Assembly (NCBI GenBank): GCA_003265685.1
Contig: QJOU01000013.1
Location: 62,001 to 126,000 of the forward strand
Source: Piscinibacter caeni
Lineage (GTDB): Bacteria > Pseudomonadota > Gammaproteobacteria > Burkholderiales > Burkholderiaceae_C
DNA: 64,000 nucleotides
Direction of reading: 5' to 3'
Below are positions 1 through 64,000 of the stretch, piece after piece (the first letter of the stretch is position 1; the number at the start of each line of letters is the position of its first letter). Under the pieces are notes generated by a model. It worked only from the letters and a program-made list of their open reading frames with translations. It was not told where the DNA came from and made no database searches. The position numbers and the translations under genes were made by a program.

Positions 1-2
1 CG

Positions 3-1181
3 TCGCCGTGGGGTGAGGTGCAGACGGCATGGCCCGGGCTTGCCTGGCCCTCGCCGTTGGTCTCGGAGCGGCTGTGCTGCTACCTGCATCTGCTGGGTGC
101 CGGCTTCGGTGTCGACCGCGACTACTTCCCTGGCGCCATCGAGCTCGCTCAGCGGCGCCTCGCGATGCTGCTCCTCGAGCATCCGGTGTTGATGCATCCT
201 CGACTGCGAGTCAGAACATCAGACCAGCACGGCAAGGGCAAGGTGTCAGTGGCACACGCCGTCGGTCTGGCCCAGCACGGCGCCTTTCCCATGGAGCGTC
301 ACGGCGCCACGAAGGAGCAGCTCGAGCGCTTCGCGAACCACCCGTGCACGCTGCTCGGCCTTCGGTCTCGTCACGTGAAGGTTCCAGGCCAGCTTCGGAT
401 GGCGGTAGGTTACAGGGTGCTCAGTCTCGCGCTCGGTCAATACGAGAACCATCCGCAGCTGATCGCTTCGATCTATGAGCTCGACAAGCTGGTGAAGCCG
501 GCAATCTGGCCGGTTCGAGTCGAGGCCATGCCGTTCCTGCGGCTGTGGCCGGACTCGAGCAAGACCGTAGAGCCGCAGAACCCGTTCAAGGTGCACGCTG
601 AGTGCTTCCTCGCGGCCTGCGGGTCCCATCTGAACGCAGGCGTCGGTCGACGGCCGGTGTGGCAGTGGCATGAGTCGCCCGAGTACCTGGCGTTGCTCAA
701 GGAGACGGGGACTGGCAACACGCCCGACTTCATCGCACAGCTGCGCATGGTGCTTCACGCGGCCCTCATCCCGGGGTCGATCCAAGCAGGTAGGCTTGGT
801 CTGCTTGGTCCGATGCAAGGCGCTGGGCCCGGCTACGACCAAGTGGTTGATGGGTGCCAGCGGGTTCTCCGCGGCATCGTGACCTGCGGCTTGAAGGACA
901 CCGAACCCGCTGCGGCCCAGGCCGTGCGCGAGATGCTGCAGTTCTCGGGGCCGCCGCACTGCCAGCTCGAGCACGCGCTGGCCGTTATCCGGACCCTGGC
1001 CCAACATGGCGTCGACATGACGGCTGAGGACTTCACCGCTCCGGAGACGCGTGGCGCCTGGATCGAGGCTCTGCGGGTCCATCGGACGGAGGTCGACATG
1101 GCGAAGGTCATCAGGGAGACAGTCGACGCGGCGGAGCCTGTAGCGCCTGAGGTGTCGAGGGGGCGAAGGCACAGTCTTTGA
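3..1181 (+). CDS. Hypothetical protein, probably 5'-truncated by the window edge
   Basis: The frame is open from the first bases to a stop at 1181. The first candidate start is GTG at 18, but no stop lies upstream, so the true start may be outside the window. The protein is at least 387 residues, mostly helical in character, with no catalytic motif I recognise. A short stretch near residues 50-65 (LLLEHPVLMHP) resembles a stretch in the 642-residue protein at 13865-15793 (LLAHPVLLHP), and both end in a basic tail, so the two may be distant paralogues. It is followed after about 110 bases by a small gene on the same strand. Function unknown. Confidence 0.6.
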   Translation, partial: SPWGEVQTAWPGLAWPSPLVSERLCCYLHLLGAGFGVDRDYFPGAIELAQRRLAMLLLEHPVLMHPRLRVRTSDQHGKGKVSVAHAVGLAQHGAFPMERHGATKEQLERFANHPCTLLGLRSRHVKVPGQLRMAVGYRVLSLALGQYENHPQLIASIYELDKLVKPAIWPVRVEAMPFLRLWPDSSKTVEPQNPFKVHAECFLAACGSHLNAGVGRRPVWQWHESPEYLALLKETGTGNTPDFIAQLRMVLHAALIPGSIQAGRLGLLGPMQGAGPGYDQVVDGCQRVLRGIVTCGLKDTEPAAAQAVREMLQFSGPPHCQLEHALAVIRTLAQHGVDMTAEDFTAPETRGAWIEALRVHRTEVDMAKVIRETVDAAEPVAPEVSRGRRHSL

Positions 1182-1294
1182 GTTCGGTCTTCTCCCGTTG
1201 AAGTCGAGAACTTTTGCCGGTGGTGTTTCATGGGGGCCGCGACATACTGCCGGCCACGTATGTCTTCCCCCATAAGAACAGGACCTCTTTCCCG

Positions 1295-1600
1295 ATGAGC
1301 ACATCGACCGCGAATCACCAGCGATTCACCGTCTTGCTTCGCAATGAACACAGGGAGCGGCTTCGTTACCTCCAGAGCCTGACGGGCTCACCATCGGAGA
1401 ACGCCGTGCTCATTGCACTCCTCGTGGAGACATCGGACGAAGAGTGCAAGCGCCTATACGAACAGGCTCTCGAGCGGGGATCGATCGCGCCTAAGCAACG
1501 GCTGAGCCAACAACAGCGACAGCTCCTGCATGCAGTGAAGCACGCTTCCCCGGAGCGACTGGCTGCGGCTCTGGCTGCCGTCGAGGCCCATCAGGACTGA
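1295..1600 (+). CDS. Small hypothetical protein
   Basis: This is a 101-residue protein with ATG at 1295. The frame is open further upstream to 1214, but the stretch between reads like non-coding sequence. The N-terminal part (RFTVLLRNEHRERLRYLQ) looks like a short strand followed by helices, reminiscent of ribbon-helix-helix proteins, and the rest is helical and Gln/Ala-rich. The next gene starts 2 bases after its stop, so the two are probably co-transcribed. A DNA-binding role is only a guess. Confidence 0.55.
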   Translation: MSTSTANHQRFTVLLRNEHRERLRYLQSLTGSPSENAVLIALLVETSDEECKRLYEQALERGSIAPKQRLSQQQRQLLHAVKHASPERLAAALAAVEAHQD

Positions 1601-1602
1601 AC

Positions 1603-2163
1603 ATGGCACTGCTCCCCCACGAACGAGCTCAGGACATCTTCCGCAGCTCGACGCCCGTCATCCGCATCCACGGCATCGGAGGGCGACGTTGGCGTCGGAA
1701 TGTCGCCAGTGGAGGCCGCATCGGTCCGTGGCTCCAAGCCAAGTACGACATCCTGAATGAGCAGGCCTGGGGAGCCCGGGCGCCGTGCCTGTACCTGGTT
1801 TCTGGCTCGGACGGCGTCATCCGCTACGTCGGCATCTCGCGCAACCGGATGAAGGACCGCTGGCGGGAGTCCTCGGCACTCGATGCCGAGACGCTGACGC
1901 CGTGGCCACAGAAGCAGCTCTTCCACAGCCAGTGCTGGAAGCACATCGAGCGCGAGAACCTGGTCAATCCGACCATGACGTATGAGGTACGCTGCATCAA
2001 TGCGGACGTACTGCTGCCCATCCTGGAGCGCCAGGGCCCGCCGCTCTCGGCATTTGCTGCGCTGCGAGGCGACGGAGAAGGAATCGTGGCGGCGGTCGAG
2101 CGATGGCTGTGCAACAACAAGAGCAATCAGCTCGTGTCGTGGAACGTCGCGATGACGGCATAG
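1603..2163 (+). CDS. GIY-YIG-like protein
   Basis: A 186-residue protein. Around residues 62-85 the sequence reads CLYLVSGSDGVIRYVGIS followed by an arginine-rich helix. This matches the spacing of the GIY-YIG nuclease core (Y-L-V, then Y-V-G, then a conserved Arg). Catalysis would need a downstream Glu, and ERENL near residue 110 is a candidate. It starts 2 bases after the preceding small gene. GIY-YIG proteins act as endonucleases in restriction, homing and repair; which applies here cannot be told. The first 60 residues are not recognised. Confidence 0.5.
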   Translation: MALLPHERAQDIFRSSTPVIRIHGIGGRRWRRNVASGGRIGPWLQAKYDILNEQAWGARAPCLYLVSGSDGVIRYVGISRNRMKDRWRESSALDAETLTPWPQKQLFHSQCWKHIERENLVNPTMTYEVRCINADVLLPILERQGPPLSAFAALRGDGEGIVAAVERWLCNNKSNQLVSWNVAMTA

Positions 2164-2203
2164 GGTCCTGCCGGGTCTGGGCCACACAATCGATCAAGCC
2201 GAT

Positions 2204-2851
2204 ATGAGCGACAACGATCTTCGCAAGTCACTTCCTAAACGCTTGGAGACGGGGCAGACCCTGTCCGGCCTTCCAAATCCGCTTTGGGCTGAGCCGCCCA
2301 TGACGTGGGAGCTTCGAGAGGACGCCTCGGTTCTGAGCGACATCCCGCAGCAGCGACCTCAAGGGCCGCTCCAGGGCCTCGTGGGGCCTCGCATCGATGC
2401 TCGAGAGACGGACTCCGAGAAATTGGAAGAGGCCAGCGAAGAGTTGCTGTCGCGCATCGCCGCCTGGCCAGTGTTGCCCTTGGTGGGAGCAAGCTTCGAA
2501 GTCAAGAGCGTGGACCACATTGCCGATGCGGTGCGGGAGCTGTTGGGAAGCAAGCTGCCTGGAATCGATTGGTGGGTGCACGAGGACTGGAGAGGGCCGT
2601 TCGAGAAGTACGGCATCGTGCACGGCAGCATGCCGGCACCGCCCAATCCGGCCACTGGTGAACCGATGGCTCTGGAGCTCTACGGCAAAGCTGAAGTCCC
2701 CCGCATCTCCGGCCCCATGAGGTCGCCGTTCGAGAGCCGGCCCAGGGGTGAAGGGCAAGCGGCGGTGCGCTATCCGGTCCGTGTCGTCATCCGCGCAGCC
2801 ACGTACGCGAACATCACGTTCCCCGGCTTCGGAGTGCCGTTTTACATGTGA
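2204..2851 (+). CDS. Hypothetical protein
   Basis: A 215-residue protein with ATG at 2204, 40 bases after the GIY-YIG-like gene on the same strand. It has no signal peptide or membrane segment. The C-terminal part ends with alternating hydrophobic residues (VRVVIRAATYANITFPG) that look like beta strands. I do not recognise a family. Its place in a same-strand run suggests co-expression with its neighbours. Confidence 0.5.
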   Translation: MSDNDLRKSLPKRLETGQTLSGLPNPLWAEPPMTWELREDASVLSDIPQQRPQGPLQGLVGPRIDARETDSEKLEEASEELLSRIAAWPVLPLVGASFEVKSVDHIADAVRELLGSKLPGIDWWVHEDWRGPFEKYGIVHGSMPAPPNPATGEPMALELYGKAEVPRISGPMRSPFESRPRGEGQAAVRYPVRVVIRAATYANITFPGFGVPFYM

Positions 2852-2968
2852 GTAGCTGATAGCGGATCCTGCGCGAGCCTGAGGCGGCACGCCAGTTGCT
2901 GACCCATCGCAACCGGTGCGGTGCGCCCGGCTGGGCGCTATAGGCGTCGTCTTTCATCCCGCCGAGCC

Positions 2969-3259
2969 ATGCTATCGACTCTCTTGTCCGCCGCCGTCCC
3001 CGCTGAGGATGCCGAGCTGCTGCAACGGCTGACCGAAGAGCTCGACCGATTCAAGGGCGACGGGACGGATACCGTGTTCCGCTTCGCCGTCGCCAACCAG
3101 GCCGGTGAGCTCTACCGCATGGTGCTGGTGTTCGGCTTCTACAAGCGCACCCGCGCCCTGGAGCTGATGCAAGAGCTGGGCTACCACGACGGCGGACCCC
3201 GCCCTGACCGCCAGCTCGATGCAGTCTTCCTGCTGACGCAGCAAGCCCATGTCGAGTGA
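2969..3259 (+). CDS. Small hypothetical protein upstream of ligD
   Basis: A 96-residue protein. I chose ATG 2969 over the upstream codon at 2921 because the extra residues are arginine-rich and do not look coding. It is acidic and has no recognised motif. Its stop overlaps the GTG start of ligD in a GTGA arrangement, so translation of the two is probably coupled and it may serve the same repair function. No homologue is recognised. Confidence 0.55.
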   Translation: MLSTLLSAAVPAEDAELLQRLTEELDRFKGDGTDTVFRFAVANQAGELYRMVLVFGFYKRTRALELMQELGYHDGGPRPDRQLDAVFLLTQQAHVE

Positions 3260-5859
3260 ACGAGGTGGGCAGGACGGCACCCTCGACGCAGGCCAACGCC
3301 GACACGCCGCTGTCGCGCTACAACGCCAAGCGCAACTTCAAGGTCACCTCTGAGCCGGCCGGCGTACCGGCCAAGCGCTCAGGCAAATCCAAGGCGCTGT
3401 GCTTCGTCATCCAAAAGCACTGGGCCAGCCGGCTCCACTACGACTTCCGCCTCGAGCTCGACGGCGTGATGCTGAGCTGGGCAGTGCCAAAGGGGCCCTC
3501 CTACGACCCGGCCTTGAAGCAGATGGCCATCCACGTCGAGGACCACCCGATCAGCTACAACACCTTCGAGGGCACGATCCCGAAGGGCCAGTACGGGGCC
3601 GGCACGGTCATCATCTGGGACCGCGGCACCTGGGAGCCGGAGGGCGACCCCCGGGAGGGGATGGCCAAGGGCAAGCTGATCTTCAAGCTCCACGGCCAGA
3701 AGCTGGCCGGCCTCTGGGAGCTGGTGCGCATCTCCAAGCCTGGCGAGGTGAAGCAGGAGCAATGGCTGCTGCTCAAGAAGCGGGGCGACGCCTGGGCCCG
3801 CCCGACGTCGGAGTACGACGTCATCTCGGCCCTGCCGGACAGCGTGGTGGAGAAGCCGCTCGGGCCAGTCGAAGAGCGGGAACAGCGGGCTGGCGGAACG
3901 GCGGCGGGAACGCCAGGGCCGAGCGGCGAAGCGGACCTGCAGCTTGCGGTCCAGGCGCCCCTTCCGGCCAAGCTGGCGCCACAGCTGGCCACCCTGGCCT
4001 CGGCCGTTCCCAGCGGCGGCTCCTGGATCGTCGAGACCAAGTTCGACGGCTACCGGATGCTTGCTCGCGTCGACGGTGACGATGTCCGGCTCTTCACCCG
4101 CAACGGCAACGACTGGACGTCCAAGCTCAAGACCGTCGCCGCGGCCGTGAAGGACCTCGGACTTGACTCGGCCTGGCTCGATGGCGAAATCGTCGTCATC
4201 AACCAGGCTGGCGTGCCGGACTTCAACCGCCTCCAGAACGCCATCGACAACAGTCGCTCGAAGGACATCAGCTTCTTCGTCTTCGACGTCCCCTTCTTGG
4301 GCGGCATGGACCTGAGGAAGGTGCCGGTGGCCAGCCGCCGCCAGGTGCTCAATGAGCTCTTCGAGCAGCGCCAGAGCGAGGTCGTACGGTTCAGCGAGGC
4401 CTTCGACGTGCCGCCGGCGCACATGCTCGAGGCCGCCTGCAAGATGGGGCTCGAAGGCGTGATGGTCAAGCGCGCCGACGCGCCCTACGTCTCCTCGCGG
4501 ACGGACACCTGGCTGAAGCTCAAGTGCCAACAGCGGCAGGAGTTCATCGTCGTAGGCTTCACCGACCGCGCCGGCGCGCCGACCGAGGTCGGCGGGCTAC
4601 TCCTCGGCTACCACGAGGACGGGAAGCTGCGCTACGCCGGCTCCGTCGGTACCGGCTGGAACTCAGCCACCGGCCGGGAGCTGCGGTCAACGTTGGCCAA
4701 GCTCCAGGTCGAGAAGCCGGCGCTCGAGGCGGGTGCCGTGAAGCCCGGCCGCTGGTCCAAGCGCCCCGCCGGCGTCGAGCGCTGGGTCAAGCCCACCATG
4801 GTGGTCGAGGTGGCCTTCTCTGAGTGGACGCCCGACGGGCACGTCCGGCATCCCACCTTCCGTGGGGTCCGGACGGACAAGCCGGCAACGCAGATCACCC
4901 GGGAGAAGGCGGAGCGGCCCGAGGGCCCGGTGACCGAGACGGCGGCCGCCGTGGCAGGGAAGCCTAGGACGAGCGTCAAGGTGACGAATCCGGACCGGGT
5001 CATTGACCCGTCGACCGGCTTCAAAAAAGTCGACCTGGTGCGCTACTACGAGTCCATCGCCGACTGGATGCTGCCGCATCTGAAAGACCGGCCGGTCTCA
5101 CTCGTCCGAGCGCCCGAGGGCATCACCGGCGAGCAGTTCTTCCAGAAGCATCCGGAGACCAAGATGCCGGGCATGACGGAGCTGGACCCAGCTCTGTGGC
5201 CCGGCCACTCTTCGCTGCTCGCCGTCGGCAGCGCCGAGGCCCTGGTGTCAGCGGCTCAGATGAACGTGGTCGAGTTCCACACCTGGAACTCCACGATCAA
5301 GCGCATCAACGAGCCCGACCGGGTCATCTTCGACCTCGACCCAGGAGAAGGCGTCAGCTGGGCTCACCTGCAGGAGGCCGCAGTGCTCATGCACACGCTG
5401 CTGACGGAGCTCGGCCTCGAGGCCTGGCTGAAGACAAGCGGCGGTAAGGGCCTCCACGTCGTCGTGCCGCTGGCGCCGAAGCTGGACTACGACGCCGTGA
5501 AGGGCTTCTCCCAGGCGGCGGTGCAGCACATGGCGAAAACCATCCCGCAGCGCTTCGTCGCCAAGTCCGGTGGCTCCAACCGAGTCGGACGCATCTTCAT
5601 CGACTACCTGCGCAACGGTCACGGGCAGACGACGGCATCCGCGTTCTCGGCCCGGGTTCGGCCAGGCATGGGAGTGTCGATGCCGGTGAGCTGGGAGCAG
5701 CTGCGCGAGCTCAAGAGCGGGTCGCAGTGGAGCATCGCGACGGCTCGGGAGTACCTGTCGTTCCAGAAGAGCGACCCGTGGGCCGCGTACTGGACGAGCA
5801 AGCAGACGTTGACCAAGGCAATGAGACTTCTCGGCTACGCCCCCAAGAAGGCGGCATAG
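3256..5859 (+). CDS. ligD: Multifunctional DNA ligase D (3'-phosphoesterase, ligase, polymerase/primase)
   Basis: An 867-residue protein with the domain order typical of the Pseudomonas-type enzyme. The 3'-phosphoesterase domain spans about residues 40-160, with ligands in HWASRLHYDF (H61, D63) and H93. The ATP-dependent ligase domain spans about 230-530, with catalytic lysine K262 in ETKFDGYR and the OB-fold motif (LKLKCQQRQEFIVVGF) after it. The primase-polymerase domain spans about 570-850, with the metal-binding pair D693/D695 in FDLDPG. LigD repairs double-strand breaks by end joining, normally with Ku. No ku gene lies in this window, so Ku must be supplied elsewhere if it is needed. All three domains look complete. 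It follows the small gene at 2969 with overlap. Confidence 0.95.
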   Translation: MNEVGRTAPSTQANADTPLSRYNAKRNFKVTSEPAGVPAKRSGKSKALCFVIQKHWASRLHYDFRLELDGVMLSWAVPKGPSYDPALKQMAIHVEDHPISYNTFEGTIPKGQYGAGTVIIWDRGTWEPEGDPREGMAKGKLIFKLHGQKLAGLWELVRISKPGEVKQEQWLLLKKRGDAWARPTSEYDVISALPDSVVEKPLGPVEEREQRAGGTAAGTPGPSGEADLQLAVQAPLPAKLAPQLATLASAVPSGGSWIVETKFDGYRMLARVDGDDVRLFTRNGNDWTSKLKTVAAAVKDLGLDSAWLDGEIVVINQAGVPDFNRLQNAIDNSRSKDISFFVFDVPFLGGMDLRKVPVASRRQVLNELFEQRQSEVVRFSEAFDVPPAHMLEAACKMGLEGVMVKRADAPYVSSRTDTWLKLKCQQRQEFIVVGFTDRAGAPTEVGGLLLGYHEDGKLRYAGSVGTGWNSATGRELRSTLAKLQVEKPALEAGAVKPGRWSKRPAGVERWVKPTMVVEVAFSEWTPDGHVRHPTFRGVRTDKPATQITREKAERPEGPVTETAAAVAGKPRTSVKVTNPDRVIDPSTGFKKVDLVRYYESIADWMLPHLKDRPVSLVRAPEGITGEQFFQKHPETKMPGMTELDPALWPGHSSLLAVGSAEALVSAAQMNVVEFHTWNSTIKRINEPDRVIFDLDPGEGVSWAHLQEAAVLMHTLLTELGLEAWLKTSGGKGLHVVVPLAPKLDYDAVKGFSQAAVQHMAKTIPQRFVAKSGGSNRVGRIFIDYLRNGHGQTTASAFSARVRPGMGVSMPVSWEQLRELKSGSQWSIATAREYLSFQKSDPWAAYWTSKQTLTKAMRLLGYAPKKAA

Positions 5860-6006
5860 CGGGCCCACCCGGCGTCGGCCCCCACGTTCGGGTGCCCCAC
5901 CGGCGCGCCGCCCGAAGCGAGAAATATCTCACGCGCCTCACCGCGCGCGGCAACTAGAGTCCCTCGCAGCCCGGCACCCGCCGGCGTGCGTTGAAGGGAG
6001 GTCTGG

Positions 6007-6387
6007 ATGTTCTCCGTCGGACACGTGTATACGCGGGACGAAATTGGCAACCAGGTGGGCGGCAGCAAGCAAACGTACCTGCCCACGTGCGGTGGCATGG
6101 TGGTGGCTGCCTGCCTCACCAAGGACCTCAACCCTCTGGCTCCGCGCGTCATCCTGTGCGGCACACCGCCGATGGTTGCCCGGGCGGGCGACATCCTGGC
6201 TCGCCAGACGGAGGCGATTCCCGTCTTCGTGAAGTTGGACGTGAACCGCTGGGAGTACCACGGTCACTTCAGGCCGAAGGCCTCGTACACGTCGGGACTC
6301 GAGTTCGAACGACTTGTCGACGGCTCGGGGCGCGCCCGCAGCGACGTCACGCGCGCGGTTGTCCTCGAGCCCATCACGGCGGCGTAG
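6007..6387 (+). CDS. Hypothetical protein in a putative nuclease cluster
   Basis: A 126-residue protein. The N-terminus reads FSVGHVYTRDEIGNQVGGS, followed by TYLPTCGGMVVAACLTKDLNP and later VNRWEYHGHF. This pattern recalls a small domain I associate with restriction-related HNH proteins, but I cannot name the family with confidence. The upstream sequence has a GGGAGG-like ribosome site just before the ATG. It precedes a PD-(D/E)XK-like gene by 21 bases, so it is probably part of the same small operon. Confidence 0.6.
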   Translation: MFSVGHVYTRDEIGNQVGGSKQTYLPTCGGMVVAACLTKDLNPLAPRVILCGTPPMVARAGDILARQTEAIPVFVKLDVNRWEYHGHFRPKASYTSGLEFERLVDGSGRARSDVTRAVVLEPITAA

Positions 6388-6408
6388 ACGTCAGCGGACC
6401 CCCTCACC

Positions 6409-6957
6409 ATGCAGATACGCAAGCAGCAGTCACACGGACGCATCGGCGAAGCGGCAGTCTCGGCGAAGTGCTGGATGAACGGCATTCCGGCCTACAACAC
6501 CGCAGGCTTGCGCGCCAACTTCGCCGGCAGCGACCTCCTCGTGGACACCGCAGACCCCAGGAAGAAGCTGCTCATCCAGGTCAAAACCGGCTACCCGTCG
6601 AAGCCCGAGTACGTGTACTTCACCCAGACGTCTGGTGAGCAAGACCTCACCCGGGACAAGTTCGTCTCCGACTTCGTGGTGTTCGTCAACCTGGACAAGA
6701 AGGCGGCGAGCACGCATGGGCACAGGGGTGAGCTGGACTTTGCACACTTGCTGTACTTCGTCGTTCCTCGTGATGACGCAAACCGGCTCTATCGTGAGTT
6801 CGTGCAAAGAGAGTTCGACCGTCCCCTCAAAAGGGGCGGCCAGCGCAGCCTAACGAACATGTCCGTCTACGTCCCTGTCGACCAGATGGCGCCGTACAAG
6901 GACGGGTGGCACCTCATCCGCGACGGTGCTGACGCCGGTGCCGGCCTGACCCTCTGA
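6409..6957 (+). CDS. PD-(D/E)XK-fold nuclease-like protein
   Basis: A 182-residue protein. Residues about 8-60 contain GRIGEAAV, then GSDLLVDT, then LLIQVKTG. This is the E...D...QxK arrangement of the restriction-endonuclease fold, as in Holliday-junction-resolvase-like and DUF4365-type proteins. The active-site set would be E14, D44 and Q/K of QVK. Such proteins process or cut DNA. It sits between two small genes on the same strand with short gaps. Whether it is a defence nuclease or a repair enzyme is not decided by the sequence. Confidence 0.6.
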   Translation: MQIRKQQSHGRIGEAAVSAKCWMNGIPAYNTAGLRANFAGSDLLVDTADPRKKLLIQVKTGYPSKPEYVYFTQTSGEQDLTRDKFVSDFVVFVNLDKKAASTHGHRGELDFAHLLYFVVPRDDANRLYREFVQREFDRPLKRGGQRSLTNMSVYVPVDQMAPYKDGWHLIRDGADAGAGLTL

Positions 6958-6974
6958 CCGCACCAGCACGCCGA

Positions 6975-7400
6975 ATGGCGACGGAACTGCTCTCAACGAC
7001 GCTCCAGACTTCAGCATCACAGGTCGACTGGGTGACTCAGTTAGCAGGTGGTGCAAACCTTGTCGACGGCAAGCCGACGTGGGAACACGCGGAGACTGCA
7101 AAGCATGACCTGAACGTCATGCTCCGATGCTGCGAGGCCGAGTTGGAGACGATGCAGCGTACCGGGCTTGTAGCCGCGCCCTTCTATTTCGAGCGCGCGG
7201 CCATTCTCCTGCGCAAGGCGAAGGAGTTTGAGCGCGAAGTCATCGTCTGTGAGCGGTATCTACGTGCAGTGGACGCCTTCTACGCGTCTGCTGCTTCGTC
7301 TGGCCATGCCGATGTCCGCAAGGGGCCTACGTGCGTTGCGATTCAGCGAAGGTTAGTCAAGGCGAGGGAACTGGCGGGCAAGCTGCAGACTTCTACGTAG
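6975..7400 (+). CDS. Hypothetical protein in a putative nuclease cluster
   Basis: A 141-residue helical, soluble protein beginning 17 bases after the PD-(D/E)XK-like gene. The stretch PFYFERAAILLRKAKEFEREV is followed by a CERYL motif. I have the impression of a recurring small family with this Tyr-Phe-Glu-Arg signature but cannot name it. The short gap suggests translation coupled with the nuclease-like gene. Confidence 0.5.
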   Translation: MATELLSTTLQTSASQVDWVTQLAGGANLVDGKPTWEHAETAKHDLNVMLRCCEAELETMQRTGLVAAPFYFERAAILLRKAKEFEREVIVCERYLRAVDAFYASAASSGHADVRKGPTCVAIQRRLVKARELAGKLQTST

Positions 7401-7473
7401 GGCTGCCGACATACATCAGCGTGCTAGCGGTACCGCTCTGTGTGCGAGCCGGGTCCGTAGCAGAGCACTGTTA

Positions 7474-8430
7474 TCAGGCCCGCACCGGCGGCAGGAGCAG
7501 CTTGGGGTCTCGAATGTCGAGTGCAGCCGCCATCTGGGCGCGCCAGCGTTCGAAGTCTGAACGGATGGAGTGCGTGGCGCCTTCCAGCTTCACCAGGTCG
7601 TAGCTGAGCCCCTGGTGCAGGTGTTTCCAGGCGATGGCGCCGTCAAAGCGCTTGTCCACTTCCCCGAGGGTCGCATAGATCGGCATCGTCATGCCGGCCG
7701 GGCGCCCGGCCAGGAGAGCCGGCAAGTCCGCCGCGGTGGCTGTCTGGACAGTCGGAACGAAGGCACAGAACTTCGACGGAGCGAACAGTCGACTGGCCCG
7801 GTCGTAGACGCAGTAGCTCACCCGGCGACGCCCCCAGACGCTCGAGAGGGCTAGGTCGAGCATCTCAGCGTTCCACTGACGCACGTTCACGGCGACGGCG
7901 AAGTGGTTGTCGACCTTGTGGATTCGGTGACCATCGTCGGTGACTTCAGCGTCGCTGACCCGGAGGGCCCGCTCCAGCTCCGACCGCGCGTCCAGCTCTG
8001 CAGGGATGCGTCCGCTGTTCAGCCGCTTGATGTCAGCCGCGCTGAACTTCGGCAACAGGTCAATCTGGAACGCGGCGATGCCGAAGCCGCGCATCAGCAT
8101 GGCGGTACCAGCAGCCAGGGCGAGGCGACCTGGCGCGATGTGGCGACTCGCCATGGACACGAAGGCGTCGCCGTCACGGTGCGTCCGCTCAAGGAACGCC
8201 GAGGTACCGAACTTGGCATGGTTCGCCACGGGGTCCGCCCGGCTCACTTCGAACTCGACCCAGACGCGACGCGATGTCGAGCGCTCCTCGAGCACGACGT
8301 CCGCGTAGGGCATGAAGCCCAGGCGCATGGCAGCGTCCTTGCTCACCAAGGGCTCCTCACGACGGCACGACCAACCCCGGGGGCAGTGCTCGATGAACGC
8401 GTGTTGTAGGTAGCCGGCTAGAGAGCCCAT
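7474..8430 (-). CDS. Hypothetical protein with possible nuclease-like core
   Basis: A 318-residue protein. The frame continues upstream, but ATG 8430 (MGSLAGYLQHAF) is the first codon followed by protein-like sequence. Near residues 35-65 it has PYADVVLEE followed by VWVEFEVSRADPVANHAKF, an Asp then Glu-x-Glu pattern that could be a variant PD-(D/E)XK core. It is convergent with the cluster at 6.0-7.4 kb. No membrane segments are seen. The nuclease reading is a guess from the motif spacing. Confidence 0.55.
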   Translation of the reverse strand: MGSLAGYLQHAFIEHCPRGWSCRREEPLVSKDAAMRLGFMPYADVVLEERSTSRRVWVEFEVSRADPVANHAKFGTSAFLERTHRDGDAFVSMASRHIAPGRLALAAGTAMLMRGFGIAAFQIDLLPKFSAADIKRLNSGRIPAELDARSELERALRVSDAEVTDDGHRIHKVDNHFAVAVNVRQWNAEMLDLALSSVWGRRRVSYCVYDRASRLFAPSKFCAFVPTVQTATAADLPALLAGRPAGMTMPIYATLGEVDKRFDGAIAWKHLHQGLSYDLVKLEGATHSIRSDFERWRAQMAAALDIRDPKLLLPPVRA

Positions 8431-8841
8431 TGGGGCCGAAGAGTAACAGCCGGACCCGTGGCAACTTCGCTGGGCACCTTCGGCGATAGTCCTGCTTGAG
8501 CCACTCAGCTCCGACTGCGACTTAGCGACGTGCGCGCGCGCTGCAGTTCCCGCACGCCACACGCGCTCCTACGTCAATCCGCGGCCGTCAAGCCGCCGAG
8601 GGACGATCCCGGTTGGCCGGCCGCGGCCCGCCCATCGGCGGCCGTTGACGAAGGGCCGCGTTCTAGCATCTCATCGCGTCTTGGCCAAGCAGAGTGCCAC
8701 TCAAGGAGCGGCGGCCCCCGGCCGATTTCGTTGCCGACCGAGGGCGAACGCCTGTACTGTCTTTGCTTTGCGGCAGCACGGCAACAGGCGAGCGGTGGCA
8801 GCCGAGGAGCATCCAGCTCACCCCAGTCTCTCGAACCCGCC
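8431..8841. other. Intergenic region upstream of the M13 peptidase
   Basis: About 410 bases between the divergent genes at 8430 (minus) and 8842 (plus). A plus-strand frame is open through it, but its translation is low-complexity and lacks a convincing start. It presumably holds the promoters of both genes; I could not pick out a clear -35/-10 pair. Confidence 0.4.
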
Positions 8842-10899
8842 ATGGAAAAAAACCTGCTGTTTCTACCCGTCCTGCTAGCGACGGCGCTGGCCGTGGCCGG
8901 TCCCAAGTCCGAAGGTCCACTGCAATCCCTTCCTTACACCCCAAGCCTCGACCTGAGCGCGATAGACCGGAGCGTGAACCCCTGCGACGACCTCTATCAA
9001 TACGCGTGCGGCGGTTGGATCAAGAACAACCCTATACCGTGGGACCAGGCGCGATGGGACGTGTATTCCAAGGCGACCAACGAGAACCAGCGCTACCTCT
9101 GGGGCATTCTGGCCGAGCTCGCCGCTGGCAGCACGGACCGCAGCGCCACCCAGGTCAAGCTGGGCGACTACTTCGCCGCGTGCATGGACGAGGCCGCCGT
9201 GCAGGCCGCCGGCCTCAAACCCTTGCAGCCTTATCTCGACCGCATCGATGCGATGGCGAGCAACCGCCAGCTCCCGGCCCTGCTTGCCGACCTACAACTC
9301 GTCACTGGCAACGAACGGCTGTTTTTCGGCTTCAGCTCAGGACAGGACTACGCCGATGCCACACAGCAGATCGCCTTCGCTGTTGCCGGCGGCATCTCGC
9401 TGCCGGACCGCGACTACTACGTCAAGAACAACGCCAAGATCGCCAAGATCCGCAGGCAGTACCAGGCGCATGTGGCGCAGATGTTCGAGCTGCTTGGTGA
9501 CACGCGCGCCGCCGCCAAAGCCAACTCGGCCACGGTGCTCGCGGTCGAGACCGCCCTGGCCAGATCGTCACTCGGCACGGCCGATAAGCGCGATCCTTAC
9601 AAGACCTTCCACAAGTTCAACGCCCATCAGCTGCAGGCCCTCACGCCGGGCTTCAACTGGGCGGATTACCGCGCTGCACTCGGTGTAGCCGCAGACCTCG
9701 ATGTTTACAACGTCACCGAACCTGCCTTCTACAAAGCCTTCAACGCGCTGCTGGCCCGGCTGAGCTTGGCCGAGCTCAAGACCTATCTGCGCTGGCAGCT
9801 CGCCAGCAGCCAAAGCGCCTACCTCGAGCCACGCTTCGTACAGGCCAACTTCGATTTCTTCGGCAAAACCCTGAACGGCGTGCCGCAGTTGAAGAGCCGC
9901 TGGAAGCGCTGTGTCGAGCTGGTCGACCAGCAACTCGGCGAGGCCCTCGGCCAGGAGTTCGTCGCGCGCAACTTCGCGCCCGTGCTCAAGCAAGCTGCGC
10001 TCACCATGACGACCGAAATCGAAGCCGCCATGGCCCAGAGCATTCGGGACCTAACCTGGATGAGCGACTCCACCAAGGCCAAGGCCATCGCCAAGCTGAA
10101 CACCATCGTCAACAAGATTGGCTACCCCGACCGCTGGCGCGATTACTCGGCAATGCCAGTCACTCGCGGTGACTTCCTCGCCAATGTGACCGCGGGCCGG
10201 GTGTTCGAGGCCAAGCGCAAGCTCGCCAAGATAGGCCAGCCGCTGGACCGGGGCGAGTGGGGCATGACGCCGCAGACCGTCAACGCTTACTACAACCCTC
10301 AGATGAACGATATCAACTTCCCGGCCGGCGTGCTGCAGCCGCCTCTCTACGACGCCAAGATGGACGACGCGCCCAACTACGGCAACACCGGCGGGACCAT
10401 CGGGCACGAGTTGATTCACGGTTTCGATGACGAGGGCCGCCAGTTCGACGCTCATGGCAACCTCAGGAACTGGTGGACGAAAAAGGACGGCCGCGAGTTC
10501 GAGAAGCGCGCAGCATGCGTGGGCAACCAGTACAAGACCTACACCATCGTCGACGAAATTAAGATCAACCCCAAGCTCACGATGGGAGAGGACCTCGCAG
10601 ACTTCGGTGGACTGGTGTTGGCCTGGGAAGCCTGGAAGGCGCATGTGGCGGACAAGCAGCTGGCACCCATCGACGGTCTCACTCCGCAGCAACGGTTCTT
10701 CGTAGGCTTCGCGCAATGGGACTGCAGCGATTCCCGCCCCGAGGTCTTGCGCGTGAAGGCCCTGACCGATCCGCATTCACCAAGCCGCTACCGCATCAAC
10801 GGCGTGGTGGTGAACATGCCTGAGTTCGAGAATGCCTTTGCCTGCAAGCCCACGGCCAAGCTGGTCAAACCTGAAGCGCAACGCTGCAAAATGTGGTGA
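8842..10899 (+). CDS. M13-family zinc metallopeptidase (neprilysin/PepO-like), exported
   Basis: A 685-residue protein. ATG 8842 gives a good signal peptide (MEKNLLFLPVLLATALAVAG), so the longer upstream frame is not used. The mature part starts with the family's typical CDDLYQYACGGW. The zinc site is HELIH at residues 522-526 and the third ligand is E583 in GEDLADFGG. The protein ends in CKMW, matching the usual C-terminus of M13 enzymes (about 670-700 residues). These enzymes cleave short peptides outside the cytoplasm. It has no obvious partner here and looks like a single-gene cargo. Confidence 0.93.
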   Translation: MEKNLLFLPVLLATALAVAGPKSEGPLQSLPYTPSLDLSAIDRSVNPCDDLYQYACGGWIKNNPIPWDQARWDVYSKATNENQRYLWGILAELAAGSTDRSATQVKLGDYFAACMDEAAVQAAGLKPLQPYLDRIDAMASNRQLPALLADLQLVTGNERLFFGFSSGQDYADATQQIAFAVAGGISLPDRDYYVKNNAKIAKIRRQYQAHVAQMFELLGDTRAAAKANSATVLAVETALARSSLGTADKRDPYKTFHKFNAHQLQALTPGFNWADYRAALGVAADLDVYNVTEPAFYKAFNALLARLSLAELKTYLRWQLASSQSAYLEPRFVQANFDFFGKTLNGVPQLKSRWKRCVELVDQQLGEALGQEFVARNFAPVLKQAALTMTTEIEAAMAQSIRDLTWMSDSTKAKAIAKLNTIVNKIGYPDRWRDYSAMPVTRGDFLANVTAGRVFEAKRKLAKIGQPLDRGEWGMTPQTVNAYYNPQMNDINFPAGVLQPPLYDAKMDDAPNYGNTGGTIGHELIHGFDDEGRQFDAHGNLRNWWTKKDGREFEKRAACVGNQYKTYTIVDEIKINPKLTMGEDLADFGGLVLAWEAWKAHVADKQLAPIDGLTPQQRFFVGFAQWDCSDSRPEVLRVKALTDPHSPSRYRINGVVVNMPEFENAFACKPTAKLVKPEAQRCKMW

Positions 10900-11170
10900 G
10901 ACTCGTGGCAGCCTCGCTCAGCAGTCGCAGAGCCTGGTCGATGCCGTCCGTGGCGGTGTTCAAGTTGGGCGGCGGCTTGCGGGCCGCCATGGCCTAGCCT
11001 GCCCCAGCAGGAGCCGTCACGTTCGCCATGCGCAGATGGAAATTCGCGGTGTAAGGAGCCCGCGGACTCAAGCCTGACTGCCACTCACCTCAAATGGCAG
11101 CCGTGCGTCACCCCACAGATCGATTGGCACCCGTCGCTGCACAGTACCGGGCCTTGGGGAGACGCACACC
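10900..11170. other. Intergenic region, nothing clear
   Basis: About 270 bases between the M13 peptidase and the PilZ gene. I see no gene, tRNA or clear terminator. A weak GC-rich inverted repeat may be present just after the peptidase stop. Confidence 0.3.
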
Positions 11171-11602
11171 ATGAGGCAGAGGCAGTTCATCCGCCATCCG
11201 ATCGACGTGCCGGTCGAAATCTTCGCGAGTGGGTCCGGCGCCGGCGGTCTTCACACTCACGACATCAGCCTGGGCGGCCTGGCGCTGCAGTCGGACTTCG
11301 CGGTCGAAGTCGGCTCCATCGTGGACGTCCGCATCTCCTGCGTGCATCCGCCGTTCGCAGCGCATGCGCGGGTAGCCTGGTGCCGAGCGCGGGATGACGA
11401 GGGATTTGAGCTCGGCGTGACCTTCCTGGATGCGGAGGACGCGTTCCTGGCCCGCATGGTCGAGCAGGTGTGTCACATCGAGGAATACCGCAAGTCGGTG
11501 CAGCGGACGGAGCACCGCGTGCTGAGCTCGGAAGAGGCGGCGCTCGAGTGGATCGATAAGCATGCGGCGCTGTTCCCTGACATTGGAGCGCAGCCGCACT
11601 GA
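11171..11602 (+). CDS. PilZ-domain protein (c-di-GMP binding)
   Basis: A 143-residue protein. The PilZ signature is present as RQFIRHP near the N-terminus (RxxxR) and DISLGG near residue 36 (D/NxSxxG), which together bind cyclic di-GMP. The rest of the domain is a beta barrel, with VAWCRARDDEGFELGVTF as a typical late strand pair. It has no other domain, so it would act as a stand-alone receptor adjusting motility, pili or surface traits. It stands alone with GGGGAGA about 10 bases before its ATG. Confidence 0.85.
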   Translation: MRQRQFIRHPIDVPVEIFASGSGAGGLHTHDISLGGLALQSDFAVEVGSIVDVRISCVHPPFAAHARVAWCRARDDEGFELGVTFLDAEDAFLARMVEQVCHIEEYRKSVQRTEHRVLSSEEAALEWIDKHAALFPDIGAQPH

Positions 11603-11648
11603 TCCAGATGGCTCGCTGGCGCAAGCTGGATGCGTTTACTGAGAACTG

Positions 11649-12566
11649 CTACGTGTGCGCTCCGACCGGCACATGATGGCGCTGCGGCCGCCGGGCAACT
11701 GCACCCATGGGCATCGTCTCACGAGCTCGAGCGCGCGCAGTTTCCTTGGGGTCGTTCGACCGATAGAAGTCGAGGACCATCCGCTTGTCCGAGTCTGTCA
11801 GTTCGTCGAGGCGGTTTCCTCCTACCTCGCTGACTCTGTCGCTCCATTGCACCCAATTGACCTTCAGCGGGACTCTCCAGTTCAGCCGAGGAGCAGCTTC
11901 CAGTAGGTCGCGAGGGATGATTCCCGTGAGTTGCTCAATCGGAGGTAGCTTAGCCTTCGGCTCGTAGATGTCGCGACGTGCGTAATCCAGGCTTAGTCCA
12001 CCGCTCGACATGTGCGCCATGTGAATGTATGGGGTCTCGCTGCAGGCCTCCACCACATACTGAGCGCTCAAATCGGCGACGTAGCGGCGGAACACTCCTA
12101 CGGTGAAGCATACCAAGAGGTCGTGCAGCCTCGCAACGCGTCGTTGCTCCGCGAGCGTATGCGTGAACGAGCTGCGGTCGATCCTTCGTATTCCGACAGC
12201 CTCTGTGGCGTTGATCTGTATCAGCCGTTGCGGCCTCCAGTAGCCACGCTCCATGTTTTCTACATGGCTTGGGTGGACCCTCCCATCCGTCAGTGACCAC
12301 TCCAAGACCAAGTTTTGCCTCCCCGTGATTTCAGCATGCAGGTGGATCGGTATGCACTGCTCCTTCAACTCCTGCTGCAGCACGCCGTCCCCTATGTCGC
12401 CCAGAACAATTTCATCGTGTACTTGCAACGCCTGCCGGATGCCGTTTGCCATGCTTGAGTAGCCGTTCCACAGCCATCCTTCTTCCTCGGCACTCGAGAG
12501 TTCGATAGCCAAGTTACCCAGCTCCATCTTGGTGATAGGTTCCATCTCAATCTCCGCTTTTCGCAT
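11649..12566 (-). CDS. Hypothetical protein
   Basis: A 305-residue soluble protein on the minus strand with no recognised domain. ATG 12566 or ATG 12545 are both possible starts. The amino-acid make-up is ordinary and codons follow the high-GC bias less strictly than neighbours, suggesting recent acquisition. A 470-base gap with direct repeats lies upstream. Confidence 0.55.
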   Translation of the reverse strand: MRKAEIEMEPITKMELGNLAIELSSAEEEGWLWNGYSSMANGIRQALQVHDEIVLGDIGDGVLQQELKEQCIPIHLHAEITGRQNLVLEWSLTDGRVHPSHVENMERGYWRPQRLIQINATEAVGIRRIDRSSFTHTLAEQRRVARLHDLLVCFTVGVFRRYVADLSAQYVVEACSETPYIHMAHMSSGGLSLDYARRDIYEPKAKLPPIEQLTGIIPRDLLEAAPRLNWRVPLKVNWVQWSDRVSEVGGNRLDELTDSDKRMVLDFYRSNDPKETARARARETMPMGAVARRPQRHHVPVGAHT

Positions 12567-12792
12567 CTCTAGAATACTGTCCTAATAGGCCCCGACACCT
12601 ATCTCCAGCGTTGCGCCGGCAAGGTCCAGCGTGCCGGGTTCTCTGGCGAATTACCGGCCCCTCCATGCAGCGCATCCTAGGCCTCCACGAGGCGATTGCA
12701 AATTTGGCTTGAAGACCCAGTTCCCGACCTGAGATTGCTGCCCGACCCGGCGGGGGACATGGCCATTCGAAGGTTGAGTACCTGTGGAATCG

Positions 12793-12854
12793 CAGTTCGA
12801 ATGCAGTTCGAATGCTGGCGCATCGCAGTTCGAATCCTGCATCGCTGTTCGAAT
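12793..12854 (+). repeat. Four direct repeats of CAGTTCGAAT
   Basis: The decamer CAGTTCGAAT, containing the palindrome TTCGAA, occurs at 12793, 12804 and 12826, with CTGTTCGAAT at 12845. Spacings are 11, 22 and 19 bases, so the first three lie on one helix face. A related ATTCGAA lies near 12764. The block sits in the gap between the divergent genes at 12566 (minus) and 13035 (plus), where it could be an operator. Confidence 0.5.
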
Positions 12855-13034
12855 CGCTGCGTAGTGAAATTGGCACCCCGCAAGCCTCAGTCGGGAGCCG
12901 AAGGCACATGGTCACGCACGTCGCTACGCGGCCTCGTCGTCGCACCCGGGTCCCGAAATGCTACTTATCGCCTGTTGACTTCTGCCACTGGAAGAACTAT
13001 CACCACGTTTCGATGCGATAAAGAGATTCGACCA

Positions 13035-13787
13035 ATGACTACGTCCGAATCCGACGTTGCCGAGAAGATTCTTAGCGCGGCCCGCGAGATTGCGCACAAA
13101 GACGAGTTGCCTGATGTGCTCGTTACTGAAGCGTTTATACGTAGCGCGGGGCATCATGCGGCTCTCAATATTGTTGCCTCTGAGAAAGAAGGCGGTTCGA
13201 CCCCTCGGGCTGATTTGGCAGAGGCCATGACGCTTATGTTCGAGCAGGCGCTTCTTATGTATCTGAAGCTGTACTCGTCTGACGAGAACGGCGGGAAGGA
13301 AGTGCCGGAGAGCCACAGCGCTCCCAATGAAGGCTCCTCCATCCCAGATGCACTGGACTGCATAGGTGGATCAGCAGAGCATCCTGACGTGGCGTTGGTT
13401 GGCTATTTGCGGGGAAGAGGCCAGCACGCTCTTGCGCAAACGCTTGTTCTGCGATTCAGCGAGCGTCGGCTTCCGGATGCGGATGTCGCATACGCAAAGC
13501 GAGTTCACGCTGCGATGGAGCGCGGCGAACTTTATCCTCCATTGGCGGTCGCAGTGATAGGGCCGCTTCTACAGGGACGCATGCAGCGCGAGGTGAGTGG
13601 CAAGCCTGTGTTCGTCGACGAGGCAGTCCGAACCCGGTGGGCTCAGTTTTATGCGCATCACGGTCTACACAAGCTGTCTACTATGGTGCGCAAGAACTAC
13701 GCGAACTTCGTCGAGATGGAACGCGAAGGTGGTCGAGAGTTGTACGGCCAGATGTTCGAGGAGCTTTCCAAAGGGAGCCGCCCGTAG
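13035..13787 (+). CDS. Hypothetical protein
   Basis: A 250-residue protein. ATG 13035 is preferred because the frame upstream of it covers the direct-repeat block and reads as non-coding. The N-terminal half is acidic and helical, and the C-terminal half contains LRGRGQHALAQTLVLRFSERRLP. I recognise no family. Base composition is lower in GC than the gene after it. Confidence 0.55.
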   Translation: MTTSESDVAEKILSAAREIAHKDELPDVLVTEAFIRSAGHHAALNIVASEKEGGSTPRADLAEAMTLMFEQALLMYLKLYSSDENGGKEVPESHSAPNEGSSIPDALDCIGGSAEHPDVALVGYLRGRGQHALAQTLVLRFSERRLPDADVAYAKRVHAAMERGELYPPLAVAVIGPLLQGRMQREVSGKPVFVDEAVRTRWAQFYAHHGLHKLSTMVRKNYANFVEMEREGGRELYGQMFEELSKGSRP

Positions 13788-13864
13788 TTGCACAGCCTGC
13801 GTCCTGACGCACCCCCCTCGCCAGCCCGCTTTGAATTGCCCGTGCCAAGTCGATATACCTTGGC

Positions 13865-15793
13865 ATGCACCTCAGCGACGCCGGCATCCAGACGCTCGAG
13901 CAAGCCATGGCTCAGGCTCGGGCCCAGACCAAGACGCGCAAGACGGGCGACACCGCGGCCCTGAAGGCCCTGCGCGACATCTTGAAGGGAGTCGTCGTCC
14001 GCCCGGACGACCTCCCCTTCGGAACCGTTCAGCCCGAGCGCGCTCTGCCTGGCCACCTGCTGCTGGCTGACGCTTGGGTCACCAGCGCCCATGGCGACAA
14101 GCTGTGGGCCCGCCTCAGCGGCACCGGCCGGCACTACAACGGCATGTTCGGCACGCCGGAGGAGCTGCAGGCGGGTCACGGCGCCCTCACCGACAAGGAC
14201 GTCATCGCCGGACTGCTGCACACCGAGGAGGCCTACAGGGAGCTGGAGCCGTACGACATCGGCACCCGAGTCGCCATCGCGCTTCGTATCCTCGCGGCCC
14301 CGTCCGTTGCCCGGGTTATGCCCCAGGCGGCTCGCGCGGTGCAGCGGATGCTGAGCGAGGAGCTGCTCGCGCACCCGGTGCTGCTTCACCCGGCCATCCT
14401 CGTCCCGGGCGCCGGCGGCAAGGAGGGAAGCTACGTGGCGCTCGGCAAGGCCATCGCGGCGACCGGCTGCGCCGGGTTGCCGCGGCGATCCGACTTCCAG
14501 GGCGAGACCCCGCCTGGCGGCGCGGGCGGTCCGTTTGGCACTCTAGAGGCACTCTACGATGCCAAACTCGACGTCGCCGGCTCCGTTGTTGCCTCTAGAG
14601 TGCCTCTAGAGTGCCTCTACGATGCCAAACGGCCCGAGGGTGGCCAGGGCAGCCTCTTTGGTGACGAGAAGCGGGCCGAGCCAGTGGCGGCTCGCGACGT
14701 GCCCGACGAGTTCGAGCAGCGGCTCCTGGACTTCGCCTTGCACCCGTGCGTGAGGCTCGGGCTCAGCCAGGCTTCGGTCGAGGTGACGGACAAGACCCTT
14801 TATGGCAACTCCAGTGGGGGTATCCGCTTCCGGCGCAGCCGCTTCGTGACCAGCACCATGAAGCTGGCGACCTCCCAGCCCGCGTTCATCGGTTCCGTGA
14901 TGGAGCTGGAGACGCTTGTCGTGCGGCATCAGGCCGAGCAGGCCGGCGGCGCGCCGGCGAAGGTGCCCTTCCCCCTTCCCTTCCCGTTCACCGTGCTCGG
15001 TGGGCTGAAGCTCGATGCTGCAGCAATCACCTCTGGGGCCAACTACAAGTCTCCCGACGTCGAAGACTCCGACGTCGACGAGTCGCACCTGGTGGCGCTG
15101 ACCGTCCTGGCCTCGCTCTACACCTCCTTCGGGACGCTCAACCTCTCGAGCTCCGTGGCCGGGAAGAGGCCGATGAGCGAGCGGGTGAACCCGGCCGATC
15201 CGGCCTTCGTGCTCGAGGTCCGTCGGCGCCTCGAGGTGCTGCGGGCGCAGTCATCGTTCGCGATGAATCTGGGCCCGGTGCTCAAGCGCCGTGTATTCAT
15301 GGGCAGATTCGATGAACTCAGCCCCGAGGACCTTGAATTCAACGCCCGGAGGGTGCTCGATGGGTTCGTGGCCGCCGGCCTGGCGCCCGACGCCCGCGCG
15401 GCCGCGGCCTACATGCTCGAGCACGCGCTCGGCCGGTCGCGCTCAGACATGGCCCTTCCGAAGACGTCGGTGGAGGCGGCAGTCGCCTTCGTCAAGGTGC
15501 TCGTCTCCACCGGTGTCCTCGGCAAGGTGATGGGCCCGGGCCAGACGGACCTGGAGGGCTCGTTCGAGCAGCTCATGGAGAAGGCGATGGTCGACGTCGT
15601 CGACTTCCCAGGCTACGAGGTGCCGTTCCGGTCGGTGTGGCTCAAGGCGATGGAGCTGGTCTCGGTGGAGGCGCGCATGCGCGCGGTCATCGACGCGGTG
15701 TCGGAGGTGCCGGAAGCTGCGGTTGCGACCGTGGAGTGCGTCACGAAGCCGGTGGAGGAAGCGGCGCCGAGGAGGAGAAGGGCCGCGGTGTAG
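13865..15793 (+). CDS. Large hypothetical protein with two repeat elements inside the frame
   Basis: A 642-residue protein with ATG 13865, helical overall, ending in a basic tail (APRRRRAAV). No catalytic motif is recognised. Between about residues 223 and 256 the frame runs through two copies of the 11-bp-unit repeat element (14531-14567 and 14583-14632) without a stop, adding about 34 residues that look out of place beside the flanking Gly/Pro-rich sequence. A short motif is shared with the protein at the left edge of the window. The gene is alone on its strand locally. It is a long, intact frame with strong GC3 bias, so it is very likely expressed. Confidence 0.7.
   Translation: MHLSDAGIQTLEQAMAQARAQTKTRKTGDTAALKALRDILKGVVVRPDDLPFGTVQPERALPGHLLLADAWVTSAHGDKLWARLSGTGRHYNGMFGTPEELQAGHGALTDKDVIAGLLHTEEAYRELEPYDIGTRVAIALRILAAPSVARVMPQAARAVQRMLSEELLAHPVLLHPAILVPGAGGKEGSYVALGKAIAATGCAGLPRRSDFQGETPPGGAGGPFGTLEALYDAKLDVAGSVVASRVPLECLYDAKRPEGGQGSLFGDEKRAEPVAARDVPDEFEQRLLDFALHPCVRLGLSQASVEVTDKTLYGNSSGGIRFRRSRFVTSTMKLATSQPAFIGSVMELETLVVRHQAEQAGGAPAKVPFPLPFPFTVLGGLKLDAAAITSGANYKSPDVEDSDVDESHLVALTVLASLYTSFGTLNLSSSVAGKRPMSERVNPADPAFVLEVRRRLEVLRAQSSFAMNLGPVLKRRVFMGRFDELSPEDLEFNARRVLDGFVAAGLAPDARAAAAYMLEHALGRSRSDMALPKTSVEAAVAFVKVLVSTGVLGKVMGPGQTDLEGSFEQLMEKAMVDVVDFPGYEVPFRSVWLKAMELVSVEARMRAVIDAVSEVPEAAVATVECVTKPVEEAAPRRRRAAV
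14531..14567 (+). repeat. 11-bp-unit repeat element, short form, inside a CDS
   Basis: The element starts with CCGTTTGGCA, has one CTCTAGAGGCA unit and closes with CTCTACGATGCCAAAC, so its ends are inverted copies of each other. It belongs to the same family as the elements at 28431 and 33859 and lies in frame in the 642-residue CDS. Confidence 0.75.
14583..14632 (-). repeat. 11-bp-unit repeat element, opposite orientation, inside a CDS
   Basis: Read on the minus strand it is CCGTTTGGCA, then TCGTAGAGGCA, CTCTAGAGGCA twice, then ACAACGG. This is the same start and end module as the blocks at 33859-34067. With the copy at 14531 it forms an inverted pair separated by 15 bases. Confidence 0.75.
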
Positions 15794-15893
15794 GCGACGG
15801 CCTGCGGCAACATTCCTTGTTGACCGCGATAAGTCGAAGCGTTGGCAGCGGAACCACGGCGTGAGGAGACCATGCAAATACAAGGAACGGACC

Positions 15894-16532
15894 GTGCTTG
15901 ATGTGAGCGTTCTAAGCGACATCATCCATACCGCTGGCTCTAGCAGTCCGGATATTCACGCCAGGCTTCAGTTCTACGATCTTCGGCGCATGGCGAACAC
16001 CGTAGAGAACCGTGGTGTCGATGCTCCAGCCGGACGTTTGCCTGTTGACCCGGCCTTCACTGTCTGGGGGCGCACCGGCGCCACGACAACGTTCGCTCTG
16101 CCCGCGGGTGCTTTCAAAGTCAACGAACATGGAATCTTGCACGGCGACTTTCCGTGCCCGATAGCGCACGTCGGCGCACCCTGCCCTCCCAACGCCACGC
16201 ACCTGTTGATCGAAGTGCATGCGAACGAGATGCGACTCCGCTACGTGCTAGGCGAGGACGAAGCACCCCTTGAGAACCCCGGCTCCTTGCCCGCCGTCGA
16301 AACGCCGCGCGAGCTCGCTCGCTGGGCCCCCATCCATCACCCACGCCCGCCGCTGCCGGCTCCGGCGAGGTTCCTGACTGTCATCAAGCAGCTTGCGACC
16401 TATGCTGCGCTGCTCGCCGCAGCGTGGCTTGCTTACGGCATGGGGCAACTTGAGGACAAGCGCAATGTGCGGGCGCTCAAGGATGCCGCCGCGGCTGCTG
16501 CGGAGTCGCTTGCCGACGCAAAGGCAGAGTGA
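15894..16532 (+). CDS. Hypothetical membrane-anchored protein
   Basis: A 212-residue protein. GTG 15894 is chosen because the longer frame upstream is arginine-rich and non-protein-like. The body is soluble. Near the C-terminus lies one hydrophobic segment (LATYAALLAAAWLAYGMGQL), followed by an Ala-rich, probably coiled, tail. It may be a tail-anchored protein. It is followed by a small ankyrin-like gene 27 bases downstream. Function unknown. Confidence 0.5.
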   Translation: MLDVSVLSDIIHTAGSSSPDIHARLQFYDLRRMANTVENRGVDAPAGRLPVDPAFTVWGRTGATTTFALPAGAFKVNEHGILHGDFPCPIAHVGAPCPPNATHLLIEVHANEMRLRYVLGEDEAPLENPGSLPAVETPRELARWAPIHHPRPPLPAPARFLTVIKQLATYAALLAAAWLAYGMGQLEDKRNVRALKDAAAAAAESLADAKAE

Positions 16533-16559
16533 GGTGGCGTTGATAACGTAGCGCGTCTC

Positions 16560-16829
16560 ATGAGCAACTTCGCCGATACGCTTCGCTCGACCTTCGCGCG
16601 CTGGTCAACGGACAAGGAGCTGCGCAGCGCACTGGTCCTACTGCCTGACTTGGAGCCAACCTGCCGCAACAGTGAAGGAGAGACTCCGCTCATGGTTGCC
16701 ATCGCCGTGGATAACCGGGTGGCGGTCGAAATCCTTGTCGAGAAAGGGCACCCGGTCACAGACGAAGCTTACGAGTATGCGATGAGATGCTTCCCGAGCA
16801 TGAAGCATGTCATAGCTGGCCTCCTGTGA
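16560..16829 (+). CDS. Small ankyrin-repeat-like protein
   Basis: An 89-residue protein. The stretch NSEGETPLMVAIAVDNRVAV followed by EILVEKGHPV matches one ankyrin repeat (TPLMxA then the second helix). Only about one and a half repeats are present, so it may be a fragment of a longer gene or a small binding protein. It follows the membrane-anchored gene on the same strand. A better ankyrin protein is at 51131. Confidence 0.5.
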   Translation: MSNFADTLRSTFARWSTDKELRSALVLLPDLEPTCRNSEGETPLMVAIAVDNRVAVEILVEKGHPVTDEAYEYAMRCFPSMKHVIAGLL

Positions 16830-16833
16830 CCGC

Positions 16834-17060
16834 TCAGGACGCCGTCCTTGCCTCGCGCTTGAACACCTGCTCATAGTGCGAGTCGACAACCTGCGCGAAC
16901 GTGTCGTGCTCCGGGCGAACCAGCCCAGCGGCCTGAGCGCCGTGACGCCGCAGCGAGACCCCTTGAATCTCGAGGTCCCGGGCACCTGCTCGCAGACTAG
17001 GATGCGTCGGTCGCCAGCGATGTGGAATGCGCCGAGGAGGCGGAGGTTTGCGGCGTAGAA
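16834..17060 (-). pseudogene. C-terminal remnant of a ScoMcrA-type restriction endonuclease
   Basis: Minus-strand translation gives GAFHIAGDRRILVCEQVPGTSRF in one frame and then, after a shift, VSLRRHGAQAAGLV and HYEQVFKREARTAS. These match the end of the intact enzyme at 26985-27881 (GAFHIGADRRILVSEQ... and HFDQVFKKEARPAT). At least one frameshift and loss of everything upstream make it a dead fragment. It sits directly before the Sir2 gene. Confidence 0.7.
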
Positions 17061-17088
17061 GCCGCTTGAGGGACCACAATGGCCAGCG

Positions 17089-17952
17089 ATGACGACTGCC
17101 CCAAAACTCGACGCTCACGCGCTTGATGAGGCCGCCCGGTTCATTGGGGACGCCGACGGACTCCTCGTCGCGGCCGGCGCGGGCATGGGTGTGGACTCAG
17201 GCCTTCCGGACTTCCGAGGCAACCAGGGGTTCTGGAACGCGTATCCCGCCCTCGGAAGCGAAGGCATCCAGTTCGAGGACGTTGCGTCGCCCCTGACGTT
17301 CTACCGCCGGCCTCGGCTTGCTTGGGGCTTCTATGGGCATCGCCTGGCCCTCTATCGGTCAACGGTTCCACACGCCGGGTTCGACATCCTGAGGCGCTGG
17401 GGCGATGCGATGCCGAACGGCTCGTTCATCTACACCAGCAACGTCGACGGACAGTTCCAGAAGGCTGGGTTCGACCCCCAACGGATCGTCGAGTGCCATG
17501 GCTCCATCCACCGGATGCAGTGCCTCGAACCCTGCAGTGGGGAGACCTGGCCGGCAGACCGGTTCATCCCTCAGGTCGATGAGGTCCGCTGTGAGCTGCT
17601 CAATAGCAGGCTTCCTCAGTGTTGCCACTGCGCGGGCATGGCGCGGCCCAACATCCTGATGTTCGGGGACATGCACTGGAGCCCGCAGCGCACGCGTCTT
17701 CAGCGCGGCCGGTTGCGGGAGTGGCTCACCAAAACACGGCGTCCCGTGGTGGTCGAGATGGGAGCGGGTACGGCCATCCCGTCAGTGCGCCTCTTCAGCC
17801 AGGCCATGGTTCAGGAGTACGGCGCGCGACTCATCCGCATCAACCCTCGAGAAGCCAACGAGCTGCCGCGAGGAGCTGTAGGTCTGAGCTCCGGGGCCTT
17901 GGAAGCGCTGATGACGATTGATCGGAAGGTGGCGAACGCTTGCGCTCGGTGA
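17089..17952 (+). CDS. Sir2-family NAD-dependent protein (sirtuin)
   Basis: A 287-residue protein. The NAD-binding motif is AAGAGMGVDSGLPDFRG near residues 26-45, then YTSNVDGQF (usual TQNVD), then the catalytic histidine in ECHGSIHRMQC. Cysteines for the zinc ribbon are C in QCLEPC and CCHC. Sirtuins deacylate lysines or hydrolyse NAD, and stand-alone bacterial Sir2 proteins are often part of defence systems. No obvious defence partner is adjacent, so the cellular role is open. A truncated second copy lies at 22861, and homology between the copies begins upstream of the start codon. Confidence 0.88.
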   Translation: MTTAPKLDAHALDEAARFIGDADGLLVAAGAGMGVDSGLPDFRGNQGFWNAYPALGSEGIQFEDVASPLTFYRRPRLAWGFYGHRLALYRSTVPHAGFDILRRWGDAMPNGSFIYTSNVDGQFQKAGFDPQRIVECHGSIHRMQCLEPCSGETWPADRFIPQVDEVRCELLNSRLPQCCHCAGMARPNILMFGDMHWSPQRTRLQRGRLREWLTKTRRPVVVEMGAGTAIPSVRLFSQAMVQEYGARLIRINPREANELPRGAVGLSSGALEALMTIDRKVANACAR

Positions 17953-18136
17953 CCCCGCGGTACCGGCGCTAACGGCAGCCGTCCCTTCGAGTGTCGAAAA
18001 CGTCACGGAGCCAATGGGGGCTCCATGCCGAGGCGAAGGCGGGTCACGGTGTAGGCGTCGCACGACGGCGACAAGTGGGTTGACCTAAGGACAGCGCCTG
18101 TTGTCCCACCGTAGTTCCTGATATCTACTCGCGCCC

Positions 18137-18700
18137 ATGACGACCATCTCTGACCTGGACACAGATAAGCTGGCCTTCTTCGAGGCGAAGTACAAGTCGT
18201 TCACAGACGACCAACTCGCCGAGGTTGCGCAACGAATCCACGAACTCGCTGACGAGGCCGCTGAAGCCGTTCGACGAGCGTTCGCTTCTCGCGGCCGCGT
18301 CTTTCCGGGGCCCGTGGCGACCGGAGGCGAGACCACGAAGGAACTCACCGAGGGTGAGCGTGCGGAGCAAACGAAGCTGTCTATGGAACTCTGGAACAGC
18401 CGCCTGTCCAGGCGAGTCCAGAACTTGTTCTGGGTCCAGGCGTTAATGTTCTCAGGCGCGCTTCTAGGACCCGGGTCAGGTCTGAAACTCGGTGTTCTCC
18501 CCTTTCTACTGGTCAGCGGAGCACTTGTCTGGGCTGCTAACAAGGCCGGCCGAAACTACACGCGGAACGTGTGCAGAGTCGCCGACAAGTCGATTGGTGA
18601 GAAGCGCGAGGCGCTGTCCAACGCGAGCATCATTCTGTGGGTGCTTGTGGTCCCCTCTACACTTCTCGGCGTCATGCTGGCCTCGTGGTTTCGCGCATGA
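18137..18700 (+). CDS. Hypothetical membrane protein
   Basis: A 187-residue protein. The first half is helical and charged (DQLAEVAQRIHELADEAAEA). Two hydrophobic segments follow near residues 105-135 and one near 165-183 (IILWVLVVPSTLLGVMLA). The TGA stop overlaps an ATG of the next frame, suggesting coupling with the exported protein downstream. Family not recognised. Confidence 0.55.
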   Translation: MTTISDLDTDKLAFFEAKYKSFTDDQLAEVAQRIHELADEAAEAVRRAFASRGRVFPGPVATGGETTKELTEGERAEQTKLSMELWNSRLSRRVQNLFWVQALMFSGALLGPGSGLKLGVLPFLLVSGALVWAANKAGRNYTRNVCRVADKSIGEKREALSNASIILWVLVVPSTLLGVMLASWFRA

Positions 18701-18744
18701 ACGTGCCCTGCTTTTCGCGTCTGACGCGAAGCTCATCAATCGGA

Positions 18745-19416
18745 GTGAACAACTTGAGCCGGACCGTTTTGCTGGCCATCACAGCGCTGTCTCTCATCTC
18801 ATTCGGGGCGAACGCGGAGACCGTCACCTACCTCGGCAGGTCGATCAATCTCGACCCGCCGCCCGGGTTCTGTCAGTTGAACAGCTCTCCCGAGGAGCGG
18901 GCGTTGTTCGAGTACCAGCGCCGCAATACCGAGCCGGCAGGAGAACTCGCCCAGTTCGCGGTGCCTTGCACTGAGTTGGCCGACGTCCGCGCACTGAAGG
19001 CTGATCGCTTCACGAGATGGGTTCAGGTGCTCGTCCTCAAGCGCAAAGGGCAGCTACTGCCTGTTTCGGCACCTCGTACGCAGTTCGTTCGAGGACTTGC
19101 TGGACACTTTGCGGACACCCCACTAGACGTCGAGAGGCTGTCGCGCCGGGCGAACAAGCACCTCGCGCAGACCAACACGGCAGTGACTGACTTCAGTTAC
19201 GAGCCGCTGGGTACAACCCAAGACGCCTTCTTCACCCGAATGAAGATGATGGCTCAGGTAGGTACTGTGACCAGTCCCGTCTCGGCAATCGCGGCTACGA
19301 CGGTGGTCAACCAGCTGCCCATCGGCGTCTATGCCTTCGGAACACCCAAGGCCAAGGGCGAGCCAGCCATCGAGACGACGCGCGCCTACCTTCGGCAGAT
19401 TCTTGATCGGAACTAG
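18745..19416 (+). CDS. Exported hypothetical protein
   Basis: GTG 18745 gives a 223-residue protein with a clean signal peptide (LSRTVLLAITALSLISF, cleavage near ANA). ATG 18697, which overlaps the stop of the upstream gene, would add 16 residues and cannot be excluded. The mature protein has no recognised domain. It is probably periplasmic. A lipoprotein gene follows 33 bases later, so the three genes at 18.1-19.9 kb may form an envelope-related operon. Confidence 0.6.
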   Translation: MNNLSRTVLLAITALSLISFGANAETVTYLGRSINLDPPPGFCQLNSSPEERALFEYQRRNTEPAGELAQFAVPCTELADVRALKADRFTRWVQVLVLKRKGQLLPVSAPRTQFVRGLAGHFADTPLDVERLSRRANKHLAQTNTAVTDFSYEPLGTTQDAFFTRMKMMAQVGTVTSPVSAIAATTVVNQLPIGVYAFGTPKAKGEPAIETTRAYLRQILDRN

Positions 19417-19449
19417 CAAGGCTGCTCTCCCACCTCAGACCGGTGCCAT

Positions 19450-19890
19450 ATGCGCTCACTCCTGCGGCTCCTGATTCTTACGGGTACGACCCCTCTCATC
19501 CTCAGCTGCTCGACAGTCCCGGTACCCTTGAGTGTCGCGGAGCCGGTTCCGAAGGAACAAGTCTTGGGAGCGATCCAAGTCACCAGTGAAACGCCTGCGA
19601 GGTTGACAGTTATCCGAGATCGAGCCTTCGCTGGAGGTTCGGTGGTTTCCTTCTTCTTTAATGTGAACGGAACCGACGTAGTTCAGCTTCGCACAGGTCA
19701 AAAGTACACCTTACTCGTCAACCCGGGTGAGACCTTTCTTTCGGTACGCACGAATGCGATCGGCGCCACTAATAAGCCGATCCAAGTGCAGACCACTTTC
19801 CAACCTGCGAAGAGCTACGTTTATAGAGTTGGGAACGATTCGGACTGGCTCCCGAACATGGTCAGAGACCTCGAACTCTCGGATAAGTAG
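19450..19890 (+). CDS. Putative lipoprotein
   Basis: A 146-residue protein with a lipobox: MRSLLRLLILTGTTPLILSC, with Cys20 as the lipidated residue. The rest is beta-rich (SVVSFFFNVNGTDVVQLRTG). The length and pattern resemble small envelope lipoproteins with one beta-sandwich domain. It follows the exported protein gene on the same strand. Confidence 0.65.
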   Translation: MRSLLRLLILTGTTPLILSCSTVPVPLSVAEPVPKEQVLGAIQVTSETPARLTVIRDRAFAGGSVVSFFFNVNGTDVVQLRTGQKYTLLVNPGETFLSVRTNAIGATNKPIQVQTTFQPAKSYVYRVGNDSDWLPNMVRDLELSDK

Positions 19891-19904
19891 CCCACTGGCC
19901 AGGG

Positions 19905-20055
19905 TTACCAGTTCCGACTGAAGTGGGCAACGACCGGTGCTCGGAGCGGATCCCGGCTTCGGCGCTTCGGTGCCGCGGTATCGCAGCAGGACCTCCTCGA
20001 ACTTGTTGCCGCCGTGCACCTGCTTAGACCAGGATGCGGCGGTCGGCCACGGAGA
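19905..20055 (-). pseudogene. Second C-terminal remnant of a ScoMcrA-type endonuclease
   Basis: Minus-strand translation contains ADRRILV followed, after a frameshift, by KQVHGGNKFEEVLLRYRG. These match DRRILVSEQVHGTSRFEEVLLRHHG of the intact gene at 26985. Only this short tail is left, and the sequence after it diverges. It is joined directly to another nuclease remnant at 20059. Confidence 0.65.
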
Positions 20056-20058
20056 CGG

Positions 20059-20402
20059 TCAGCCAAATACGGGCAGCCGCTCGGCAATGTCCCCAAGCGA
20101 GACGTACGAGGTGAACTTCCTGGCATCGGTCAAGTCGGCCTCGTAGAAGCGCCGCGGCGCCACGAGCACCATCTCCCAGACTTGATAGTTGCCGTACTTG
20201 GCCAGACCGAGCCACGCCTCCGCTCGGCCGGCGTAGACCTCGGGTTGGTATTGCGTGAAGGCCCCGATGCCGAGCTTGTTCTCGATGTGCAGCCCCGGGC
20301 GCCGGCCGTCGTTGCTTTCGAATACGGCGAGCACGTCGGTCTCCCCTTCGCGCCAGACCGCCTCCAGGCCACCAGAGTCCGGGTTCGGCAGGAGCGGCAG
20401 GT
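20059..20402 (-). pseudogene. Remnant of a PD-(D/E)XK nuclease-like gene
   Basis: The minus-strand frame reads EGETDVLAVFE, then LHIENKLGIGAF, QYQPEVYAGRAEAW and VLVAPRRFYEADL. The E..D...E.K set (ETD and ENK) is that of the restriction-endonuclease fold. The frame is open further upstream, but that part no longer looks like protein, so the N-terminus appears lost. A related short stretch is repeated at about 26046-26215. It probably derives from a restriction-like or mobile-element nuclease. Confidence 0.55.
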
Positions 20403-20822
20403 CGCGTCGAAGTGGCACCAAGCCCGGGGATCTGAACCCACCAGTGCCGGTGCTTTCGCAGTCGCCGTGACCACTAGGTGCTCGAAGTTGGCGTGGCCGC
20501 TGACCGCTCCCGGCACAGGTCGTTAGGTCGAACTTGCGGTGGAGCTCCGGCCACGCCGGCGCGTATCTGGCTGGTTCGGGTACTCGGTGCTCCCCCGGGC
20601 TATCACGGCCGCGCCGGCTCCAGGTAATCGCTTTCCGCAGCGGCGTCGTTAAGAGAGACGCCGAGGGATTGCTCAGAGTCAGCAACCGAGCATTACTTCA
20701 CAACAACATCTAACGTCTCGCGGGCACCCCCCAGATTGGGTGGATGCTGTTCAGGGCAAGAGGTGCAACCGTCCTAGCCGTTGCTTGATGACTAAAAACG
20801 TCACATCAGGAGGAGAGTTTGA
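20403..20822. other. Gene-free stretch before the AAA+ ATPase gene
   Basis: About 420 bases. The left part continues the degraded nuclease frame, and the right part is the leader of the ATPase gene, with a strong ribosome site (AGGAGGAGAG) 6 bases before its ATG. Base composition falls from high to moderate GC here, marking an acquisition boundary. Confidence 0.45.
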
Positions 20823-22232
20823 ATGAACTTGACAGATTTTCGGCACCTACTTTTCGCTGAGCTGGAGTCCTTGATCGAACCCATCATTGTCGGGCGGGAC
20901 ATCCTAATCGCCAATGGCTCGGACATAGATACGACCAAAGAATTCAACGCTCTTGATGCCATAGCCGGTGATCTGCAGTTCATGGCCGTGCGAGCCATCC
21001 TTCAAGATGGCGTCTACACAGAGAGCGAGTTTAGCCTTTACCTTGAAGTACTTGAGCTAATCAATATAACAGGAAACCAACAGATCTATGATAGCAGCGT
21101 CCATCGCTCAGTGATGGCAAAGATGCTGAAGGATTGGACTGCCGAGGGATGTCTCCATGAGCCGTTTACTCCACAAACTCATGCGTTTATTAAGGCTTAC
21201 GACTTTGTCAATTCCACGAACCATAGAGAGAAATCAAAACACATCTTCTTTAGCTTCTTGCTGATGTGCATGAAGGCAGACCGTTTCATAGGACCTGCTG
21301 AGCAGGCATTCCTGGAACGATCTAAGGAAGCACTTTGGCAAGAGATCGAGCCTGACCACGAAAGTGCGCCAGCCGTGACGACTAGACGAGAAGACCCGCG
21401 AATCAACCGAACGGGCGAAAGCGTGGACACTCTTGTCGATCAACTTAACGCAATGGTAGGCATCGACGTTGTCAAACAAGAAGTCCAACGTCTTGTGAAT
21501 TCCATCAAGGTAAACAGTCTTCGCGAGGAAAGAGGTTTGCCAACGACCAACACCACGAACCACTTGGTGTTCTATGGCAACCCAGGCACGGGCAAAACGA
21601 CGGTCGCCCGCCTACTGGGCCGGATTTTTCACGGACTGGGGGTCCTTGAACGAGGGCACCTTGTAGAGGTCGATCGAAGCGGGCTTGTGGCAGGCTATGT
21701 CGGGCAAACTGCAATCAAAACACGGCAAACGGTTGAGACTGCGCTTGGCGGCGTCCTTTTCATCGACGAGGCCTATACGCTTGTGAAGGACGGCGCTGAC
21801 TACGGCGCCGAGGCGGTGGATACCCTTCTCAAAATGATGGAGGACCATCGCAAGGAATTGGTTGTCATCGTTGCCGGATATACAGAAAAGATGGGAAGAT
21901 TTCTCGCCTCCAATCCCGGCCTCAAGTCTCGCTTTACCCGCTTCATGAACTTTGCTGATTATCGGCCGGACCAACTAACGGATATTTTGCAGATCATGGC
22001 CTCCGAAGCCGGCATGGAGCTTACCGAAGAAGCGAAAAGGAAGGCGCACCTCGTTCTCTCCAGTGCTTATGAGATTCGGGACGAATCATTCGGCATTGGG
22101 CGGCTGGCGAGAAATCTGTTTCACGACGCCATGTCTCGCCAAGCGGACCGGCTTGTCACGATCGCGAATCTTAATGAGCAAGCTCTACAAACGTTAGAGG
22201 CCGCCGACATTCCAGAGTCCGCCTCCGCTTGA
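20823..22232 (+). CDS. AAA+ ATPase of the CbbX/SpoVK type with an N-terminal TerB-like region
   Basis: A 469-residue protein. The C-terminal half is a CbbX/SpoVK-like AAA+ module: Walker A is GNPGTGKTTVARLL, Walker B is GGVLFIDEAYTL, and an arginine-finger region is NPGLKSRFTRFMNF. The N-terminal 170 residues resemble a TerB-like helical domain (DGVYTESEFSLYLEVLE, then MKADRFIGPAEQAFLE). These ATPases remodel protein complexes. Outside carbon-fixation operons, CbbX-like ATPases occur in stress and mobile-element loci. No partner gene lies nearby. Base composition is clearly lower in GC than its surroundings, indicating transfer. Confidence 0.85.
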   Translation: MNLTDFRHLLFAELESLIEPIIVGRDILIANGSDIDTTKEFNALDAIAGDLQFMAVRAILQDGVYTESEFSLYLEVLELINITGNQQIYDSSVHRSVMAKMLKDWTAEGCLHEPFTPQTHAFIKAYDFVNSTNHREKSKHIFFSFLLMCMKADRFIGPAEQAFLERSKEALWQEIEPDHESAPAVTTRREDPRINRTGESVDTLVDQLNAMVGIDVVKQEVQRLVNSIKVNSLREERGLPTTNTTNHLVFYGNPGTGKTTVARLLGRIFHGLGVLERGHLVEVDRSGLVAGYVGQTAIKTRQTVETALGGVLFIDEAYTLVKDGADYGAEAVDTLLKMMEDHRKELVVIVAGYTEKMGRFLASNPGLKSRFTRFMNFADYRPDQLTDILQIMASEAGMELTEEAKRKAHLVLSSAYEIRDESFGIGRLARNLFHDAMSRQADRLVTIANLNEQALQTLEAADIPESASA

Positions 22233-22323
22233 CATGTCCACATCAACAATTTGGAGAGAAACAATTGTTTGACTCGAACCAAATCTATATTCACGTATCC
22301 GTTGCATCAACGCGGTCGTTCGA

Positions 22324-22829
22324 TTGAAGTTGGCACGCCAGTTGAGCTCTCAATGCGACTACTCCGCAATTGAGCATGTCCTGCAACGCAACCTCGGCGT
22401 CTATCGACCCCACGTCCAGCGTGAACGCAGCCAGGCGCTCGTCCTCGTTGCAGGCCCCCTCGAAGGGCTTCTGAAGCTAGAGCTCCGGCGGCTCCGTTGC
22501 GTGGCCCTACCGCATTCGCGAATGACACCGTAGGAACCACGTTTGTGCCGGAACGAGAGCTTCTTCTCAGCCTGAGCGCCTTTGTCTGCTTACTAAGGCT
22601 CGCAGATGAGCTATGGGACCATAACGGCGGGCAGTCGACGTACATTCGACTGACGCCAGGCGGGTATGCGCTCGCCGCGGCATATGGGATTGAAAGTCCC
22701 CGTGCCAGCCAAGGAAGCTCCGCGTCCGAGCAAACCACCTCACCGACCTCGAGCTGCAGCAGCGGCACCGGGGAAGCGGCCCAGTGGCGCCCTAGCAAGG
22801 CGCCAAAGAGACGGGGGTACGCTGTGTAG
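22324..22829 (+). pseudogene. Probable broken hypothetical gene
   Basis: One frame gives protein-like sequence to about 22500 (DYSAIEHVLQRNLGVYRPHV and LVLVAGPLEGLLKLELRRL). A second frame is protein-like from about 22530 (RELLLSLSAFVCLLRLADEL and QSTYIRLTPGGYALAAAYG) to a stop at 22829. A frameshift near 22500 would join them. No family is recognised. It could also be two unrelated fragments. Confidence 0.35.
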
Positions 22830-22860
22830 GAGGCCTCTTGAGGGACCACAATGGCCTGGG

Positions 22861-23127
22861 ATGACGACTGCCCTGAAACTCGACGCTCACGCGCTCGAAG
22901 AAGCCGCCCTGTTCCTCCGGGATGCGGACGGACTTCTCGTCGCAGCCGGCGCCGGCATGGGCGTGGACTCCGGGCTTCCAGACTTCCGAGGCAACCAGGG
23001 GTTCTGGAACGCGTATCCAGCCCTCGGAAGCGAACGCATCCAGTTCGAGGATGTAGCGTCGCCCCTTAAGTTCTACCGCCGGCCTCGGCTCGCCTGGGGC
23101 TTCTACGGGCATCGTCTGGCCCTCTGA
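22861..23127 (+). pseudogene. Truncated second copy of the Sir2 gene
   Basis: Starting at ATG 22861, 88 residues are nearly the same as the first 88 of the Sir2 protein at 17089. They include AAGAGMGVDSGLPDFRG, and then the frame hits a stop after GFYGHRLAL. The upstream 20 bases (TGAGGGACCACAATGGCC) are also shared. The 3' two-thirds, including the catalytic histidine, is missing, so it cannot be active. The break point coincides with the broken end of the integron integrase gene. Confidence 0.85.
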
Positions 23128-23393
23128 GCTTGGTTCTGCGTTGCCTCCGCTACACCCTGCCGGCGTGCGAGCTCGCTTAGGAAAGCCTCCACCTCAGGCG
23201 CGCCCATCGCGGCAGGATGACGCTTGCCGTGAAAGAGGATGAAGCGACGAATCCAGTAGAGGTACGCCTTCTCTGTCCGCAAGCTGTATCGACGACGTCG
23301 CAAGGAGTCTCTGACCTGGTCCAACAGCCGCAGTCTCAGCGCCAGTTCATCCCCCCGCAGGGGGATAGTCAGCACATGCATAGCCACCTCCAA
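23103..23393 (-). pseudogene. Truncated integron integrase (intI N-terminus)
   Basis: The minus-strand frame starting at 23393 or 23381 encodes LLDQVRDSLRRRRYSLRTEK, YLYWIRRFILFHGKRHP, then GAPEVEAFLSELA and VAEATQNQA. This is the N-terminal SAM-like domain of IntI. Homology ends there; the last residues come from the antisense of the truncated Sir2 gene. The catalytic domain with its Arg, His and Tyr residues is absent (IntI is normally about 320-340 residues). The gene points away from the cassettes, as expected for an integron. Confidence 0.85.
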
Positions 23394-23524
23394 TGGATCG
23401 TGACAGTTCCTCGGCGGGGATTGAAGCTGTAGACTAAGTCCTTGATATGACGAAACTTTTCACACGGGACCCGTACAACGTCGCCGAAAACTGCGACAGT
23501 TCGGCCGTCTAATCCGTGTTAAGC
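23394..23524 (+). promoter_or_regulatory. Integron attI region with candidate core site
   Basis: This stretch between the intI start and the first cassette should hold attI and the cassette promoter. A GTTAAGC at 23518-23524 fits the GTTRRRY core at which cassettes insert. I place the attI/cassette boundary between its G and TT. No clear -35/-10 pair was assigned. Confidence 0.5.
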
Positions 23525-23541
23525 GCAAGCGAATACCGTTC

Positions 23542-23811
23542 ATGCACATAGGCTCGCAGTTCTCCGCCGTGCAAGGCCGCCATTTCGTGCAGGAGGTTCT
23601 ACCAGGCTGTCCGTCCTTCGGCGGCCAGCGCACCGCCGGAGCGATGCGTAGCTTCGCGCGCCGCTACTTGCCGCAGCCGCCGCACGAACCGTTGGTTCCC
23701 TTAGGCCAGCCAAGCGCCCGCATGCCGTCGCTCGCGCCTAACCCGTCAGTCAAGCGGACGGCCTGCGGCTGGCTTCGCCAGCCTCCGTCCGCCGCTTACT
23801 TCTACCGTTAG
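23542..23811 (+). CDS. Possible short ORF of integron cassette 1
   Basis: An 89-residue frame with ATG 23542 that runs into the attC site. Cassette ORFs often end inside attC, but here nearly the last third is attC sequence and the protein has no recognised feature. It may be a non-coding cassette. Confidence 0.25.
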   Translation: MHIGSQFSAVQGRHFVQEVLPGCPSFGGQRTAGAMRSFARRYLPQPPHEPLVPLGQPSARMPSLAPNPSVKRTACGWLRQPPSAAYFYR

Positions 23812-23813
23812 GC
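23736..23813 (+). repeat. Integron attC site 1
   Basis: It runs from GCCTAAC (23736) to GTTAGGC (23807), with an internal inverted repeat centred on GGCTGGCTTCGCCAGCC. The length is 78 bases. This is the recombination site closing cassette 1. Confidence 0.85.
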
Positions 23814-23829
23814 GTAGCTGGGCCCCACC

Positions 23830-24492
23830 ATGCCAACTCGCGAGAGACTCGAAGGTTTGCTTCCTATCGGCAGCCAGGTTTTGTCCGGAGGAAATCGCAC
23901 TTCGTTTCGGATAGTCAAGTACAACCAACGTGGTGTGCAAATCGCCTCAACGTCATCACGAAAGACTGCCCTGCTGCGGTATGCCAAGCTCGATCTCGTA
24001 CTGAACAACTTCCACCTTGTCGATCCGGAGCGCATTCAGGACTCCATCATGGAGCTGATGAAGCAACATGGAGTTCGCTGGACCCAGAACGAAACGTTCC
24101 TCTATGGGCTCGCGCGGGAACACCGTACTCGCACAGCAATGCCCGACTTGCTAGAGCTACACGCCGAGTTCGAGCGCCAAGTTAATGAGTGCGCTCAGAT
24201 GAGTTCCGCTGAGCGGCGCAATATGTTCGAGACAGGCCAGGCAAAGCCCGAGAGAGTCATAGTACAAACCACCGTATTTATGCGCAACCCCGCAGTTGCC
24301 GCGGAGGTCCTATTGCGCGCGAACGGTCACTGCGAGTTGTGTCGGCAGTCCGCCCCATTCAAGAGACGAAAGGACGGAACACCATACCTTGAAGTGCATC
24401 ATCGAAAGCCACTTTCGGACGGCGGCAATGACACTGTTCAGAACGCCATCGCGTTGTGCCCAAACTGCCATCGCCGTGCGCACTACGCCTAA
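23830..24492 (+). CDS. HNH endonuclease, integron cassette 2
   Basis: A 220-residue protein. The C-terminal HNH module has the CxxC pair in GHCELCRQ, the HH pair in LEVHHRKPLSDGG, and then NAIALCPNCHRRAH. The N-terminal 130 residues are a different domain (LPIGSQVLSGGNRTSFRIV) that may bind nucleic acid. The stop codon TAA lies in the first core of attC2, as is typical for gene cassettes. Likely a cassette-borne restriction-type nuclease. Confidence 0.85.
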   Translation: MPTRERLEGLLPIGSQVLSGGNRTSFRIVKYNQRGVQIASTSSRKTALLRYAKLDLVLNNFHLVDPERIQDSIMELMKQHGVRWTQNETFLYGLAREHRTRTAMPDLLELHAEFERQVNECAQMSSAERRNMFETGQAKPERVIVQTTVFMRNPAVAAEVLLRANGHCELCRQSAPFKRRKDGTPYLEVHHRKPLSDGGNDTVQNAIALCPNCHRRAHYA

Positions 24493-24564
24493 CCCCTCCA
24501 TCGAGCGGACGCCCAACAGTCGGCTTCGCCGCCTGTCGGTCGCCGCTCATGTCGAACGTTAGGC
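24487..24564 (+). repeat. Integron attC site 2
   Basis: It runs from GCCTAAC (24487) to GTTAGGC (24558), 78 bases, with arms CTCCATCGAGCGGAC and GCCGCTCATGTCGAAC around a TCGGCTTCGCCG centre. It is very similar to attC3 and attC4, as in chromosomal-type integrons. Confidence 0.9.
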
Positions 24565-24575
24565 CCCACAAATCC

Positions 24576-25010
24576 ATGCTTCTCATCGCTCAGGCCATCG
24601 GCGCTGGATTGCTGATTGCAGTGAGTTCCGCCGTGGTGCTGCTGTGGCTTCTGCTCCTTGCCATGTCGTATCGCGCGAGCGGTCTCATGCCTTGGGTTGC
24701 GGCGGGGGTAGTTCTTTATGGCCTTGCCTTTATCGCAGTGGCCGCCGTAGCTGGAGTGCCAGGCATTCTGTGGGCAAAGCACATAGCAAGTGCTGTCCCG
24801 CCTTCGTGGCGGCGAGTTACGAAAGTCGCTGAACGCACCGGCACCTCTGTCCTTCTATGTGGCCTCGGCGTTGCGCTCGCAGTTCTTGTCGGTGAACAGT
24901 TTCGCCCGAAGAATCCTACCGACGGCTGCGTAAGCTGGCGCAGCGCCGCAGCCTCCGCTGCGCTGGCGGCTGGGGGAAGGCCGGGCGTAGATTGCCCGGT
25001 ACAAAAATAG
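24576..25010 (+). CDS. Small membrane protein, integron cassette 3
   Basis: A 144-residue protein. ATG 24576, just after attC2, is the natural cassette start; the longer frame upstream crosses attC2. Three hydrophobic segments are visible: LLIAVSSAVVLLWLLLLAM, AAGVVLYGLAFIAVAAVAGV, and one near residues 88-105. No family is recognised. A run of 13 G residues follows the stop. Confidence 0.65.
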   Translation: MLLIAQAIGAGLLIAVSSAVVLLWLLLLAMSYRASGLMPWVAAGVVLYGLAFIAVAAVAGVPGILWAKHIASAVPPSWRRVTKVAERTGTSVLLCGLGVALAVLVGEQFRPKNPTDGCVSWRSAAASAALAAGGRPGVDCPVQK

Positions 25011-25011
25011 C

Positions 25012-25024
25012 GGGGGGGGGGGGG
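25012..25024 (+). repeat. Homopolymer of 13 G
   Basis: Thirteen consecutive G residues lie directly after the stop of the cassette-3 gene and before attC3. Such tracts are prone to slippage, but this one is outside any frame I accept. Confidence 0.8.
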
Positions 25025-25035
25025 CAGCCGGTGTG

Positions 25036-25113
25036 GCCTAACCCTTCCATCGAGGGGACGTCTTACAGCCGGCTTCGCCGTCTGCAAGCCGCCCCTCATG
25101 TCAAACGTTAGAC
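25036..25113 (+). repeat. Integron attC site 3
   Basis: It runs from GCCTAAC (25036) to GTTAGAC (25107), with a CCGGCTTCGCCG centre and the shared arms CCTTCCATCGAG and CCCTCATGTCAAAC. Confidence 0.9.
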
Positions 25114-25116
25114 AAC

Positions 25117-25527
25117 ATGCTTCCACGTAAGGTATTCATCGCCGAGGCGCTTGTCCTCGTACTGCCCGCCATCCTCTTCCTCGCCATTACGCTACCCGAA
25201 GTCTTGCGGGTGACGTCCCTGGTTCTCCGCCTCCGTGAAACGTCTCATCCTGAGATGAGCCTGCTCCAAGCTTTGTCCGGCGTCCTTCAGTGGACGGCCG
25301 GAGCGTATGCCATCTCTGTGCTCGCATGGTTGGCAGTCAAAACTGCGCAGCGCCGCTCGTTCAAGTTCGGTTCTATCTTCTGGCTTGGCGTCGCCGCAGG
25401 GGCCGCAAGCACTGTGCTCATGTATGCACCGTTCGGCCCTTATGCGACTGCCGCCGTTGCAGGACCATCCGCTCTTCTAGCGGCACATTCCGTCTATCTC
25501 CAATCCCGGAGCGCTCATGCGGCCTAA
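25117..25527 (+). CDS. Small membrane protein, integron cassette 4
   Basis: A 136-residue protein starting 3 bases after attC3. Hydrophobic segments are near residues 7-27 (AEALVLVLPAILFLAITLP), 55-72, 84-100 and 108-125, so it has about four transmembrane helices. The stop lies in attC4. Function unknown. Confidence 0.7.
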   Translation: MLPRKVFIAEALVLVLPAILFLAITLPEVLRVTSLVLRLRETSHPEMSLLQALSGVLQWTAGAYAISVLAWLAVKTAQRRSFKFGSIFWLGVAAGAASTVLMYAPFGPYATAAVAGPSALLAAHSVYLQSRSAHAA

Positions 25528-25593
25528 CCCCTCCATCGAGCGGACAGCCGAAGGGCTGCGCCCTTTGGCTGCCGCTCATGTCAAACGGTAGGC
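25522..25593 (+). repeat. Integron attC site 4, right core degenerate
   Basis: It starts with GCCTAAC at 25522 and ends with GGTAGGC at 25587, where the consensus would be GTTAGGC. The centre is GAAGGGCTGCGCCCTTT. The changed right core may weaken recombination with the next cassette. Confidence 0.8.
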
Positions 25594-25807
25594 TGCTAAC
25601 AAATACAGCCTCCTATGAAGACTGTGAGCGGTCGGTGCTCGCCACCTCAGTTCCAAGTATTGGCCTCTGTCGCATACGTGTCCTACAAGATCGGGCACCT
25701 GGAGGCAAGTCGCGAGGGCCTGCGAAATCTTGCATTCGTATCTCTTTGGTCAGTGCGGCCTTCTGCTCAGGTAATCTGGGTGACGGTGCCTAATCTAGGG
25801 CACCGGA

Positions 25808-26419
25808 ATGAGTCTGCAGGCTCCAATTCTCGTTTTCACCTTCGGTGCTCTGCTGGGTGTCGCTGTGTACCCAGCCATGGCCGCCGCGCAGTGGTGCGCG
25901 TCGAGGGCAGTCCGCCGCGGTATGTGGCTGCACTTGATCGTGACGATGAGCCCGTGGTTCCTCGCCATGGCCGCTTGGCTTGAGCTCCTTGATGCGGTGC
26001 TGCTGCCCCTCATCCCGTACGCCACTCGTCGTAAGGAGGGACTGGCTCATTCGGTCTACCTATGTGCTGAAGATCGACAGGTGCATCGCGATGTCTTCAT
26101 GCGAGATGTACGAGGTGAACTTCCTGCTTTCAGCCACGTTGGCCTCGTAGAAGCGCCGCGGCGCGACGAGCACTGTCTCCCAGATCTGGTAGATGCCGTC
26201 GTCGAGCTCACCTCGCGTGCGCCTGTGGCCTCGTGGACGGCTACGACCATCGCCGGCGCCCCAGCCGACATCGAGCTCGTCAGCAAGTCCCCGAAGTCGT
26301 GGACGGCGAAGGCGCCCCGCGGCCTGGAGACCCGTATCTCCGTGACCGCCAACCCTGCCGAGGAGCTTCAGAAGCCGGCCATCGTCGACTTCATCTGCGT
26401 GGATGGTGGCACGCTCTAG
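25808..26419 (+). CDS. Chimeric frame: membrane-type cassette protein running into unrelated DNA
   Basis: The first 75 residues from ATG 25808 look like a small membrane protein (APILVFTFGALLGVAVYP, then LIVTMSPWFLAMAAWLELL). After about 26040 the frame runs across antisense sequence of a nuclease remnant, and the rest (to 203 residues) is probably not native. A truncated last cassette is likely, because no attC follows. The frame starting at 25615 is less convincing. Confidence 0.35.
   Translation: MSLQAPILVFTFGALLGVAVYPAMAAAQWCASRAVRRGMWLHLIVTMSPWFLAMAAWLELLDAVLLPLIPYATRRKEGLAHSVYLCAEDRQVHRDVFMRDVRGELPAFSHVGLVEAPRRDEHCLPDLVDAVVELTSRAPVASWTATTIAGAPADIELVSKSPKSWTAKAPRGLETRISVTANPAEELQKPAIVDFICVDGGTL
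26046..26215 (-). pseudogene. Short PD-(D/E)XK nuclease remnant
   Basis: Minus-strand translation gives YQIWETVLVAPRRFYEAN and then ESRKFTSYISHEDIA. This matches YQVWEMVLVAPRRFYEAD and ARKFTSYVSLGDIA of the remnant at 20059. Only this C-terminal piece is present. The 360 bases to its right hold nothing I can identify. Confidence 0.6.
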
Positions 26420-26577
26420 GCGTGGCGCGTGGTGTGTGTAGCGTCAAGCTAATGCGCGGCGCAAGGGCCGGCGAGTCACCGGCCGCGGCCGCGTGAAGTG
26501 GCCGCGAGCAGATGGCTAGATTGCTCAGTGCCTCGCCATTCTCGCCCGGCACCGCCGCGTGCCAGGCGCGGAAGGCT

Positions 26578-26886
26578 TCAGTTCCGGTCGCTGCGCGGCG
26601 CGCGCGATGTGTCCGTCCTGTCCGTCGTGCCGGGGGCGCCTCGGTCGGTGTTTCTCACGCCGGGCGCATTGCGAACGTTGGTGTTGTGGTCTACGTCTAC
26701 GTCCACCGCACCGCGCGCGTTTTTCCCGACGTCGACGTCGACGCCTGGCACCCCGCGGTTCATCTCTTGCTGGGTGGTCGTCGTTCCGGTCGTCGTTGCT
26801 GCGGTGCCGCGGTCGTTTGTCTGCGCGATAGCTGGTACGCAAGCCGCAGCAAACGCCATGGTCGCAAGTGTCAGGGCGGTTCTCAT
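26578..26886 (-). CDS. Small exported Asp/Thr-rich protein
   Basis: A 102-residue protein. ATG 26886 is preceded by GAAGGAGAA and followed by a signal peptide (MRTALTLATMAFAAACVPAIAQ). The mature part is low in complexity (GVDVDVGKNARGAVDVDVDH) with many Thr, Asp and Arg residues. It is probably a periplasmic or surface protein. It lies 98 bases after the end of the restriction gene on the same strand. Confidence 0.55.
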   Translation of the reverse strand: MRTALTLATMAFAAACVPAIAQTNDRGTAATTTGTTTTQQEMNRGVPGVDVDVGKNARGAVDVDVDHNTNVRNAPGVRNTDRGAPGTTDRTDTSRAPRSDRN

Positions 26887-26984
26887 AGCTTCTCCTTCAG
26901 GTGATGGGATAGCCACGCGCTGCTTATGGCAGCACGCGATTGCGCTGAGCAAGAGGTATACCCGCAACACGGACCCGGACTGCA

Positions 26985-27881
26985 TCACGTCGCCGGTCTC
27001 GCCTCCTTCTTGAAGACTTGGTCGAAGTGCCAGCCAACGAAGTCCCGGAGGACTTTGTGCTCAGATCGCACCGGCTCTAAGGCCAGAGCACCGTGGTGCC
27101 GCAGCAGGACCTCTTCGAACCGCGAGGTCCCATGGACCTGCTCCGAGACCAAGATGCGCCGGTCGGCACCGATGTGGAAGGCTCCGAGGTCGAAGAGCTT
27201 GTGGTGCAGGCTGCACAGGGCCACGCCGTTGTGCACGGCGTCCGGGCCACGCGCCTGGTGCCACTTCACGTGCGCGGCTTCCAGGCCTACCGTGATGGAG
27301 CCGATGCGAAGATCGAGCTCGCAGACGGCGCATCGGTACTGGTAGGCCTGCAGCACGGCATTGCGGAAGTTGGGGTCGCGGCGCCGGCGGGTCGTCGACT
27401 CGGTCTCTTCCGAGACCTCTAGCCCCACGGCAGCGAGGATGTCCTCGTGGAGGGTCTCGGGGAAGTGGGCGTCGAGCACGCGCTGGGCGACGCGGCCGAT
27501 GAGGGCCGGCCGGCGCTCGAGCTCTTCGGCGACGTCCGCAAAAAAGTGGCCGCGGGCGCCGGCCGCGCGCAGCTCTGACTTCAGCGGGTCGCTGTTGGAC
27601 TGGCGCGTGCGCATTTCCTGGTCCGCCTCGACCACCCATAGCCCGTCGTTCTGCAAGCGCCAGAACGGGTACTCCGGATGCACCGCCTTCGCGGCCGGAC
27701 CGAATTCACGGATGAGCTCGCCGCGCTTCTGCTCGCACTCGGCAAACCGCATCTCCCGAGCGCCCCTTTGCCAGCTTGCTAGAGCCAGCAGGATCAGCAG
27801 CGGCTTGTGCGGAGCGCGCTTGTCGCCGTTGCGCCAGACGTTGAGCTGCTCGAAGCGCGCCTCGATTGGATCCGTCCCCAT
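26985..27881 (-). CDS. Phosphorothioate-DNA restriction endonuclease, ScoMcrA-like (SBD + HNH)
   Basis: A 298-residue protein starting at ATG 27881. The N-terminal domain matches the sulfur-binding domain of type IV enzymes: FEQLNVWRNGDKRAPHKPLL, then EFGPAA and HPEYPFWRLQNDGLW. The C-terminal HNH module has CAVCELD, LEAAHVKWHQARGPD and NGVALCSLHHKLFD. This family cuts DNA carrying phosphorothioate links made by dnd-type systems. No dnd genes are present here, so it would exclude DNA from modified donors. Two decayed copies of its tail lie at 16834 and 19905. Confidence 0.88.
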   Translation of the reverse strand: MGTDPIEARFEQLNVWRNGDKRAPHKPLLILLALASWQRGAREMRFAECEQKRGELIREFGPAAKAVHPEYPFWRLQNDGLWVVEADQEMRTRQSNSDPLKSELRAAGARGHFFADVAEELERRPALIGRVAQRVLDAHFPETLHEDILAAVGLEVSEETESTTRRRRDPNFRNAVLQAYQYRCAVCELDLRIGSITVGLEAAHVKWHQARGPDAVHNGVALCSLHHKLFDLGAFHIGADRRILVSEQVHGTSRFEEVLLRHHGALALEPVRSEHKVLRDFVGWHFDQVFKKEARPAT

Positions 27882-28143
27882 GCCCCGACCTGGTCGTTGT
27901 CGCGCGAGCGTACCAGCGCCGTACCGGCCTCGCCGTCGCAACCTGAGGCACTTGTTGCGCCTTGAGGCCCCCCACGCGGGTGGCGCTCCAGCGTCCCGAA
28001 GCGCGGTGTGCCGATAGAGGCGCGCGCGCCGCGTAGCCCACCTTGGCCGTTTCGTCGAGCAACGCGGTCTCGGCGGCCAGGCCGATGAACTGACACACCC
28101 GGCCGGTAGCTTCCACGTCACACCATTTCAGGAGAACCGACAG

Positions 28144-28383
28144 ATGGCCAAGGCGCCAGTTCGCTCGTTCACCGTTCTCGCAGTCGCCGCAGTTGCAGCG
28201 GTGGCCAGCGCCATGCATCCGGCGGCCGATACGGACGACCGAGTTCAGCCTCAGGAGACCGCCGCGAGCAGCCAGCACCTTGGCCACTGGGCCGATTACG
28301 GGCGGCCGAACCTCTGTGCCGAGGCTGCGCCCCAAGCATCGGCGCCAGCAGCCTCCGCTGCGGACCCCTCGATCTGCCTCTGA
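28144..28383 (+). CDS. Small exported hypothetical protein
   Basis: A 79-residue protein with a plausible signal peptide (VRSFTVLAVAAVAAVASA). The mature part is short and Ala/Pro-rich with two Cys residues. The ribosome site AGGAG precedes the ATG by about 10 bases. No family is recognised. Confidence 0.5.
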   Translation: MAKAPVRSFTVLAVAAVAAVASAMHPAADTDDRVQPQETAASSQHLGHWADYGRPNLCAEAAPQASAPAASAADPSICL

Positions 28384-28430
28384 CTTCGGACCGAATCGTC
28401 GCGATGTCGACGTGACGGCGATGCCGACCT

Positions 28431-28491
28431 CCGTTTGGCAACGTAGAGGCACTCTAGAGGCATCGTAGAGGCAACGTACGTTGCCAAACGG
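28431..28491 (+). repeat. 11-bp-unit repeat element with 15-bp inverted ends
   Basis: It begins CCGTTTGGCAACGTA and ends with the exact inverse TACGTTGCCAAACGG. Between them lie the 11-mers CTCTAGAGGCA and TCGTAGAGGCA. It sits in the gap after the small exported gene. It is the same family as at 14531, 14583 and 33859. Confidence 0.8.
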
Positions 28492-28618
28492 GGCGTGGCG
28501 GCCAGCAGAGCCAAGGCGTCAGAGCGCCCACCAACTCAAGCGCGTCGAGTGCTGGATGACCGGCAAGCGTGCCGGGATAGAGAAGCGGACCCAAGCTCAG
28601 CACCGTGGAGGCACAAAG

Positions 28619-28640
28619 AGGGGCGCCCTTGGGCGCCCCT
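28619..28640 (-). terminator. Rho-independent terminator for the 28.7-29.4 kb operon
   Basis: A perfect 10-bp stem (AGGGGCGCCC, 2-base loop) lies 48 bases past the stop at 28688. Read on the minus strand it is followed by CTCTTTG, a weak T run. Confidence 0.55.
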
Positions 28641-28687
28641 TGAGGGACGGCAATACAGATACAGCGACCGTCCTACTACGGAACCAG

Positions 28688-28897
28688 CTACGGAGCCGGC
28701 GGCTTCGCCTCGCTGTCTTGGCCGACCGCCTCACCGACCGGCGGACCTTCTTCGGGTCCGTATGGCGTCCGCGGATCGGGGGACGTGCCTTCTCCGGGCT
28801 TGTCTTTCTTGGGCTCGTCCTTTTCGGGCTTGTTCTCAGCCGGCGCCGGAGTCGCCGGAACACCGTCAGCCGAAGGCGATTGGCGAGGCTGGCTCAT
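28688..28897 (-). CDS. Small Pro/Lys/Glu-rich hypothetical protein
   Basis: A 69-residue hydrophilic protein (KPEKDEPKKDKPGEG) that starts 10 bases after the glycine-zipper gene on the same strand. It is probably disordered. The start ATG 28897 is chosen for that spacing. Function unknown. Confidence 0.45.
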   Translation of the reverse strand: MSQPRQSPSADGVPATPAPAENKPEKDEPKKDKPGEGTSPDPRTPYGPEEGPPVGEAVGQDSEAKPPAP

Positions 28898-28907
28898 CTG
28901 GCCCGCT

Positions 28908-29396
28908 TCAGCGACCGTCGCCGTCCGAATCACCTGGCATCGCGCGCTCTGCGCGGTCGCTCAGGCGCTGCCACGCATCGCGTGTGGCGTGCTTCGCGTT
29001 CTCCCATTCGAGCTTCGAGCTGCCGCGGGTGGTGCTCCAGTCACGGCCGAGGTCGGATTCGACCTCGTCGAAGCTCTTCCCGGGGTACCGCGTGTACGAG
29101 TTCACGCCATGCTGGTACGCCGGCCCGTAGTCATCGTAGGTCGAGCCGGTGGTGACGTAGGGACGGTCGGCGTAGTTGGAGCGCCAATAGGCGTCCTCTT
29201 CCTTCGGGTCGACGTTCATGGCCTTGCCGGCAAGCGCGCCGGCCACGGCACCAACGGCCGCACCCACAGCGGCGCCGACCGGCCCGGTCATCCCGCCAAC
29301 GGCCGCACCCGCTGCAGCGCCGCCCGCCACGCCGCCGGCCACGCCGCCGACAACAGCACCGGTGCCGGCCGCCTTCTTGTCTGTCGTGTCGCCCAT
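28908..29396 (-). CDS. Glycine-zipper protein
   Basis: A 162-residue protein. Residues about 10-60 form a Gly/Ala-rich zipper (AVVGGVAGGVAGGAAAG and AVGAAVGAVAGALAG), and the rest is hydrophilic with many Asp, Tyr and Arg residues. Zippers of this kind pack in or on membranes and often occur in stress-induced envelope proteins. ATG 29396 is preceded by AGGAGAC. It is followed by a small charged protein gene and a terminator. Confidence 0.65.
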   Translation of the reverse strand: MGDTTDKKAAGTGAVVGGVAGGVAGGAAAGAAVGGMTGPVGAAVGAAVGAVAGALAGKAMNVDPKEEDAYWRSNYADRPYVTTGSTYDDYGPAYQHGVNSYTRYPGKSFDEVESDLGRDWSTTRGSSKLEWENAKHATRDAWQRLSDRAERAMPGDSDGDGR

Positions 29397-29460
29397 CTCA
29401 GTCTCCTGGTGAAGTCGAAGTAACCGAGGAGAGCAAGCAGGGTGCCGTGCGGTACGTCGC

Positions 29461-29907
29461 TTAGCGTGGCCGCGGCCGTGCCGTCGAGGCGTCTTCCCGC
29501 CCGCCAAGGGAACCGCGGCCCGCCGACGACTTCGACCGACTCTTCAGGAGGTCGTCGAGCCGCTGGCGCAGGTCCGTCACGTCCATCCCCTTGGAGAAGC
29601 AGAGGTCGAAGACCTTCGCTTCGCCCATGTCCCGCTGCCGGATCATCAGGTCCCCGCTGTGAGCGATCAGGACAACAGGGTGCGGCATCCTCGCGCGCAT
29701 CTCCTTCGCAACCTCGTATCCGCTCATGCCCGGCATCTGGATATCGAGGATTGCAGCGTCCGGCGGCCAGCGCTCGGCCAGCTCCAAGGCAGCCGGACCG
29801 TCGCAGGCGACTTGGACCTCGTAGCCGCTCAGCTCCAGGAGCATCGCCAGCGAGGTAGCTGCGTCGCAATTGTCGTCCGCGACGAGGACGCGGAACCGTT
29901 TGCCCAT
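29461..29907 (-). CDS. Single-domain response regulator receiver
   Basis: A 148-residue protein. The receiver features are D11/D12 (VLVADDN), phospho-acceptor D55 (AAILDIQMPGMSG), a Ser in IAHSGD and Lys in CFSKGMD. No output domain follows; the tail is short and basic. Such proteins relay phosphate or act by protein contact. No histidine kinase is present in the window. ATG 29907 is chosen over the codon 15 bases upstream because it gives the usual MGKRFRVLVADD start. Confidence 0.85.
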   Translation of the reverse strand: MGKRFRVLVADDNCDAATSLAMLLELSGYEVQVACDGPAALELAERWPPDAAILDIQMPGMSGYEVAKEMRARMPHPVVLIAHSGDLMIRQRDMGEAKVFDLCFSKGMDVTDLRQRLDDLLKSRSKSSAGRGSLGGREDASTARPRPR

Positions 29908-30036
29908 GTGCTTTCGCAGCAAGGCAGGTGCCGAATTCTCGAAGGGGCTCGTGAGATAGCCCCTTCGCTCGCGGCATGGAGCCCCACCGCACCCAATGCA
30001 GAAAAGTGCGTGATGGGCTGCACAAACGACTGCGAC

Positions 30037-30459
30037 TTAGCCAGAAGGCTTGTTCGGGTTCAGGGGGTTGGCGCGTCGGCGCAGATGTTCCTCTGCGAGC
30101 TCTTGCGCCAGCGCTGTGACTTCAAACCGTCCGGACTCGTCGCAGTCGACGAAGTCCTCGATGAGGCGCCCGATCTGCCGCGCGAGGATGTGGTCCGGGC
30201 TGTCGCCAACCGGCAGGTTGCCGCTGGAGCCGCACGAAAGGTTCGGCGACAGCAGCTGAGCGACCGAGAAGCCGAGCCTGTCGCTCAAGAGCGCCAGGTG
30301 GCTCGCGAGTTCAGGGTTGTGCTCGTTGCACGCCAGGATGCCCTCGAGCAGCTTCTTCGGGACCTTCCTGCTCTTAGCGAATCCGTCGACCGTCATCCCG
30401 CTTTCGTCCAACAGATATCGCACGTTCGCGCGCAGCTCGCGCAGGAAAGAGATGTTCAT
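30037..30459 (-). CDS. HTH-type (XRE-like) regulator
   Basis: A 140-residue protein. Residues 4-60 look like a helix-turn-helix domain (LRANVRYLLDESGMTVDGFA followed by PKKLLEGIL and LASHLALLSDRLG). The C-terminal part is acidic. It may control neighbouring genes. It lies 130 bases upstream of the response regulator on the same strand, without clear coupling. Confidence 0.6.
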   Translation of the reverse strand: MNISFLRELRANVRYLLDESGMTVDGFAKSRKVPKKLLEGILACNEHNPELASHLALLSDRLGFSVAQLLSPNLSCGSSGNLPVGDSPDHILARQIGRLIEDFVDCDESGRFEVTALAQELAEEHLRRRANPLNPNKPSG

Positions 30460-30582
30460 GCCGCTGTCGCCGCCGTGTTGCGCTGCGGCATACCTTAGGC
30501 CGAGGTCCAGCGGACTTCATCCCTATTCCGAACGAGGCGGGGGCGTGCAGACAGGGGGGTCGAAGCCTGTCGGTTCCCGCGA

Positions 30583-30635
30583 ATTCCGGGAATTCACTGC
30601 GCGGTGGGGGGACCGCGTCGTAAAAACCCGGAATC
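30583..30635 (+). repeat. 53-54 bp interspersed repeat, copy A
   Basis: It starts ATTCCGGGAATTCACTGCGC and ends TAAAAACCCGGAATC. It is identical to copy B except for the first bases. The termini GATTCCGGG/CCCGGAATC are inverted in the full copies. Confidence 0.85.
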
Positions 30636-30847
30636 GGCCCGCCGGCACGATGAGTTCAGTCCCCGCTGGGATGAGGTCACGGACTCGGGCCGGGCGTCCA
30701 AGTGCACTGCTGGGGTGTCGAGCTGGTAGGGGATGGCGGACGGTGCTGACCGAGCCCCAGTTGACCTCGGTCCCGTACGAAAGACGAGGAGCCGAGCCCA
30801 GCAGGCGAGGCTGCCAGACAGCACCTGGCGGACTCGGATTCGGCACC

Positions 30848-30901
30848 GATTCCGGGAATTCACTGCGCGGTGGGGGGACCGCGTCGTAAAAACCCGGAAT
30901 C
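30848..30901 (+). repeat. 54 bp interspersed repeat, copy B
   Basis: Full copy from GATTCCGGG to CCCGGAATC in the gene-free stretch between the HTH gene and the lipoprotein gene. The 210 bases between copies A and B contain no gene I can support. Confidence 0.85.
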
Positions 30902-30969
30902 TTGGCGTCGGGGCCAATGAGTTCAGCAGGCGAAGCCCTGAGTTCATCCGAGGCCGCACCTACGACGCG

Positions 30970-31509
30970 TCATCGACGGCAACCAGCTTCCGGCACTTGC
31001 TGCAGCGGGTCCGAGAGCCACTTCTCCGTGGCGCCGGCCACTTTCTGCCAGTTCTCGGCCGCCGCACGCACGACCACCTCGGACTTGCACTCGGGGGTCT
31101 CGCGGATGTCGGCCATCAGGAAGAGCGCCTGGTTCAGCGGCGTCGGAAGGTCCAGCGGTCGGCGTGCGATGCGGGTCGACAGGACAGTCGCGTCTCCGAC
31201 TCGGTCTCGGAAGACGACGAGTCGCGACTGCTCGTAGAAGACGGCTCCGCTTCCCGTCTGCGCGACGCCCATCGTTCGAGGGCTGACGAAGCATCTCTGC
31301 CAGGCGGCCTCCAACCGCTCGGCGGCGCCGGCCGTGGTTAGCTCCGAGGAGCAGACCCTGACCGGTGAGGACGCGGCGGAGAGCATCTCGTCGCGCGTCT
31401 GGGGCAGAGCACATCCGACGAGTGCGAGACACGCCAGAGCACTGGCAGCTGCGGAGCGGGTGGCCGGGGTGGACTGAGTCCGGTGGCAGGAAGGCGGCAT
31501 AAGAGGCAA
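30970..31509 (-). CDS. Putative lipoprotein
   Basis: A 179-residue protein with a lipobox (ALACLALVGC, Cys33) after a long, partly basic leader. The start could be internal. The mature part includes CSSELTTAGAAERLEAAWQ and has no recognised domain. It is flanked on both sides by copies of the 54-bp repeat. Confidence 0.55.
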   Translation of the reverse strand: MPLMPPSCHRTQSTPATRSAAASALACLALVGCALPQTRDEMLSAASSPVRVCSSELTTAGAAERLEAAWQRCFVSPRTMGVAQTGSGAVFYEQSRLVVFRDRVGDATVLSTRIARRPLDLPTPLNQALFLMADIRETPECKSEVVVRAAAENWQKVAGATEKWLSDPLQQVPEAGCRR

Positions 31510-31627
31510 GCGGCGCCGAAGCGGAAGTTGAGGGCGGCGCAGGGTAGTCGGCCGACGTTTCCGTCACAACCACCCGAAGGGGCCGACTGGGCCCGACAAC
31601 AACGCCGAACCGCCGCGTGAGGCTGCC

Positions 31628-31681
31628 GATTCCGGGAATTCACTGCGCGATGGGGGGACCGCGTCGTAAAAACCCGGAATC
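31628..31681 (+). repeat. 54 bp interspersed repeat, copy C
   Basis: Full copy with a single change (GCGCGATGG for GCGCGGTGG). It lies in the gap between the lipoprotein start and the end of the coiled-coil gene. Confidence 0.85.
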
Positions 31682-31688
31682 CTGGCGC

Positions 31689-32522
31689 TCAGCTGCCCTG
31701 GCCCTCCGGAGCCGGCCGGCCGGTCCGGATGCTGGCCAGATCCGGCATGGCGGCCCGGCGCTTGGCGCTCCAGGCTTCGTAGTCCTGCAAGTTGACCTGG
31801 TTCAAGTGCCGGTTCTGGTGCAGGGACCCGAGGTACTCGGCCGCGCGCCGGCGCATGTCGACGAGCCGAGCCGCTGTCGGCTCCCGCTCGTACTGCTCGA
31901 GCATCCTCATCAGCTGGGGGCCGGTGTATCCGCCCTCCATGTCGAACTGGAAGTGCCGGCCGCCGAAGAGCTCCTCGAGCTCCTTGAGGCTGGCGCCGTT
32001 CACCCGCAGGTCGACGAAGTTGACCAGGGCATGCACCTCGTCCAGGAAGCCGCCCTTGCGCGTCGGGTCGTCAATGGGGCCCCAGCGCTTCTCGGCGATG
32101 CGGTCCGCCTTCTCCCGGCGCAGGCGTAGCTGCTCTGCATCGTGGTCGACCTTCGCCTTGCGGGCGATGACCGAGGCCTGGTCCGCCTCCTCGGCGAGCT
32201 CGTGAAGGGTTCGAACTGCGAGCGTTAGCGCGTCCAGCTGCTTCGCAGTCATGAGCTTCTCGAAGCTGTCCCGCAGCCGGCGGATGCCGGTAGCCACCGT
32301 CTTGGCCTGGGTCTTCAGGCGCTTGGTCTCCTCGTCTCCGACGTACCGGGCCCGGTGGGCGAAGCGCTCGAAGAGCTGCTCGGACCGGGTCGGCTTGGCG
32401 GATGCCTTCGGGGCAGCCTTCTTCGCCCGGGAGCCGGAACTGACCGAAACCTCGGTCGGCTGGTCGCCGGGCCGGTCGGTGGGCTGCAGCTGGGAGTCCG
32501 GGTTCGGGGCGCCGTCGGTCAT
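31689..32522 (-). CDS. Hypothetical coiled-coil protein
   Basis: A 277-residue protein. The first 45 residues are disordered and basic, and the centre (residues 60-150) is strongly helical and charged (RLKTQAKTVATGIRRLRDSF, AEQLRLRREKADRIAEK), typical of coiled coils. The C-terminal part has no recognised domain. It lies between repeat copies C and D, which makes a link to plasmid maintenance possible but unproven. Confidence 0.6.
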   Translation of the reverse strand: MTDGAPNPDSQLQPTDRPGDQPTEVSVSSGSRAKKAAPKASAKPTRSEQLFERFAHRARYVGDEETKRLKTQAKTVATGIRRLRDSFEKLMTAKQLDALTLAVRTLHELAEEADQASVIARKAKVDHDAEQLRLRREKADRIAEKRWGPIDDPTRKGGFLDEVHALVNFVDLRVNGASLKELEELFGGRHFQFDMEGGYTGPQLMRMLEQYEREPTAARLVDMRRRAAEYLGSLHQNRHLNQVNLQDYEAWSAKRRAAMPDLASIRTGRPAPEGQGS

Positions 32523-32716
32523 GGCTTCATTGTGGGGCTCGGCGGCGCCGCAGCGAAACCGGGGTGTCGACTGGACACAGCGAAGCGATTGGCCAGCGGG
32601 TCTTGCCCCAGAGCTTGGAGCTCTGGTCGGTGGGGCCGGGCTGTGAGGTTGGAGCCGGGGATGAGACTCGAACTCGGCTCGGCGGTCCGGCGCCGGTAGT
32701 CGTTACGGGACCGGGC

Positions 32717-33274
32717 TCAGTCAGCCGACCCTTCAGGGCCATCGAGCCTGGGCGGCTCCGGGTCGATGACCGCCATGGCGTCCTGCAGCTGGACCCAGGC
32801 CCGAATCTCCTGCTCCTCGACGACGCCGCCGCAGGACGGCATTGGTAGCAGGAACTCGACGGCGAACGGGAGGTGGTGTCGGTGGGCGGTCGCCGAGACC
32901 GACTCGCCCGGCGCGACGGTGACGGGAGCGGCCGCGCCCTCGGCGACTGGGAAGTAGACGGCCAGGACGCTCAGCGCCAGGTCGTTCGTGCCGGGCCCGG
33001 GTCGGCCCCAGGTGAAGCCGTCGTCGTGCGGGGCCCGGTGGTGGTGGAGTCCGCCGGCCGCGGCGCCGGCCGGGAGCCGGACCTCAAAGCTGTAGTCCTC
33101 AGCCTCATAGCCTGGGCCCGTCTTGGTCCGGCGGCAGATCAGGTCGAGTGGGCCCGGGGTGGGGTGGAACGGCGGCAGGATGCGGAACGCACCTGACGTC
33201 GAATCGACCCGACCGGACACGGGGAAGCCAGCATCGAAACGATGAACGCCCTCCGGCTGCACGTCTTGCGACAT
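32717..33274 (-). CDS. Hypothetical protein
   Basis: A 185-residue soluble protein. ATG 33274 follows AGGAGAGGGCCGTC and is preferred to the Arg-rich upstream extension. The sequence is rich in Pro and His (AGGLHHHRAPHDDGF) and in predicted beta strands (NDLALSVLAVYFPV). No family is recognised. Confidence 0.5.
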   Translation of the reverse strand: MSQDVQPEGVHRFDAGFPVSGRVDSTSGAFRILPPFHPTPGPLDLICRRTKTGPGYEAEDYSFEVRLPAGAAAGGLHHHRAPHDDGFTWGRPGPGTNDLALSVLAVYFPVAEGAAAPVTVAPGESVSATAHRHHLPFAVEFLLPMPSCGGVVEEQEIRAWVQLQDAMAVIDPEPPRLDGPEGSAD

Positions 33275-33858
33275 GACGGCCCTCTCCTGTCTGTACCGGC
33301 TCCGCGGTGCGGCCGGCGATGTCGTTAGGCCGCCTGGCTTCTGGCTAAGCGGTGTGTGAGTCCGAGTGTATGGGTCCGCACAGCGGGCGCAACCGGTACC
33401 AATTGGGGAGTGTTGTCGTGCTCCTGCCATGCTTGAGCGGCTTCCCTGGTCGCTCTCTCGGAATCGATGCGTGCCGGCTCTGGGGCGCCTTCGACGGTCC
33501 TCCGCTGAATGACCACCCTCCTCTTGCCTCACCTCTTACCCCTTCCCGGCGCCGGTTGCGGCTGGGGTCTGGGCCCTCCAATGGGCTCCGAATGAACCAC
33601 TCCTGACGACGTCGAAATTCAATGTTTTCAGGTGGTCCTGAACCCACCATTTTTCTTTGCTCCCCACGTTACAAAGACACAACGGGTGTCAAGTCGGAGA
33701 GGCATAAGCGTTACAAGAAAAACGTCAAGTCGAATGGCCATTCCAGTGGCCCCGGAGCGCCCAACTCGGCCCCTGGAACAGCTCCTGATGCCCATCCTCG
33801 ACTGCTGACCGAGGCATACCGAGAGAAGCCATGGATGCCGGCCAATCAGTGCGGCCCA

Positions 33859-34067
33859 GTTTGGCAACGTAGCGGCATCAGTTAGGCATCAGCTTGGCAC
33901 TCTAGAGGCAACAACTTGGCAACAACGGCCCCGCTGGGCGTTTGGCACTAGTTCGGCAACAGCAAGGCATCAGTTTGGCACTCTAGAGGCAACAGTTAGG
34001 CAACAACGAAGTCGCGGCCCTGTTTGGCATCAACTTGGCACTCTAGCGGCATCAGTTTGGCAACAAC
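33859..34067 (+). repeat. Field of 11-bp phased repeats in three blocks
   Basis: Three blocks at 33859, 33940 and 34022 each begin GTTTGGCA and end GGCAACAACG. Inside each, every 11th base restarts a unit ending in GGCA, for example TCAGTTAGGCA, TCAGCTTGGCA, CTCTAGAGGCA, ACAACTTGGCA and ACGTAGCGGCA. Block 1 has five internal units, block 2 five and block 3 three. The blocks are separated by 13-14 GC-rich bases. The 11-bp period puts all GGCA motifs on about one face of the helix. Confidence 0.85.
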
Positions 34068-34148
34068 GACCGCCGCGCCTTGACGTTTCGCCATTCTCCC
34101 GCTTAAAACTTGACGCTTTCCGATCTTCGCGTTTGAACTCACTCCACT

Positions 34149-34217
34149 TTTCCGGGTTTTTACGACGCGACCCCCCCACCGCGCAGTGAATTCCCGGAAT
34201 TCCGGGTTTTGACGACC
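34149..34217 (-). repeat. 54 bp interspersed repeat, copy D, with an extra partial end
   Basis: Copy D is in the opposite orientation to A-C and spans 34149-34201. It is followed directly by a second, partial end (ATTCCGGGTTTTGACGAC) at 34199-34217, as if two elements had met tail to tail. Confidence 0.8.
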
Positions 34218-34333
34218 GAACGTGCGGATTTCGATTTGACAAGTCGCAATCCGCCCGTTTGTCGTTTGCGGGCGGAATCCTCTACGTTCATAGAGCTTTT
34301 GCCTCGCAGGCCCTGCGGCGGAGCGCCCGACGC

Positions 34334-34957
34334 TCAGCAGGCCTCGGGAAGCGGACGGCGCTTGGGTCGGTTGAATCGCTGCGCCGGTGTCGCTCCCTTG
34401 CGCTTGACCTTCAGCCAGGTCTCGGACCGTTGGCCGGCCAGGTACAAGGAGTCCAGGCGTTTGGCAACGATGCCTTCGAGCTCAAGCAACCGCGCCTGGT
34501 GGAAGAGCTGCGAGCCCTGCCCTTCAAGGCCGGTCACTCGGAGCAGCGACGGCGCCCCTTGGCGGAGCAGCTGTTCAAGGCAAGCCTGCCGTCGCCGGAG
34601 CGGCTGGTGGCGGATGTCCCGGCCGCGGTGGACCACGACGTCGAAAACGCAGTAGACGACCGACGCGAGGCCGGGCTTCCATCGTCGGGCCTTCGCCCGG
34701 GCATGCAGCTTGTCGAAGTCGGTGCGGCCGAGCTCGTCAAGCACCACGACTTCGCCGTCAAGCACATGCTCCCCTGCGGGGAGCTCGGCCAGGCCGCGTA
34801 CGACTTCTGGGAACCAGGTTGTGGCGTCAGCGCCGTTGCGGGTCTTCAGCCGGGGGCCGCCCTCACCGGCCCACGCCATCAACCGGTAGCCGTCCTACTT
34901 CAGCTCAAAGGTCCATGCTGGGTCGTCGAACGGCGCCCGAGCCTGCCCCAGCAGCAT
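34334..34957 (-). pseudogene. ATP-dependent DNA ligase adenylation domain, amber codon at the active site
   Basis: The minus-strand frame from ATG 34957 reads LLGQARAPFDDPAWTFELK, then TAG (34895-34897), then DGYRLMAWAGEGGPRLKTRN and on to GEVVVLDELGRTDF, GIVAKRLDSLYLAG and TWLKVKRKG. This is the ligase domain seen in LigD. The stop replaces the Tyr of KYDGYR directly after the catalytic Lys, so it is a pseudogene unless TAG is read through. The OB fold is missing. It differs from the ligase domain of the intact ligD at 3256, so it is not a recent duplicate. Confidence 0.75.
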
Positions 34958-34988
34958 CGGCTCAATGCTGCTCAGTCGCTCAGGCAGT

Positions 34989-35195
34989 TCAGCTCGACCG
35001 GCCAGAGGCTCCGCCTCCGCCGCCCTTGAGATGGGCCTCGACGTTCTTGGCGCTGTTGCCCACCGCCGCCACTGCCTTCTTGAGCTCCTCCGGGCTGACC
35101 CCGAACTTCTTGGCCCAGTCGCGCAGCTCGTAGTCCTGGTTCACATCGATGAGCTCGCGGTCGCGTCCGCCGCTCTTGGTCTTGTCGTCGGCCAT
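34989..35195 (-). CDS. DUF3606 family protein
   Basis: A 68-residue protein matching DUF3606: the core is DRELIDVNQDYELRDWAKKF followed by GVSPEELKKAV and GNSAKNVEAHL. The family is small, soluble and of unknown function, common on proteobacterial chromosomes and plasmids. The ATG is preceded by AAGGAG. It is divergent from umuD and just upstream of the broken ligase gene, so a shared LexA-controlled promoter region is possible. Confidence 0.8.
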   Translation of the reverse strand: MADDKTKSGGRDRELIDVNQDYELRDWAKKFGVSPEELKKAVAAVGNSAKNVEAHLKGGGGGASGRSS

Positions 35196-35274
35196 GCCAA
35201 CTCCTTTCGCAGAGTCGATGGCCTCCTCTGGCAACGGCTGTGCCCGTCCTGACGGATCAAAGGCAACTCCTATA

Positions 35275-35290
35275 CTGTATGGATGTACAG
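35275..35290 (+). promoter_or_regulatory. LexA box of umuD
   Basis: CTGTATGGATGTACAG matches the LexA consensus CTGT-N8-ACAG. It overlaps a -10 hexamer (TATACT, 35271-35276), with CTGACG 16 bases upstream as -35. The ATG of umuD lies inside the box, about 7 bases from the -10, so the transcript would be leaderless. Confidence 0.85.
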
Positions 35291-35741
35291 CATCGAGTGT
35301 CGGTGGGCCGACATCACGGGGGAGCCGGTGCCCGCGGCCAGCGGGGCCCGTCGAACCATCGTTGCCCTTCCGCAGTCGGTCCAGGCCGGCTTCCCTTCGC
35401 CGGCGGAGGACCACGCGGTCAAGCGGATCGACCTGAACGAGGTGCTCATCAAGCACCCGCAGTCCACCTTCCTGATGCGGGTGCGCGGACCGTCCATGCG
35501 AGAAGCGGGCATCGACGACGGGGACGTCGTGCTGGTCGACCGCGCCATCACGCCGTGCCACGGGCACGTGGTTGTGGCCGTGGTCGACCACGAGTTCACC
35601 GTGAAGCGCCTTTGGAAGCGCGGCTCGCGCGTGAAGCTCCAGGCAGCCAATCCCACCTACCCCGACATCGTCCCGAAGGACGGACAGGAGGTGGAAGTTT
35701 GGGGCGTCGTGACGAACGCCATTAAGTCGATGCCGCTGTAG
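35283..35741 (+). CDS. umuD: UmuD-like SOS mutagenesis protein (self-cleaving S24 peptidase)
   Basis: A 152-residue protein. The catalytic pair is S71 (VRGPSMREAGI) and K108 (FTVKRLW), 37 residues apart as in E. coli UmuD. The cleavage site is probably the Ala-Gly in QSVQAGFPSPAED. UmuD is cleaved with RecA help after DNA damage and joins UmuC as DNA polymerase V. The LexA box overlaps its start. Unlike the usual umuDC operon, umuC lies 2 kb downstream, with three other genes between. A later in-frame GTG at 35328 is a less likely start. Confidence 0.9.
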   Translation: MYSIECRWADITGEPVPAASGARRTIVALPQSVQAGFPSPAEDHAVKRIDLNEVLIKHPQSTFLMRVRGPSMREAGIDDGDVVLVDRAITPCHGHVVVAVVDHEFTVKRLWKRGSRVKLQAANPTYPDIVPKDGQEVEVWGVVTNAIKSMPL

Positions 35742-35822
35742 CGCCGCCCGGCGACCGCGGGCTTGCGGGCTGACGGCGCCACGGGCACATTCGCGTGACT
35801 TCTTGTTACAGGGGTTCGGCCG

Positions 35823-37028
35823 ATGGCGCTGCGGTTCCGGAAGACCTTCAAGCTCGCCCCCGGCGTCCGGTGGACCATTTCCGGCTCCGGCAGCAGCTGG
35901 AGCTTCGGTCCCCGAGGCGCCTCCATCAGCGTGGGCAAGCGCGGCGTCTACGCCAACTACAGCATCCCCGGCACCGGCCTGTCATACCGCGAGCGGCTCG
36001 GTGGCCGCAGCGAGACGCCGTCCGCCCAGCTCGGACCCCCGCAGACGACCAAGGTCAGCCTGACCTGCGGCATCGACGATGAAGGCGTCCTGAGCTTCAC
36101 CGATGGCGCTGGCATGCCACTCAGCGAGGCGGTGGTCGAGGCCGCCAAGAAGCAGAACCGGGACGCCATCCTGGCGCTCATCCAGCGCAAGTGCGACGAG
36201 CTGAACGACCAGGTCGAGGCGCTCGGCCGGCTTCATCACGACACCCCGGACTCCAGGGTGAAGCCCAAGTTCGAACCGCAGCGCATCAACCTGGTAGCGC
36301 CCGAGCGGCCCACTCTCCGCGTCCCGACATTTCTTGAAGGACTCAGGAAGTCCGTCCGCCTGGCCATCCAGGAGGAAAACGACCGGGCGCTAGCCCGTTT
36401 CGAAGGGGACACGGAAGAGTTCGAGCGTCAGCGGCGTGCGTTCTACGCGGCCGAGACCAAGCGTCGAGTTCTGGTCGAGCAGCTGATCTACCAGGACGTC
36501 CAGGCCATGGAGGACTTCCTCGAGGCAAACCTCCAGGACATCGTCTGGCCGCGGGAGACCCAGGTTGCGGTGGACATCGGGGATGGAGGTCTCACGGTCC
36601 AGCTGGATGTCGACCTGCCTGAAATCGAGAACATGCCGACCAAGTCGGCTGCCGTGCCGGCGCGCGGACTGAAGCTCTCCGTGAAGGAGCTGCCGGCTGC
36701 CAAGGTCCGCCGGCTCTACGCGGACCACGTGCACGGCATCGTGTTTCGCCTGGTCGGCGAGACCTTCGCCGCCCTGCCCGTCGCCCGCACGGTCGTCGTC
36801 TCAGGCTACTCCCAGCGCAGCAACAGTGCCACCGGCCACCTCGAGGACCAGTACCTGCTCTCAGTCAAGGTCGCCCGAGAAGCCTGGGAACAGCTTGCCT
36901 TCGACCGGCTTGCCGAGCTCAACGTGGTGGACTCGCTTGCCCGCCACGAGCTGCGCCGCGATCTGACCCGCATCGGAGAACTGCGCCCCATCAGACCATT
37001 CCAGGAGGAGGAGACATGCGAGGTTTGA
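35823..37028 (+). CDS. DUF4236-domain protein
   Basis: A 401-residue protein. The first 55 residues are a clear DUF4236 domain (MALRFRKTFKLAPGVRW, then SWSFGPRGASISVGKRG and PGTGLSYRE). The rest has a charged helical middle (RRAFYAAETKRRVLVEQLIY) and a C-terminal region without recognised motifs. DUF4236 has no known function. The last 13 bases overlap the start of the next gene, suggesting coupling. Confidence 0.8.
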   Translation: MALRFRKTFKLAPGVRWTISGSGSSWSFGPRGASISVGKRGVYANYSIPGTGLSYRERLGGRSETPSAQLGPPQTTKVSLTCGIDDEGVLSFTDGAGMPLSEAVVEAAKKQNRDAILALIQRKCDELNDQVEALGRLHHDTPDSRVKPKFEPQRINLVAPERPTLRVPTFLEGLRKSVRLAIQEENDRALARFEGDTEEFERQRRAFYAAETKRRVLVEQLIYQDVQAMEDFLEANLQDIVWPRETQVAVDIGDGGLTVQLDVDLPEIENMPTKSAAVPARGLKLSVKELPAAKVRRLYADHVHGIVFRLVGETFAALPVARTVVVSGYSQRSNSATGHLEDQYLLSVKVAREAWEQLAFDRLAELNVVDSLARHELRRDLTRIGELRPIRPFQEEETCEV

Positions 37029-37345
37029 AGCTCGTGTTGGCCGCGGCGGTTGCCAGCCTGCCCGCTCTTGCCGCCGCTCACGGCGGCGGCTTGAACGCCG
37101 CGGGCTGCCACCACAACCGCAAGACCGGGGACTACCACTGCCATCGCGCGCCGGCCGCGGGGCCGCGTGACACTGCGCCGGTTTCCACCACCGGGACCGC
37201 CCGCGCTCAGAATCTATCCGAGCAGGCCGGTCGAAGTGCCGTCTCGGCACCGCCTTCTGCCGGCGGTCCGACCTGCTATGTGGGGCCGCGCGGCGGCACG
37301 TACACCATCACCGCCAGCGGCCGGAAGAACTACAGCGGCTGCTGA
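37016..37345 (+). CDS. Small exported His/Cys-motif protein
   Basis: A 109-residue protein with a signal peptide (LKLVLAAAVASLPALAAA). Directly after it comes GGGLNAAGCHHNRKTGDYHCH, a short His/Cys motif common in secreted nuclease-associated and calcium-binding proteins. The C-terminus has a second small motif (CYVGPRGGTYTITASGRKNY). It is probably secreted and may bind metal or DNA. It overlaps the DUF4236 gene. Confidence 0.7.
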   Translation: MRGLKLVLAAAVASLPALAAAHGGGLNAAGCHHNRKTGDYHCHRAPAAGPRDTAPVSTTGTARAQNLSEQAGRSAVSAPPSAGGPTCYVGPRGGTYTITASGRKNYSGC

Positions 37346-37354
37346 GTTGCTGCG

Positions 37355-37654
37355 TCACAGCGGGGCCGGAGCGACGAAGTCGCCGAGGTCCTGGGCGTTC
37401 ATGCTGACGAAGCCCTTGCCAGTGCGGCGGTCGATGATGCAGCTGCCCGACGCTTTGCCGCCCCTCGTCTGCAGCTGGCCGGCGTCGGCGTTCCACGCAA
37501 AGTAATACTCGCGGGCGTCGCCCCAGTCTTTCACCTCTGGCACAGCAGTCACGGCACCCTTGCTCAGCCGCTTGAACTGCTTCTCGCAGGCAACGTGGCC
37601 CGCCGACGCGCCATGGGCGCCGGCGCCTGCCATCGCGAAGGCGGTGAACAACAT
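37355..37654 (-). CDS. Small exported hypothetical protein
   Basis: A 99-residue protein with a signal peptide-like start (LFTAFAMAGAGAHGASAG). The mature part contains two Cys residues (VACEKQF and GSCIIDRRTG) that could form a disulfide, and WGDAREYYFAWN. It is convergent with the preceding small gene. No family is recognised. Confidence 0.55.
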   Translation of the reverse strand: MLFTAFAMAGAGAHGASAGHVACEKQFKRLSKGAVTAVPEVKDWGDAREYYFAWNADAGQLQTRGGKASGSCIIDRRTGKGFVSMNAQDLGDFVAPAPL

Positions 37655-37764
37655 GGCCGGACGCTCGGCGCATGCTTTCCTCCAGAGCCGTCACGGTGCC
37701 GAAGTCTCGCCCGCCGCGCGGCCGGACGCCTTCCCCCTGAGTAGCGAGGAGGCGGACGCCTATA

Positions 37765-37780
37765 CTGTATGTCCATACAG
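37765..37780 (+). promoter_or_regulatory. LexA box of umuC
   Basis: CTGTATGTCCATACAG is a perfect LexA-type inverted repeat overlapping a TATACT -10 hexamer (37761-37766). It lies 16 bases before the umuC start codon, so umuC has its own SOS control separate from umuD. Confidence 0.9.
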
Positions 37781-37795
37781 TACGGTGTCTGGCGG

Positions 37796-39118
37796 ATGTA
37801 CGCCCTCGTCGACGGCAACAACTTCTACTGCTCGGTCGAGCGCGTTTTCCGGCCGTCGCTGACGGGCCGGCCCGTGGTGGTCATGGGCTCGAACGACGGC
37901 TGTGTCATTGCCCGGTCCAACGAGGCGAAGGCGCTGGGCGTGAAGATGGGGGAGCCCTGGTTTCAATGTCGACACCTCGAGAAGGACCAGGGCCTCGTGG
38001 CGCTGTCGGCCAACTTCACCCTCTACGGCGACATGTCCGAGAGGATGATGACCGTGGCCGGTTCCTTCGCGCCACGCCAAGAGGTTTACAGCATCGACGA
38101 GTGCTTCCTGGACTTCGCCGGCATGCCGGGCGGACCAGGTTCCCTCGTCGAAACTGGCCGCGCGCTGCGTGAGAAGGTTCTTCGGTGGACCGGCATTCCC
38201 ACCTGCGTCGGCTTCGGCCCGACCAAGACGCTCGCGAAGCTGGCGAACCACATCGCCAAGTCGGCCGAGCGCAAGCCGGGGTCCTACCCTGAGCAGCTTG
38301 CTCAGGTCTGCAATCTGGGCGAGCTGGCAGATGAAGTCCGGCGGGAGCTCCTGGTCAAGACGGAGGTCAAGGAAGTCTGGGGCGTAGGGCCGCGCATCGG
38401 CGCCCAGCTCAACGCGGCTGGAGTCTCGACCGTGCTCGACCTAGTCCGGCTGGACCCCGCGGCTGTCCGGCGACGCTTCTCGGTGGTGCTCGAGAAGACC
38501 GTGCTCGAACTGCGCGGCATCAGCTGCCTGACGCTCGAAGACGCGCCGGCGAGCCGGCAGCAGATCATGTGTTCGCGCTCCTTCGGGCGGCCGGTGCTCG
38601 AGATGGAGGGACTGGTCGAGGCGTTGAGCGACTTCGCGGCGCGCGCGGCCGAGAAGCTGCGCAAGCAGGAGAACCTCGCCGGCGCCGTGCACGTCTTCAT
38701 CACCACGAGCCCCTTCCGCAAGGAGGACCGGCAGTACAGCCGTTCGGTCACCGTGCCGCTGGTCCGACCGACAGGAGACACGCGGGTGCTGGTCAGCGCC
38801 GCCATCCTCGCTCTGCGGGCGGTGTTCAAGCCTGGCTACCGCTACGCGAAAGCGGGGGTCATGCTCATGGAACTGCAGCCCGAGTCGGTGCACCAGGCCG
38901 AGCTCGACCTGGGAGAGCCCGAGCCCGGCACTGTCCCGCGCGACCGCAGCAAGCTGATGTCCGCGGTCGACGCTGTGAACCGGCGCCACGGCCGCGGCTC
39001 ACTAATGGTGGCGAGCGCCGGTCTCGCAACTGCGCGACGCGAGTTCGTGCCGAAACAGGAGCGGCGAACGCCCCACTACACAACGTCTTGGGACGACATG
39101 CCGGTGGCGCGCGCCTGA
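37796..39118 (+). CDS. umuC: UmuC-like Y-family DNA polymerase (Pol V catalytic subunit)
   Basis: ATG 37796 gives MYALVDGNNFYCSVERVF, the standard UmuC start, and a 440-residue protein; the longer frame from 37769 begins inside the LexA box. The catalytic acidic residues are D6 and D101/E102 in SIDECFLDF, at the same numbers as in E. coli UmuC. The helix-hairpin-helix region is VWGVGPRIGAQLNAAGV, and the little-finger domain follows. Length matches the family (about 420-440). It copies damaged DNA with low fidelity. It is followed by a terminator for the convergent gene. Confidence 0.95.
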   Translation: MYALVDGNNFYCSVERVFRPSLTGRPVVVMGSNDGCVIARSNEAKALGVKMGEPWFQCRHLEKDQGLVALSANFTLYGDMSERMMTVAGSFAPRQEVYSIDECFLDFAGMPGGPGSLVETGRALREKVLRWTGIPTCVGFGPTKTLAKLANHIAKSAERKPGSYPEQLAQVCNLGELADEVRRELLVKTEVKEVWGVGPRIGAQLNAAGVSTVLDLVRLDPAAVRRRFSVVLEKTVLELRGISCLTLEDAPASRQQIMCSRSFGRPVLEMEGLVEALSDFAARAAEKLRKQENLAGAVHVFITTSPFRKEDRQYSRSVTVPLVRPTGDTRVLVSAAILALRAVFKPGYRYAKAGVMLMELQPESVHQAELDLGEPEPGTVPRDRSKLMSAVDAVNRRHGRGSLMVASAGLATARREFVPKQERRTPHYTTSWDDMPVARA

Positions 39119-39150
39119 ACAGCAAGGCCGGCCACACGGACGCAAAGAAA

Positions 39151-39182
39151 AGGCGCCCGGGCTCGATGAGCACCGGGCGCCT
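39151..39182 (-). terminator. Terminator between umuC and the convergent gene
   Basis: A 10-bp stem AGGCGCCCGG/CCGGGCGCCT with a 12-base loop. Read on the minus strand it is followed by TTTTCTTTG, so it mainly ends transcription of the gene at 39202-39978. Confidence 0.8.
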
Positions 39183-39201
39183 GTCGAATCTGCTCTGGAC
39201 G

Positions 39202-39978
39202 TCAGGCCATCGCTTCTGCGAACTTGAGCTGCTTCGCCGCAGCCTTCTCGTCCGTGAGCCATGCAGGCAGCACGATGTCGACATCGGGGCGCACCTGTCG
39301 GACGTCGAGGATCTTCGCCCCTGGACGCACGTAAGCGGCCTGGCGGATGTGCCTACGACCGCCAATCTCGATGTCGGCCACCGGGATGACCAGCACGTCC
39401 ATGTCCTGCAGGTCTTCATACTCCTGGAACAGACGGTCGAAGTAGCTCGGATGGGTCGCAATCTGCAAGATGCGCTGCATGTCCTCGTCGACCTTTAGGC
39501 CGTCTTCCTTGGCATACCGCGTGAAGCACTTGAAGACGTCCTCCTGCAGGTCTGCCTTCATGCGTCGCACGTTCAGGAAGCGGTTCGTCTTGCGAGAGGC
39601 CTTCAGCATCTCTTTGCTGACCAGGTCCTTCTCGATGCCGCCGACCTCCACCTCGAACTCGGCGGAGGCAAACTCTGCGCCTAGCTCGCGCGCCTTGGTA
39701 CGCCACTTGTGCAGCTCGTCGAGCGCGTCACGGATGCCATACAGCATCAACATGCCGTGCCCAGGCTTTGGAGTAAACCGGGTGAACGACTCGCTATGGA
39801 ACGGAATCGAGTCCGCGAGGAGCTCGATCTTCCTCGTGGCCGGGTTGAAGCGGGCGTCGGAGGCGCCGTAGAGGACCTCCACCTGAGGCTGCCCTCCGCT
39901 CGCCGGCGTGGTCGTCCGGTACACGGCGAATGACGTCAGCCGGACCGAAGGCGCAGTCGTCTTTTTCTGCGAAGGCAT
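39202..39978 (-). CDS. Hypothetical protein of the transfer region
   Basis: A 258-residue soluble protein. Segments include GHGMLMLYGIRDALDELHKW, NVRRMKADLQEDVFKCFTRY and MDVLVIPVADIEIGGRRHI. No family is recognised. It has its own strong promoter (about 40096-40123) and its own terminator, so it is a single-gene unit, divergent from the gene at 40195. Confidence 0.6.
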   Translation of the reverse strand: MPSQKKTTAPSVRLTSFAVYRTTTPASGGQPQVEVLYGASDARFNPATRKIELLADSIPFHSESFTRFTPKPGHGMLMLYGIRDALDELHKWRTKARELGAEFASAEFEVEVGGIEKDLVSKEMLKASRKTNRFLNVRRMKADLQEDVFKCFTRYAKEDGLKVDEDMQRILQIATHPSYFDRLFQEYEDLQDMDVLVIPVADIEIGGRRHIRQAAYVRPGAKILDVRQVRPDVDIVLPAWLTDEKAAAKQLKFAEAMA

Positions 39979-40095
39979 GAGCGGCCTTTAAAAAATTGAG
40001 TATTCAGCGCACCATCAGAAGCTTGCGACCGTGGCGCATTTCGCATACCATCTGCACCATCGTACCGTCAAACCCCACGGGGACCCGGTTGTCCG

Positions 40096-40134
40096 ATTGT
40101 ATATCGAGTACGCTAACTGTCAAACATTTAACAG
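40096..40134 (-). promoter_or_regulatory. Strong sigma70-type promoter with overlapping inverted repeat
   Basis: On the minus strand TTGACA (40118-40123) and TACAAT (40096-40101) are separated by 16 bases, driving the gene at 39978. The -35 lies in an inverted repeat CTGT-N10-ACAG (40117-40134), which could be an operator. Its spacer is 2 bases longer than in the LexA boxes of umuD and umuC. Confidence 0.65.
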
Positions 40135-40194
40135 TGTTGACCATCAAGTCCGCGCTGTACGTGCCCTAAGGCTGGGGCTTTCCTGGAGGTGACC

Positions 40195-40929
40195 GTGATT
40201 CCCAAGAACAGACCCGTCCTCGGCAAGGACCTAGATGCGGTGCGTACCCAGTACGGGCTGCTCGTCTCGGACGCGTGCTGGCTCTTCGGCCTGTCCATCA
40301 CGCGGTGGATGCAAATCGTCAAGCGGGCTGGCGATGAGCCCGTGAGCGACCCGACTTTGGCACTGCTCGTGCGCTTCCTTGCGGACCACCCCGAGCTGTC
40401 GGTCATCCCGAAGTTCCCCACGGTGCCCGAGATGTACGAGATGGTGAACGGCGTCACGCCGACGGACCAGAAGCGCTTCTCCGTGCTGCTGGGCTCCGAG
40501 GCATCGGCGACGTACCGCTGGCTGCGCGTTCCGGGCTCGCGGCAGTCTCCGGCCGTGAACCGGCTGATGCACTATCTGAAGGTGGCGATGCTCTCGCAGC
40601 GTCCGAACGAGCGCGGCCAGCTCCTCGAGGACTGGAAGGAGACGGTCGACAAGGAGGCGAAGGCTCGCGGCGTGGTCGATGTCTTCAAGACCGGTGGCTG
40701 GAACCCGAACAAGAAGGCGAAGGCGAAGAAGGAAGAAGAGGCCTCCGAAGCGGTGGAAGGGGGCGAAGCGGCCGCGGTGAAGAAGCCGCGCGCACGCAAG
40801 GCACCGGCGAAGACTGCCGCAGCGCCGGCCGCCGAAGCGTCGAAAGCTGCCGGCAAGCACGAGGCCGCCGAGGCCGCGCCGGCGAAGAAGACGGTGCGCC
40901 GCGTACCCAAGGCGTCGGTAACCAGCTGA
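40195..40929 (+). CDS. Hypothetical protein with Lys/Ala-rich tail
   Basis: A 244-residue protein. GTG 40195 is preferred because GGAGG lies 5 bases before it. The N-terminal 150 residues are globular and helical (VRTQYGLLVSDACWLFGLSI reads like a helix-turn-helix entry). The C-terminal 80 residues are Lys/Ala/Glu-rich (KKAKAKKEEE and ARKAPAKTAAAPAAEA), like histone-like tails that bind nucleic acid. It may be a DNA-binding regulator of the transfer region. A bidirectional terminator follows. Confidence 0.6.
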   Translation: MIPKNRPVLGKDLDAVRTQYGLLVSDACWLFGLSITRWMQIVKRAGDEPVSDPTLALLVRFLADHPELSVIPKFPTVPEMYEMVNGVTPTDQKRFSVLLGSEASATYRWLRVPGSRQSPAVNRLMHYLKVAMLSQRPNERGQLLEDWKETVDKEAKARGVVDVFKTGGWNPNKKAKAKKEEEASEAVEGGEAAAVKKPRARKAPAKTAAAPAAEASKAAGKHEAAEAAPAKKTVRRVPKASVTS

Positions 40930-40946
40930 GCCTCGGCCTCCCTGTG

Positions 40947-40971
40947 AAAACGGCGCCTTGGGCGCCGTTTT
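40947..40971. terminator. Bidirectional rho-independent terminator
   Basis: A perfect inverted repeat AAAACGGCGCC-TTG-GGCGCCGTTTT lies between the convergent genes ending at 40929 and 40976. It has T runs on both strands. Confidence 0.9.
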
Positions 40972-40975
40972 CGCT

Positions 40976-41302
40976 TCAGATGCCCACTGACCAAGCCTGG
41001 GCGCGCCTCTGCCGCTCCTCCTGCGCGGCCACCTCCCGTGCCAGCCTGTCGGGGTTCTTGCTCGTCAGGACCGCCACGTGCGCACGTTGCATCCGCGTAA
41101 GCAGCGGCTCGAGTTCCACCTCTTCAACGATGCCCGCCTTCGGGGCGAAGATGAACATCCGATGCGCAAGGGAGTACGGCGCCAGGCGGTGCGCGGCTGC
41201 GCGAGCCTGCTCCTTGGAAGTCCACCAGAGCCCACCAACCATCACGAAATTCCGGCGTCCCTGGCAGAACGTCTTCTCGATGACCTTGTAGAGCTTGCTC
41301 AC
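40976..41302 (-). CDS. Small hypothetical protein, last gene of the transfer operon
   Basis: A 108-residue protein starting at GTG 41302, whose codon overlaps the stop of the M15-type peptidase gene (GTGA). It is basic and helical, with EPLLTRMQRAHVAVLTSKNP in the centre. It has no signal peptide. Coupling with the peptidase suggests a role in the same process, but none is recognised. Confidence 0.6.
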   Translation of the reverse strand: MSKLYKVIEKTFCQGRRNFVMVGGLWWTSKEQARAAAHRLAPYSLAHRMFIFAPKAGIVEEVELEPLLTRMQRAHVAVLTSKNPDRLAREVAAQEERQRRAQAWSVGI

Positions 41303-42003
41303 GATCCTCTGCGGGCCGTCGAGACCCAGGTTCTCTGTGCGCCGGTGTCAACGTGCACGAAGCCGCGGTTCAGATACACGCCGGTACCGCCTCGATTGAA
41401 GACCTGCACCATCGCGCCGACCAGCGCGCTCGAGGCGCCATCGATGTGGATGTCGGCCGCCTTGCCATAGAGGTGCATGGAGTTGCGAGCCGCGCCTTCG
41501 GTCGCCTGGTTCGTGACCCCAGTGCGGAAGCCGCTGAGCAGCTCGATATCGGCGGTCCGGCCGTTGAACTCCATCCAGCGCTGGATGCCACACAGCACGT
41601 CCAGGAGCTTGGGGTCCATGGCGACCACCTTCCCAGCGCGGACGTCACGCAGCATGAAGCAGGCCAGGCCGTAGCCGTCCCGGTCGACTGAGCCGTCATG
41701 GTTCATGTAGCGAATGCGCCGGCGCGGGCCGTTGCGCCGCACGACGATGGAGCGCTCACCGGAGAGCAGGAACTGCCGCCAGTCGCCTGCTGCTGTCACA
41801 GGCGGGCCAGCCACTACCGGCGTCGCAGTCGGCGTTGACACCGTCCCAATCTGCTTGGGCGGCTCCCACCCAGGCCCTGCCTCCGGCGAGTTTTCGATGA
41901 CGTTCTGCGCGAACGACGCCGCCGGTCGCCACATCGTCGCCCACGCAGCCACCAGCAGCACGCTGCGCCGCGTGGTGCCGGCGCGATTCACAGTTCCGAC
42001 CAT
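41299..42003 (-). CDS. DUF882/M15-type murein peptidase (YcbK/MepK-like), exported
   Basis: A 234-residue protein with a Tat- or Sec-type leader (TTRRSVLLVAAWATMW). The DUF882 features are IRYMNHDGSVDRDGYGLACF, then ELLSGFRTGVTNQ, and the zinc site H-x6-D in NSMHLYGKAADIHIDG and H in GFVHVDTG. Such enzymes cut peptidoglycan cross-links. In a conjugation operon this would open the wall for the transfer channel, alongside the transglycosylase at 46648. The start overlaps the end of the coupling protein gene by 16 bases. Confidence 0.85.
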   Translation of the reverse strand: MVGTVNRAGTTRRSVLLVAAWATMWRPAASFAQNVIENSPEAGPGWEPPKQIGTVSTPTATPVVAGPPVTAAGDWRQFLLSGERSIVVRRNGPRRRIRYMNHDGSVDRDGYGLACFMLRDVRAGKVVAMDPKLLDVLCGIQRWMEFNGRTADIELLSGFRTGVTNQATEGAARNSMHLYGKAADIHIDGASSALVGAMVQVFNRGGTGVYLNRGFVHVDTGAQRTWVSTARRGS

Positions 42004-44846
42004 GAGTCGTCGCTCTCGTCCGCGGCGCTCAGGTGCCGCGACAGCTTCTGGGCCAGCAGTTCGAAGTGCGCGAGCTCCGGCTTTTCCTTCGGCGGCGTCA
42101 GCGGGTAGGTCGTCGCGCCCGCCAGCGTCTCGGCCACCGCAGCAGCAGTCATCTGCGACTCCGTCTCAGGGGCGCCCGTCATGCGCTCGATCTGCGCCAA
42201 GCCGCTGATGGTGGCCTCGCGGTTCAGCAATCCTTCGTCCGCAAGCGGCGCATCGAAGGCGTCGAAGCCCTCTTGTCCGACCTCGTCCACGGGCCGGTCC
42301 TGGGCTTCGGCCTCCACATCGTTGTCGGCCATCGCGACCGCCGGCGGAACGTCAATGCCCTCGGCCCCGAAGAGGGTCGTGTGGTCATGGGTGACGAGCT
42401 CTCCGACCCCTTCCGGAATCAGTGCGGCGCGCGCGGCCGGCTGCTCTACGCCGTAGCTACCCCAGTCCTCTTCGGGCTCAGCGCTCGCGACCACGTCGGC
42501 AGGCACATCGTCGTCGTACAGGTCGTCGGCTCCCAGGTCAGGGTCGACAAGCGCCACGGGATGACGACCGAAGTCTGCATCCTCCGTGAAGCCGCGCTGC
42601 TCCTGCTCGGCCGGGCGCACCTCGGCAGGCGTATCGTCGAAGAGCCGCTCGGGCACCTCGGGCTCGCTGCCGTAGGACGTGACCTCAGGAGCGGTCTCCT
42701 GCGATTGGTCTTCGCCGTCTCCTGCCGGATCGATGAAGGCCAGCATGTCGTCATCGACCTGCGGTGCGTGCGCGACCGTGCCACTCATCTGGCTCACGAA
42801 GTCAGGCGTAGCATCGTCGTCGCCGCCCGCGGTGGCAAAGAGTCCGATGTCGATGGCCGAGGCAAAGGCCTTCGCGCGGTGTGCCTCTGCTTGCGAGCAA
42901 TAGGCCAGCACGCGAGCAGCGTTGTGCAGCGCCGAGTCCTGCAGCTTGAACTTCTCGAACCCTTCGCCGATGTCGCGGATGTCCTGCTGGTCAGCGACGC
43001 GGTCCATGTAGGAGGCGATTCCGCCCTCGGCCGTCACGGCGCGCGTGAACAGGTGCGTCGTGGACTTGTAGGCATCGACCTCCTCCGGGTCAGGGCGAGC
43101 GACCTTGATGAAGTGGTTGACGCGCAGCTTTCCCACCGGCACCGGGTTGGCGAAGAAGGACTTCACGCGCACGATGGTGTTCGCGAAGAAAAGGTGCCAG
43201 TACCCGGAAAGCTGGCCGCGGAGCGACTCGAAGCTGACACGCTCCACGCGGTCGATGCTGATGCCGTCGTCGGCCTTGAACGCCGTCGGGCCCATGGCCC
43301 CGGAATCGTGTTCGTAGCGGGAGGTCTTCGTGTAGATGCCCTGCCCCGCGATGTTCTTGAAGAAGTCGTAGGTCTTCGTGCACTCGAGCTTGCCGCACAG
43401 TCGCGTGTTCGTGTTCGCAAGCGTGGAGGCGGCCTCTTCCTTCGACGCCTTCTCGAAGGCCGGAAGGTCCTGGCCGGCGAAGATTGCGGAGAAGCCCAAT
43501 GAGCGCGCCTGCGCCGGCACCACAGCGAAGCCCTCGACGGCGTAGTAGCCGTACTCGTCGAGCACGCACATGAACGGGCTCGGCGCGTTGGTGGGCTTGG
43601 CGTCGATGATCTTCTTCCAGTCTCCCTCGAGTGCCGAGCCGAGGCCCTTGGCCATCGTCGCCTTGATGGAGGCTACGACGATGCGGCCGAGGTTGGTCAG
43701 TTCGGGCGGCGACTTCTCGAGCGCCGGCAGCAGCACGACAAGGATGCGGCGGTTCAGGAAGACGTCGACGAAGTCAATCTCCGCCAGCTGCGTCTTCATG
43801 ATGTAGCCGTAGGTGTCCGACAGCGAGTTGAACGTGCGGATGAGCTGCATGGTGATGTAGCCGTGCTGCTCGTTCGTCGTCTCGCTCTGGTCGTGGTACT
43901 TCTCCTTCTTGTACGCCGGCTTCGTCAACAGGTAGTTGTGCAGGCCGTCCAGCACACCGGACTCGCTGAGTCCAGGGTACTTGTCACCGTCGCGCCAAGC
44001 GAGGTCCTCGAGCTTGTTGAGCTCGAAGTATTCACGGACCACGTTCACGTCGAGGTTGAGGCCGTGCTTGTCCCGCAGGTAGACGAGCGGCTTCATCAGG
44101 GCTTCGACGAAGGACTCAGCCTGCTGAGTCCAGGTTGACTTCTCGCCGGTAGCCATCAGGCCCTTCACGAGCTCGCTCAGCATGCCCGAGGAGCCGACGG
44201 CGAAGGGGTTCAGCGTGTTGGAGAGCTTGTTCGGCTGGGCGCCGTAGATGTCCTTGGCGCCAGTCTGGAAGTTGATGACCAGCACGTCGTCCTCGCGCCC
44301 CATCGCGCGGGCCATCGAGTACACCTTGCCGTACAGCGAGGAGTCGGCCTTGCCATCGACGTAGATCAGTCCCGAGCCGTGGATGAGCGAGTTGTAGACG
44401 AGCGAGACCAAGAACTCCGTCTTGCCGGAGCCAGTAGTGCCCATGAAGAGCATGTGCGTGCGAGCCTGCACGTCCGTTAGCCAGACCTCCTCGCCGGTGT
44501 CGAGGTCATTGCCCATGTAGACGATGCCCTCGGCGCGGCTCGGCTTCCCGTCCTTGAGGCTGATTTCCTTCGGGTCAATCTCGCCGCTGCTCTTGGGCAT
44601 CCGGAGCGCCAGGCCTGCTCGCTTCTGCGCCCGGCGCGCCATCCAGTAAAACCCCAGCGCGACGAGGACCATGACCTCTACCAGGGCCGGCACGAAGAAG
44701 GAGGCGGCTCCCAGACTTGCCATGACGACGACCGGCACGGTCTCGTCGGCGAGCGCGTCATTGATCCGGTCACCCAGCTTGCGGGTGTCGTAGATGAGCG
44801 AAGACTGCTTGCGCTCGAGCTTGAAGTTGACGGCGTCGGAAGTCAT
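41988..44846 (-). CDS. Type IV coupling protein, DotL/IcmO/TrbC-like ATPase
   Basis: A 952-residue protein. Two hydrophobic segments lie near residues 39-70. Walker A is at 136-143 (GTTGSGKT), and Walker B is CVLDEYGYYA about 290 residues later. A TraM/DotL-like motor domain fills residues 100-620 and a long acidic C-terminal region fills 690-950. The long acidic tail is typical of DotL/IcmO, which recruits substrates. The protein feeds DNA into an i-type conjugation channel. It is the central gene of the minus-strand transfer operon, next to a DotM-like partner. Confidence 0.88.
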   Translation of the reverse strand: MTSDAVNFKLERKQSSLIYDTRKLGDRINDALADETVPVVVMASLGAASFFVPALVEVMVLVALGFYWMARRAQKRAGLALRMPKSSGEIDPKEISLKDGKPSRAEGIVYMGNDLDTGEEVWLTDVQARTHMLFMGTTGSGKTEFLVSLVYNSLIHGSGLIYVDGKADSSLYGKVYSMARAMGREDDVLVINFQTGAKDIYGAQPNKLSNTLNPFAVGSSGMLSELVKGLMATGEKSTWTQQAESFVEALMKPLVYLRDKHGLNLDVNVVREYFELNKLEDLAWRDGDKYPGLSESGVLDGLHNYLLTKPAYKKEKYHDQSETTNEQHGYITMQLIRTFNSLSDTYGYIMKTQLAEIDFVDVFLNRRILVVLLPALEKSPPELTNLGRIVVASIKATMAKGLGSALEGDWKKIIDAKPTNAPSPFMCVLDEYGYYAVEGFAVVPAQARSLGFSAIFAGQDLPAFEKASKEEAASTLANTNTRLCGKLECTKTYDFFKNIAGQGIYTKTSRYEHDSGAMGPTAFKADDGISIDRVERVSFESLRGQLSGYWHLFFANTIVRVKSFFANPVPVGKLRVNHFIKVARPDPEEVDAYKSTTHLFTRAVTAEGGIASYMDRVADQQDIRDIGEGFEKFKLQDSALHNAARVLAYCSQAEAHRAKAFASAIDIGLFATAGGDDDATPDFVSQMSGTVAHAPQVDDDMLAFIDPAGDGEDQSQETAPEVTSYGSEPEVPERLFDDTPAEVRPAEQEQRGFTEDADFGRHPVALVDPDLGADDLYDDDVPADVVASAEPEEDWGSYGVEQPAARAALIPEGVGELVTHDHTTLFGAEGIDVPPAVAMADNDVEAEAQDRPVDEVGQEGFDAFDAPLADEGLLNREATISGLAQIERMTGAPETESQMTAAAVAETLAGATTYPLTPPKEKPELAHFELLAQKLSRHLSAADESDDSWSEL

Positions 44847-44884
44847 GCGCTCACCAAAGGCAGTTCGATACGGACGTCAGGACG

Positions 44885-45442
44885 TCACTGCGTAGCGCAG
44901 CTCAGCTCCGGCGCCTTCACGTCGGGCACCTGAACCTTCAGGTTTGGCCGGTAGTTCCCGGCAGCGAGCTCTTCGAGCGTCGGCTCGTTGGGGTTGAACT
45001 GGCCCGGCAGGGCCGCAGCCGGCGCGGCCCGTGCGGAACCCACGGCGCCTTGCTGCACGTCGGGATAGACGGTGGGCAGGGCCTGGCTGGGTTGCGAGAA
45101 CAGGACGTTGGCCGCGACGAAGAGTCCTAGGACGCCGGCCGGCCAGCGCCACCAGCCTCCACGGCCAAAGCCGGCGTATGCCGCCGTCACGGCCCGGTGC
45201 GCGTTCTGCGCCTCCTTCACGGTCGGAAAGACGGCGAGCACCGTCTTCTCGGCGTCCGCGCCGACCAACTTGGACCCGTAGAGCGCGTGCTCGTTCGCGC
45301 TGGCGCTTCCAAACGTGATGGCGGCATACTCGGACGGGCTGATCCGAAACAGGGTCTCGCCATGCTGGAGCGCGATGTCGCCGCTCTTGAGACGCTTGGC
45401 GCGGACCTTGGCCGCGTTGCGGCCGCTACGTGCGAATTTCAT
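44885..45442 (-). CDS. Hypothetical membrane protein of the transfer operon
   Basis: A 185-residue protein starting at ATG 45442. The cytoplasmic N-terminal 115 residues are basic, one transmembrane segment lies at about 120-137 (WPAGVLGLFVAANVLF), and the remainder is periplasmic and Pro-rich. It lies between the DotM-like and DotL-like genes. The position is where trbB sits in IncI plasmids, but I see no thioredoxin motif. A sigma70-type promoter precedes it. Confidence 0.55.
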   Translation of the reverse strand: MKFARSGRNAAKVRAKRLKSGDIALQHGETLFRISPSEYAAITFGSASANEHALYGSKLVGADAEKTVLAVFPTVKEAQNAHRAVTAAYAGFGRGGWWRWPAGVLGLFVAANVLFSQPSQALPTVYPDVQQGAVGSARAAPAAALPGQFNPNEPTLEELAAGNYRPNLKVQVPDVKAPELSCATQ

Positions 45443-45479
45443 GTTGGTCACTGCCTGTCGGCTGTGGTGTTTTACGTAT

Positions 45480-45508
45480 ATCGTATGCGCGATGCGTCTA
45501 GCCGTCAA
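45480..45508 (-). promoter_or_regulatory. Sigma70-type promoter inside the transfer operon
   Basis: On the minus strand TTGACG (45503-45508) and TACGAT (45480-45485) are 17 bases apart, about 40 bases before the start codon at 45442. It would give the coupling-protein half of the operon its own transcript. TACGTATATCGTA around the -10 is nearly palindromic and may be an operator. Confidence 0.6.
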
Positions 45509-45539
45509 AGAAACAAGCGCGACCAATACCGGCAACCTG

Positions 45540-46646
45540 TCACTTGTATAGGCGGTCGAGCGAATCGTCCTCGGCGTACTCAGTGAGGGCGGTCGCCAGG
45601 CCGTCGACGGCCTTCTCCACCATCGGGCTCGGGCAAGCTTGGCTCACCGTCTTCTCGAAGAGCCAGTGCGCCGCGATGCCCGCGCACTCCACGTGGAAGG
45701 CATATCGCCCCACGTTGTTGAGCGCGTACCAGAGGCGCCGGTCGACCGTCTTCAGCCAGATGAACATCGGGCTCGCCAGGACGCCCTCGGCGCGTGCCAG
45801 CTGCAGCATCGTCGGGAGGACGGTAAAGACGTAGGCATGCTGGCCGATGGCGCGCTGGGCCATGGGGTTCGTCTCGTGCTTGGCGATGGCAGCATCGGCG
45901 AAGCTGGTGTCCATGCCCTTGAGGCCGCCGGCGGCAAACGTCTTGGCCATCTTCCGCAGCGCGGCCAGGCCTGCCTTGCCCTCCCCGCCGATGTACATGA
46001 GGAAGGCCGCATAGAGCGCCCGGGCGTGTTTCGGAAGCGCTGCGGACCCGTTCCAGCGCGGGCCGAGCTGGGCGACAAACACGTCCCGCGCCTGGTCGCG
46101 CTTGAGAGCCGGCTCAGCCCGCGTGGCCAGCTTGTGCTTCTCCGCGAACTCCCACTCCGTCAATGCCACCGCCCACTCGCCCTTGGTGAGGTCGCCCTTC
46201 ACCATCGCCAACTGCTTGCCTGCAACGGGCGCAATCTCTGGCCAGAGCGCAGCCTCCTGCTTGGCCAGACTGGTCATGTCGTGTTTGCGGCGGAAGCGGC
46301 CGCGCGTGGACTTCGTCATCAGGCGGATGGCGAGCCAGACGAACAGGGGGATGTAGAGCCAGCGGACGTAGGGACCGGTCTGGCGCAGCATGCCGACGGT
46401 GTTCGAGAAGTCGAGCGAGCGACCGTCCAGCGCCACCAGCTTCAGCCGCAGAGCGTCCGCCGCCGGGAAGAACAGCGCGAACGGGACGATTTCGTAGCGT
46501 CGCAGGAAGCCCAGGACGGACGAGATGATGGGCCCGAGGAGGAGCCATGCCATCACCACCAAGATGATGATGGCACCGCCGATCATCAGAGCATCGTCCT
46601 CCAGCGACTTGCCGGTGCTGTCGCCTCCGCGTTGCTGCTTCGCCAT
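45540..46646 (-). CDS. DotM/IcmP/TrbA-like transfer protein
   Basis: A 368-residue protein. Two or three transmembrane segments are visible (DDALMIGGAIIILVVMAWLL near residues 20-45 and a second near 90-105). The soluble part matches the DotM/IcmP/TrbA family in layout: long N-terminal membrane anchor, then a helical domain with FRRKHDMTSLAKQEAALWPE and VKTVDRRLWYALNNVGRYAFHVE-like sequence near the C-terminus. DotM works with DotL as part of the coupling complex. The gene starts 1 base after the transglycosylase stop. Confidence 0.75.
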   Translation of the reverse strand: MAKQQRGGDSTGKSLEDDALMIGGAIIILVVMAWLLLGPIISSVLGFLRRYEIVPFALFFPAADALRLKLVALDGRSLDFSNTVGMLRQTGPYVRWLYIPLFVWLAIRLMTKSTRGRFRRKHDMTSLAKQEAALWPEIAPVAGKQLAMVKGDLTKGEWAVALTEWEFAEKHKLATRAEPALKRDQARDVFVAQLGPRWNGSAALPKHARALYAAFLMYIGGEGKAGLAALRKMAKTFAAGGLKGMDTSFADAAIAKHETNPMAQRAIGQHAYVFTVLPTMLQLARAEGVLASPMFIWLKTVDRRLWYALNNVGRYAFHVECAGIAAHWLFEKTVSQACPSPMVEKAVDGLATALTEYAEDDSLDRLYK

Positions 46647-46647
46647 C

Positions 46648-47211
46648 TCACTGCCCTTGCTGTTCCGGAGCTGCGGCACCGGCGTATGTCACGGTCCGTG
46701 CCTTGGCGTCGTCCGCCAGGCTCTTCTTCACGATGTCCTGCATGACGCTGTGCACGCGGAGGATGTAGCGCGTAGAGTGGACAGGTGTCTTGCTGTGGTA
46801 GCGGCCGATGCCATACCAGAAGTCGCCATCGGCCTCGTTGGTGCGCTTGCGCAGCAGCCAGGCCCCGACGGCGACGTTGAAGCACCCGTCGTAGGCCATG
46901 AGCCGCGCCACCTCACCGGCGGAGCGGTTGAAGAGCTTGGCAAGCTCGGGCAGGTGAATGGTGTTGACCTGCATCGGGCCGATGTCGTACGAGCCGTCCG
47001 TGTTCCGGCTGAACATGCCTACGCGGCCGCCCTCCGCCTTCATCACCGCAAGCAGCTTCACGAGCTCCAGTCTTTGCCGGCCGGCCTCTTCCACCAGGCA
47101 CTGAGCAGTGACGGGGCGGTACCAGGCCGGCTGCGCAGCGGCGCCAGGAGAGGAGCGTACTTCCGCCACGGAGGCGCGCTGCGCCAAGTCGATTGCTACA
47201 GCTTCGAGCAT
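46648..47211 (-). CDS. Lytic transglycosylase (SLT family) of the transfer operon
   Basis: A 187-residue protein. ATG 47211 is chosen because it follows the upstream stop at 47216 by 4 bases. The SLT signature is visible: catalytic Glu in LAVMKAEGGRVG, then YDIGPMQVNTIHLPEL and FNVAVGAWLLRKR. The GPMQVN motif is typical of IagB/TrbN-type enzymes that locally open peptidoglycan for secretion channels. No clear signal peptide is seen with this start. Directly followed by the DotM-like gene. Confidence 0.82.
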   Translation of the reverse strand: MLEAVAIDLAQRASVAEVRSSPGAAAQPAWYRPVTAQCLVEEAGRQRLELVKLLAVMKAEGGRVGMFSRNTDGSYDIGPMQVNTIHLPELAKLFNRSAGEVARLMAYDGCFNVAVGAWLLRKRTNEADGDFWYGIGRYHSKTPVHSTRYILRVHSVMQDIVKKSLADDAKARTVTYAGAAAPEQQGQ

Positions 47212-47215
47212 GGGG

Positions 47216-48106
47216 TCAGCGATGCCGAGGGCGTGCGTTCTGCCGGCTCCGCTCAGCAGCAGGCTCGAGGCAGACGTCCAATGCCTCAGCGCTGACGGAT
47301 GCAAGCAGGGCAAGGAAGCGCTCGGCGATGGTCTCCATGTGCTTGCTGATGGGAGTCGCCTCCATCTGCTCCAGGCGGGCGTTCCGCTCAACCTCGCCCA
47401 TTGCGTCGAGCTCCGCGGTCAGATGCTGGGCATAGCCCTTCCAGACCGCGGCAAACATGCGGGCGCTGGATTGCATGAGCGTCTGCGTCAGCATCAGACG
47501 CGCCGCGGCAGAGCTCTGTGGAGGCGCAAGCCGGCGCGAGGTGTCGGTGCTGGCCTTGACCAGGAGCTTCGTCGCCTCCTTGATGCATTCGGACGGCGCG
47601 TGCATGAAGTCGAACGCGTCGACTTCCACCGCGACGTGCGACATGGCGGCAGCCGTTGTGATGCGCATGCTGGTGACCGAATCCATGTCACCCGGCCAAA
47701 GGGGCTCCATCGCTCGCACAACGGCGCGTGACTTCGCGACCGCCGTCATCGCCTCGACCCCGGTGCGCACGATCTGCTCGAGCGAAGCAGCGCCGCTGCG
47801 AGCGGCATCAAAAATCACGCCGGAGGTCGCCTCGAGCACCATGGGCATGACCGACCTCACACGGTCATCGTTGCCCACGTCAAAGCCGATGGACTTCAGC
47901 ACCTCCAGCGCCATGTCCTGAGCGGCGCCGGCCAAGTCCTTCGGGTCGAAGCCGCCCGTGAGAGAGGCTGCTGCAAGGCACGACGTCCGTTTAATGCCGT
48001 TGCAGGCCTTGCGCACGTCCACGGCGGCATCGGCCATCCCGGACACGATGTCGGTCCGCCGGACGGGGCCGGCGGCTCGCTGAGGGGAATGAGGAATGGA
48101 CGCCAT
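47216..48106 (-). CDS. Hypothetical protein of the transfer operon
   Basis: A 296-residue helical protein. ATG 48106 follows the upstream stop at 48111 by 4 bases. The composition is Ala/Met/Ser-rich (AVAKSRAVVRAMEPLW, TTAAAMSHVAVEVDAF). It has no signal peptide and no family I recognise. Its tight spacing in the operon suggests a role in transfer. Confidence 0.6.
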   Translation of the reverse strand: MASIPHSPQRAAGPVRRTDIVSGMADAAVDVRKACNGIKRTSCLAAASLTGGFDPKDLAGAAQDMALEVLKSIGFDVGNDDRVRSVMPMVLEATSGVIFDAARSGAASLEQIVRTGVEAMTAVAKSRAVVRAMEPLWPGDMDSVTSMRITTAAAMSHVAVEVDAFDFMHAPSECIKEATKLLVKASTDTSRRLAPPQSSAAARLMLTQTLMQSSARMFAAVWKGYAQHLTAELDAMGEVERNARLEQMEATPISKHMETIAERFLALLASVSAEALDVCLEPAAERSRQNARPRHR

Positions 48107-48110
48107 GGCG

Positions 48111-48605
48111 TCAACCGTGCGGCCGGGCGCCGAAGGACTGTCCGGACACCGGGGCCACCCCGGGGACGACACCCATCTCATGGGCGAACTGGGCGACCAG
48201 GGAGCGGAGCTCGGTCGCAGTAGGCGACTTCATGCTGCGCGGCAGATGCGCCCGGATGTCCTCGAGCGCCTCCAAGGTGAAGCACAGCAGCTCGGCAGTC
48301 GAGCGATGGACCTTCTGCAGGCCCACAGTGCGCTGGAGCAGCGCATCGGCGTCCTGCCGGAACGAGGCTCCGAAGCCGGACTCTTTGATGCCGTACCTGT
48401 AGACGTTCTCGGCATGCCACATGACAAGCGGCAGCACACCGCTCTCCGAGCCCAGGTCCGCGTCGTTGAGAGGGGTGTCGTTCAGGACGAAGAGCGGCTT
48501 GCCTCCCTGCTTCGCACGGCAGCGGCCCGACCAGGTTGCGACGAACAGGCCGACCAAGTCGGTCGTCGGAACAGGCGCGAGCGCCTTGGGCTTGAACGGA
48601 TTCAT
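48111..48605 (-). CDS. Hypothetical protein, first gene of the transfer operon
   Basis: A 164-residue soluble protein starting at ATG 48605, with AGAAGGAAG as ribosome site and a good promoter 54 bases upstream. Segments include DLVGLFVATWSGRCRAKQGG and STAELLCFTLEALEDIRAHL. By position it could correspond to one of the small cytoplasmic Icm/Tra proteins, but I do not recognise it. Confidence 0.6.
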   Translation of the reverse strand: MNPFKPKALAPVPTTDLVGLFVATWSGRCRAKQGGKPLFVLNDTPLNDADLGSESGVLPLVMWHAENVYRYGIKESGFGASFRQDADALLQRTVGLQKVHRSTAELLCFTLEALEDIRAHLPRSMKSPTATELRSLVAQFAHEMGVVPGVAPVSGQSFGARPHG

Positions 48606-48658
48606 CGGGCTTCCTTCTCGCCGGCGGCATTCTTGTTGCTGTGGGCGTGATGGTGTAT

Positions 48659-48687
48659 ATTGTAGCCGGTACGCGTCTATCTTTCAA
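48659..48687 (-). promoter_or_regulatory. Sigma70-type promoter of the transfer operon
   Basis: On the minus strand TTGAAA (48682-48687) and TACAAT (48659-48664) are separated by 17 bases. It drives the eight-gene run from 48605 down to 40976. The region is shared with the divergent gene at 48699. Confidence 0.7.
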
Positions 48688-48698
48688 GTCTAACCCTG

Positions 48699-49454
48699 AT
48701 GACAGCTCCCGAGCTCAGTGACGACGCACTGCGAGTCCTCCGCAAGCGACGGGACTCTCTTACGTCGCGGCCTACCAAGGCGTCCGACGCGGACGGCCCG
48801 GCCTCATCCGCTGAGCAGGATGCAGGGCGGATTCGGGCCTTCTCGTCCTGGTTCGCCCAGGAGCGGGCGAACGGGAATCTCGTCATGTCGAGCGAGAACA
48901 TGCTCGATGTAGGCCCCGCTCTCGGCGGTCGCTTCAACATCGGCATGCACGATATGCGGTACTTCATCGCCATCCCTCAGGATGTCAAAGAGTGGTTCAG
49001 TGCGATGCCGTGGTTGCACGTGGCGCTGACGCGAGGGGGTACAGCGCTGTCGCTGGTCTGCGAGCGCTTGCGCCATGCGGGCGCTTTCACGCCGGAATTC
49101 GCGCTGAACTTCGAGGTCATCTCCCCCAAGCTCATCAAGGCCCTGGCCAACTACCACTTCCTTGACGTTCGTGAAATCGTTCCGTCGTCGAGAGAGGACC
49201 AGGATGCAGGCGTCGTGCACATCGGGCGCGATGTGCTGATGACCCTTGACATCCGCGTCGTCGACGGCGGCCAGACGTTCCTGGCTCTCCTGGACGGCCG
49301 AAGCGCTGAGCCCTCCCGTCACCGTCCTCTCCACGGAGGGCTTGAGCGGGGCCCCCTGGACGGAGGCGACCGGTCAATGAAGCCCCGCAGCCGTGGCATT
49401 CCGGGGACCTTCCGCGGCGGCCTTCAGCAGCGAGCCAAACATGAAGCGCGTTGA
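48699..49454 (+). CDS. Hypothetical protein
   Basis: A 251-residue protein divergent from the transfer operon. The centre contains MPWLHVALTRGGTALSLVCE and FALNFEVISPKLIKALANYH. The last 50 residues are Arg/Gly-rich and may be disordered. No family is recognised. It is followed 24 bases later by the excisionase-like gene. Confidence 0.55.
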   Translation: MTAPELSDDALRVLRKRRDSLTSRPTKASDADGPASSAEQDAGRIRAFSSWFAQERANGNLVMSSENMLDVGPALGGRFNIGMHDMRYFIAIPQDVKEWFSAMPWLHVALTRGGTALSLVCERLRHAGAFTPEFALNFEVISPKLIKALANYHFLDVREIVPSSREDQDAGVVHIGRDVLMTLDIRVVDGGQTFLALLDGRSAEPSRHRPLHGGLERGPLDGGDRSMKPRSRGIPGTFRGGLQQRAKHEAR

Positions 49455-49478
49455 GCGCTGGCTACACACGAGACCAGC

Positions 49479-49727
49479 ATGAACAGCACCGAGCACCAAA
49501 CCTCCAGGATCGGCACGCCCAGCGAGCGCGCGCCTCAAGTCACCGAGCAACGCATCTCGCTGGCCTCCTGGGTGGCTGCGAACTACGCCGAAAACGATGC
49601 GCCCGCGGCGAACACCGTGCGTCGATGGGTGCGGGAAAAGCGCATCCAGCCGTCGCCGCGCAAGGAAGGCCGTTCGTACTTCTTCAGCCCCGCGGCCCGG
49701 TACACCGACGCGCCTGGTTCAGCCTGA
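49479..49727 (+). CDS. Excisionase-like small DNA-binding protein
   Basis: An 82-residue protein. The core ISLASWVAANY then NTVRRWVREKRI and then GRSYFF is the winged helix-turn-helix pattern of phage and element excisionases (short helix, recognition helix with RRW, then a Tyr/Phe wing). Such proteins bend DNA for excision or act as regulators. It starts 24 bases after the upstream gene and is followed 12 bases later by the pilin gene, so it may regulate that operon. Confidence 0.65.
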   Translation: MNSTEHQTSRIGTPSERAPQVTEQRISLASWVAANYAENDAPAANTVRRWVREKRIQPSPRKEGRSYFFSPAARYTDAPGSA

Positions 49728-49739
49728 AAGGCGACCATC

Positions 49740-51113
49740 ATGAAGCGCACGTTTCGTCTGGAGCAGCTGCAGCGCGGCTTCACCATCATCGAGCTCCTGG
49801 TGGTGCTTTCCATCATGGCGATGGCCGCCATCGTCGGCGCCCAGAGGCTGCTGGAGAAGTTCAAGGAGTCGCAGGCCGACCTGGCGGCTGACGACATTTC
49901 TGTGGTCGGGAAGGCGGTAGCCGCCTACATCCCGGCAAACGTCGCCACCCTGTCGCTGAACCCCACCACGGACATCACCATTGCGACGCTGCAGGCCGGC
50001 GCCATGCTGCCTGCCAACTACTCGTCCGGGAACCCCTGGGGTGCCGGCTACAGCATCCGGGTCAAGCGGCTGGGCGCGGCGCCCGGCCCCTACCAGTACG
50101 AGGCCCTCGTCATCACGAACTCGCGCTGGCGCATCGGCACCGTGGACCAGATCGCGCTGCTCGGGCGCGCCGTCCGGCGCATCGGCGGCCCGGGCGGCCT
50201 AACCTACGACGCCACGGGTGCCGTCGGCAACGGCGGCGCCTGGACAGCCCTGGTCGTTGACTACCCGAACGCCAACCAGGCCGGCCGACTGGCCTACTTC
50301 GTTTCCCAGGCGACGACGCCCTTCGACAGCATCTACCTCCGTCTCGACGGCGGCAATGCGATGACGGGCAACCTCAACATGAACAGCAACGGCATCGTTG
50401 CGGCCACGAGCGTGAACGCGTCCGGCACCGCAATGCCGTGGCAGGTCTCCGCCGCCGGCGGGTTCACTGGCACAACGGCAACGGCGACCGGTGTCGTGAA
50501 CGCTGGCTCCGTGACTACGACCGGCGCCATGACTGCTGGAACGACGGTGACAGCGACCGGCAACATCACCTCGAGTGCCGACGTCCGCGGGGCCACGCTC
50601 ACTTCTGACAGCGATATCGCGATGGGCCCTGGCGGAACGGTGTCGAGCAGCGGAGCCATCAACATCCAGCCGAACGGCGCTCTCACGTTGTCCGCGTCGG
50701 GCGGCACCACCGTCGCAGGCTCCGGAGCCCTCACGGTCAATGACACCGTCACGGCCGCGAACGACGTCGTCATCTCGTCTCTGCCCAGTCGTGCGGCCGG
50801 CTTCTCGCCGAGCACGGGGAGTCTCAAGGCTTTGGCGCCGAAGCTTGTGGAGATGCAGAACTACATCATCACGGCCAACGGTCAGACGGTGCCGCGGCCA
50901 ACCTGCATCAGCGGCGGTACTCCGAACGCCTTCATCCTGCCGCACGTGGCACAGGGCAAGGTTGACAGCGCGCGATGGGGCACCCAGGTTCGGCTCACCG
51001 GCGCGGGCCCGTGGACCGTCGTTGCTCTGGATGGAGCGGGCCTGTCGATTCCGAGTGTGAACATCCCGGCCACCGACTTCGCGGCCATCGTGCGGACCTT
51101 CTGCACCTACTGA
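49740..51113 (+). CDS. PilV-like type IV pilin with long repetitive C-terminal region
   Basis: A 457-residue protein. The class III prepilin start is QRGFTIIELLVVLSIMAMAA, with cleavage between G13 and F14. Residues 20-130 form the pilin head. From about residue 200 the sequence GNAMTGNLNMNSNGI resembles the constant part of the IncI shufflon pilus adhesin PilV, followed by a long Thr/Gly/Ala-rich, probably beta-helical tail ending in a short Cys-containing domain (PRPTCISGGT, TFCTY). PilV sits at the pilus tip and picks recipients. No shufflon recombinase is seen. Confidence 0.8.
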   Translation: MKRTFRLEQLQRGFTIIELLVVLSIMAMAAIVGAQRLLEKFKESQADLAADDISVVGKAVAAYIPANVATLSLNPTTDITIATLQAGAMLPANYSSGNPWGAGYSIRVKRLGAAPGPYQYEALVITNSRWRIGTVDQIALLGRAVRRIGGPGGLTYDATGAVGNGGAWTALVVDYPNANQAGRLAYFVSQATTPFDSIYLRLDGGNAMTGNLNMNSNGIVAATSVNASGTAMPWQVSAAGGFTGTTATATGVVNAGSVTTTGAMTAGTTVTATGNITSSADVRGATLTSDSDIAMGPGGTVSSSGAINIQPNGALTLSASGGTTVAGSGALTVNDTVTAANDVVISSLPSRAAGFSPSTGSLKALAPKLVEMQNYIITANGQTVPRPTCISGGTPNAFILPHVAQGKVDSARWGTQVRLTGAGPWTVVALDGAGLSIPSVNIPATDFAAIVRTFCTY

Positions 51114-51130
51114 CTGAGGACGGTATCGAG

Positions 51131-51763
51131 ATGTCTCTGAAGCTGGTGAGCGCGGAAGCGCAGCGCGCCGCGCTCCTCTGGCTTGTGGGCTCTCGCGCCC
51201 CTGTGCCACTGCTGTGCGCGGTCATCCCGAGACTCGGGGACCTGACGGGCGTCAACACGGACGGTAACAGCGTCTCCGAAGTTCTCGTCGGCCTGAACGA
51301 CGAGCGGGTGATGGCCGCGCTCCTCCGCTCGCGATGGTCCGCTTCGTCGCAAGCGATTTCGGGTTGGACCGCGCCCACTGTGGCCGTCGACCGCAACGCC
51401 CTTCGTTCGCTCGAGCTCATGCTTCGCTCTGGTGTGTCGCCTGACCTGCGAAACGGGAACCAGACGACCGCGCTCATGATTGCCGCGCGTCAGAACAACC
51501 TCGAGGCTATGAAGCACCTGCTGCGCGCCGGCGCCAAGCCTGACCTAGCGGACCGCCAGGGCTTCACTGCCGCACACTGGGCGGTGCACAAAGACCGGCC
51601 GCTGACCCTCAAGGTGCTTTCAATGCTGAGGCGGCATGGCGCCGATCTGCTTACTGTGGACGTCCATGGTCGGACGTGCTTCGAACTCGCCAGCAGCTAC
51701 GCAGCAGAACTGCAGCGATTGGGCGCCGCTGTTCGAGCGGAGCAGCTCGCAGCAGCCGGCTGA
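51131..51763 (+). CDS. Ankyrin-repeat protein
   Basis: A 210-residue protein with ATG 51131, 17 bases after the pilin gene. Three ankyrin repeats are visible between residues 95 and 190: NQTTALMIAARQNNLEAMKH with LLRAGAKPDLADRQGFTAAH and later RRHGADLLTVDVHGRTCFEL. Ankyrin repeats bind other proteins. There is no signal peptide, so it is probably cytoplasmic. Its tight link to the pilin suggests a role in pilus function or in an effector pair. Confidence 0.8.
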   Translation: MSLKLVSAEAQRAALLWLVGSRAPVPLLCAVIPRLGDLTGVNTDGNSVSEVLVGLNDERVMAALLRSRWSASSQAISGWTAPTVAVDRNALRSLELMLRSGVSPDLRNGNQTTALMIAARQNNLEAMKHLLRAGAKPDLADRQGFTAAHWAVHKDRPLTLKVLSMLRRHGADLLTVDVHGRTCFELASSYAAELQRLGAAVRAEQLAAAG

Positions 51764-51771
51764 GCAGAGCA

Positions 51772-52191
51772 TCAGTCCAAAGTCGCCGGCCCAGGCTTTG
51801 ATGCGCCGGCAGAGACGGCGCCCTCGGTCTTGTGAGCAGCCGCCTTCTTCGCGTCTGAAGCCATGGAGTAGATGAGCGCCGACACGTTCTTGAAGATGTT
51901 CGGCGGCAAGGACATCAGAGCCTCATTCAGCTTCTTCAAAGACTCCGGTGTCTTTGTGTTGATAGGCGCCTTGTCCAACTGAAACTCTTCGAGGCCCAGC
52001 TTCTGTTCGATGGCGCGACTCTTCTCCTCCCCGAGCCTCTTCCGCGTCGCCTTCGTGCTACGCAGCTGGGACAGGTACGAAGGGGTCAAGCCGGCGGCAG
52101 CGCAGAAGGCCTTGTCGGTTTCGTAGTCCTTCGCCAAGGTCTCAAGGTTGGCCAGCCTGATGTCTTGGATGTTCATCTTCTCGTTCGTCAT
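51772..52191 (-). CDS. Phage-type HTH regulator
   Basis: A 139-residue protein. ATG 52191 is chosen because upstream codons are Pro/Arg-rich. Residues 10-70 have the pattern of a lambda-repressor-like HTH (NLETLAKDYETDKAFCAAAG, LTPSYLSQLRSTKATRKRLG). The C-terminal region is Lys/Ala-rich. It is convergent with the ankyrin gene and may regulate the element or respond to it. Confidence 0.65.
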   Translation of the reverse strand: MTNEKMNIQDIRLANLETLAKDYETDKAFCAAAGLTPSYLSQLRSTKATRKRLGEEKSRAIEQKLGLEEFQLDKAPINTKTPESLKKLNEALMSLPPNIFKNVSALIYSMASDAKKAAAHKTEGAVSAGASKPGPATLD

Positions 52192-52597
52192 CGTGGAAGC
52201 GGGCGGGATTCTAGGGACGCCGCCGACGACCAGCCGCGCCCAAAGACCACACGCTTCAGTTGTATGCACATACGAAACTGGGCAACTGCAGGCGCCGCGC
52301 GGCCGGGAGCCCGGTGACGGTTGAAGAGGCACGGTGTCGACGCTCTTTTAGGCGCCCCTCCATCGGCGCGCATGCTGCCTCGGCCCCCGCGCGCACACGA
52401 GCGCGCGCGCAGAAGACCGCTCGCGGGAGCCCATGGCTGCGACACCCCCTCGTTCTAAGGAGTTTCCCGACCGACCCCTTGTGTTGCGGTCGCGACACTG
52501 CTAGAGTCAATTTCCTTGACGACGCAGAGAGTATTCAATACACTGCTCGCATTCGTCCGAACTTCGGACTCCAGACAACACTAGCTTCACTAGCACC
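52192..52597. other. Intergenic region between the HTH regulator and a short gene
   Basis: About 400 bases. It should contain the promoter of the minus-strand regulator. A TTGTGTTGCGG and TAGAGTCAATT near 52481-52510 are weak promoter elements for the plus strand. No gene is supported. Confidence 0.35.
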
Positions 52598-52822
52598 ATG
52601 AACCGCCAGCTCAACACCGCCAAGCCGACAGCGCACAAGCGCCGCGGCTTCGCCGTGCTCGCGGCGTTCGAGGGCACGAAGCGCTCACTGTCCACGTTGT
52701 GGTCGTTCGCGTCCAAGTCGGATTGCGGCCAGAGCATCGCCATCCCGCGAGTCGGGATGAGCTATGAGCGGCCCAATGCCACCCGAGCGGCCCCAGGTCT
52801 CGGACTCTTGGTTCAGGTGTAA
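52598..52822 (+). CDS. Possible small hypothetical protein
   Basis: A 74-residue frame (KRRGFAVLAAFEGTKRSLS) with no recognised motif. Support comes mainly from the clear terminator shortly after it. The coding call is weak. Confidence 0.3.
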   Translation: MNRQLNTAKPTAHKRRGFAVLAAFEGTKRSLSTLWSFASKSDCGQSIAIPRVGMSYERPNATRAAPGLGLLVQV

Positions 52823-52860
52823 TCGGAGAACATCCAGACACCTGACAAGCGTCAAGAGAA

Positions 52861-52891
52861 CCCGGGGCTCCGCAAGGACCCCGGGTTTTTT
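52861..52891 (+). terminator. Rho-independent terminator
   Basis: A stem CCCGGGG/CCCCGGG with an 11-base loop is followed by seven T residues. It ends transcription before the tRNA array. Confidence 0.9.
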
Positions 52892-53081
52892 CATTTCTGC
52901 GCCGCCCTGGCGCCCGCTGCATGCAGCGGATCAGGGCTTGGACCAAGCGGTTTCCGCCAGGTCGACGCCGCTCCTTAACAAGTCGCTTCGTAGTTCATTG
53001 GCACCGCGGCCGCGCGGGCCCCGTCTCGAGTGCGTTGGCACTCCTGACGGGGAGACACCCGCCGGCCGCGGTGCACTTCAT

Positions 53082-53155
53082 GCAGGCTTAGCCTAGCGGC
53101 CAGGTCGCGGCCTTCCAAGCCGAACAGATGGGTTCGACTCCCATAGCCTGCTCCA
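53082..53155 (+). tRNA. tRNA-Gly(TCC)
   Basis: Acceptor GCAGGCT pairs with AGCCTGC and CCA is encoded. The loop CTTCCAA gives anticodon TCC. The outer anticodon-stem pair is mismatched. First gene of the array. Confidence 0.85.
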
Positions 53156-53284
53156 TTCATGAGCGCATCGCTCGTGAGCTGACCCGCCTCGTCTGGCCAG
53201 CTCGCCCTGGTGCGTTGATGAATGGATGAGCTACGCCACCGCGCTGCCCTTCCGCAGCGCAATGGCCTAGCCAGGACAGTTCTC

Positions 53285-53360
53285 GGGCCCAAAAGATTGG
53301 TGCGTGGTCGTGCCGCCTTGCAAGCGGTAAGAGGGAGTTGAACTCTCCCTGGGTCCACCA
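53285..53360 (+). tRNA. tRNA-Ala(TGC), unusual D arm
   Basis: Acceptor GGGCCCA pairs with TGGGTCC (one G-U) and CCA is encoded. The loop CTTGCAA gives TGC. Position 8 is not T and the D arm is poorly formed; the T loop is TTGAACT. It may be a weak or degenerate gene. Confidence 0.6.
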
Positions 53361-53380
53361 ACACAGAAAGGAGCGTCGTG

Positions 53381-53539
53381 ATGAAGACGATGAAGTTGCG
53401 CGTCGCGGCGCTCAAACCGCGAAACGTGTTCGCCACGCTTGCGAAGTCCCGCAAGTCCGGTGCGCACCAGTCCCAGAAGCGCATAGCCGGGGAGGAACGC
53501 AAGGACCTCCTGCAGCGGTTGCGTGAAGCGGGGCTGTAA
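53381..53539 (+). CDS. Small basic protein inside the tRNA array
   Basis: A 52-residue protein (MKTMKLRVAALKPRNVFAT, then AKSRKSGAHQSQKRIAGEER) with AAAGGAGCG about 5 bases before the ATG. It is strongly basic, suggesting RNA or DNA binding. It lies between tRNA-Ala and tRNA-Ser and was too short for standard ORF cut-offs. Function unknown. Confidence 0.5.
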   Translation: MKTMKLRVAALKPRNVFATLAKSRKSGAHQSQKRIAGEERKDLLQRLREAGL

Positions 53540-53545
53540 GGCCAA

Positions 53546-53638
53546 GGAGAGATGCCCGAGAGGCCGAAGGGCGCCGGTTGGAAGCCGGATGGTCCGCAGC
53601 AATGCGGCACCTGGGTTCGACTCCCAGTCTCTCCGCCA
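53546..53638 (+). tRNA. tRNA-Ser(GGA)
   Basis: Acceptor GGAGAGA/TCTCTCC, G73, CCA encoded, long variable arm as expected for Ser. The loop TTGGAAG gives anticodon GGA. Confidence 0.92.
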
Positions 53639-53677
53639 GAAAGGAGCTCGACGCGCCTCGTCGAGCTTGATGACCAC

Positions 53678-53763
53678 GGGTGTGTGGCAGAGCGGTCGAT
53701 TGCGCCTGGCTGTAACCCAGGTTCCTTCGGGACACGGTGGTTCAAATCCATCCGCACCCACCA
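53678..53763 (+). tRNA. tRNA-Tyr(GTA)
   Basis: Acceptor GGGTGTG/CGCACCC, A73, CCA encoded. The loop CTGTAAC gives GTA. The long variable arm is normal for bacterial Tyr. Confidence 0.92.
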
Positions 53764-53975
53764 GCTCGGGCGACGAGACGCGTGTCTCGCAGCCCTCTTC
53801 CAGTCGCTCGCTCCGGAGCGACGCTGACACCGGAGAAGCACGCAACCGAAACCGGATGCAGTCGGCACGATAGCCGGCGCTACCCGGCGCACGAGCGATG
53901 CACGCGACGCGGAGCCCAAGATGGCGGGCAACGCGGTCGGACGCAACCCGATGACTGCCGTGAAAGCGCGGCCTT

Positions 53976-54051
53976 GCCCTCGTAACTCAGCGGCCAGAGT
54001 GCCCGCCTGTCCAGCGGGAAGTCAGGGGTTCGATCCCCCTCGAGGGCGCCA
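53976..54051 (+). tRNA. tRNA-Asp(GTC)
   Basis: Acceptor GCCCTCG/CGAGGGC, G73, CCA encoded. The loop CTGTCCA gives GTC. The 210 bases before it contain no gene I can support. Confidence 0.95.
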
Positions 54052-54060
54052 TTCATCGAC

Positions 54061-54135
54061 GGTCCGGTAGCTCAACGGTAGAGCCCTGGCCTCATAAGCC
54101 ACGAGACCCGGGTTCGACACCCGGCCGGGCTACCA
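54061..54135 (+). tRNA. tRNA-Met(CAT), could be Ile(CAT)
   Basis: Acceptor GGTCCGG/CCGGGCT with G-U pairs, A73, CCA encoded. The loop CTCATAA gives CAT. Elongator Met and lysidine-modified Ile2 cannot be told apart by eye. Confidence 0.85.
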
Positions 54136-54143
54136 GATTCGAC

Positions 54144-54229
54144 CGGGGTGTGGGCGAGTGGTCGATGCCAGCGGGCTTTTAATCCGTCGCGCGAAAGCGC
54201 CATCGTCGGTTCGACTCCGACTGCCCCGA
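54144..54229 (+). tRNA. tRNA with Lys anticodon (TTT) and a long variable arm
   Basis: Acceptor CGGGGTG/TGCCCCG, A73, then CACCA rather than CCA. The loop CTTTTAA with stem GCGGG/TCCGT gives TTT. The variable arm GCGC-GAAA-GCGC and the D arm are class II in type, which is not normal for Lys. Confidence 0.75.
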
Positions 54230-54285
54230 CACCATGGGATAACGAGTCCTCTGCTCACCAAGCGCGGGACACAACGAGTCAACAC

Positions 54286-54364
54286 GCCTCGCTAGCTCAG
54301 CTGGAATCAGAGCATCGGCCTACGAAGCCGGGGGTCGCAGGTTCGAGTCCTGCGCGAGGCTCCA
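54286..54364 (+). tRNA. tRNA-Arg(ACG)
   Basis: Acceptor GCCTCGC/GCGAGGC, T73, CCA encoded. The loop CTACGAA gives ACG. Confidence 0.93.
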
Positions 54365-54382
54365 TCTTCTTCAAGCATCAAG

Positions 54383-54469
54383 TCCGTCGTGGGGGAACTG
54401 GTAGACCCACCTGGCTGTTAACCAGAGGCCGCAAGGCAACTGCAGGTTCGAAGCCTGCCGACGGAGCCA
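54383..54469 (+). tRNA. tRNA with Asn anticodon (GTT) and a long variable arm
   Basis: Acceptor TCCGTCG/CGACGGA, G73 and CCA, as in bacterial Asn. The loop CTGTTAA gives GTT. The variable arm GCC-GCAA-GGC and the D arm are Leu-like, unusual for Asn. Confidence 0.8.
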
Positions 54470-54489
54470 CCCACCAACCTCAACACGCT

Positions 54490-54567
54490 GCTGCGTTCGT
54501 CTAGTTCGGCCTAGGACACCACCCTTTCAAGGTGAGAACACGGGTTCGAATCCCGTACGCAGCTCCA
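54490..54567 (+). tRNA. tRNA-Glu(TTC)
   Basis: Acceptor GCTGCGT/ACGCAGC, T73, CCA encoded. The loop CTTTCAA gives TTC. Confidence 0.9.
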
Positions 54568-54579
54568 TCTCTCATCCAC

Positions 54580-54655
54580 ATCTCGGTAGCTCAACTGGCA
54601 GAGCGTCGGTCTCCAAAACCGAAGGCTGGGGGTTCGAAGCCCTCCCGGGATGCCA
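54580..54655 (+). tRNA. tRNA-Trp(CCA)
   Basis: Acceptor ATCTCGG/CCGGGAT, G73, CCA encoded. The loop CTCCAAA gives CCA. Confidence 0.93.
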
Positions 54656-54670
54656 TCTCTTTGATCCAGT

Positions 54671-54748
54671 GGTGAACGTAGTGTGGCGGCCCTGCACGCC
54701 TGGCTGTGAACCAGGAAGAGACCGGTTCGACCCCGGCCGTTTACCCCA
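54671..54748 (+). tRNA. tRNA-His(GTG)
   Basis: The extra G at -1 faces C73, the His identity pair. Acceptor GTGAACG/CGTTTAC and CCA encoded. The loop CTGTGAA gives GTG. Confidence 0.92.
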
Positions 54749-54790
54749 CTTCGAGTGCGCCCCTGAGCAGACGCAGCCGAAGTGTTCCAT

Positions 54791-54868
54791 GCCCGCGTAG
54801 CGCAGCCTGGTAGCGCAGCTGCCTTGTAAGCAGCAGGTCGTCCGTTCGAATCGAGACCGTGGGCACCA
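54791..54868 (+). tRNA. tRNA-Thr(TGT)
   Basis: Acceptor GCCCGCG/CGTGGGC, A73, CCA encoded. The loop CTTGTAA gives TGT. Confidence 0.93.
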
Positions 54869-54879
54869 CACATGACATC

Positions 54880-54955
54880 GCGCCTCAAGCTAACCCGGTG
54901 GAAGCGTCGGTTTGAAAAGCCGAAGGGGCTGGCTCGACACCAGCGGGGCGCACCA
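54880..54955 (+). tRNA. tRNA-Phe(GAA)
   Basis: Acceptor GCGCCTC/GGGGCGC, A73, CCA encoded. The loop TTGAAAA gives GAA. Confidence 0.92.
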
Positions 54956-54970
54956 GTTTTCAGGAACGAC

Positions 54971-55044
54971 TGCGGGGTGGTGTAGGTGGCTGCATGAGGG
55001 GCTCATAACCCCAGGGACCGGTTCGACTCCGGCGACCGCAACCA
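54971..55044 (+). tRNA. Initiator tRNA-fMet(CAT)
   Basis: It begins TGCGGGGTGG and ends CGCAACCA, as in bacterial initiators. The anticodon stem has the GGG/CCC pairs (GGGGCTCATAACCCC) that mark fMet. Two inner acceptor pairs are mismatched. Confidence 0.85.
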
Positions 55045-55053
55045 ACGTTCAAC

Positions 55054-55130
55054 GGTGACGTAGCTCAGATGGCCAGAGCGCGGACTTCATACGCCCGATG
55101 TCGAGGGTTCGACCCCCTCCGTCACCACCA
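55054..55130 (+). tRNA. tRNA-Met(CAT), could be Ile(CAT)
   Basis: Acceptor GGTGACG/CGTCACC, A73, CCA encoded. The loop TTCATAC gives CAT. One anticodon-stem mismatch is seen. With the copy at 54061, one of the two may be the Ile2 form. Confidence 0.85.
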
Positions 55131-55140
55131 ATTTTCTTTC

Positions 55141-55224
55141 GAGGCCGTGGCCGAGTGGTCCAAGGCGCCTGGCTGCAAACTAGGTGGGCAACCGACGCGA
55201 GTTCGAATCTCGCCGGCCTCTCCA
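55141..55224 (+). tRNA. tRNA with Cys anticodon (GCA) and a long variable arm
   Basis: Acceptor GAGGCCG/CGGCCTC, T73 as required for Cys, CCA encoded. The loop CTGCAAA gives GCA. The D arm and the long variable region are class II in type, unlike normal Cys. Confidence 0.8.
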
Positions 55225-55247
55225 TCCACATCCTCGCTCTCACACCT

Positions 55248-55334
55248 GCCCGGGTGGTGGAACTGGCAGACACACCAGCTTGAGGGGCTGGCGGCCGTAA
55301 GGCCATGCGGGTTCAAGTCCCGCCCTGGGCACCA
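55248..55334 (+). tRNA. tRNA-Leu(GAG)
   Basis: Acceptor GCCCGGG/CCTGGGC, A73, CCA encoded, variable arm GGCC-GTAA-GGCC. The loop TTGAGGG gives GAG. Confidence 0.93.
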
Positions 55335-55360
55335 CGACTTCTACAGCCACATCTCTCAAT

Positions 55361-55436
55361 GCGTCGCGAACTCGAGTGGCAGAGTTCCGGACTCTTACTC
55401 CGGCCAGTCAGGGTTCGAGCCCCTGGCGACGCACCA
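55361..55436 (+). tRNA. tRNA-Lys(CTT)
   Basis: Acceptor GCGTCGC/GCGACGC, A73, CCA encoded. The loop CTCTTAC gives CTT. The variable arm is short, as normal for Lys. Confidence 0.93.
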
Positions 55437-55452
55437 CCTTCTCGCAAGATCC

Positions 55453-55530
55453 AGAGGGGAGTAGCCAAGCTGGTAAGGCACCGGGTTTTGACCCCGACAT
55501 GCGCAGGTTCGAGCCCTGCCTCCTCTGCCA
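55453..55530 (+). tRNA. tRNA-Gln(TTG)
   Basis: Acceptor AGAGGGG/CTCCTCT, G73, CCA encoded. The loop TTTTGAC gives TTG. Confidence 0.9.
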
Positions 55531-55597
55531 CCTACGACGTCGCGCAGGCGCTGGAGCGCAACCGCGGAACCGCCGGCTCGTCCCCGGCTTCCTCATC

Positions 55598-55685
55598 GCC
55601 CCTGTGGTGGAACTGGAAGACACGCTGGCCTCAGAAGCCAGTGGCCGCAAAGGCCATGGGAGTTCGACCCTCCCCGGGGGTACCA
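55598..55685 (+). tRNA. tRNA-Leu(CAG)
   Basis: Acceptor GCCCCTG/CGGGGGT, A73, CCA encoded, long variable arm. The loop CTCAGAA gives CAG. Confidence 0.92.
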
Positions 55686-55713
55686 CTTCATTCGACACGA
55701 GAACTACGACCCT

Positions 55714-55788
55714 CGCCGGGTAGCTCAGCGGTAGAGCAGTGTCTTGATAAGGCATTGGCCGAAGGTTCGATCCCTTCTCCGGCGACCA
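55714..55788 (+). tRNA. tRNA-Ile(GAT)
   Basis: Acceptor CGCCGGG/TCCGGCG, A73, CCA encoded. The loop TTGATAA gives GAT. Confidence 0.88.
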
Positions 55789-56053
55789 GCTCATTGCTGG
55801 ATGGGTGCAGGCAGGTCCTCGGACCGGTACGCATCCGGCGTGTCTGCACGACTCTCCTGCCACGGGCACGGTTCGCTGCGTGCGGCCACGAAGAGCAGGT
55901 GCGAAAGCGCCTCGCTTGTCGGTGGAGCGGCCAGGCGGTCCGCTGCAGAGCAGTGAGGGCGAGCTGGCAGGACGACGTAGCCGCCGCGGCTTGTGCTGTT
56001 CGTGCAGCTGAGGCACTGCGGAGGCACGTTCTCGTGGTTCATCACTCGACAAC

Positions 56054-56138
56054 GCGCTCCTGGCGAAACTGGTAGACGCACCACGCTCAAGACGTGGCGC
56101 CCAAGGGCATCCCGGTTCGACCCCGGGGGAGCGCACCA
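56054..56138 (+). tRNA. tRNA-Leu(CAA)
   Basis: Acceptor GCGCTCC/GGAGCGC, A73, CCA encoded, long variable arm. The loop CTCAAGA gives CAA. The 265 bases before it contain no tRNA or gene I can identify. Confidence 0.93.
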
Positions 56139-56185
56139 CTGCCCCGCCCTCCTGAGCTCGATGCAGCTCGGAGGGCCTCTCTCAC

Positions 56186-56280
56186 GGATGCTTGGCTGAG
56201 CGGTCTAAGGCAGCCGCCTTGAAAGCGGTCGGTCGCGCGCCCTCGCGGCCCGCGGGTTCGAATCCACGCAGCATCCGCCA
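56186..56280 (+). tRNA. tRNA-Ser(TGA)
   Basis: Acceptor GGATGCT/AGCATCC, G73, CCA encoded, long variable arm. The loop CTTGAAA gives TGA. Confidence 0.93.
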
Positions 56281-56293
56281 CCCACCCTTCCCT

Positions 56294-56370
56294 CTCGGCG
56301 TCGCCTAGCCGGTATGGCACTCGCTTTGGGAGCGAGCACAACGGGGGTTCGAATCCCTCAGCCGAGACCA
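56294..56370 (+). tRNA. tRNA-Pro(TGG)
   Basis: Acceptor CTCGGCG/AGCCGAG (one mismatch), A73, CCA encoded. The loop TTTGGGA gives TGG. Confidence 0.9.
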
Positions 56371-56388
56371 CCCCCATCCCGACACCCC

Positions 56389-56463
56389 AGCCCCTTAGCT
56401 CAGAGGCAGAGCGGCCGCCTTACAAGCGGTAGGTCGACGTTTCGAAATCGTCAGGGGCTACCA
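56389..56463 (+). tRNA. tRNA-Val(TAC)
   Basis: Acceptor AGCCCCT/AGGGGCT, A73, CCA encoded. The loop CTTACAA gives TAC. The T loop region (TTTCGAAATC) is slightly off consensus. Confidence 0.9.
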
Positions 56464-56576
56464 CTTAACCGACGTCCGCTCTCGGCCCGAGGCGGCGGCG
56501 TAGCGATGCATCGGGCCTTTCGAAGGGCAAGCCGGAAGCTCGACAGACCTCAGCCGGCAGCATCACCCCTCACCAC

Positions 56577-56652
56577 GCGACCGTAGCTCAGTGGACAGAG
56601 CGGCCGCCTCCTAAGCGGCAGGTCCCAGGTCCGAATCCTGGTGGTCGCACCA
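56577..56652 (+). tRNA. tRNA-Arg(CCT)
   Basis: Acceptor GCGACCG/TGGTCGC, A73, CCA encoded. The loop CTCCTAA gives CCT. The T loop is TCCGAAT. Confidence 0.92.
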
Positions 56653-56657
56653 GGGCT

Positions 56658-57035
56658 TCAACCGCGGGCGACGATGGCCTGGTTCAGGGCCTCGATGACG
56701 CTCGAGATGAAGCCCTTGTTCTTGGCGTTCATGGCGCGCGTCTCGCCCGAGGCCGTGCTCAGCACGACGTGGTAAACCGGCCGGCGCAGCAGCAGAAGCA
56801 AGACCCCAATCATTGCCGGCGCCCCGACCGTCCAGACATTCGCCTTGCCGCCGGCGAGCAGGAGGAGCGCAATCGAGAAGAAGAGGACCGGCCACAGGAA
56901 GGACGGCTTCTGAGTGAAGAACCGGACCGATGTGATGCCCGACATCGCGTAGGTCTGCGACGGGACGATGAACCGCACGTTGGTGACCTTCACGCCCTCG
57001 TGCTCGAAGAACACACGCTCCTGTGTCTCGCTCAT
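56658..57035 (-). CDS. DUF6232-like small membrane protein inside the tRNA array
   Basis: A 125-residue protein on the opposite strand to the tRNAs, starting at ATG 57035. Residues 1-45 include ERVFFEHEGVKVTNVRFIVP, then two hydrophobic helices (LWPVLFFSIALLLLAGG and APAMIGVLLLLL), then a soluble tail with SGETRAMNAKNKGFISSVIE. This layout matches the DUF6232 family of small membrane proteins of unknown function. It is the only minus-strand gene within the array. Confidence 0.7.
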   Translation of the reverse strand: MSETQERVFFEHEGVKVTNVRFIVPSQTYAMSGITSVRFFTQKPSFLWPVLFFSIALLLLAGGKANVWTVGAPAMIGVLLLLLRRPVYHVVLSTASGETRAMNAKNKGFISSVIEALNQAIVARG

Positions 57036-57183
57036 GGCTGCCCTCCTCTTGTCGTTTTTGCAAGCCGGCGGCGACTGTACGGTCTGCGCAACTTCCGTCG
57101 CGTGAAATTCGACGCACAACGCTCACCGTTGAAGACTCCGGGCTTCAGGCGCCCGTTCGGGCCTCAAGCTCTCCTCTCACCCT

Positions 57184-57261
57184 GCGCCCGTAGCTCAGAT
57201 GGATCAGAGCACGACCCTCCGAAGGTCGAGGCCGGTGATTCGAATTCACCCGGGCGCGCCA
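57184..57261 (+). tRNA. tRNA-Arg(CCG)
   Basis: Acceptor GCGCCCG/CGGGCGC, G73, CCA encoded. The loop CTCCGAA gives CCG. Confidence 0.93.
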
Positions 57262-57319
57262 ACACCACAGAGACAGGCCGCCCCAGCCGCGAGCACGCCT
57301 TCCAACCGACTTTTACTTT

Positions 57320-57395
57320 GCTGCCTTAGCTCAGCTGGTAGAGCGCCGCACTCGTAACGCGGACGCCGTGGGTTCGACACCTGCAGGCAGCACCA
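57320..57395 (+). tRNA. tRNA-Thr(CGT)
   Basis: Acceptor GCTGCCT/AGGCAGC, A73, CCA encoded. The loop CTCGTAA gives CGT. Confidence 0.92.
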
Positions 57396-57407
57396 CCTTC
57401 TTTTCAT

Positions 57408-57483
57408 GCCGCCAAAGTTCAGTTGGCCGAACGCTCCCTTGGTATGGGAGAGGCGCCCTGTTCGATCCAGGGTGGCGGCACCA
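57408..57483 (+). tRNA. tRNA-Thr(GGT)
   Basis: Acceptor GCCGCCA/TGGCGGC, A73, CCA encoded. The loop TTGGTAT gives GGT. Position 8 is A rather than the usual T. Confidence 0.88.
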
Positions 57484-57513
57484 CATCTACACGAACAGAC
57501 AGACAGACACCAC

Positions 57514-57590
57514 CGGGGTGTAGCTCAGCCTGGCAGAGCGCTGCGTTCGGGACGCAGAGGCCGGAGGTTCAAGTCCTCCCATCCCGACCA
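57514..57590 (+). tRNA. tRNA-Pro(CGG)
   Basis: Acceptor CGGGGTG/CATCCCG, A73, CCA encoded. The loop TTCGGGA gives CGG. Confidence 0.94.
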
Positions 57591-57614
57591 TCACCCACAT
57601 CATAGGAGCCGGGC

Positions 57615-58823
57615 ATGAGCCTCGAGACCATCCACAACCTGAAGTCCTGGACGGCTGGCGTCGAAGTCGAGCAGCCGGCCATCCAGCAACTGCGCAACAT
57701 CGCCCAGTTGCCCATCCTCGGCGGCCACATCGCCGTGATGCCCGACGTCCACATGGGCAAGGGCGCCACGGTCGGGTCCGTCATCCCCACGCGCGCTGCA
57801 ATCATCCCGGCGGCCGTCGGAGTCGACATCGGCTGCGGGATGTGCGCCGTGCGCGCCGACCTGGTCGCCGGCGACCTGCCCGACTCGCTGGCGGCATTGC
57901 GCTCTCGCATCGAGGCTGTCGTGTCGGTCGGCTTCAACGCCCACGACGACACTCCGCGCACCCTGCACGACGGCCTGTTCGGTCTGCAGCTAGACCGCAA
58001 GACCAAGGACCTGGCCGACCGGTATGAGCGACTGCGCATCATGGATCGCATCGGCAAGCATGACCACCGGCGCACCTTCCGCCAGCTCGGCACCTTAGGC
58101 GGCGGGAACCACTTCATCGAGCTTTGCCTGGACGAGTCGGACGGCGTCTGGCTGATGCTCCACTCGGGCAGCCGCAACATCGGCAAGACCGTGGGCGAGG
58201 CGGCCATCGACATGGCGCGCACGGAAGCGGTCGCGCAGCACCGTCACCTGCCGGACAAGGACCTGGCCTGGCTGGACGAGGGAACCGAGCCGTTCAACAC
58301 CTACGTCGAGGGCCTTCGGTGGGCACAGGAGTACGCGGCGCACAACCGCAACCTGATGCTTCACGCCATCCTCAAGGCGATGCACGAGGCTTTCGGACGT
58401 CACGTCGCGACGGCCGAGCACGCGGTCAACTGCCACCACAACTACGCCAGCCTGGAGGAACACTTCGGCGACAAGGTGTGGGTGACCCGCAAGGGCGCGG
58501 TGTCGGCGCGTGCCGGCGAGCTCGGCATCATCCCCGGCTCGATGGGCGCAAAGTCGTACATCGTGCGCGGCAAGGGCCACGCCGACGCCTACTGCTCCTG
58601 CAGCCATGGCGCCGGCCGACGCATGTCACGCGCCCAGGCCAAGCGCGTCTTCAGCCTCTCCGACCTGGCGGCGCAGACCGAAGGCGTCGAGTGCCGCAAG
58701 GACGACGGGGTTCTCGACGAGATTCCTGGCGCCTACAAGGACATCGACGCCGTGATGGCAGCGCAGAGCGACCTCGTCGAGGTCGCTCACACGCTCAAGC
58801 AGGTGATGTGCGTGAAGGGGTAG
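57615..58823 (+). CDS. rtcB: RtcB RNA-splicing ligase (3'-phosphate/5'-OH RNA ligase)
   Basis: A 402-residue protein with ATG 57615, only 24 bases after tRNA-Pro(CGG). Family motifs are GVDIGCGM (69-76, with the metal ligand C74), GGGNHFIE (162-169), HSGSRNIG (183-190), NCHHNY (272-277) and the guanylated histidine H331 in SHGAGR. The C-terminus CVKG is typical. RtcB joins RNA ends left by endonucleases, using GTP, and is known to rejoin cut tRNAs. Length fits the family (about 400 in bacteria). Its place in the tRNA array suggests it seals cleaved tRNAs. No rtcA, rtcR or prfH gene is adjacent. Confidence 0.96.
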   Translation: MSLETIHNLKSWTAGVEVEQPAIQQLRNIAQLPILGGHIAVMPDVHMGKGATVGSVIPTRAAIIPAAVGVDIGCGMCAVRADLVAGDLPDSLAALRSRIEAVVSVGFNAHDDTPRTLHDGLFGLQLDRKTKDLADRYERLRIMDRIGKHDHRRTFRQLGTLGGGNHFIELCLDESDGVWLMLHSGSRNIGKTVGEAAIDMARTEAVAQHRHLPDKDLAWLDEGTEPFNTYVEGLRWAQEYAAHNRNLMLHAILKAMHEAFGRHVATAEHAVNCHHNYASLEEHFGDKVWVTRKGAVSARAGELGIIPGSMGAKSYIVRGKGHADAYCSCSHGAGRRMSRAQAKRVFSLSDLAAQTEGVECRKDDGVLDEIPGAYKDIDAVMAAQSDLVEVAHTLKQVMCVKG

Positions 58824-58921
58824 CTCAAGCGCCCAAACGTTCTCCTCGAAGAGGAGATGGGGTCCATGCAGCCCAAGTGCGACGACCTCGCACGAGTCCC
58901 GGCAATACCGGGCACATCTTC

Positions 58922-58998
58922 CTCCGCATGGCGCAGCCTGGCAGCGCGCGAGCTCGGGGAGCTCGAGGTCGCAGGTTCGATCCCTGCTGCGGAGACCA
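58922..58998 (+). tRNA. tRNA-Pro(GGG)
   Basis: Acceptor CTCCGCA/TGCGGAG, A73, CCA encoded. The loop TCGGGGA gives GGG. Confidence 0.93.
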
Positions 58999-59037
58999 TC
59001 ACCGCCGGCTTGCCGGCGCCTCGTCAAGGAGCACGAC

Positions 59038-59256
59038 ATGAGTCGGCACATCACGACCCATAGGCGCGCCAGGCTGACGCGCGCCACCGACTTGGCTCGG
59101 TTCGAGCCCGCGTCCTCGCTCGCGCGCCGCAAGGTGGACGAGCTCGTGCGCCGCGGCGCCGTCGTCACGCAGGTGCGCCGCTCCCAGGTGACGCTGCGCC
59201 GCGGTGAACAGACGGCCACGGTCGACGGCTGGGGACGCGTCGACTGGGCCAGCTGA
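59038..59256 (+). CDS. Small basic protein inside the tRNA array
   Basis: A 72-residue protein with AAGGAGCACGAC before its ATG. It is Arg-rich (RRARLTRATDLARFEPASSL, RRGAVVTQVRRSQVTLRRGE), so it could bind RNA. The second half looks like a short beta-sheet with WGRVDW near the end. It lies between tRNA-Pro(GGG) and tRNA-Ser(GCT). No family is recognised. Confidence 0.55.
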   Translation: MSRHITTHRRARLTRATDLARFEPASSLARRKVDELVRRGAVVTQVRRSQVTLRRGEQTATVDGWGRVDWAS

Positions 59257-59281
59257 GCTACGCATCCTCAACTTTTTCCGT

Positions 59282-59377
59282 GGACACATGCTCGAGAGGC
59301 TGAAGAGGCTGCCCTGCTAAGGCAGTAGTCGGGACCCACATCTCGGCTCGAGGGTTCGAATCCCTCTGTGTCCGCCA
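59282..59377 (+). tRNA. tRNA-Ser(GCT)
   Basis: Acceptor GGACACA/TGTGTCC, G73, CCA encoded, long variable arm. The loop CTGCTAA gives GCT. Confidence 0.93.
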
Positions 59378-59433
59378 GGACCGCGAGCATTTCACGAGAC
59401 CGGCGCGGTTCGCCGGCCACTCCATCGATCCAA

Positions 59434-59526
59434 GGAGGAGTCCCGTAGCGGCTCATCGGCGGCGCCTCGAAAGCGCATGGTCGGGGCACCCCCGGCACCA
59501 GGGTTCGAATCCCTGCTCCTCCGCCA
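59434..59526 (+). tRNA. tRNA-Ser(CGA)
   Basis: Acceptor GGAGGAG/CTCCTCC, G73, CCA encoded, long variable arm. The loop CTCGAAA gives CGA. Confidence 0.93.
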
Positions 59527-59541
59527 ATCCCCTCCCCTTCC

Positions 59542-59638
59542 GCGCCCGTGGCTCGAACGGAACTCAGGCCGCTGCCTTCTAAGCAGTAGACGGCGCCAAC
59601 GGCGCCAGATGCGGGTTCGACTCCCGCCGGGCGCTCCA
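59542..59638 (+). tRNA. tRNA with Arg anticodon (TCT) and a long variable arm
   Basis: Acceptor GCGCCCG/CGGGCGC, T73, CCA encoded. The loop CTTCTAA gives TCT. The variable arm is a GGCGCC-AAC-GGCGCC hairpin, not normal for Arg. Last gene of the array. Confidence 0.82.
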
Positions 59639-59731
59639 TTGTGTTGATACCTAGTATCTGATACGCTCCATAGTCGCTGCGACCGACGGTCGGCGCACCT
59701 GCTTGTTTCAACCACAGCCGGAGTCCGTTCC

Positions 59732-61375
59732 GTGTCGCAGCTCGATGCCCCCGTCGTCTTCCGCGGCGAAGCCGCTCGCCGGAGCGAGCCGTCGGCCGCC
59801 TCTCACCCTTACCTCGAGGAAGTCCGTTCGGGCAGGGTGACGTTCCCGGCGGCCATGCGACGGCTCGCACTCGGCGTTCAATCGAAAGACCTGCAACTGA
59901 CCTTGTTCAAGGTCGGCATTGAACTTTTTCGGGACGCGCCGAGCAGCGGGACGGCCGAAGCTCTCCTTCACGGCCTCACCAATCGCTTCACGAAGGGACC
60001 TCAAGGGTTCAACGCCGAAGCCGATGCATTGCGCTTGCTCCTCGCTCTTGACGACAGCGACCGCTTCCCGGCGTCCAGCTGGAGCATCGAGATGCTCACC
60101 AGCTTTACCGGGGTCGCGAGTGCGGCGCACAAGGGCAACCTGGATCTTCTCGTCGACGTGTTAGTCAGAGCATCGGGCCACATGAGCCCGTCCGGGCACT
60201 CGAGTTACTCCTGGTCCGCCATCAGGCAAAACGGCGTCCGGTTCAGCGAGGCGCAACGAGAGCAAGGCCTCGACAGGCTGCTTCAGGCGAACCCCCGTAT
60301 TGCCCTCGTGCTGCCGCCTGTATGGGACCGTGCCTACCTCGGACCCTACCTCACAGCGGAGAGGTTTCACGCGGCTCGTGCACGGCTGGATAACGACTCT
60401 GACGTGGGGCGCCTGCTTGCTCTCGCCTCCCTGAACTGGTTGTCGCCAGAGGAAGCGCGGAGCCAGATCGAGAGTGGTCCGATTCCCGCTCCTCGCCTCG
60501 AGGAGTTCACGAGGGCGACGCAGGACGACGGCATCAGGATGGTCGCGCGCGTTCTCCAGCTCGGCAAGCAATGGCACCTACACGGCCGAGACCTCCCTGC
60601 ACTTCCCCACTTCTCCGAGATTGCCACGGACCCGGAAGTCCTTCGGCTGGCCGCCTCCGTAGACCTTTCGCAGGGCGTCAAGCCTGCTGAGTGCATGTCG
60701 CGTCTTTTCGGGCTTCGGTGCGTCGCGGATGCGCAAGGGTCCAAGAAGGCGGCACAAAGCATCCTCCACGGAGCTCTGGCGCGCTACTCCAAGGTCTTGT
60801 CGTCGATGGGTGACCGCGACGCTCGAGCGACGCACGCATGGCACTTCCTCGAGGTCGCTGTCCGCGTTCTCGGCGACAAGGGTGACCGGCCTGACCTCGG
60901 CGAGCAGTTCAAGGTCACGGCGGACATCGACTTCGTTGTCAGTCTTCTGCGGCGGCACGACTTCAAGGATTACTTCACGACCCCGTCCAGCGATGGAATG
61001 TCGTCACACACCCGACAGCACGCCCGCTACTCTCTTCTCAAGGGCTGTCGACTCCGCGGAGCCAGTGAGCCTGTGACAGCCAAGTTCATGGCTGCGCTGG
61101 TGGAGAACGGCACGATTGATCTGAGCTCGCTGCCGAAGAAGGAGCTCACGGTCGACATCGTCGGCCCGGCCGTCAAGCGTGACCCTCAGCGCTTGGCCGA
61201 GCTCACGAAGCTCGAGGACTTCACCCGCATGGCTCGGCTCCTAGGCGTCCCCGTCCAGCTGCCGGTCGCGGTCCAGGAGGCCACGAAGGTCGCGCAGTCG
61301 ATGCAAGACGCCATGGCAGCGGCGGACCCGCTCGCCGTCGAGACCGCCCCGCGCCGCCGGCGCACTCCCCGCTGA
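59732..61375 (+). CDS. Large hypothetical helical protein
   Basis: A 547-residue protein starting at GTG 59732 with GGAG upstream. It is largely helical and soluble, with an Arg-rich tail (APRRRRTPR) like that of the 642-residue protein at 13865. No motif is recognised. It is followed after 7 bases by a small gene on the same strand. The tRNA array ends 94 bases upstream, so it could be transcribed with the array. Confidence 0.65.
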   Translation: MSQLDAPVVFRGEAARRSEPSAASHPYLEEVRSGRVTFPAAMRRLALGVQSKDLQLTLFKVGIELFRDAPSSGTAEALLHGLTNRFTKGPQGFNAEADALRLLLALDDSDRFPASSWSIEMLTSFTGVASAAHKGNLDLLVDVLVRASGHMSPSGHSSYSWSAIRQNGVRFSEAQREQGLDRLLQANPRIALVLPPVWDRAYLGPYLTAERFHAARARLDNDSDVGRLLALASLNWLSPEEARSQIESGPIPAPRLEEFTRATQDDGIRMVARVLQLGKQWHLHGRDLPALPHFSEIATDPEVLRLAASVDLSQGVKPAECMSRLFGLRCVADAQGSKKAAQSILHGALARYSKVLSSMGDRDARATHAWHFLEVAVRVLGDKGDRPDLGEQFKVTADIDFVVSLLRRHDFKDYFTTPSSDGMSSHTRQHARYSLLKGCRLRGASEPVTAKFMAALVENGTIDLSSLPKKELTVDIVGPAVKRDPQRLAELTKLEDFTRMARLLGVPVQLPVAVQEATKVAQSMQDAMAAADPLAVETAPRRRRTPR

Positions 61376-61382
61376 GGCCACC

Positions 61383-61838
61383 ATGCCCGTCGTCAAGCAA
61401 GACAACATCGGCCTCTACATCGAAAGCGGCGGCTATGTGGCCAGGCCGCTGGACCGAACCTCCCTGAAGGTCGGCGACAAGGTCGAGTCCCGGCACTTTG
61501 GCGGCTCGGTCGTGCACGGAGTGGGCAAGGACCCCACTCTCCCCCGCGGCGACTACCACGACTACTGGCTCGGCTGCGGGATGGCTTCAGTGACGGACGC
61601 AAAGCAGCGCGAAGCCGACTTCCAGTGGTACTCAACGCATTGCGCCAACGAGGTGCGCGGCCGGAAGGCAGCTGCAGCTCGCCGGCGCAGCCCACCGCCC
61701 TCCCCTGCCGCGTCGTCTGCGCCCGCAGCGCCGAAGGTCGTCCGTGCCACGAACATGGCCGAGGTCTTGAACAAGATGCTCGACGCCGCCCCGTCGCCGG
61801 CGCCAGCCTCCACGCCGCGGCGGCCGCGGCCACGCTGA
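61383..61838 (+). CDS. Hypothetical protein with disordered tail
   Basis: A 151-residue protein. The first 80 residues look like a small beta-rich domain (GLYIESGGYVARPL, KVGDKVESRHFGG, HDYWLGCGMAS). The rest is Ala/Pro/Arg-rich and likely disordered. It starts 7 bases after the large helical protein, so they are probably translated from one transcript. Confidence 0.55.
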   Translation: MPVVKQDNIGLYIESGGYVARPLDRTSLKVGDKVESRHFGGSVVHGVGKDPTLPRGDYHDYWLGCGMASVTDAKQREADFQWYSTHCANEVRGRKAAAARRRSPPPSPAASSAPAAPKVVRATNMAEVLNKMLDAAPSPAPASTPRRPRPR

Positions 61839-61880
61839 ACTGCGCGCCGAAGCTTCGACTTCGGCTCCAGACGCCTTTGA

Positions 61881-61914
61881 ACGGCGCCGCTGCCTACCCA
61901 GGCACCGGCGCCGT
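61881..61914 (+). terminator. Probable terminator
   Basis: The inverted repeat ACGGCGCCG/CGGCGCCGT encloses a second stem (TGCCT/AGGCA) and is followed by GTTGTTTCG. A second hairpin follows at once. It would end the 59.7-61.8 kb transcript. Confidence 0.5.
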
Positions 61915-62012
61915 GTTGTTTCGCGCTCCAGAGGCATGCAAATGCCCTCTGCGGCCATGCCATGCCGGCAGGCATCGATGCCGGCGCCGTCTTCGACCAA
62001 AAGGAGGGTCCG

Positions 62013-62573
62013 ATGACATCGATTCTCATGCTCGACGCCGCGGGCACTCCGCAGGAGTGGATCGCTCCGAAGGAGGCGGCGCTGTACCTGGCCAAGGACC
62101 AGGTCGCCTGGCACGTTGGTGAGCCGTGCACGACCCTTCGGGGCGGCACCAACGTCCTCACCGGCCTCCAGTCGACGCTGTCGCTCCCGCCCATCATCGC
62201 AGTCAAGGGTGCTGTGCACGCCTCAAGGAGCTACCGCACCCTATCGTGCGATGGTGCCCGGCTCTTCCGGCGCGACCGGCACCTGTGTGCCTACTGCGGC
62301 CTCGTGTTCCGGCCGGCCGAGCTCTCGGCGGACCATGTGGTGCCCGAGTCGCGCGGCGGCCCCTGGAGCTGGACCAACCTGGTGACGGCCTGCCGCGGCT
62401 GTAATGGTCGCAAGGGCAACCGGACCCCGGAGGAAGCGCGGATGCCACTGCTCTACGTGCCGTACGAGCCGAACCGCCACGAGACCTTCATCCTTTCGAA
62501 CCGGGTCATCAGATTCGATCAGATGAAGTTCCTGCTTCAAGGCGTGCCGGCGCACAGCCGGCTGCGCTCTTGA
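62013..62573 (+). CDS. HNH endonuclease
   Basis: A 186-residue protein. ATG 62013 has an excellent ribosome site (AAAGGAGG) and is preferred to the codon 51 bases upstream. The HNH module is in the second half: CAYCGLVF, then SADHVVPESRGG, then NLVTACRGCNGRKGNRTP, with both zinc Cys pairs present. The N-terminal half (LDAAGTPQEWIAPKEAALYL) matches the common front of this short HNH family. These proteins act as nicking or restriction enzymes, and some serve phage packaging. Confidence 0.88.
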   Translation: MTSILMLDAAGTPQEWIAPKEAALYLAKDQVAWHVGEPCTTLRGGTNVLTGLQSTLSLPPIIAVKGAVHASRSYRTLSCDGARLFRRDRHLCAYCGLVFRPAELSADHVVPESRGGPWSWTNLVTACRGCNGRKGNRTPEEARMPLLYVPYEPNRHETFILSNRVIRFDQMKFLLQGVPAHSRLRS

Positions 62574-62867
62574 GGCACGGCATCGTGAACTACAAAGCGA
62601 CTTCTTAAGGCGCTGGGTCGATGGCCTGGGTCGAGAGCCTGCCTTCCTGTCTGCGGATGGCTTGAAGGTCGTGCACGAAGGGGTGCCGGCGCCGGCGTCG
62701 CTCCAAGACTTCCGTGTCGCGTTCTACATTAGGACTGGGTCGGTACAGGCCAGCGGTGGGGCCCACCGGTGAGCTCCAATTCCCGAAGTTTGAGCCTGTG
62801 CCTCAAAGGTTGAGGAAGGTCGCGCCGTACAGCTGCGTCGACTGACGAGCGGCTCATCGCGCCAGCG
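62574..62867 (+). other. Intergenic region with a possible gene fragment
   Basis: About 290 bases. One plus-strand frame to about 62772 reads DFLRRWVDGLGREPAFLSAD and then VPAPASLQDFRVAFYIRTGS but has no usable start codon, so it may be the tail of a lost gene. No iterons are obvious near the replication gene. Confidence 0.35.
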
Positions 62868-64000
62868 TTACACCAGGGCTTTGAGAAGGCCGTGAGCCAA
62901 GCCGAAGTCCATCACTTCCTTGTCAGACGGCTCGTACTTGAAGCCCCTCTTCGCAAGCCAGTTCCACATGTGGCTGGCGACGATCGCCGAGCGCGGGTTC
63001 TTTGCGAACGAACTCTTGAGCGTTGCGCTCGCCCCATCGTGGGCAACAACTTCATGCCTGAAGAGGTCGATGATCTCGTCTTGGTCTCTAGCAGGCAGGC
63101 TGTTGAAGTAAGCCTTCGCACAGTCGTTTGAAGCGAGGAACGCTTGGCGGATGCCTTGCAGTTGGTCCTTCGGGTTCACAGACTTTGACTCGGTCGCGGG
63201 TTGCCCGGCCGAGGCCTCCTCCTTGATGGATAGCTCGCCTTGCTTGGCCAGCTGGAGCAGCTGCTCAAAGTACGCTCCAGGCGCTTTGATCTTCCCAGTG
63301 CGATTGCGCGCCTCCATCGAGGCGATCGCGGCGCTGAGCACTTCAACCGGCTCCCCGCGCATCGCTCGACGAGCCTTCGCCTCGGTGACTCCGCACGCCA
63401 GCACACGCTCGAGAAGGTCCTGCCTGGGCTCGGTCAGGCAATCCTCGGCAGCAACCTGCTTCTTCTCGTCCTTTATGACCAACTGCACGGCGAGGACCCG
63501 TCGTCCTCGGCGCTCCTCTATGAACGAAACCGAGAAGCCGGCCTTGAAGGAGTTCACCTCGGCGATCGCAGGCAGGAGCGTGTCGCGCTTCCAGTACTTA
63601 TATTGGAACTTGCTCGAGTCACTTGCGTTGCCGCTCAGCGTCGAACTCCAGACGTCCGGGGCCCACTTGTCAGATAGGCCGTTGTGGTTGGTCCGAAACC
63701 GCTCGCAGACCATGTAGAGCGACAGACCGTTCATGGTCCGCGCTTGGCGCAAGGCGTCAGTTGAGAGCTTCAGCCATGCGCCTTGCGCCCTCAACTGCTC
63801 AACGAGCACGTCTGAGTACGACCAGTCCAAGTACAGCCGATTCCTGATGGAGATGAACTTCGCGTCTGCGAGGAGCGTCGTCGCCTGCCAAACACGGCGG
63901 TTTCCCTCTTTGTCCCGTGCGCTCGGACCCCACGCCACGCGCGTCTCGAGATTGCTTTCGATCGAAGTCCGCAGGTAGTCGTAGTCGTTGCTGTCGTAGT
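62868..64000 (-). CDS. Plasmid replication initiator (RepB/Rep_3-like), 5' end outside the window
   Basis: At least 377 residues; the frame is still open at the right edge. The first part shows the pattern of two winged-helix domains: TRVAWGPSARDKEGN, then WQATTLLADAKFISIRNRLY, WSYSDVLVEQLRAQGAWLKL and MNGLSLYMVCERFRTNHNGL. The C-terminal half is more variable. This fits the Rep_3/RepB initiators that bind iterons and open theta-type plasmid origins. It is the main reason for calling the element a plasmid. No parA/parB is visible on this side. Confidence 0.6.
   Translation of the reverse strand, partial: YDSNDYDYLRTSIESNLETRVAWGPSARDKEGNRRVWQATTLLADAKFISIRNRLYLDWSYSDVLVEQLRAQGAWLKLSTDALRQARTMNGLSLYMVCERFRTNHNGLSDKWAPDVWSSTLSGNASDSSKFQYKYWKRDTLLPAIAEVNSFKAGFSVSFIEERRGRRVLAVQLVIKDEKKQVAAEDCLTEPRQDLLERVLACGVTEAKARRAMRGEPVEVLSAAIASMEARNRTGKIKAPGAYFEQLLQLAKQGELSIKEEASAGQPATESKSVNPKDQLQGIRQAFLASNDCAKAYFNSLPARDQDEIIDLFRHEVVAHDGASATLKSSFAKNPRSAIVASHMWNWLAKRGFKYEPSDKEVMDFGLAHGLLKALV

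Follow-up and report, generated by a model that had tools for sequence, protein, structure and literature searches.

Modular 11-bp direct-repeat arrays at four loci of a betaproteobacterial plasmid: a candidate protein-binding scaffold

In ParMRC segregation systems, a ParR superstructure binds to parC, an array of short direct repeats; in plasmid R1, the parC repeats are 11 bp long. In pSK41, parC is composed of 10-bp repeats and is located directly upstream of parM-parR (PMC4911067). The stbDRs of plasmid R388, which are bound by StbA and surround the stbABC promoter, are described as two sets that each contain five repeats of 9 bp, with 2-bp spacers, and as having more copies elsewhere in the maintenance region (PMC3098194). 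Among regulatory sites, the PHO box consists, by its current definition, of two direct repeat units of 11 nt each (PMC4415409). Rickettsia palindromic elements are known as repeats with copies between and inside genes, including in-frame insertions (PMC10969869). Here we describe a family of 11-bp phased arrays that shares some features with these systems.

The window, i.e., the whole stretch of 64,000 nucleotides that was analyzed, comprises bases 62001–126000 of C7 (131,386 b), one of the 310 contigs that make up a genome of 6.87 Mb. Of C7, 114,417 of 131,386 bases align with the 599,444-b megaplasmid of Methylibium petroleiphilum PM1 (NC_008826.1), and a 51-kb stretch of the window aligns with 99.998% identity. 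In a genome of another genus than that of the window (G462, taken as PM1), the arrays occur at the same coordinates, and all four array loci of C7 and PM1, termed A to D, are identical letter for letter.

Locus C (window positions 33859–34068) consists of three blocks of GGCA-N7 units with a spacing of exactly 11 bp; each block starts with GTTTGGCA and ends with GGCAACAACG, and the blocks contain 6, 6, and 4 GGCA units, respectively. Block C1 (33859–33927, forward strand) comprises GTTTGGCA, five N7-GGCA units and ACAACG. Block C2 (33940–34008, forward strand, 69 nt) differs from C1 at 13 positions, all of them within N7, and block C3 (34022–34068, forward strand) represents a basic module of 47 nt. 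The pattern GGCA-N7-GGCA-N7-GGCA occurs 14 times in the window, as compared to a mean of 0.00 in 100 shuffles; ten of these matches fall in the locus C field, and four are located at 14590–14626 and 28437–28473. In a Markov control for one strand, 198 of 200 sequences lacked the three-unit pattern, of which 12 occurrences were observed. Spacing, counts and shuffles thus confirm the first-pass annotation of this DNA, which had recognized an 11-bp GGCA field in three blocks with a fixed start and end; its start at 33859 holds, while the true end, 34068, is one base further downstream than had been noted. The likewise reported gene-free, A+T-richer surroundings of about 1 kb correspond to a gap of 1059 bp (33275–34333) without a listed gene in the annotation transferred from PM1, a gene table which is incomplete by its own description; short ORFs are readable in this gap, and its GC content is 0.592, as compared to 0.644 for the whole window. 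Locus C is located 585 bp upstream of the nearest gene start, that of a DUF6166 gene, and also adjoins an ORF with a DNA-ligase domain. An RNA element was considered as an explanation of locus C and rejected: the window matched only tRNAs in Rfam at gathering scores (30 matches), no match was obtained for 33200–34400 (E up to 1) or 22000–36000 (E up to 2), and the C blocks did not fold beyond chance (z of +0.9 to +1.9 versus shuffles).

Alignment of all copies revealed a family module of approximately 47 bp, GTTTGGCA-N7-GGCA-CTCTAGA-GGCA-N7-GGCA-ACAACG, to which two units have been added in C1 and C2, and whose centre reads CTCTAGC in C3. The earlier inventory, while correct for locus C, had overlooked this common module with its nearly constant CTCTAGA centre, as well as the copies at 14533–14630 and 28433–28489 and a decayed copy beside parB. 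The family comprises four loci on one betaproteobacterial plasmid. Locus A includes a 35-nt copy with the inverted ends GTTTGGCA...TGCCAAAC (A1, 14533–14567, forward strand) and a complete 47-nt module (A2, 14584–14630, reverse strand), both within an ORF of 642 aa (13865–15793, forward strand), where the arrays occupy aa 223–256. Locus B (28433–28489, forward strand) consists of GTTTGGCA, three N7-GGCA units and the inverted end TGCCAAAC; it lies 552 bp upstream of a gene start, in a gap without a listed gene in the transferred PM1 annotation (27882–28907). The unit spacing is exactly 11 bp in A2 and B, as in every C block. Locus D, detected in a whole-genome search by its similarity to locus A (E = 7.7e-7), is decayed, with the GGCA core itself mutated; it is situated outside the window just after parB (PM1 57274–57411; C7 from about 130310), between parB and a gene that converges on it. 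When the complete PM1 plasmid (599 kb) was scanned with a weight matrix, the four loci were returned, with family scores of up to 28.9; two more sites, at 328265 and 158348, stood alone as two-unit matches with scores of 16.1 and 13.3, respectively.

Comparison of the copies separates fixed segments from variable N7 slots. None of the 13 differences between the 69-nt blocks C1 and C2 affects any of the 34 fixed positions (P = 3.8e-5; block interior alone, 0.003). Between A2 and C3 (or C1), only 1 of 33 fixed positions differs, as compared to 12 of 14 slot positions (P = 2.1e-8), and with GGCA left out the figures are 1 of 17 versus 12 of 14 (P = 7.6e-6). Since the slots were defined after the alignment had been seen, and since loci A to C were found through GGCA, these P values are guides only. 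When the 47-nt modules were compared pairwise (15 pairs of six modules; A1 was left out as incomplete), six of the 15 pairs were non-significant, namely A2-B (0.17), A2-D (0.54), B-D (0.24), C2-C3 (0.17), and C1-C2 and C1-C3 (0.056 each); without GGCA, values of 0.53, 0.57, 0.48 and 0.008 were obtained for A2-B, A2-D, B-D and B-C3, respectively.

The exact 11-bp phase, the polarity, the fixed ends and the saturated slots point to a protein-binding scaffold, and the retention of the fixed segments between A2 and C, with slots saturated, favours one that is occupied head to tail. We consider it nearly an even call that a putative sequence-specific DNA-binding protein of this plasmid uses the arrays as direct-repeat binding scaffolds. 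Each turn of the helix would offer such a protein one unit centred on GGCA, and its copies would line up head to tail; GTTTGGCA and GGCAACAACG would mark where the scaffold ends, and the CTCTAGA unit where its middle lies. The three-block locus C would then serve as the main scaffold and loci A and B as smaller sites away from it, and D would be a decayed relic by parB. The role of the arrays might be structural, i.e., condensation of the plasmid, anchoring, or an accessory part in segregation; a structural role appears likelier than gene regulation because the sites are located in a gene, far from gene starts, or between converging gene ends. If protein-bound, the arrays would add to the origin and the centromere another cis-acting element of a conjugative megaplasmid, and its simple modular code would lend itself to direct tests of spacing and polarity. 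The more specific proposal of an undescribed kind of scaffold, in which modular 11-bp arrays with constant end modules and a constant central unit, separate from oriV and parS, are coated head to tail by a new plasmid protein that condenses or anchors the plasmid or aids its partition, while the slots set affinity or register, seems unlikely to us. Among the titles and abstract starts listed, from a collection with few subscription papers, none describes the arrays of this plasmid.

The first-pass annotation had suggested that the field might be an iteron-like origin or a plasmid centromere. Either function would fit with direct repeats that lie in A+T-richer DNA with no listed gene, and also with the position of the decayed locus D beside parS-like palindromes. 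However, the order on C7 is repB, an iteron-like field, parA, parB, and then D with two 21-bp palindromes inside, so that these replicon parts are found together elsewhere on the same contig. The iteron-like field between repB and parA contains 9 copies (identity ≥61%) of AGGTGAGCTTNTNCAGGAAGC-type repeats. The palindromes after parB, AAAACTTCT-N3-AGAAGTTTT, are probably parS, because of their position after parB, as in two relatives: repeated palindromes of other sequence follow parB in two of the eight parB relatives examined, a Variovorax plasmid and L531 with TTTAGATTCTAAAC-type palindromes, while an Acidovorax parB relative shows 63-bp direct repeats. The palindrome motif does not occur at locus C, which is about 34 kb away from it on C7 and 19 kb in PM1. 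In iteron-type origins the repeats adjoin the rep gene of their binder, and in ParABS centromeres parS palindromes adjoin parAB; neither arrangement was found at locus C, next to which the transferred PM1 table lists no rep or par gene. Because the iteron-like field lies at rep-parA and the parS-like palindromes after parB, locus C is probably neither the replication origin nor the main centromere or segregation site, and we regard these two assignments as extremely unlikely. The polar, helically phased scaffold that had been proposed along with them still appears to be the best reading. In Variovorax sp. SRS16 plasmid 2 (L540:2320–2704), four near-identical TTGTCCCTAGTAGGGACAA palindromes, one with a central change, follow shortly after parB and probably represent a parS cluster.

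The C7 stretch from about 113775 to 129362 (15.6 kb), which contains a tRNA array, rep and parA, does not align in any part with the PM1 megaplasmid, and parB of PM1 is shortened at the junction of the missing stretch. Since rep and parA are absent with this stretch and parB is shortened, the PM1 plasmid is probably, as judged from this comparison, a derived form. The tRNA array (window positions 53082–59638) contains 35 tRNA genes according to ARAGORN, or 30 by Rfam, and a gene coding for RtcB (57615–58823); repB, the iteron-like field and parA follow. PM1 carries its own set of 27 tRNA genes, the first of which form a cluster from 243.4 kb onwards.

Among the described plasmid systems, the stbDRs of R388 share the 11-bp repeat distance with the arrays, which have blocks of 4–6 units, but the likeness is formal. 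The stbDRs surround the promoter of stbABC and have the known binder StbA, whereas the arrays show no link to a promoter and the unit sequence differs; no stb-like gene is named near locus C, and none was detected among 65 of 105 genes scanned against Pfam and NCBIfam, databases in which StbA may be missing. Like parC of ParMRC systems, the arrays are short direct repeats. However, parC of pSK41 adjoins parM-parR, whereas parM of the PM1 plasmid (104853–105866) is about 66 kb away from locus C, with the arrays at 19–57 kb; none of them is positioned immediately upstream of parM-parR.

PHO boxes and the units bound by OmpR/PhoB-type proteins resemble the arrays in that they are built of 11-nt units, one part of which is better conserved than the other, and the two direct repeat units of the PHO box (PMC4415409) speak for an operator of such a protein or of some other regulator that binds promoters through 11-bp direct repeats. 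Nevertheless, we deem an operator very unlikely: the nearest gene starts are 585 bp (C) and 552 bp (B) away, A is situated in an ORF and D between converging genes. OmpR/PhoB operators are promoter-proximal, with a cognate regulator carrying a DNA-binding domain, whereas the arrays lack a promoter context and no cognate winged-helix regulator was found; the sole response regulator seen nearby, encoded between B and C, shows a receiver domain only, without a DNA-binding domain, although a regulator might be encoded elsewhere. A sigma-70-like promoter was not found in 33000–34500 either, which says little because shuffles average just 0.2.

The search for a cognate protein of the putative scaffold covered 65 of the 105 genes listed in the PM1 stretches shared with C7; these 65, chosen as small or unnamed, were compared jointly with Pfam and NCBIfam. 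Matches of a DNA-binding type, with one member each, were Exc, HTH_17, MazE/AbrB and PrlF antitoxins, a wHTH-PRTase-associated family, and an integrase fragment; none of them is tied to the arrays, and a cognate protein was not found among these genes. The parB product was also considered as binder and set aside after a weak test, in which a scan for four-fold 4-mer arrays with a period of 9–13 within about 1.5 kb of 14 parB homologues from other genomes and of the Variovorax locus found none; the scan also misses the decayed locus D. Isolated two-unit GGCA pairs occur in 6 of 15 parB loci other than that of the plasmid itself. Besides the lack of a cognate protein in this search, the six non-significant module pairs, the mutated core of D and the position of A within an ORF count against the scaffold.

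The main rival explanation, which we consider possible though doubtful, is that of a short modular repeat, selfish or inert and similar in kind to RPE/MITE elements or tandem repeats, which spread within one plasmid: the 47-nt module would have moved or been copied, C would have grown by local duplication, and ends would have recombined into the inverted forms of A1 and B. Like Rickettsia palindromic elements and MITE-like repeats, the family has copies between and inside genes, and both orientations occur. Inverted ends are present in A1 and B and absent from A2 and C, and strong hairpins are predicted for B (13-bp stem, z of –8.2 for 28433–28490) and A1 (–5.2), with a weaker one for A2 (–3.8). 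A segment of about 60 aa which holds A1 and A2 is missing from a 28%-identical Acidovorax homologue and from a weak paralogue of the 642-aa protein, as might be expected of an insertion of such a repeat; among 399 genomes of the order, only its own was found to contain the 642-aa gene itself. In locus D, core and slots have drifted alike, the loci share no conserved context, and the relatives searched are without a copy except for the PM1 plasmid. In contrast to RPE or MITE families, only four loci exist, on one plasmid; no target-site duplication was seen by eye at A1 or B, no transposase is linked, and the main locus, C, is purely direct and without a hairpin. The constant segments and saturated slots of A2 versus C would be unexpected under neutral copying, although recognition by a mobilising enzyme could yield them. 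The first-pass annotation had named random scatter through related chromosomes, without a link to maintenance loci, as an argument for a selfish repeat; the copies are few and clustered within 38 of the 599 kb of the PM1 plasmid (P about 0.001), in its parAB replicon part, and the decayed copy adjoins parB and the parS-like spot, yet locus A lies within a gene, so that the expectation is half borne out. If selfish, the family would be a compact 11-bp modular element confined to one replicon, with one copy in coding sequence.

In the searches run, the family was not found beyond the four loci, neither elsewhere in both host genomes nor in relatives, plasmids, phages or viral contigs. The pattern GGCA-N7-GGCACTCTAGAGGCA was present in 1 of 40 genomes of relatives, the own genome, and the opening pattern GTTTGGCA-N7-GGCA-N7-GGCA in 3 of 399 genomes of the order (the own genome, G055 and G100), the single matches of G055 and G100 being without further units. 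A similarity search with locus A in 149 relatives retrieved two genomes, the own one and G462, in which other matches were at chance level (E ≥ 0.3). Among plasmids, only PM1 was retrieved, for C at E of 1e-5 and for B at E of 1; with E up to 10, six further records with pieces of 20–25 b appeared, and the phage search yielded two records of one phage with a 27-b piece (E of 0.8).

In viral contigs, the opening pattern GTTTGGCA-N7-GGCA-N7-GGCA was found in 34 stretches, and the core pattern GGCACTCTAGAGGCA-N7-GGCA in none. A special link to phages was rejected: GGCA arrays at 11 bp, present in at least 120 stretches, were matched by the controls GGCA at 10 bp (at least 120 stretches) and ACGG at 11 bp (75), and no period-11 peak was seen outside the seed arrays in 3.70 Mb (5 at 11 versus 17 at 12, 16 at 9 and 3 at 10). 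Of the arrays of at least 5 units in the loci examined, 28 of 130, 25 of 141 and 7 of 75 had a spacer identity <0.6 in the three array sets.

A scan of genome contigs for the same design resulted in 13 stretches from several phyla, whose 11-bp arrays differ in sequence from those of the plasmid; on visual inspection, both the CTCTAGA centre and the GGCAACAACG close are missing from all of them. Contigs L488, L491, L492 and L494 (Bacteroidales and Bacillota) contain fields in which units of roughly 11 bp occur in direct as well as inverted orientation, e.g., TTGCGAAAGTC and TTCGATAGTTC. The Acidovorax carolinensis plasmid, pACP3.1, was without a three-unit match. About 1 kb from its homologue of the locus-A gene, it has 11-bp phased repeats of the GRCACC type (TRF scores of 40 and 55), which are suggestive, but only that, of support for the scaffold reading. 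The 4-kb stretch without a listed gene near this homologue (L202:23958–28054) comprises six 31-bp tandem repeats and four copies of a 54-nt hairpin repeat, besides the 11-bp GRCACC arrays.

Integron attC sites were discarded as an explanation of the arrays; the two attC-like 78-bp sites of the window (GCCTAAC...GTTAGGC), which flank a small ORF (23736–24564), are of another form. The first of them is predicted to fold with –36.8 kcal/mol, and a stricter attC test gave no match. Together with an N-terminal fragment of an integron integrase at 23103–23381 (70 of 315 model positions, E of 2e-22), these sites possibly represent an integron remnant.
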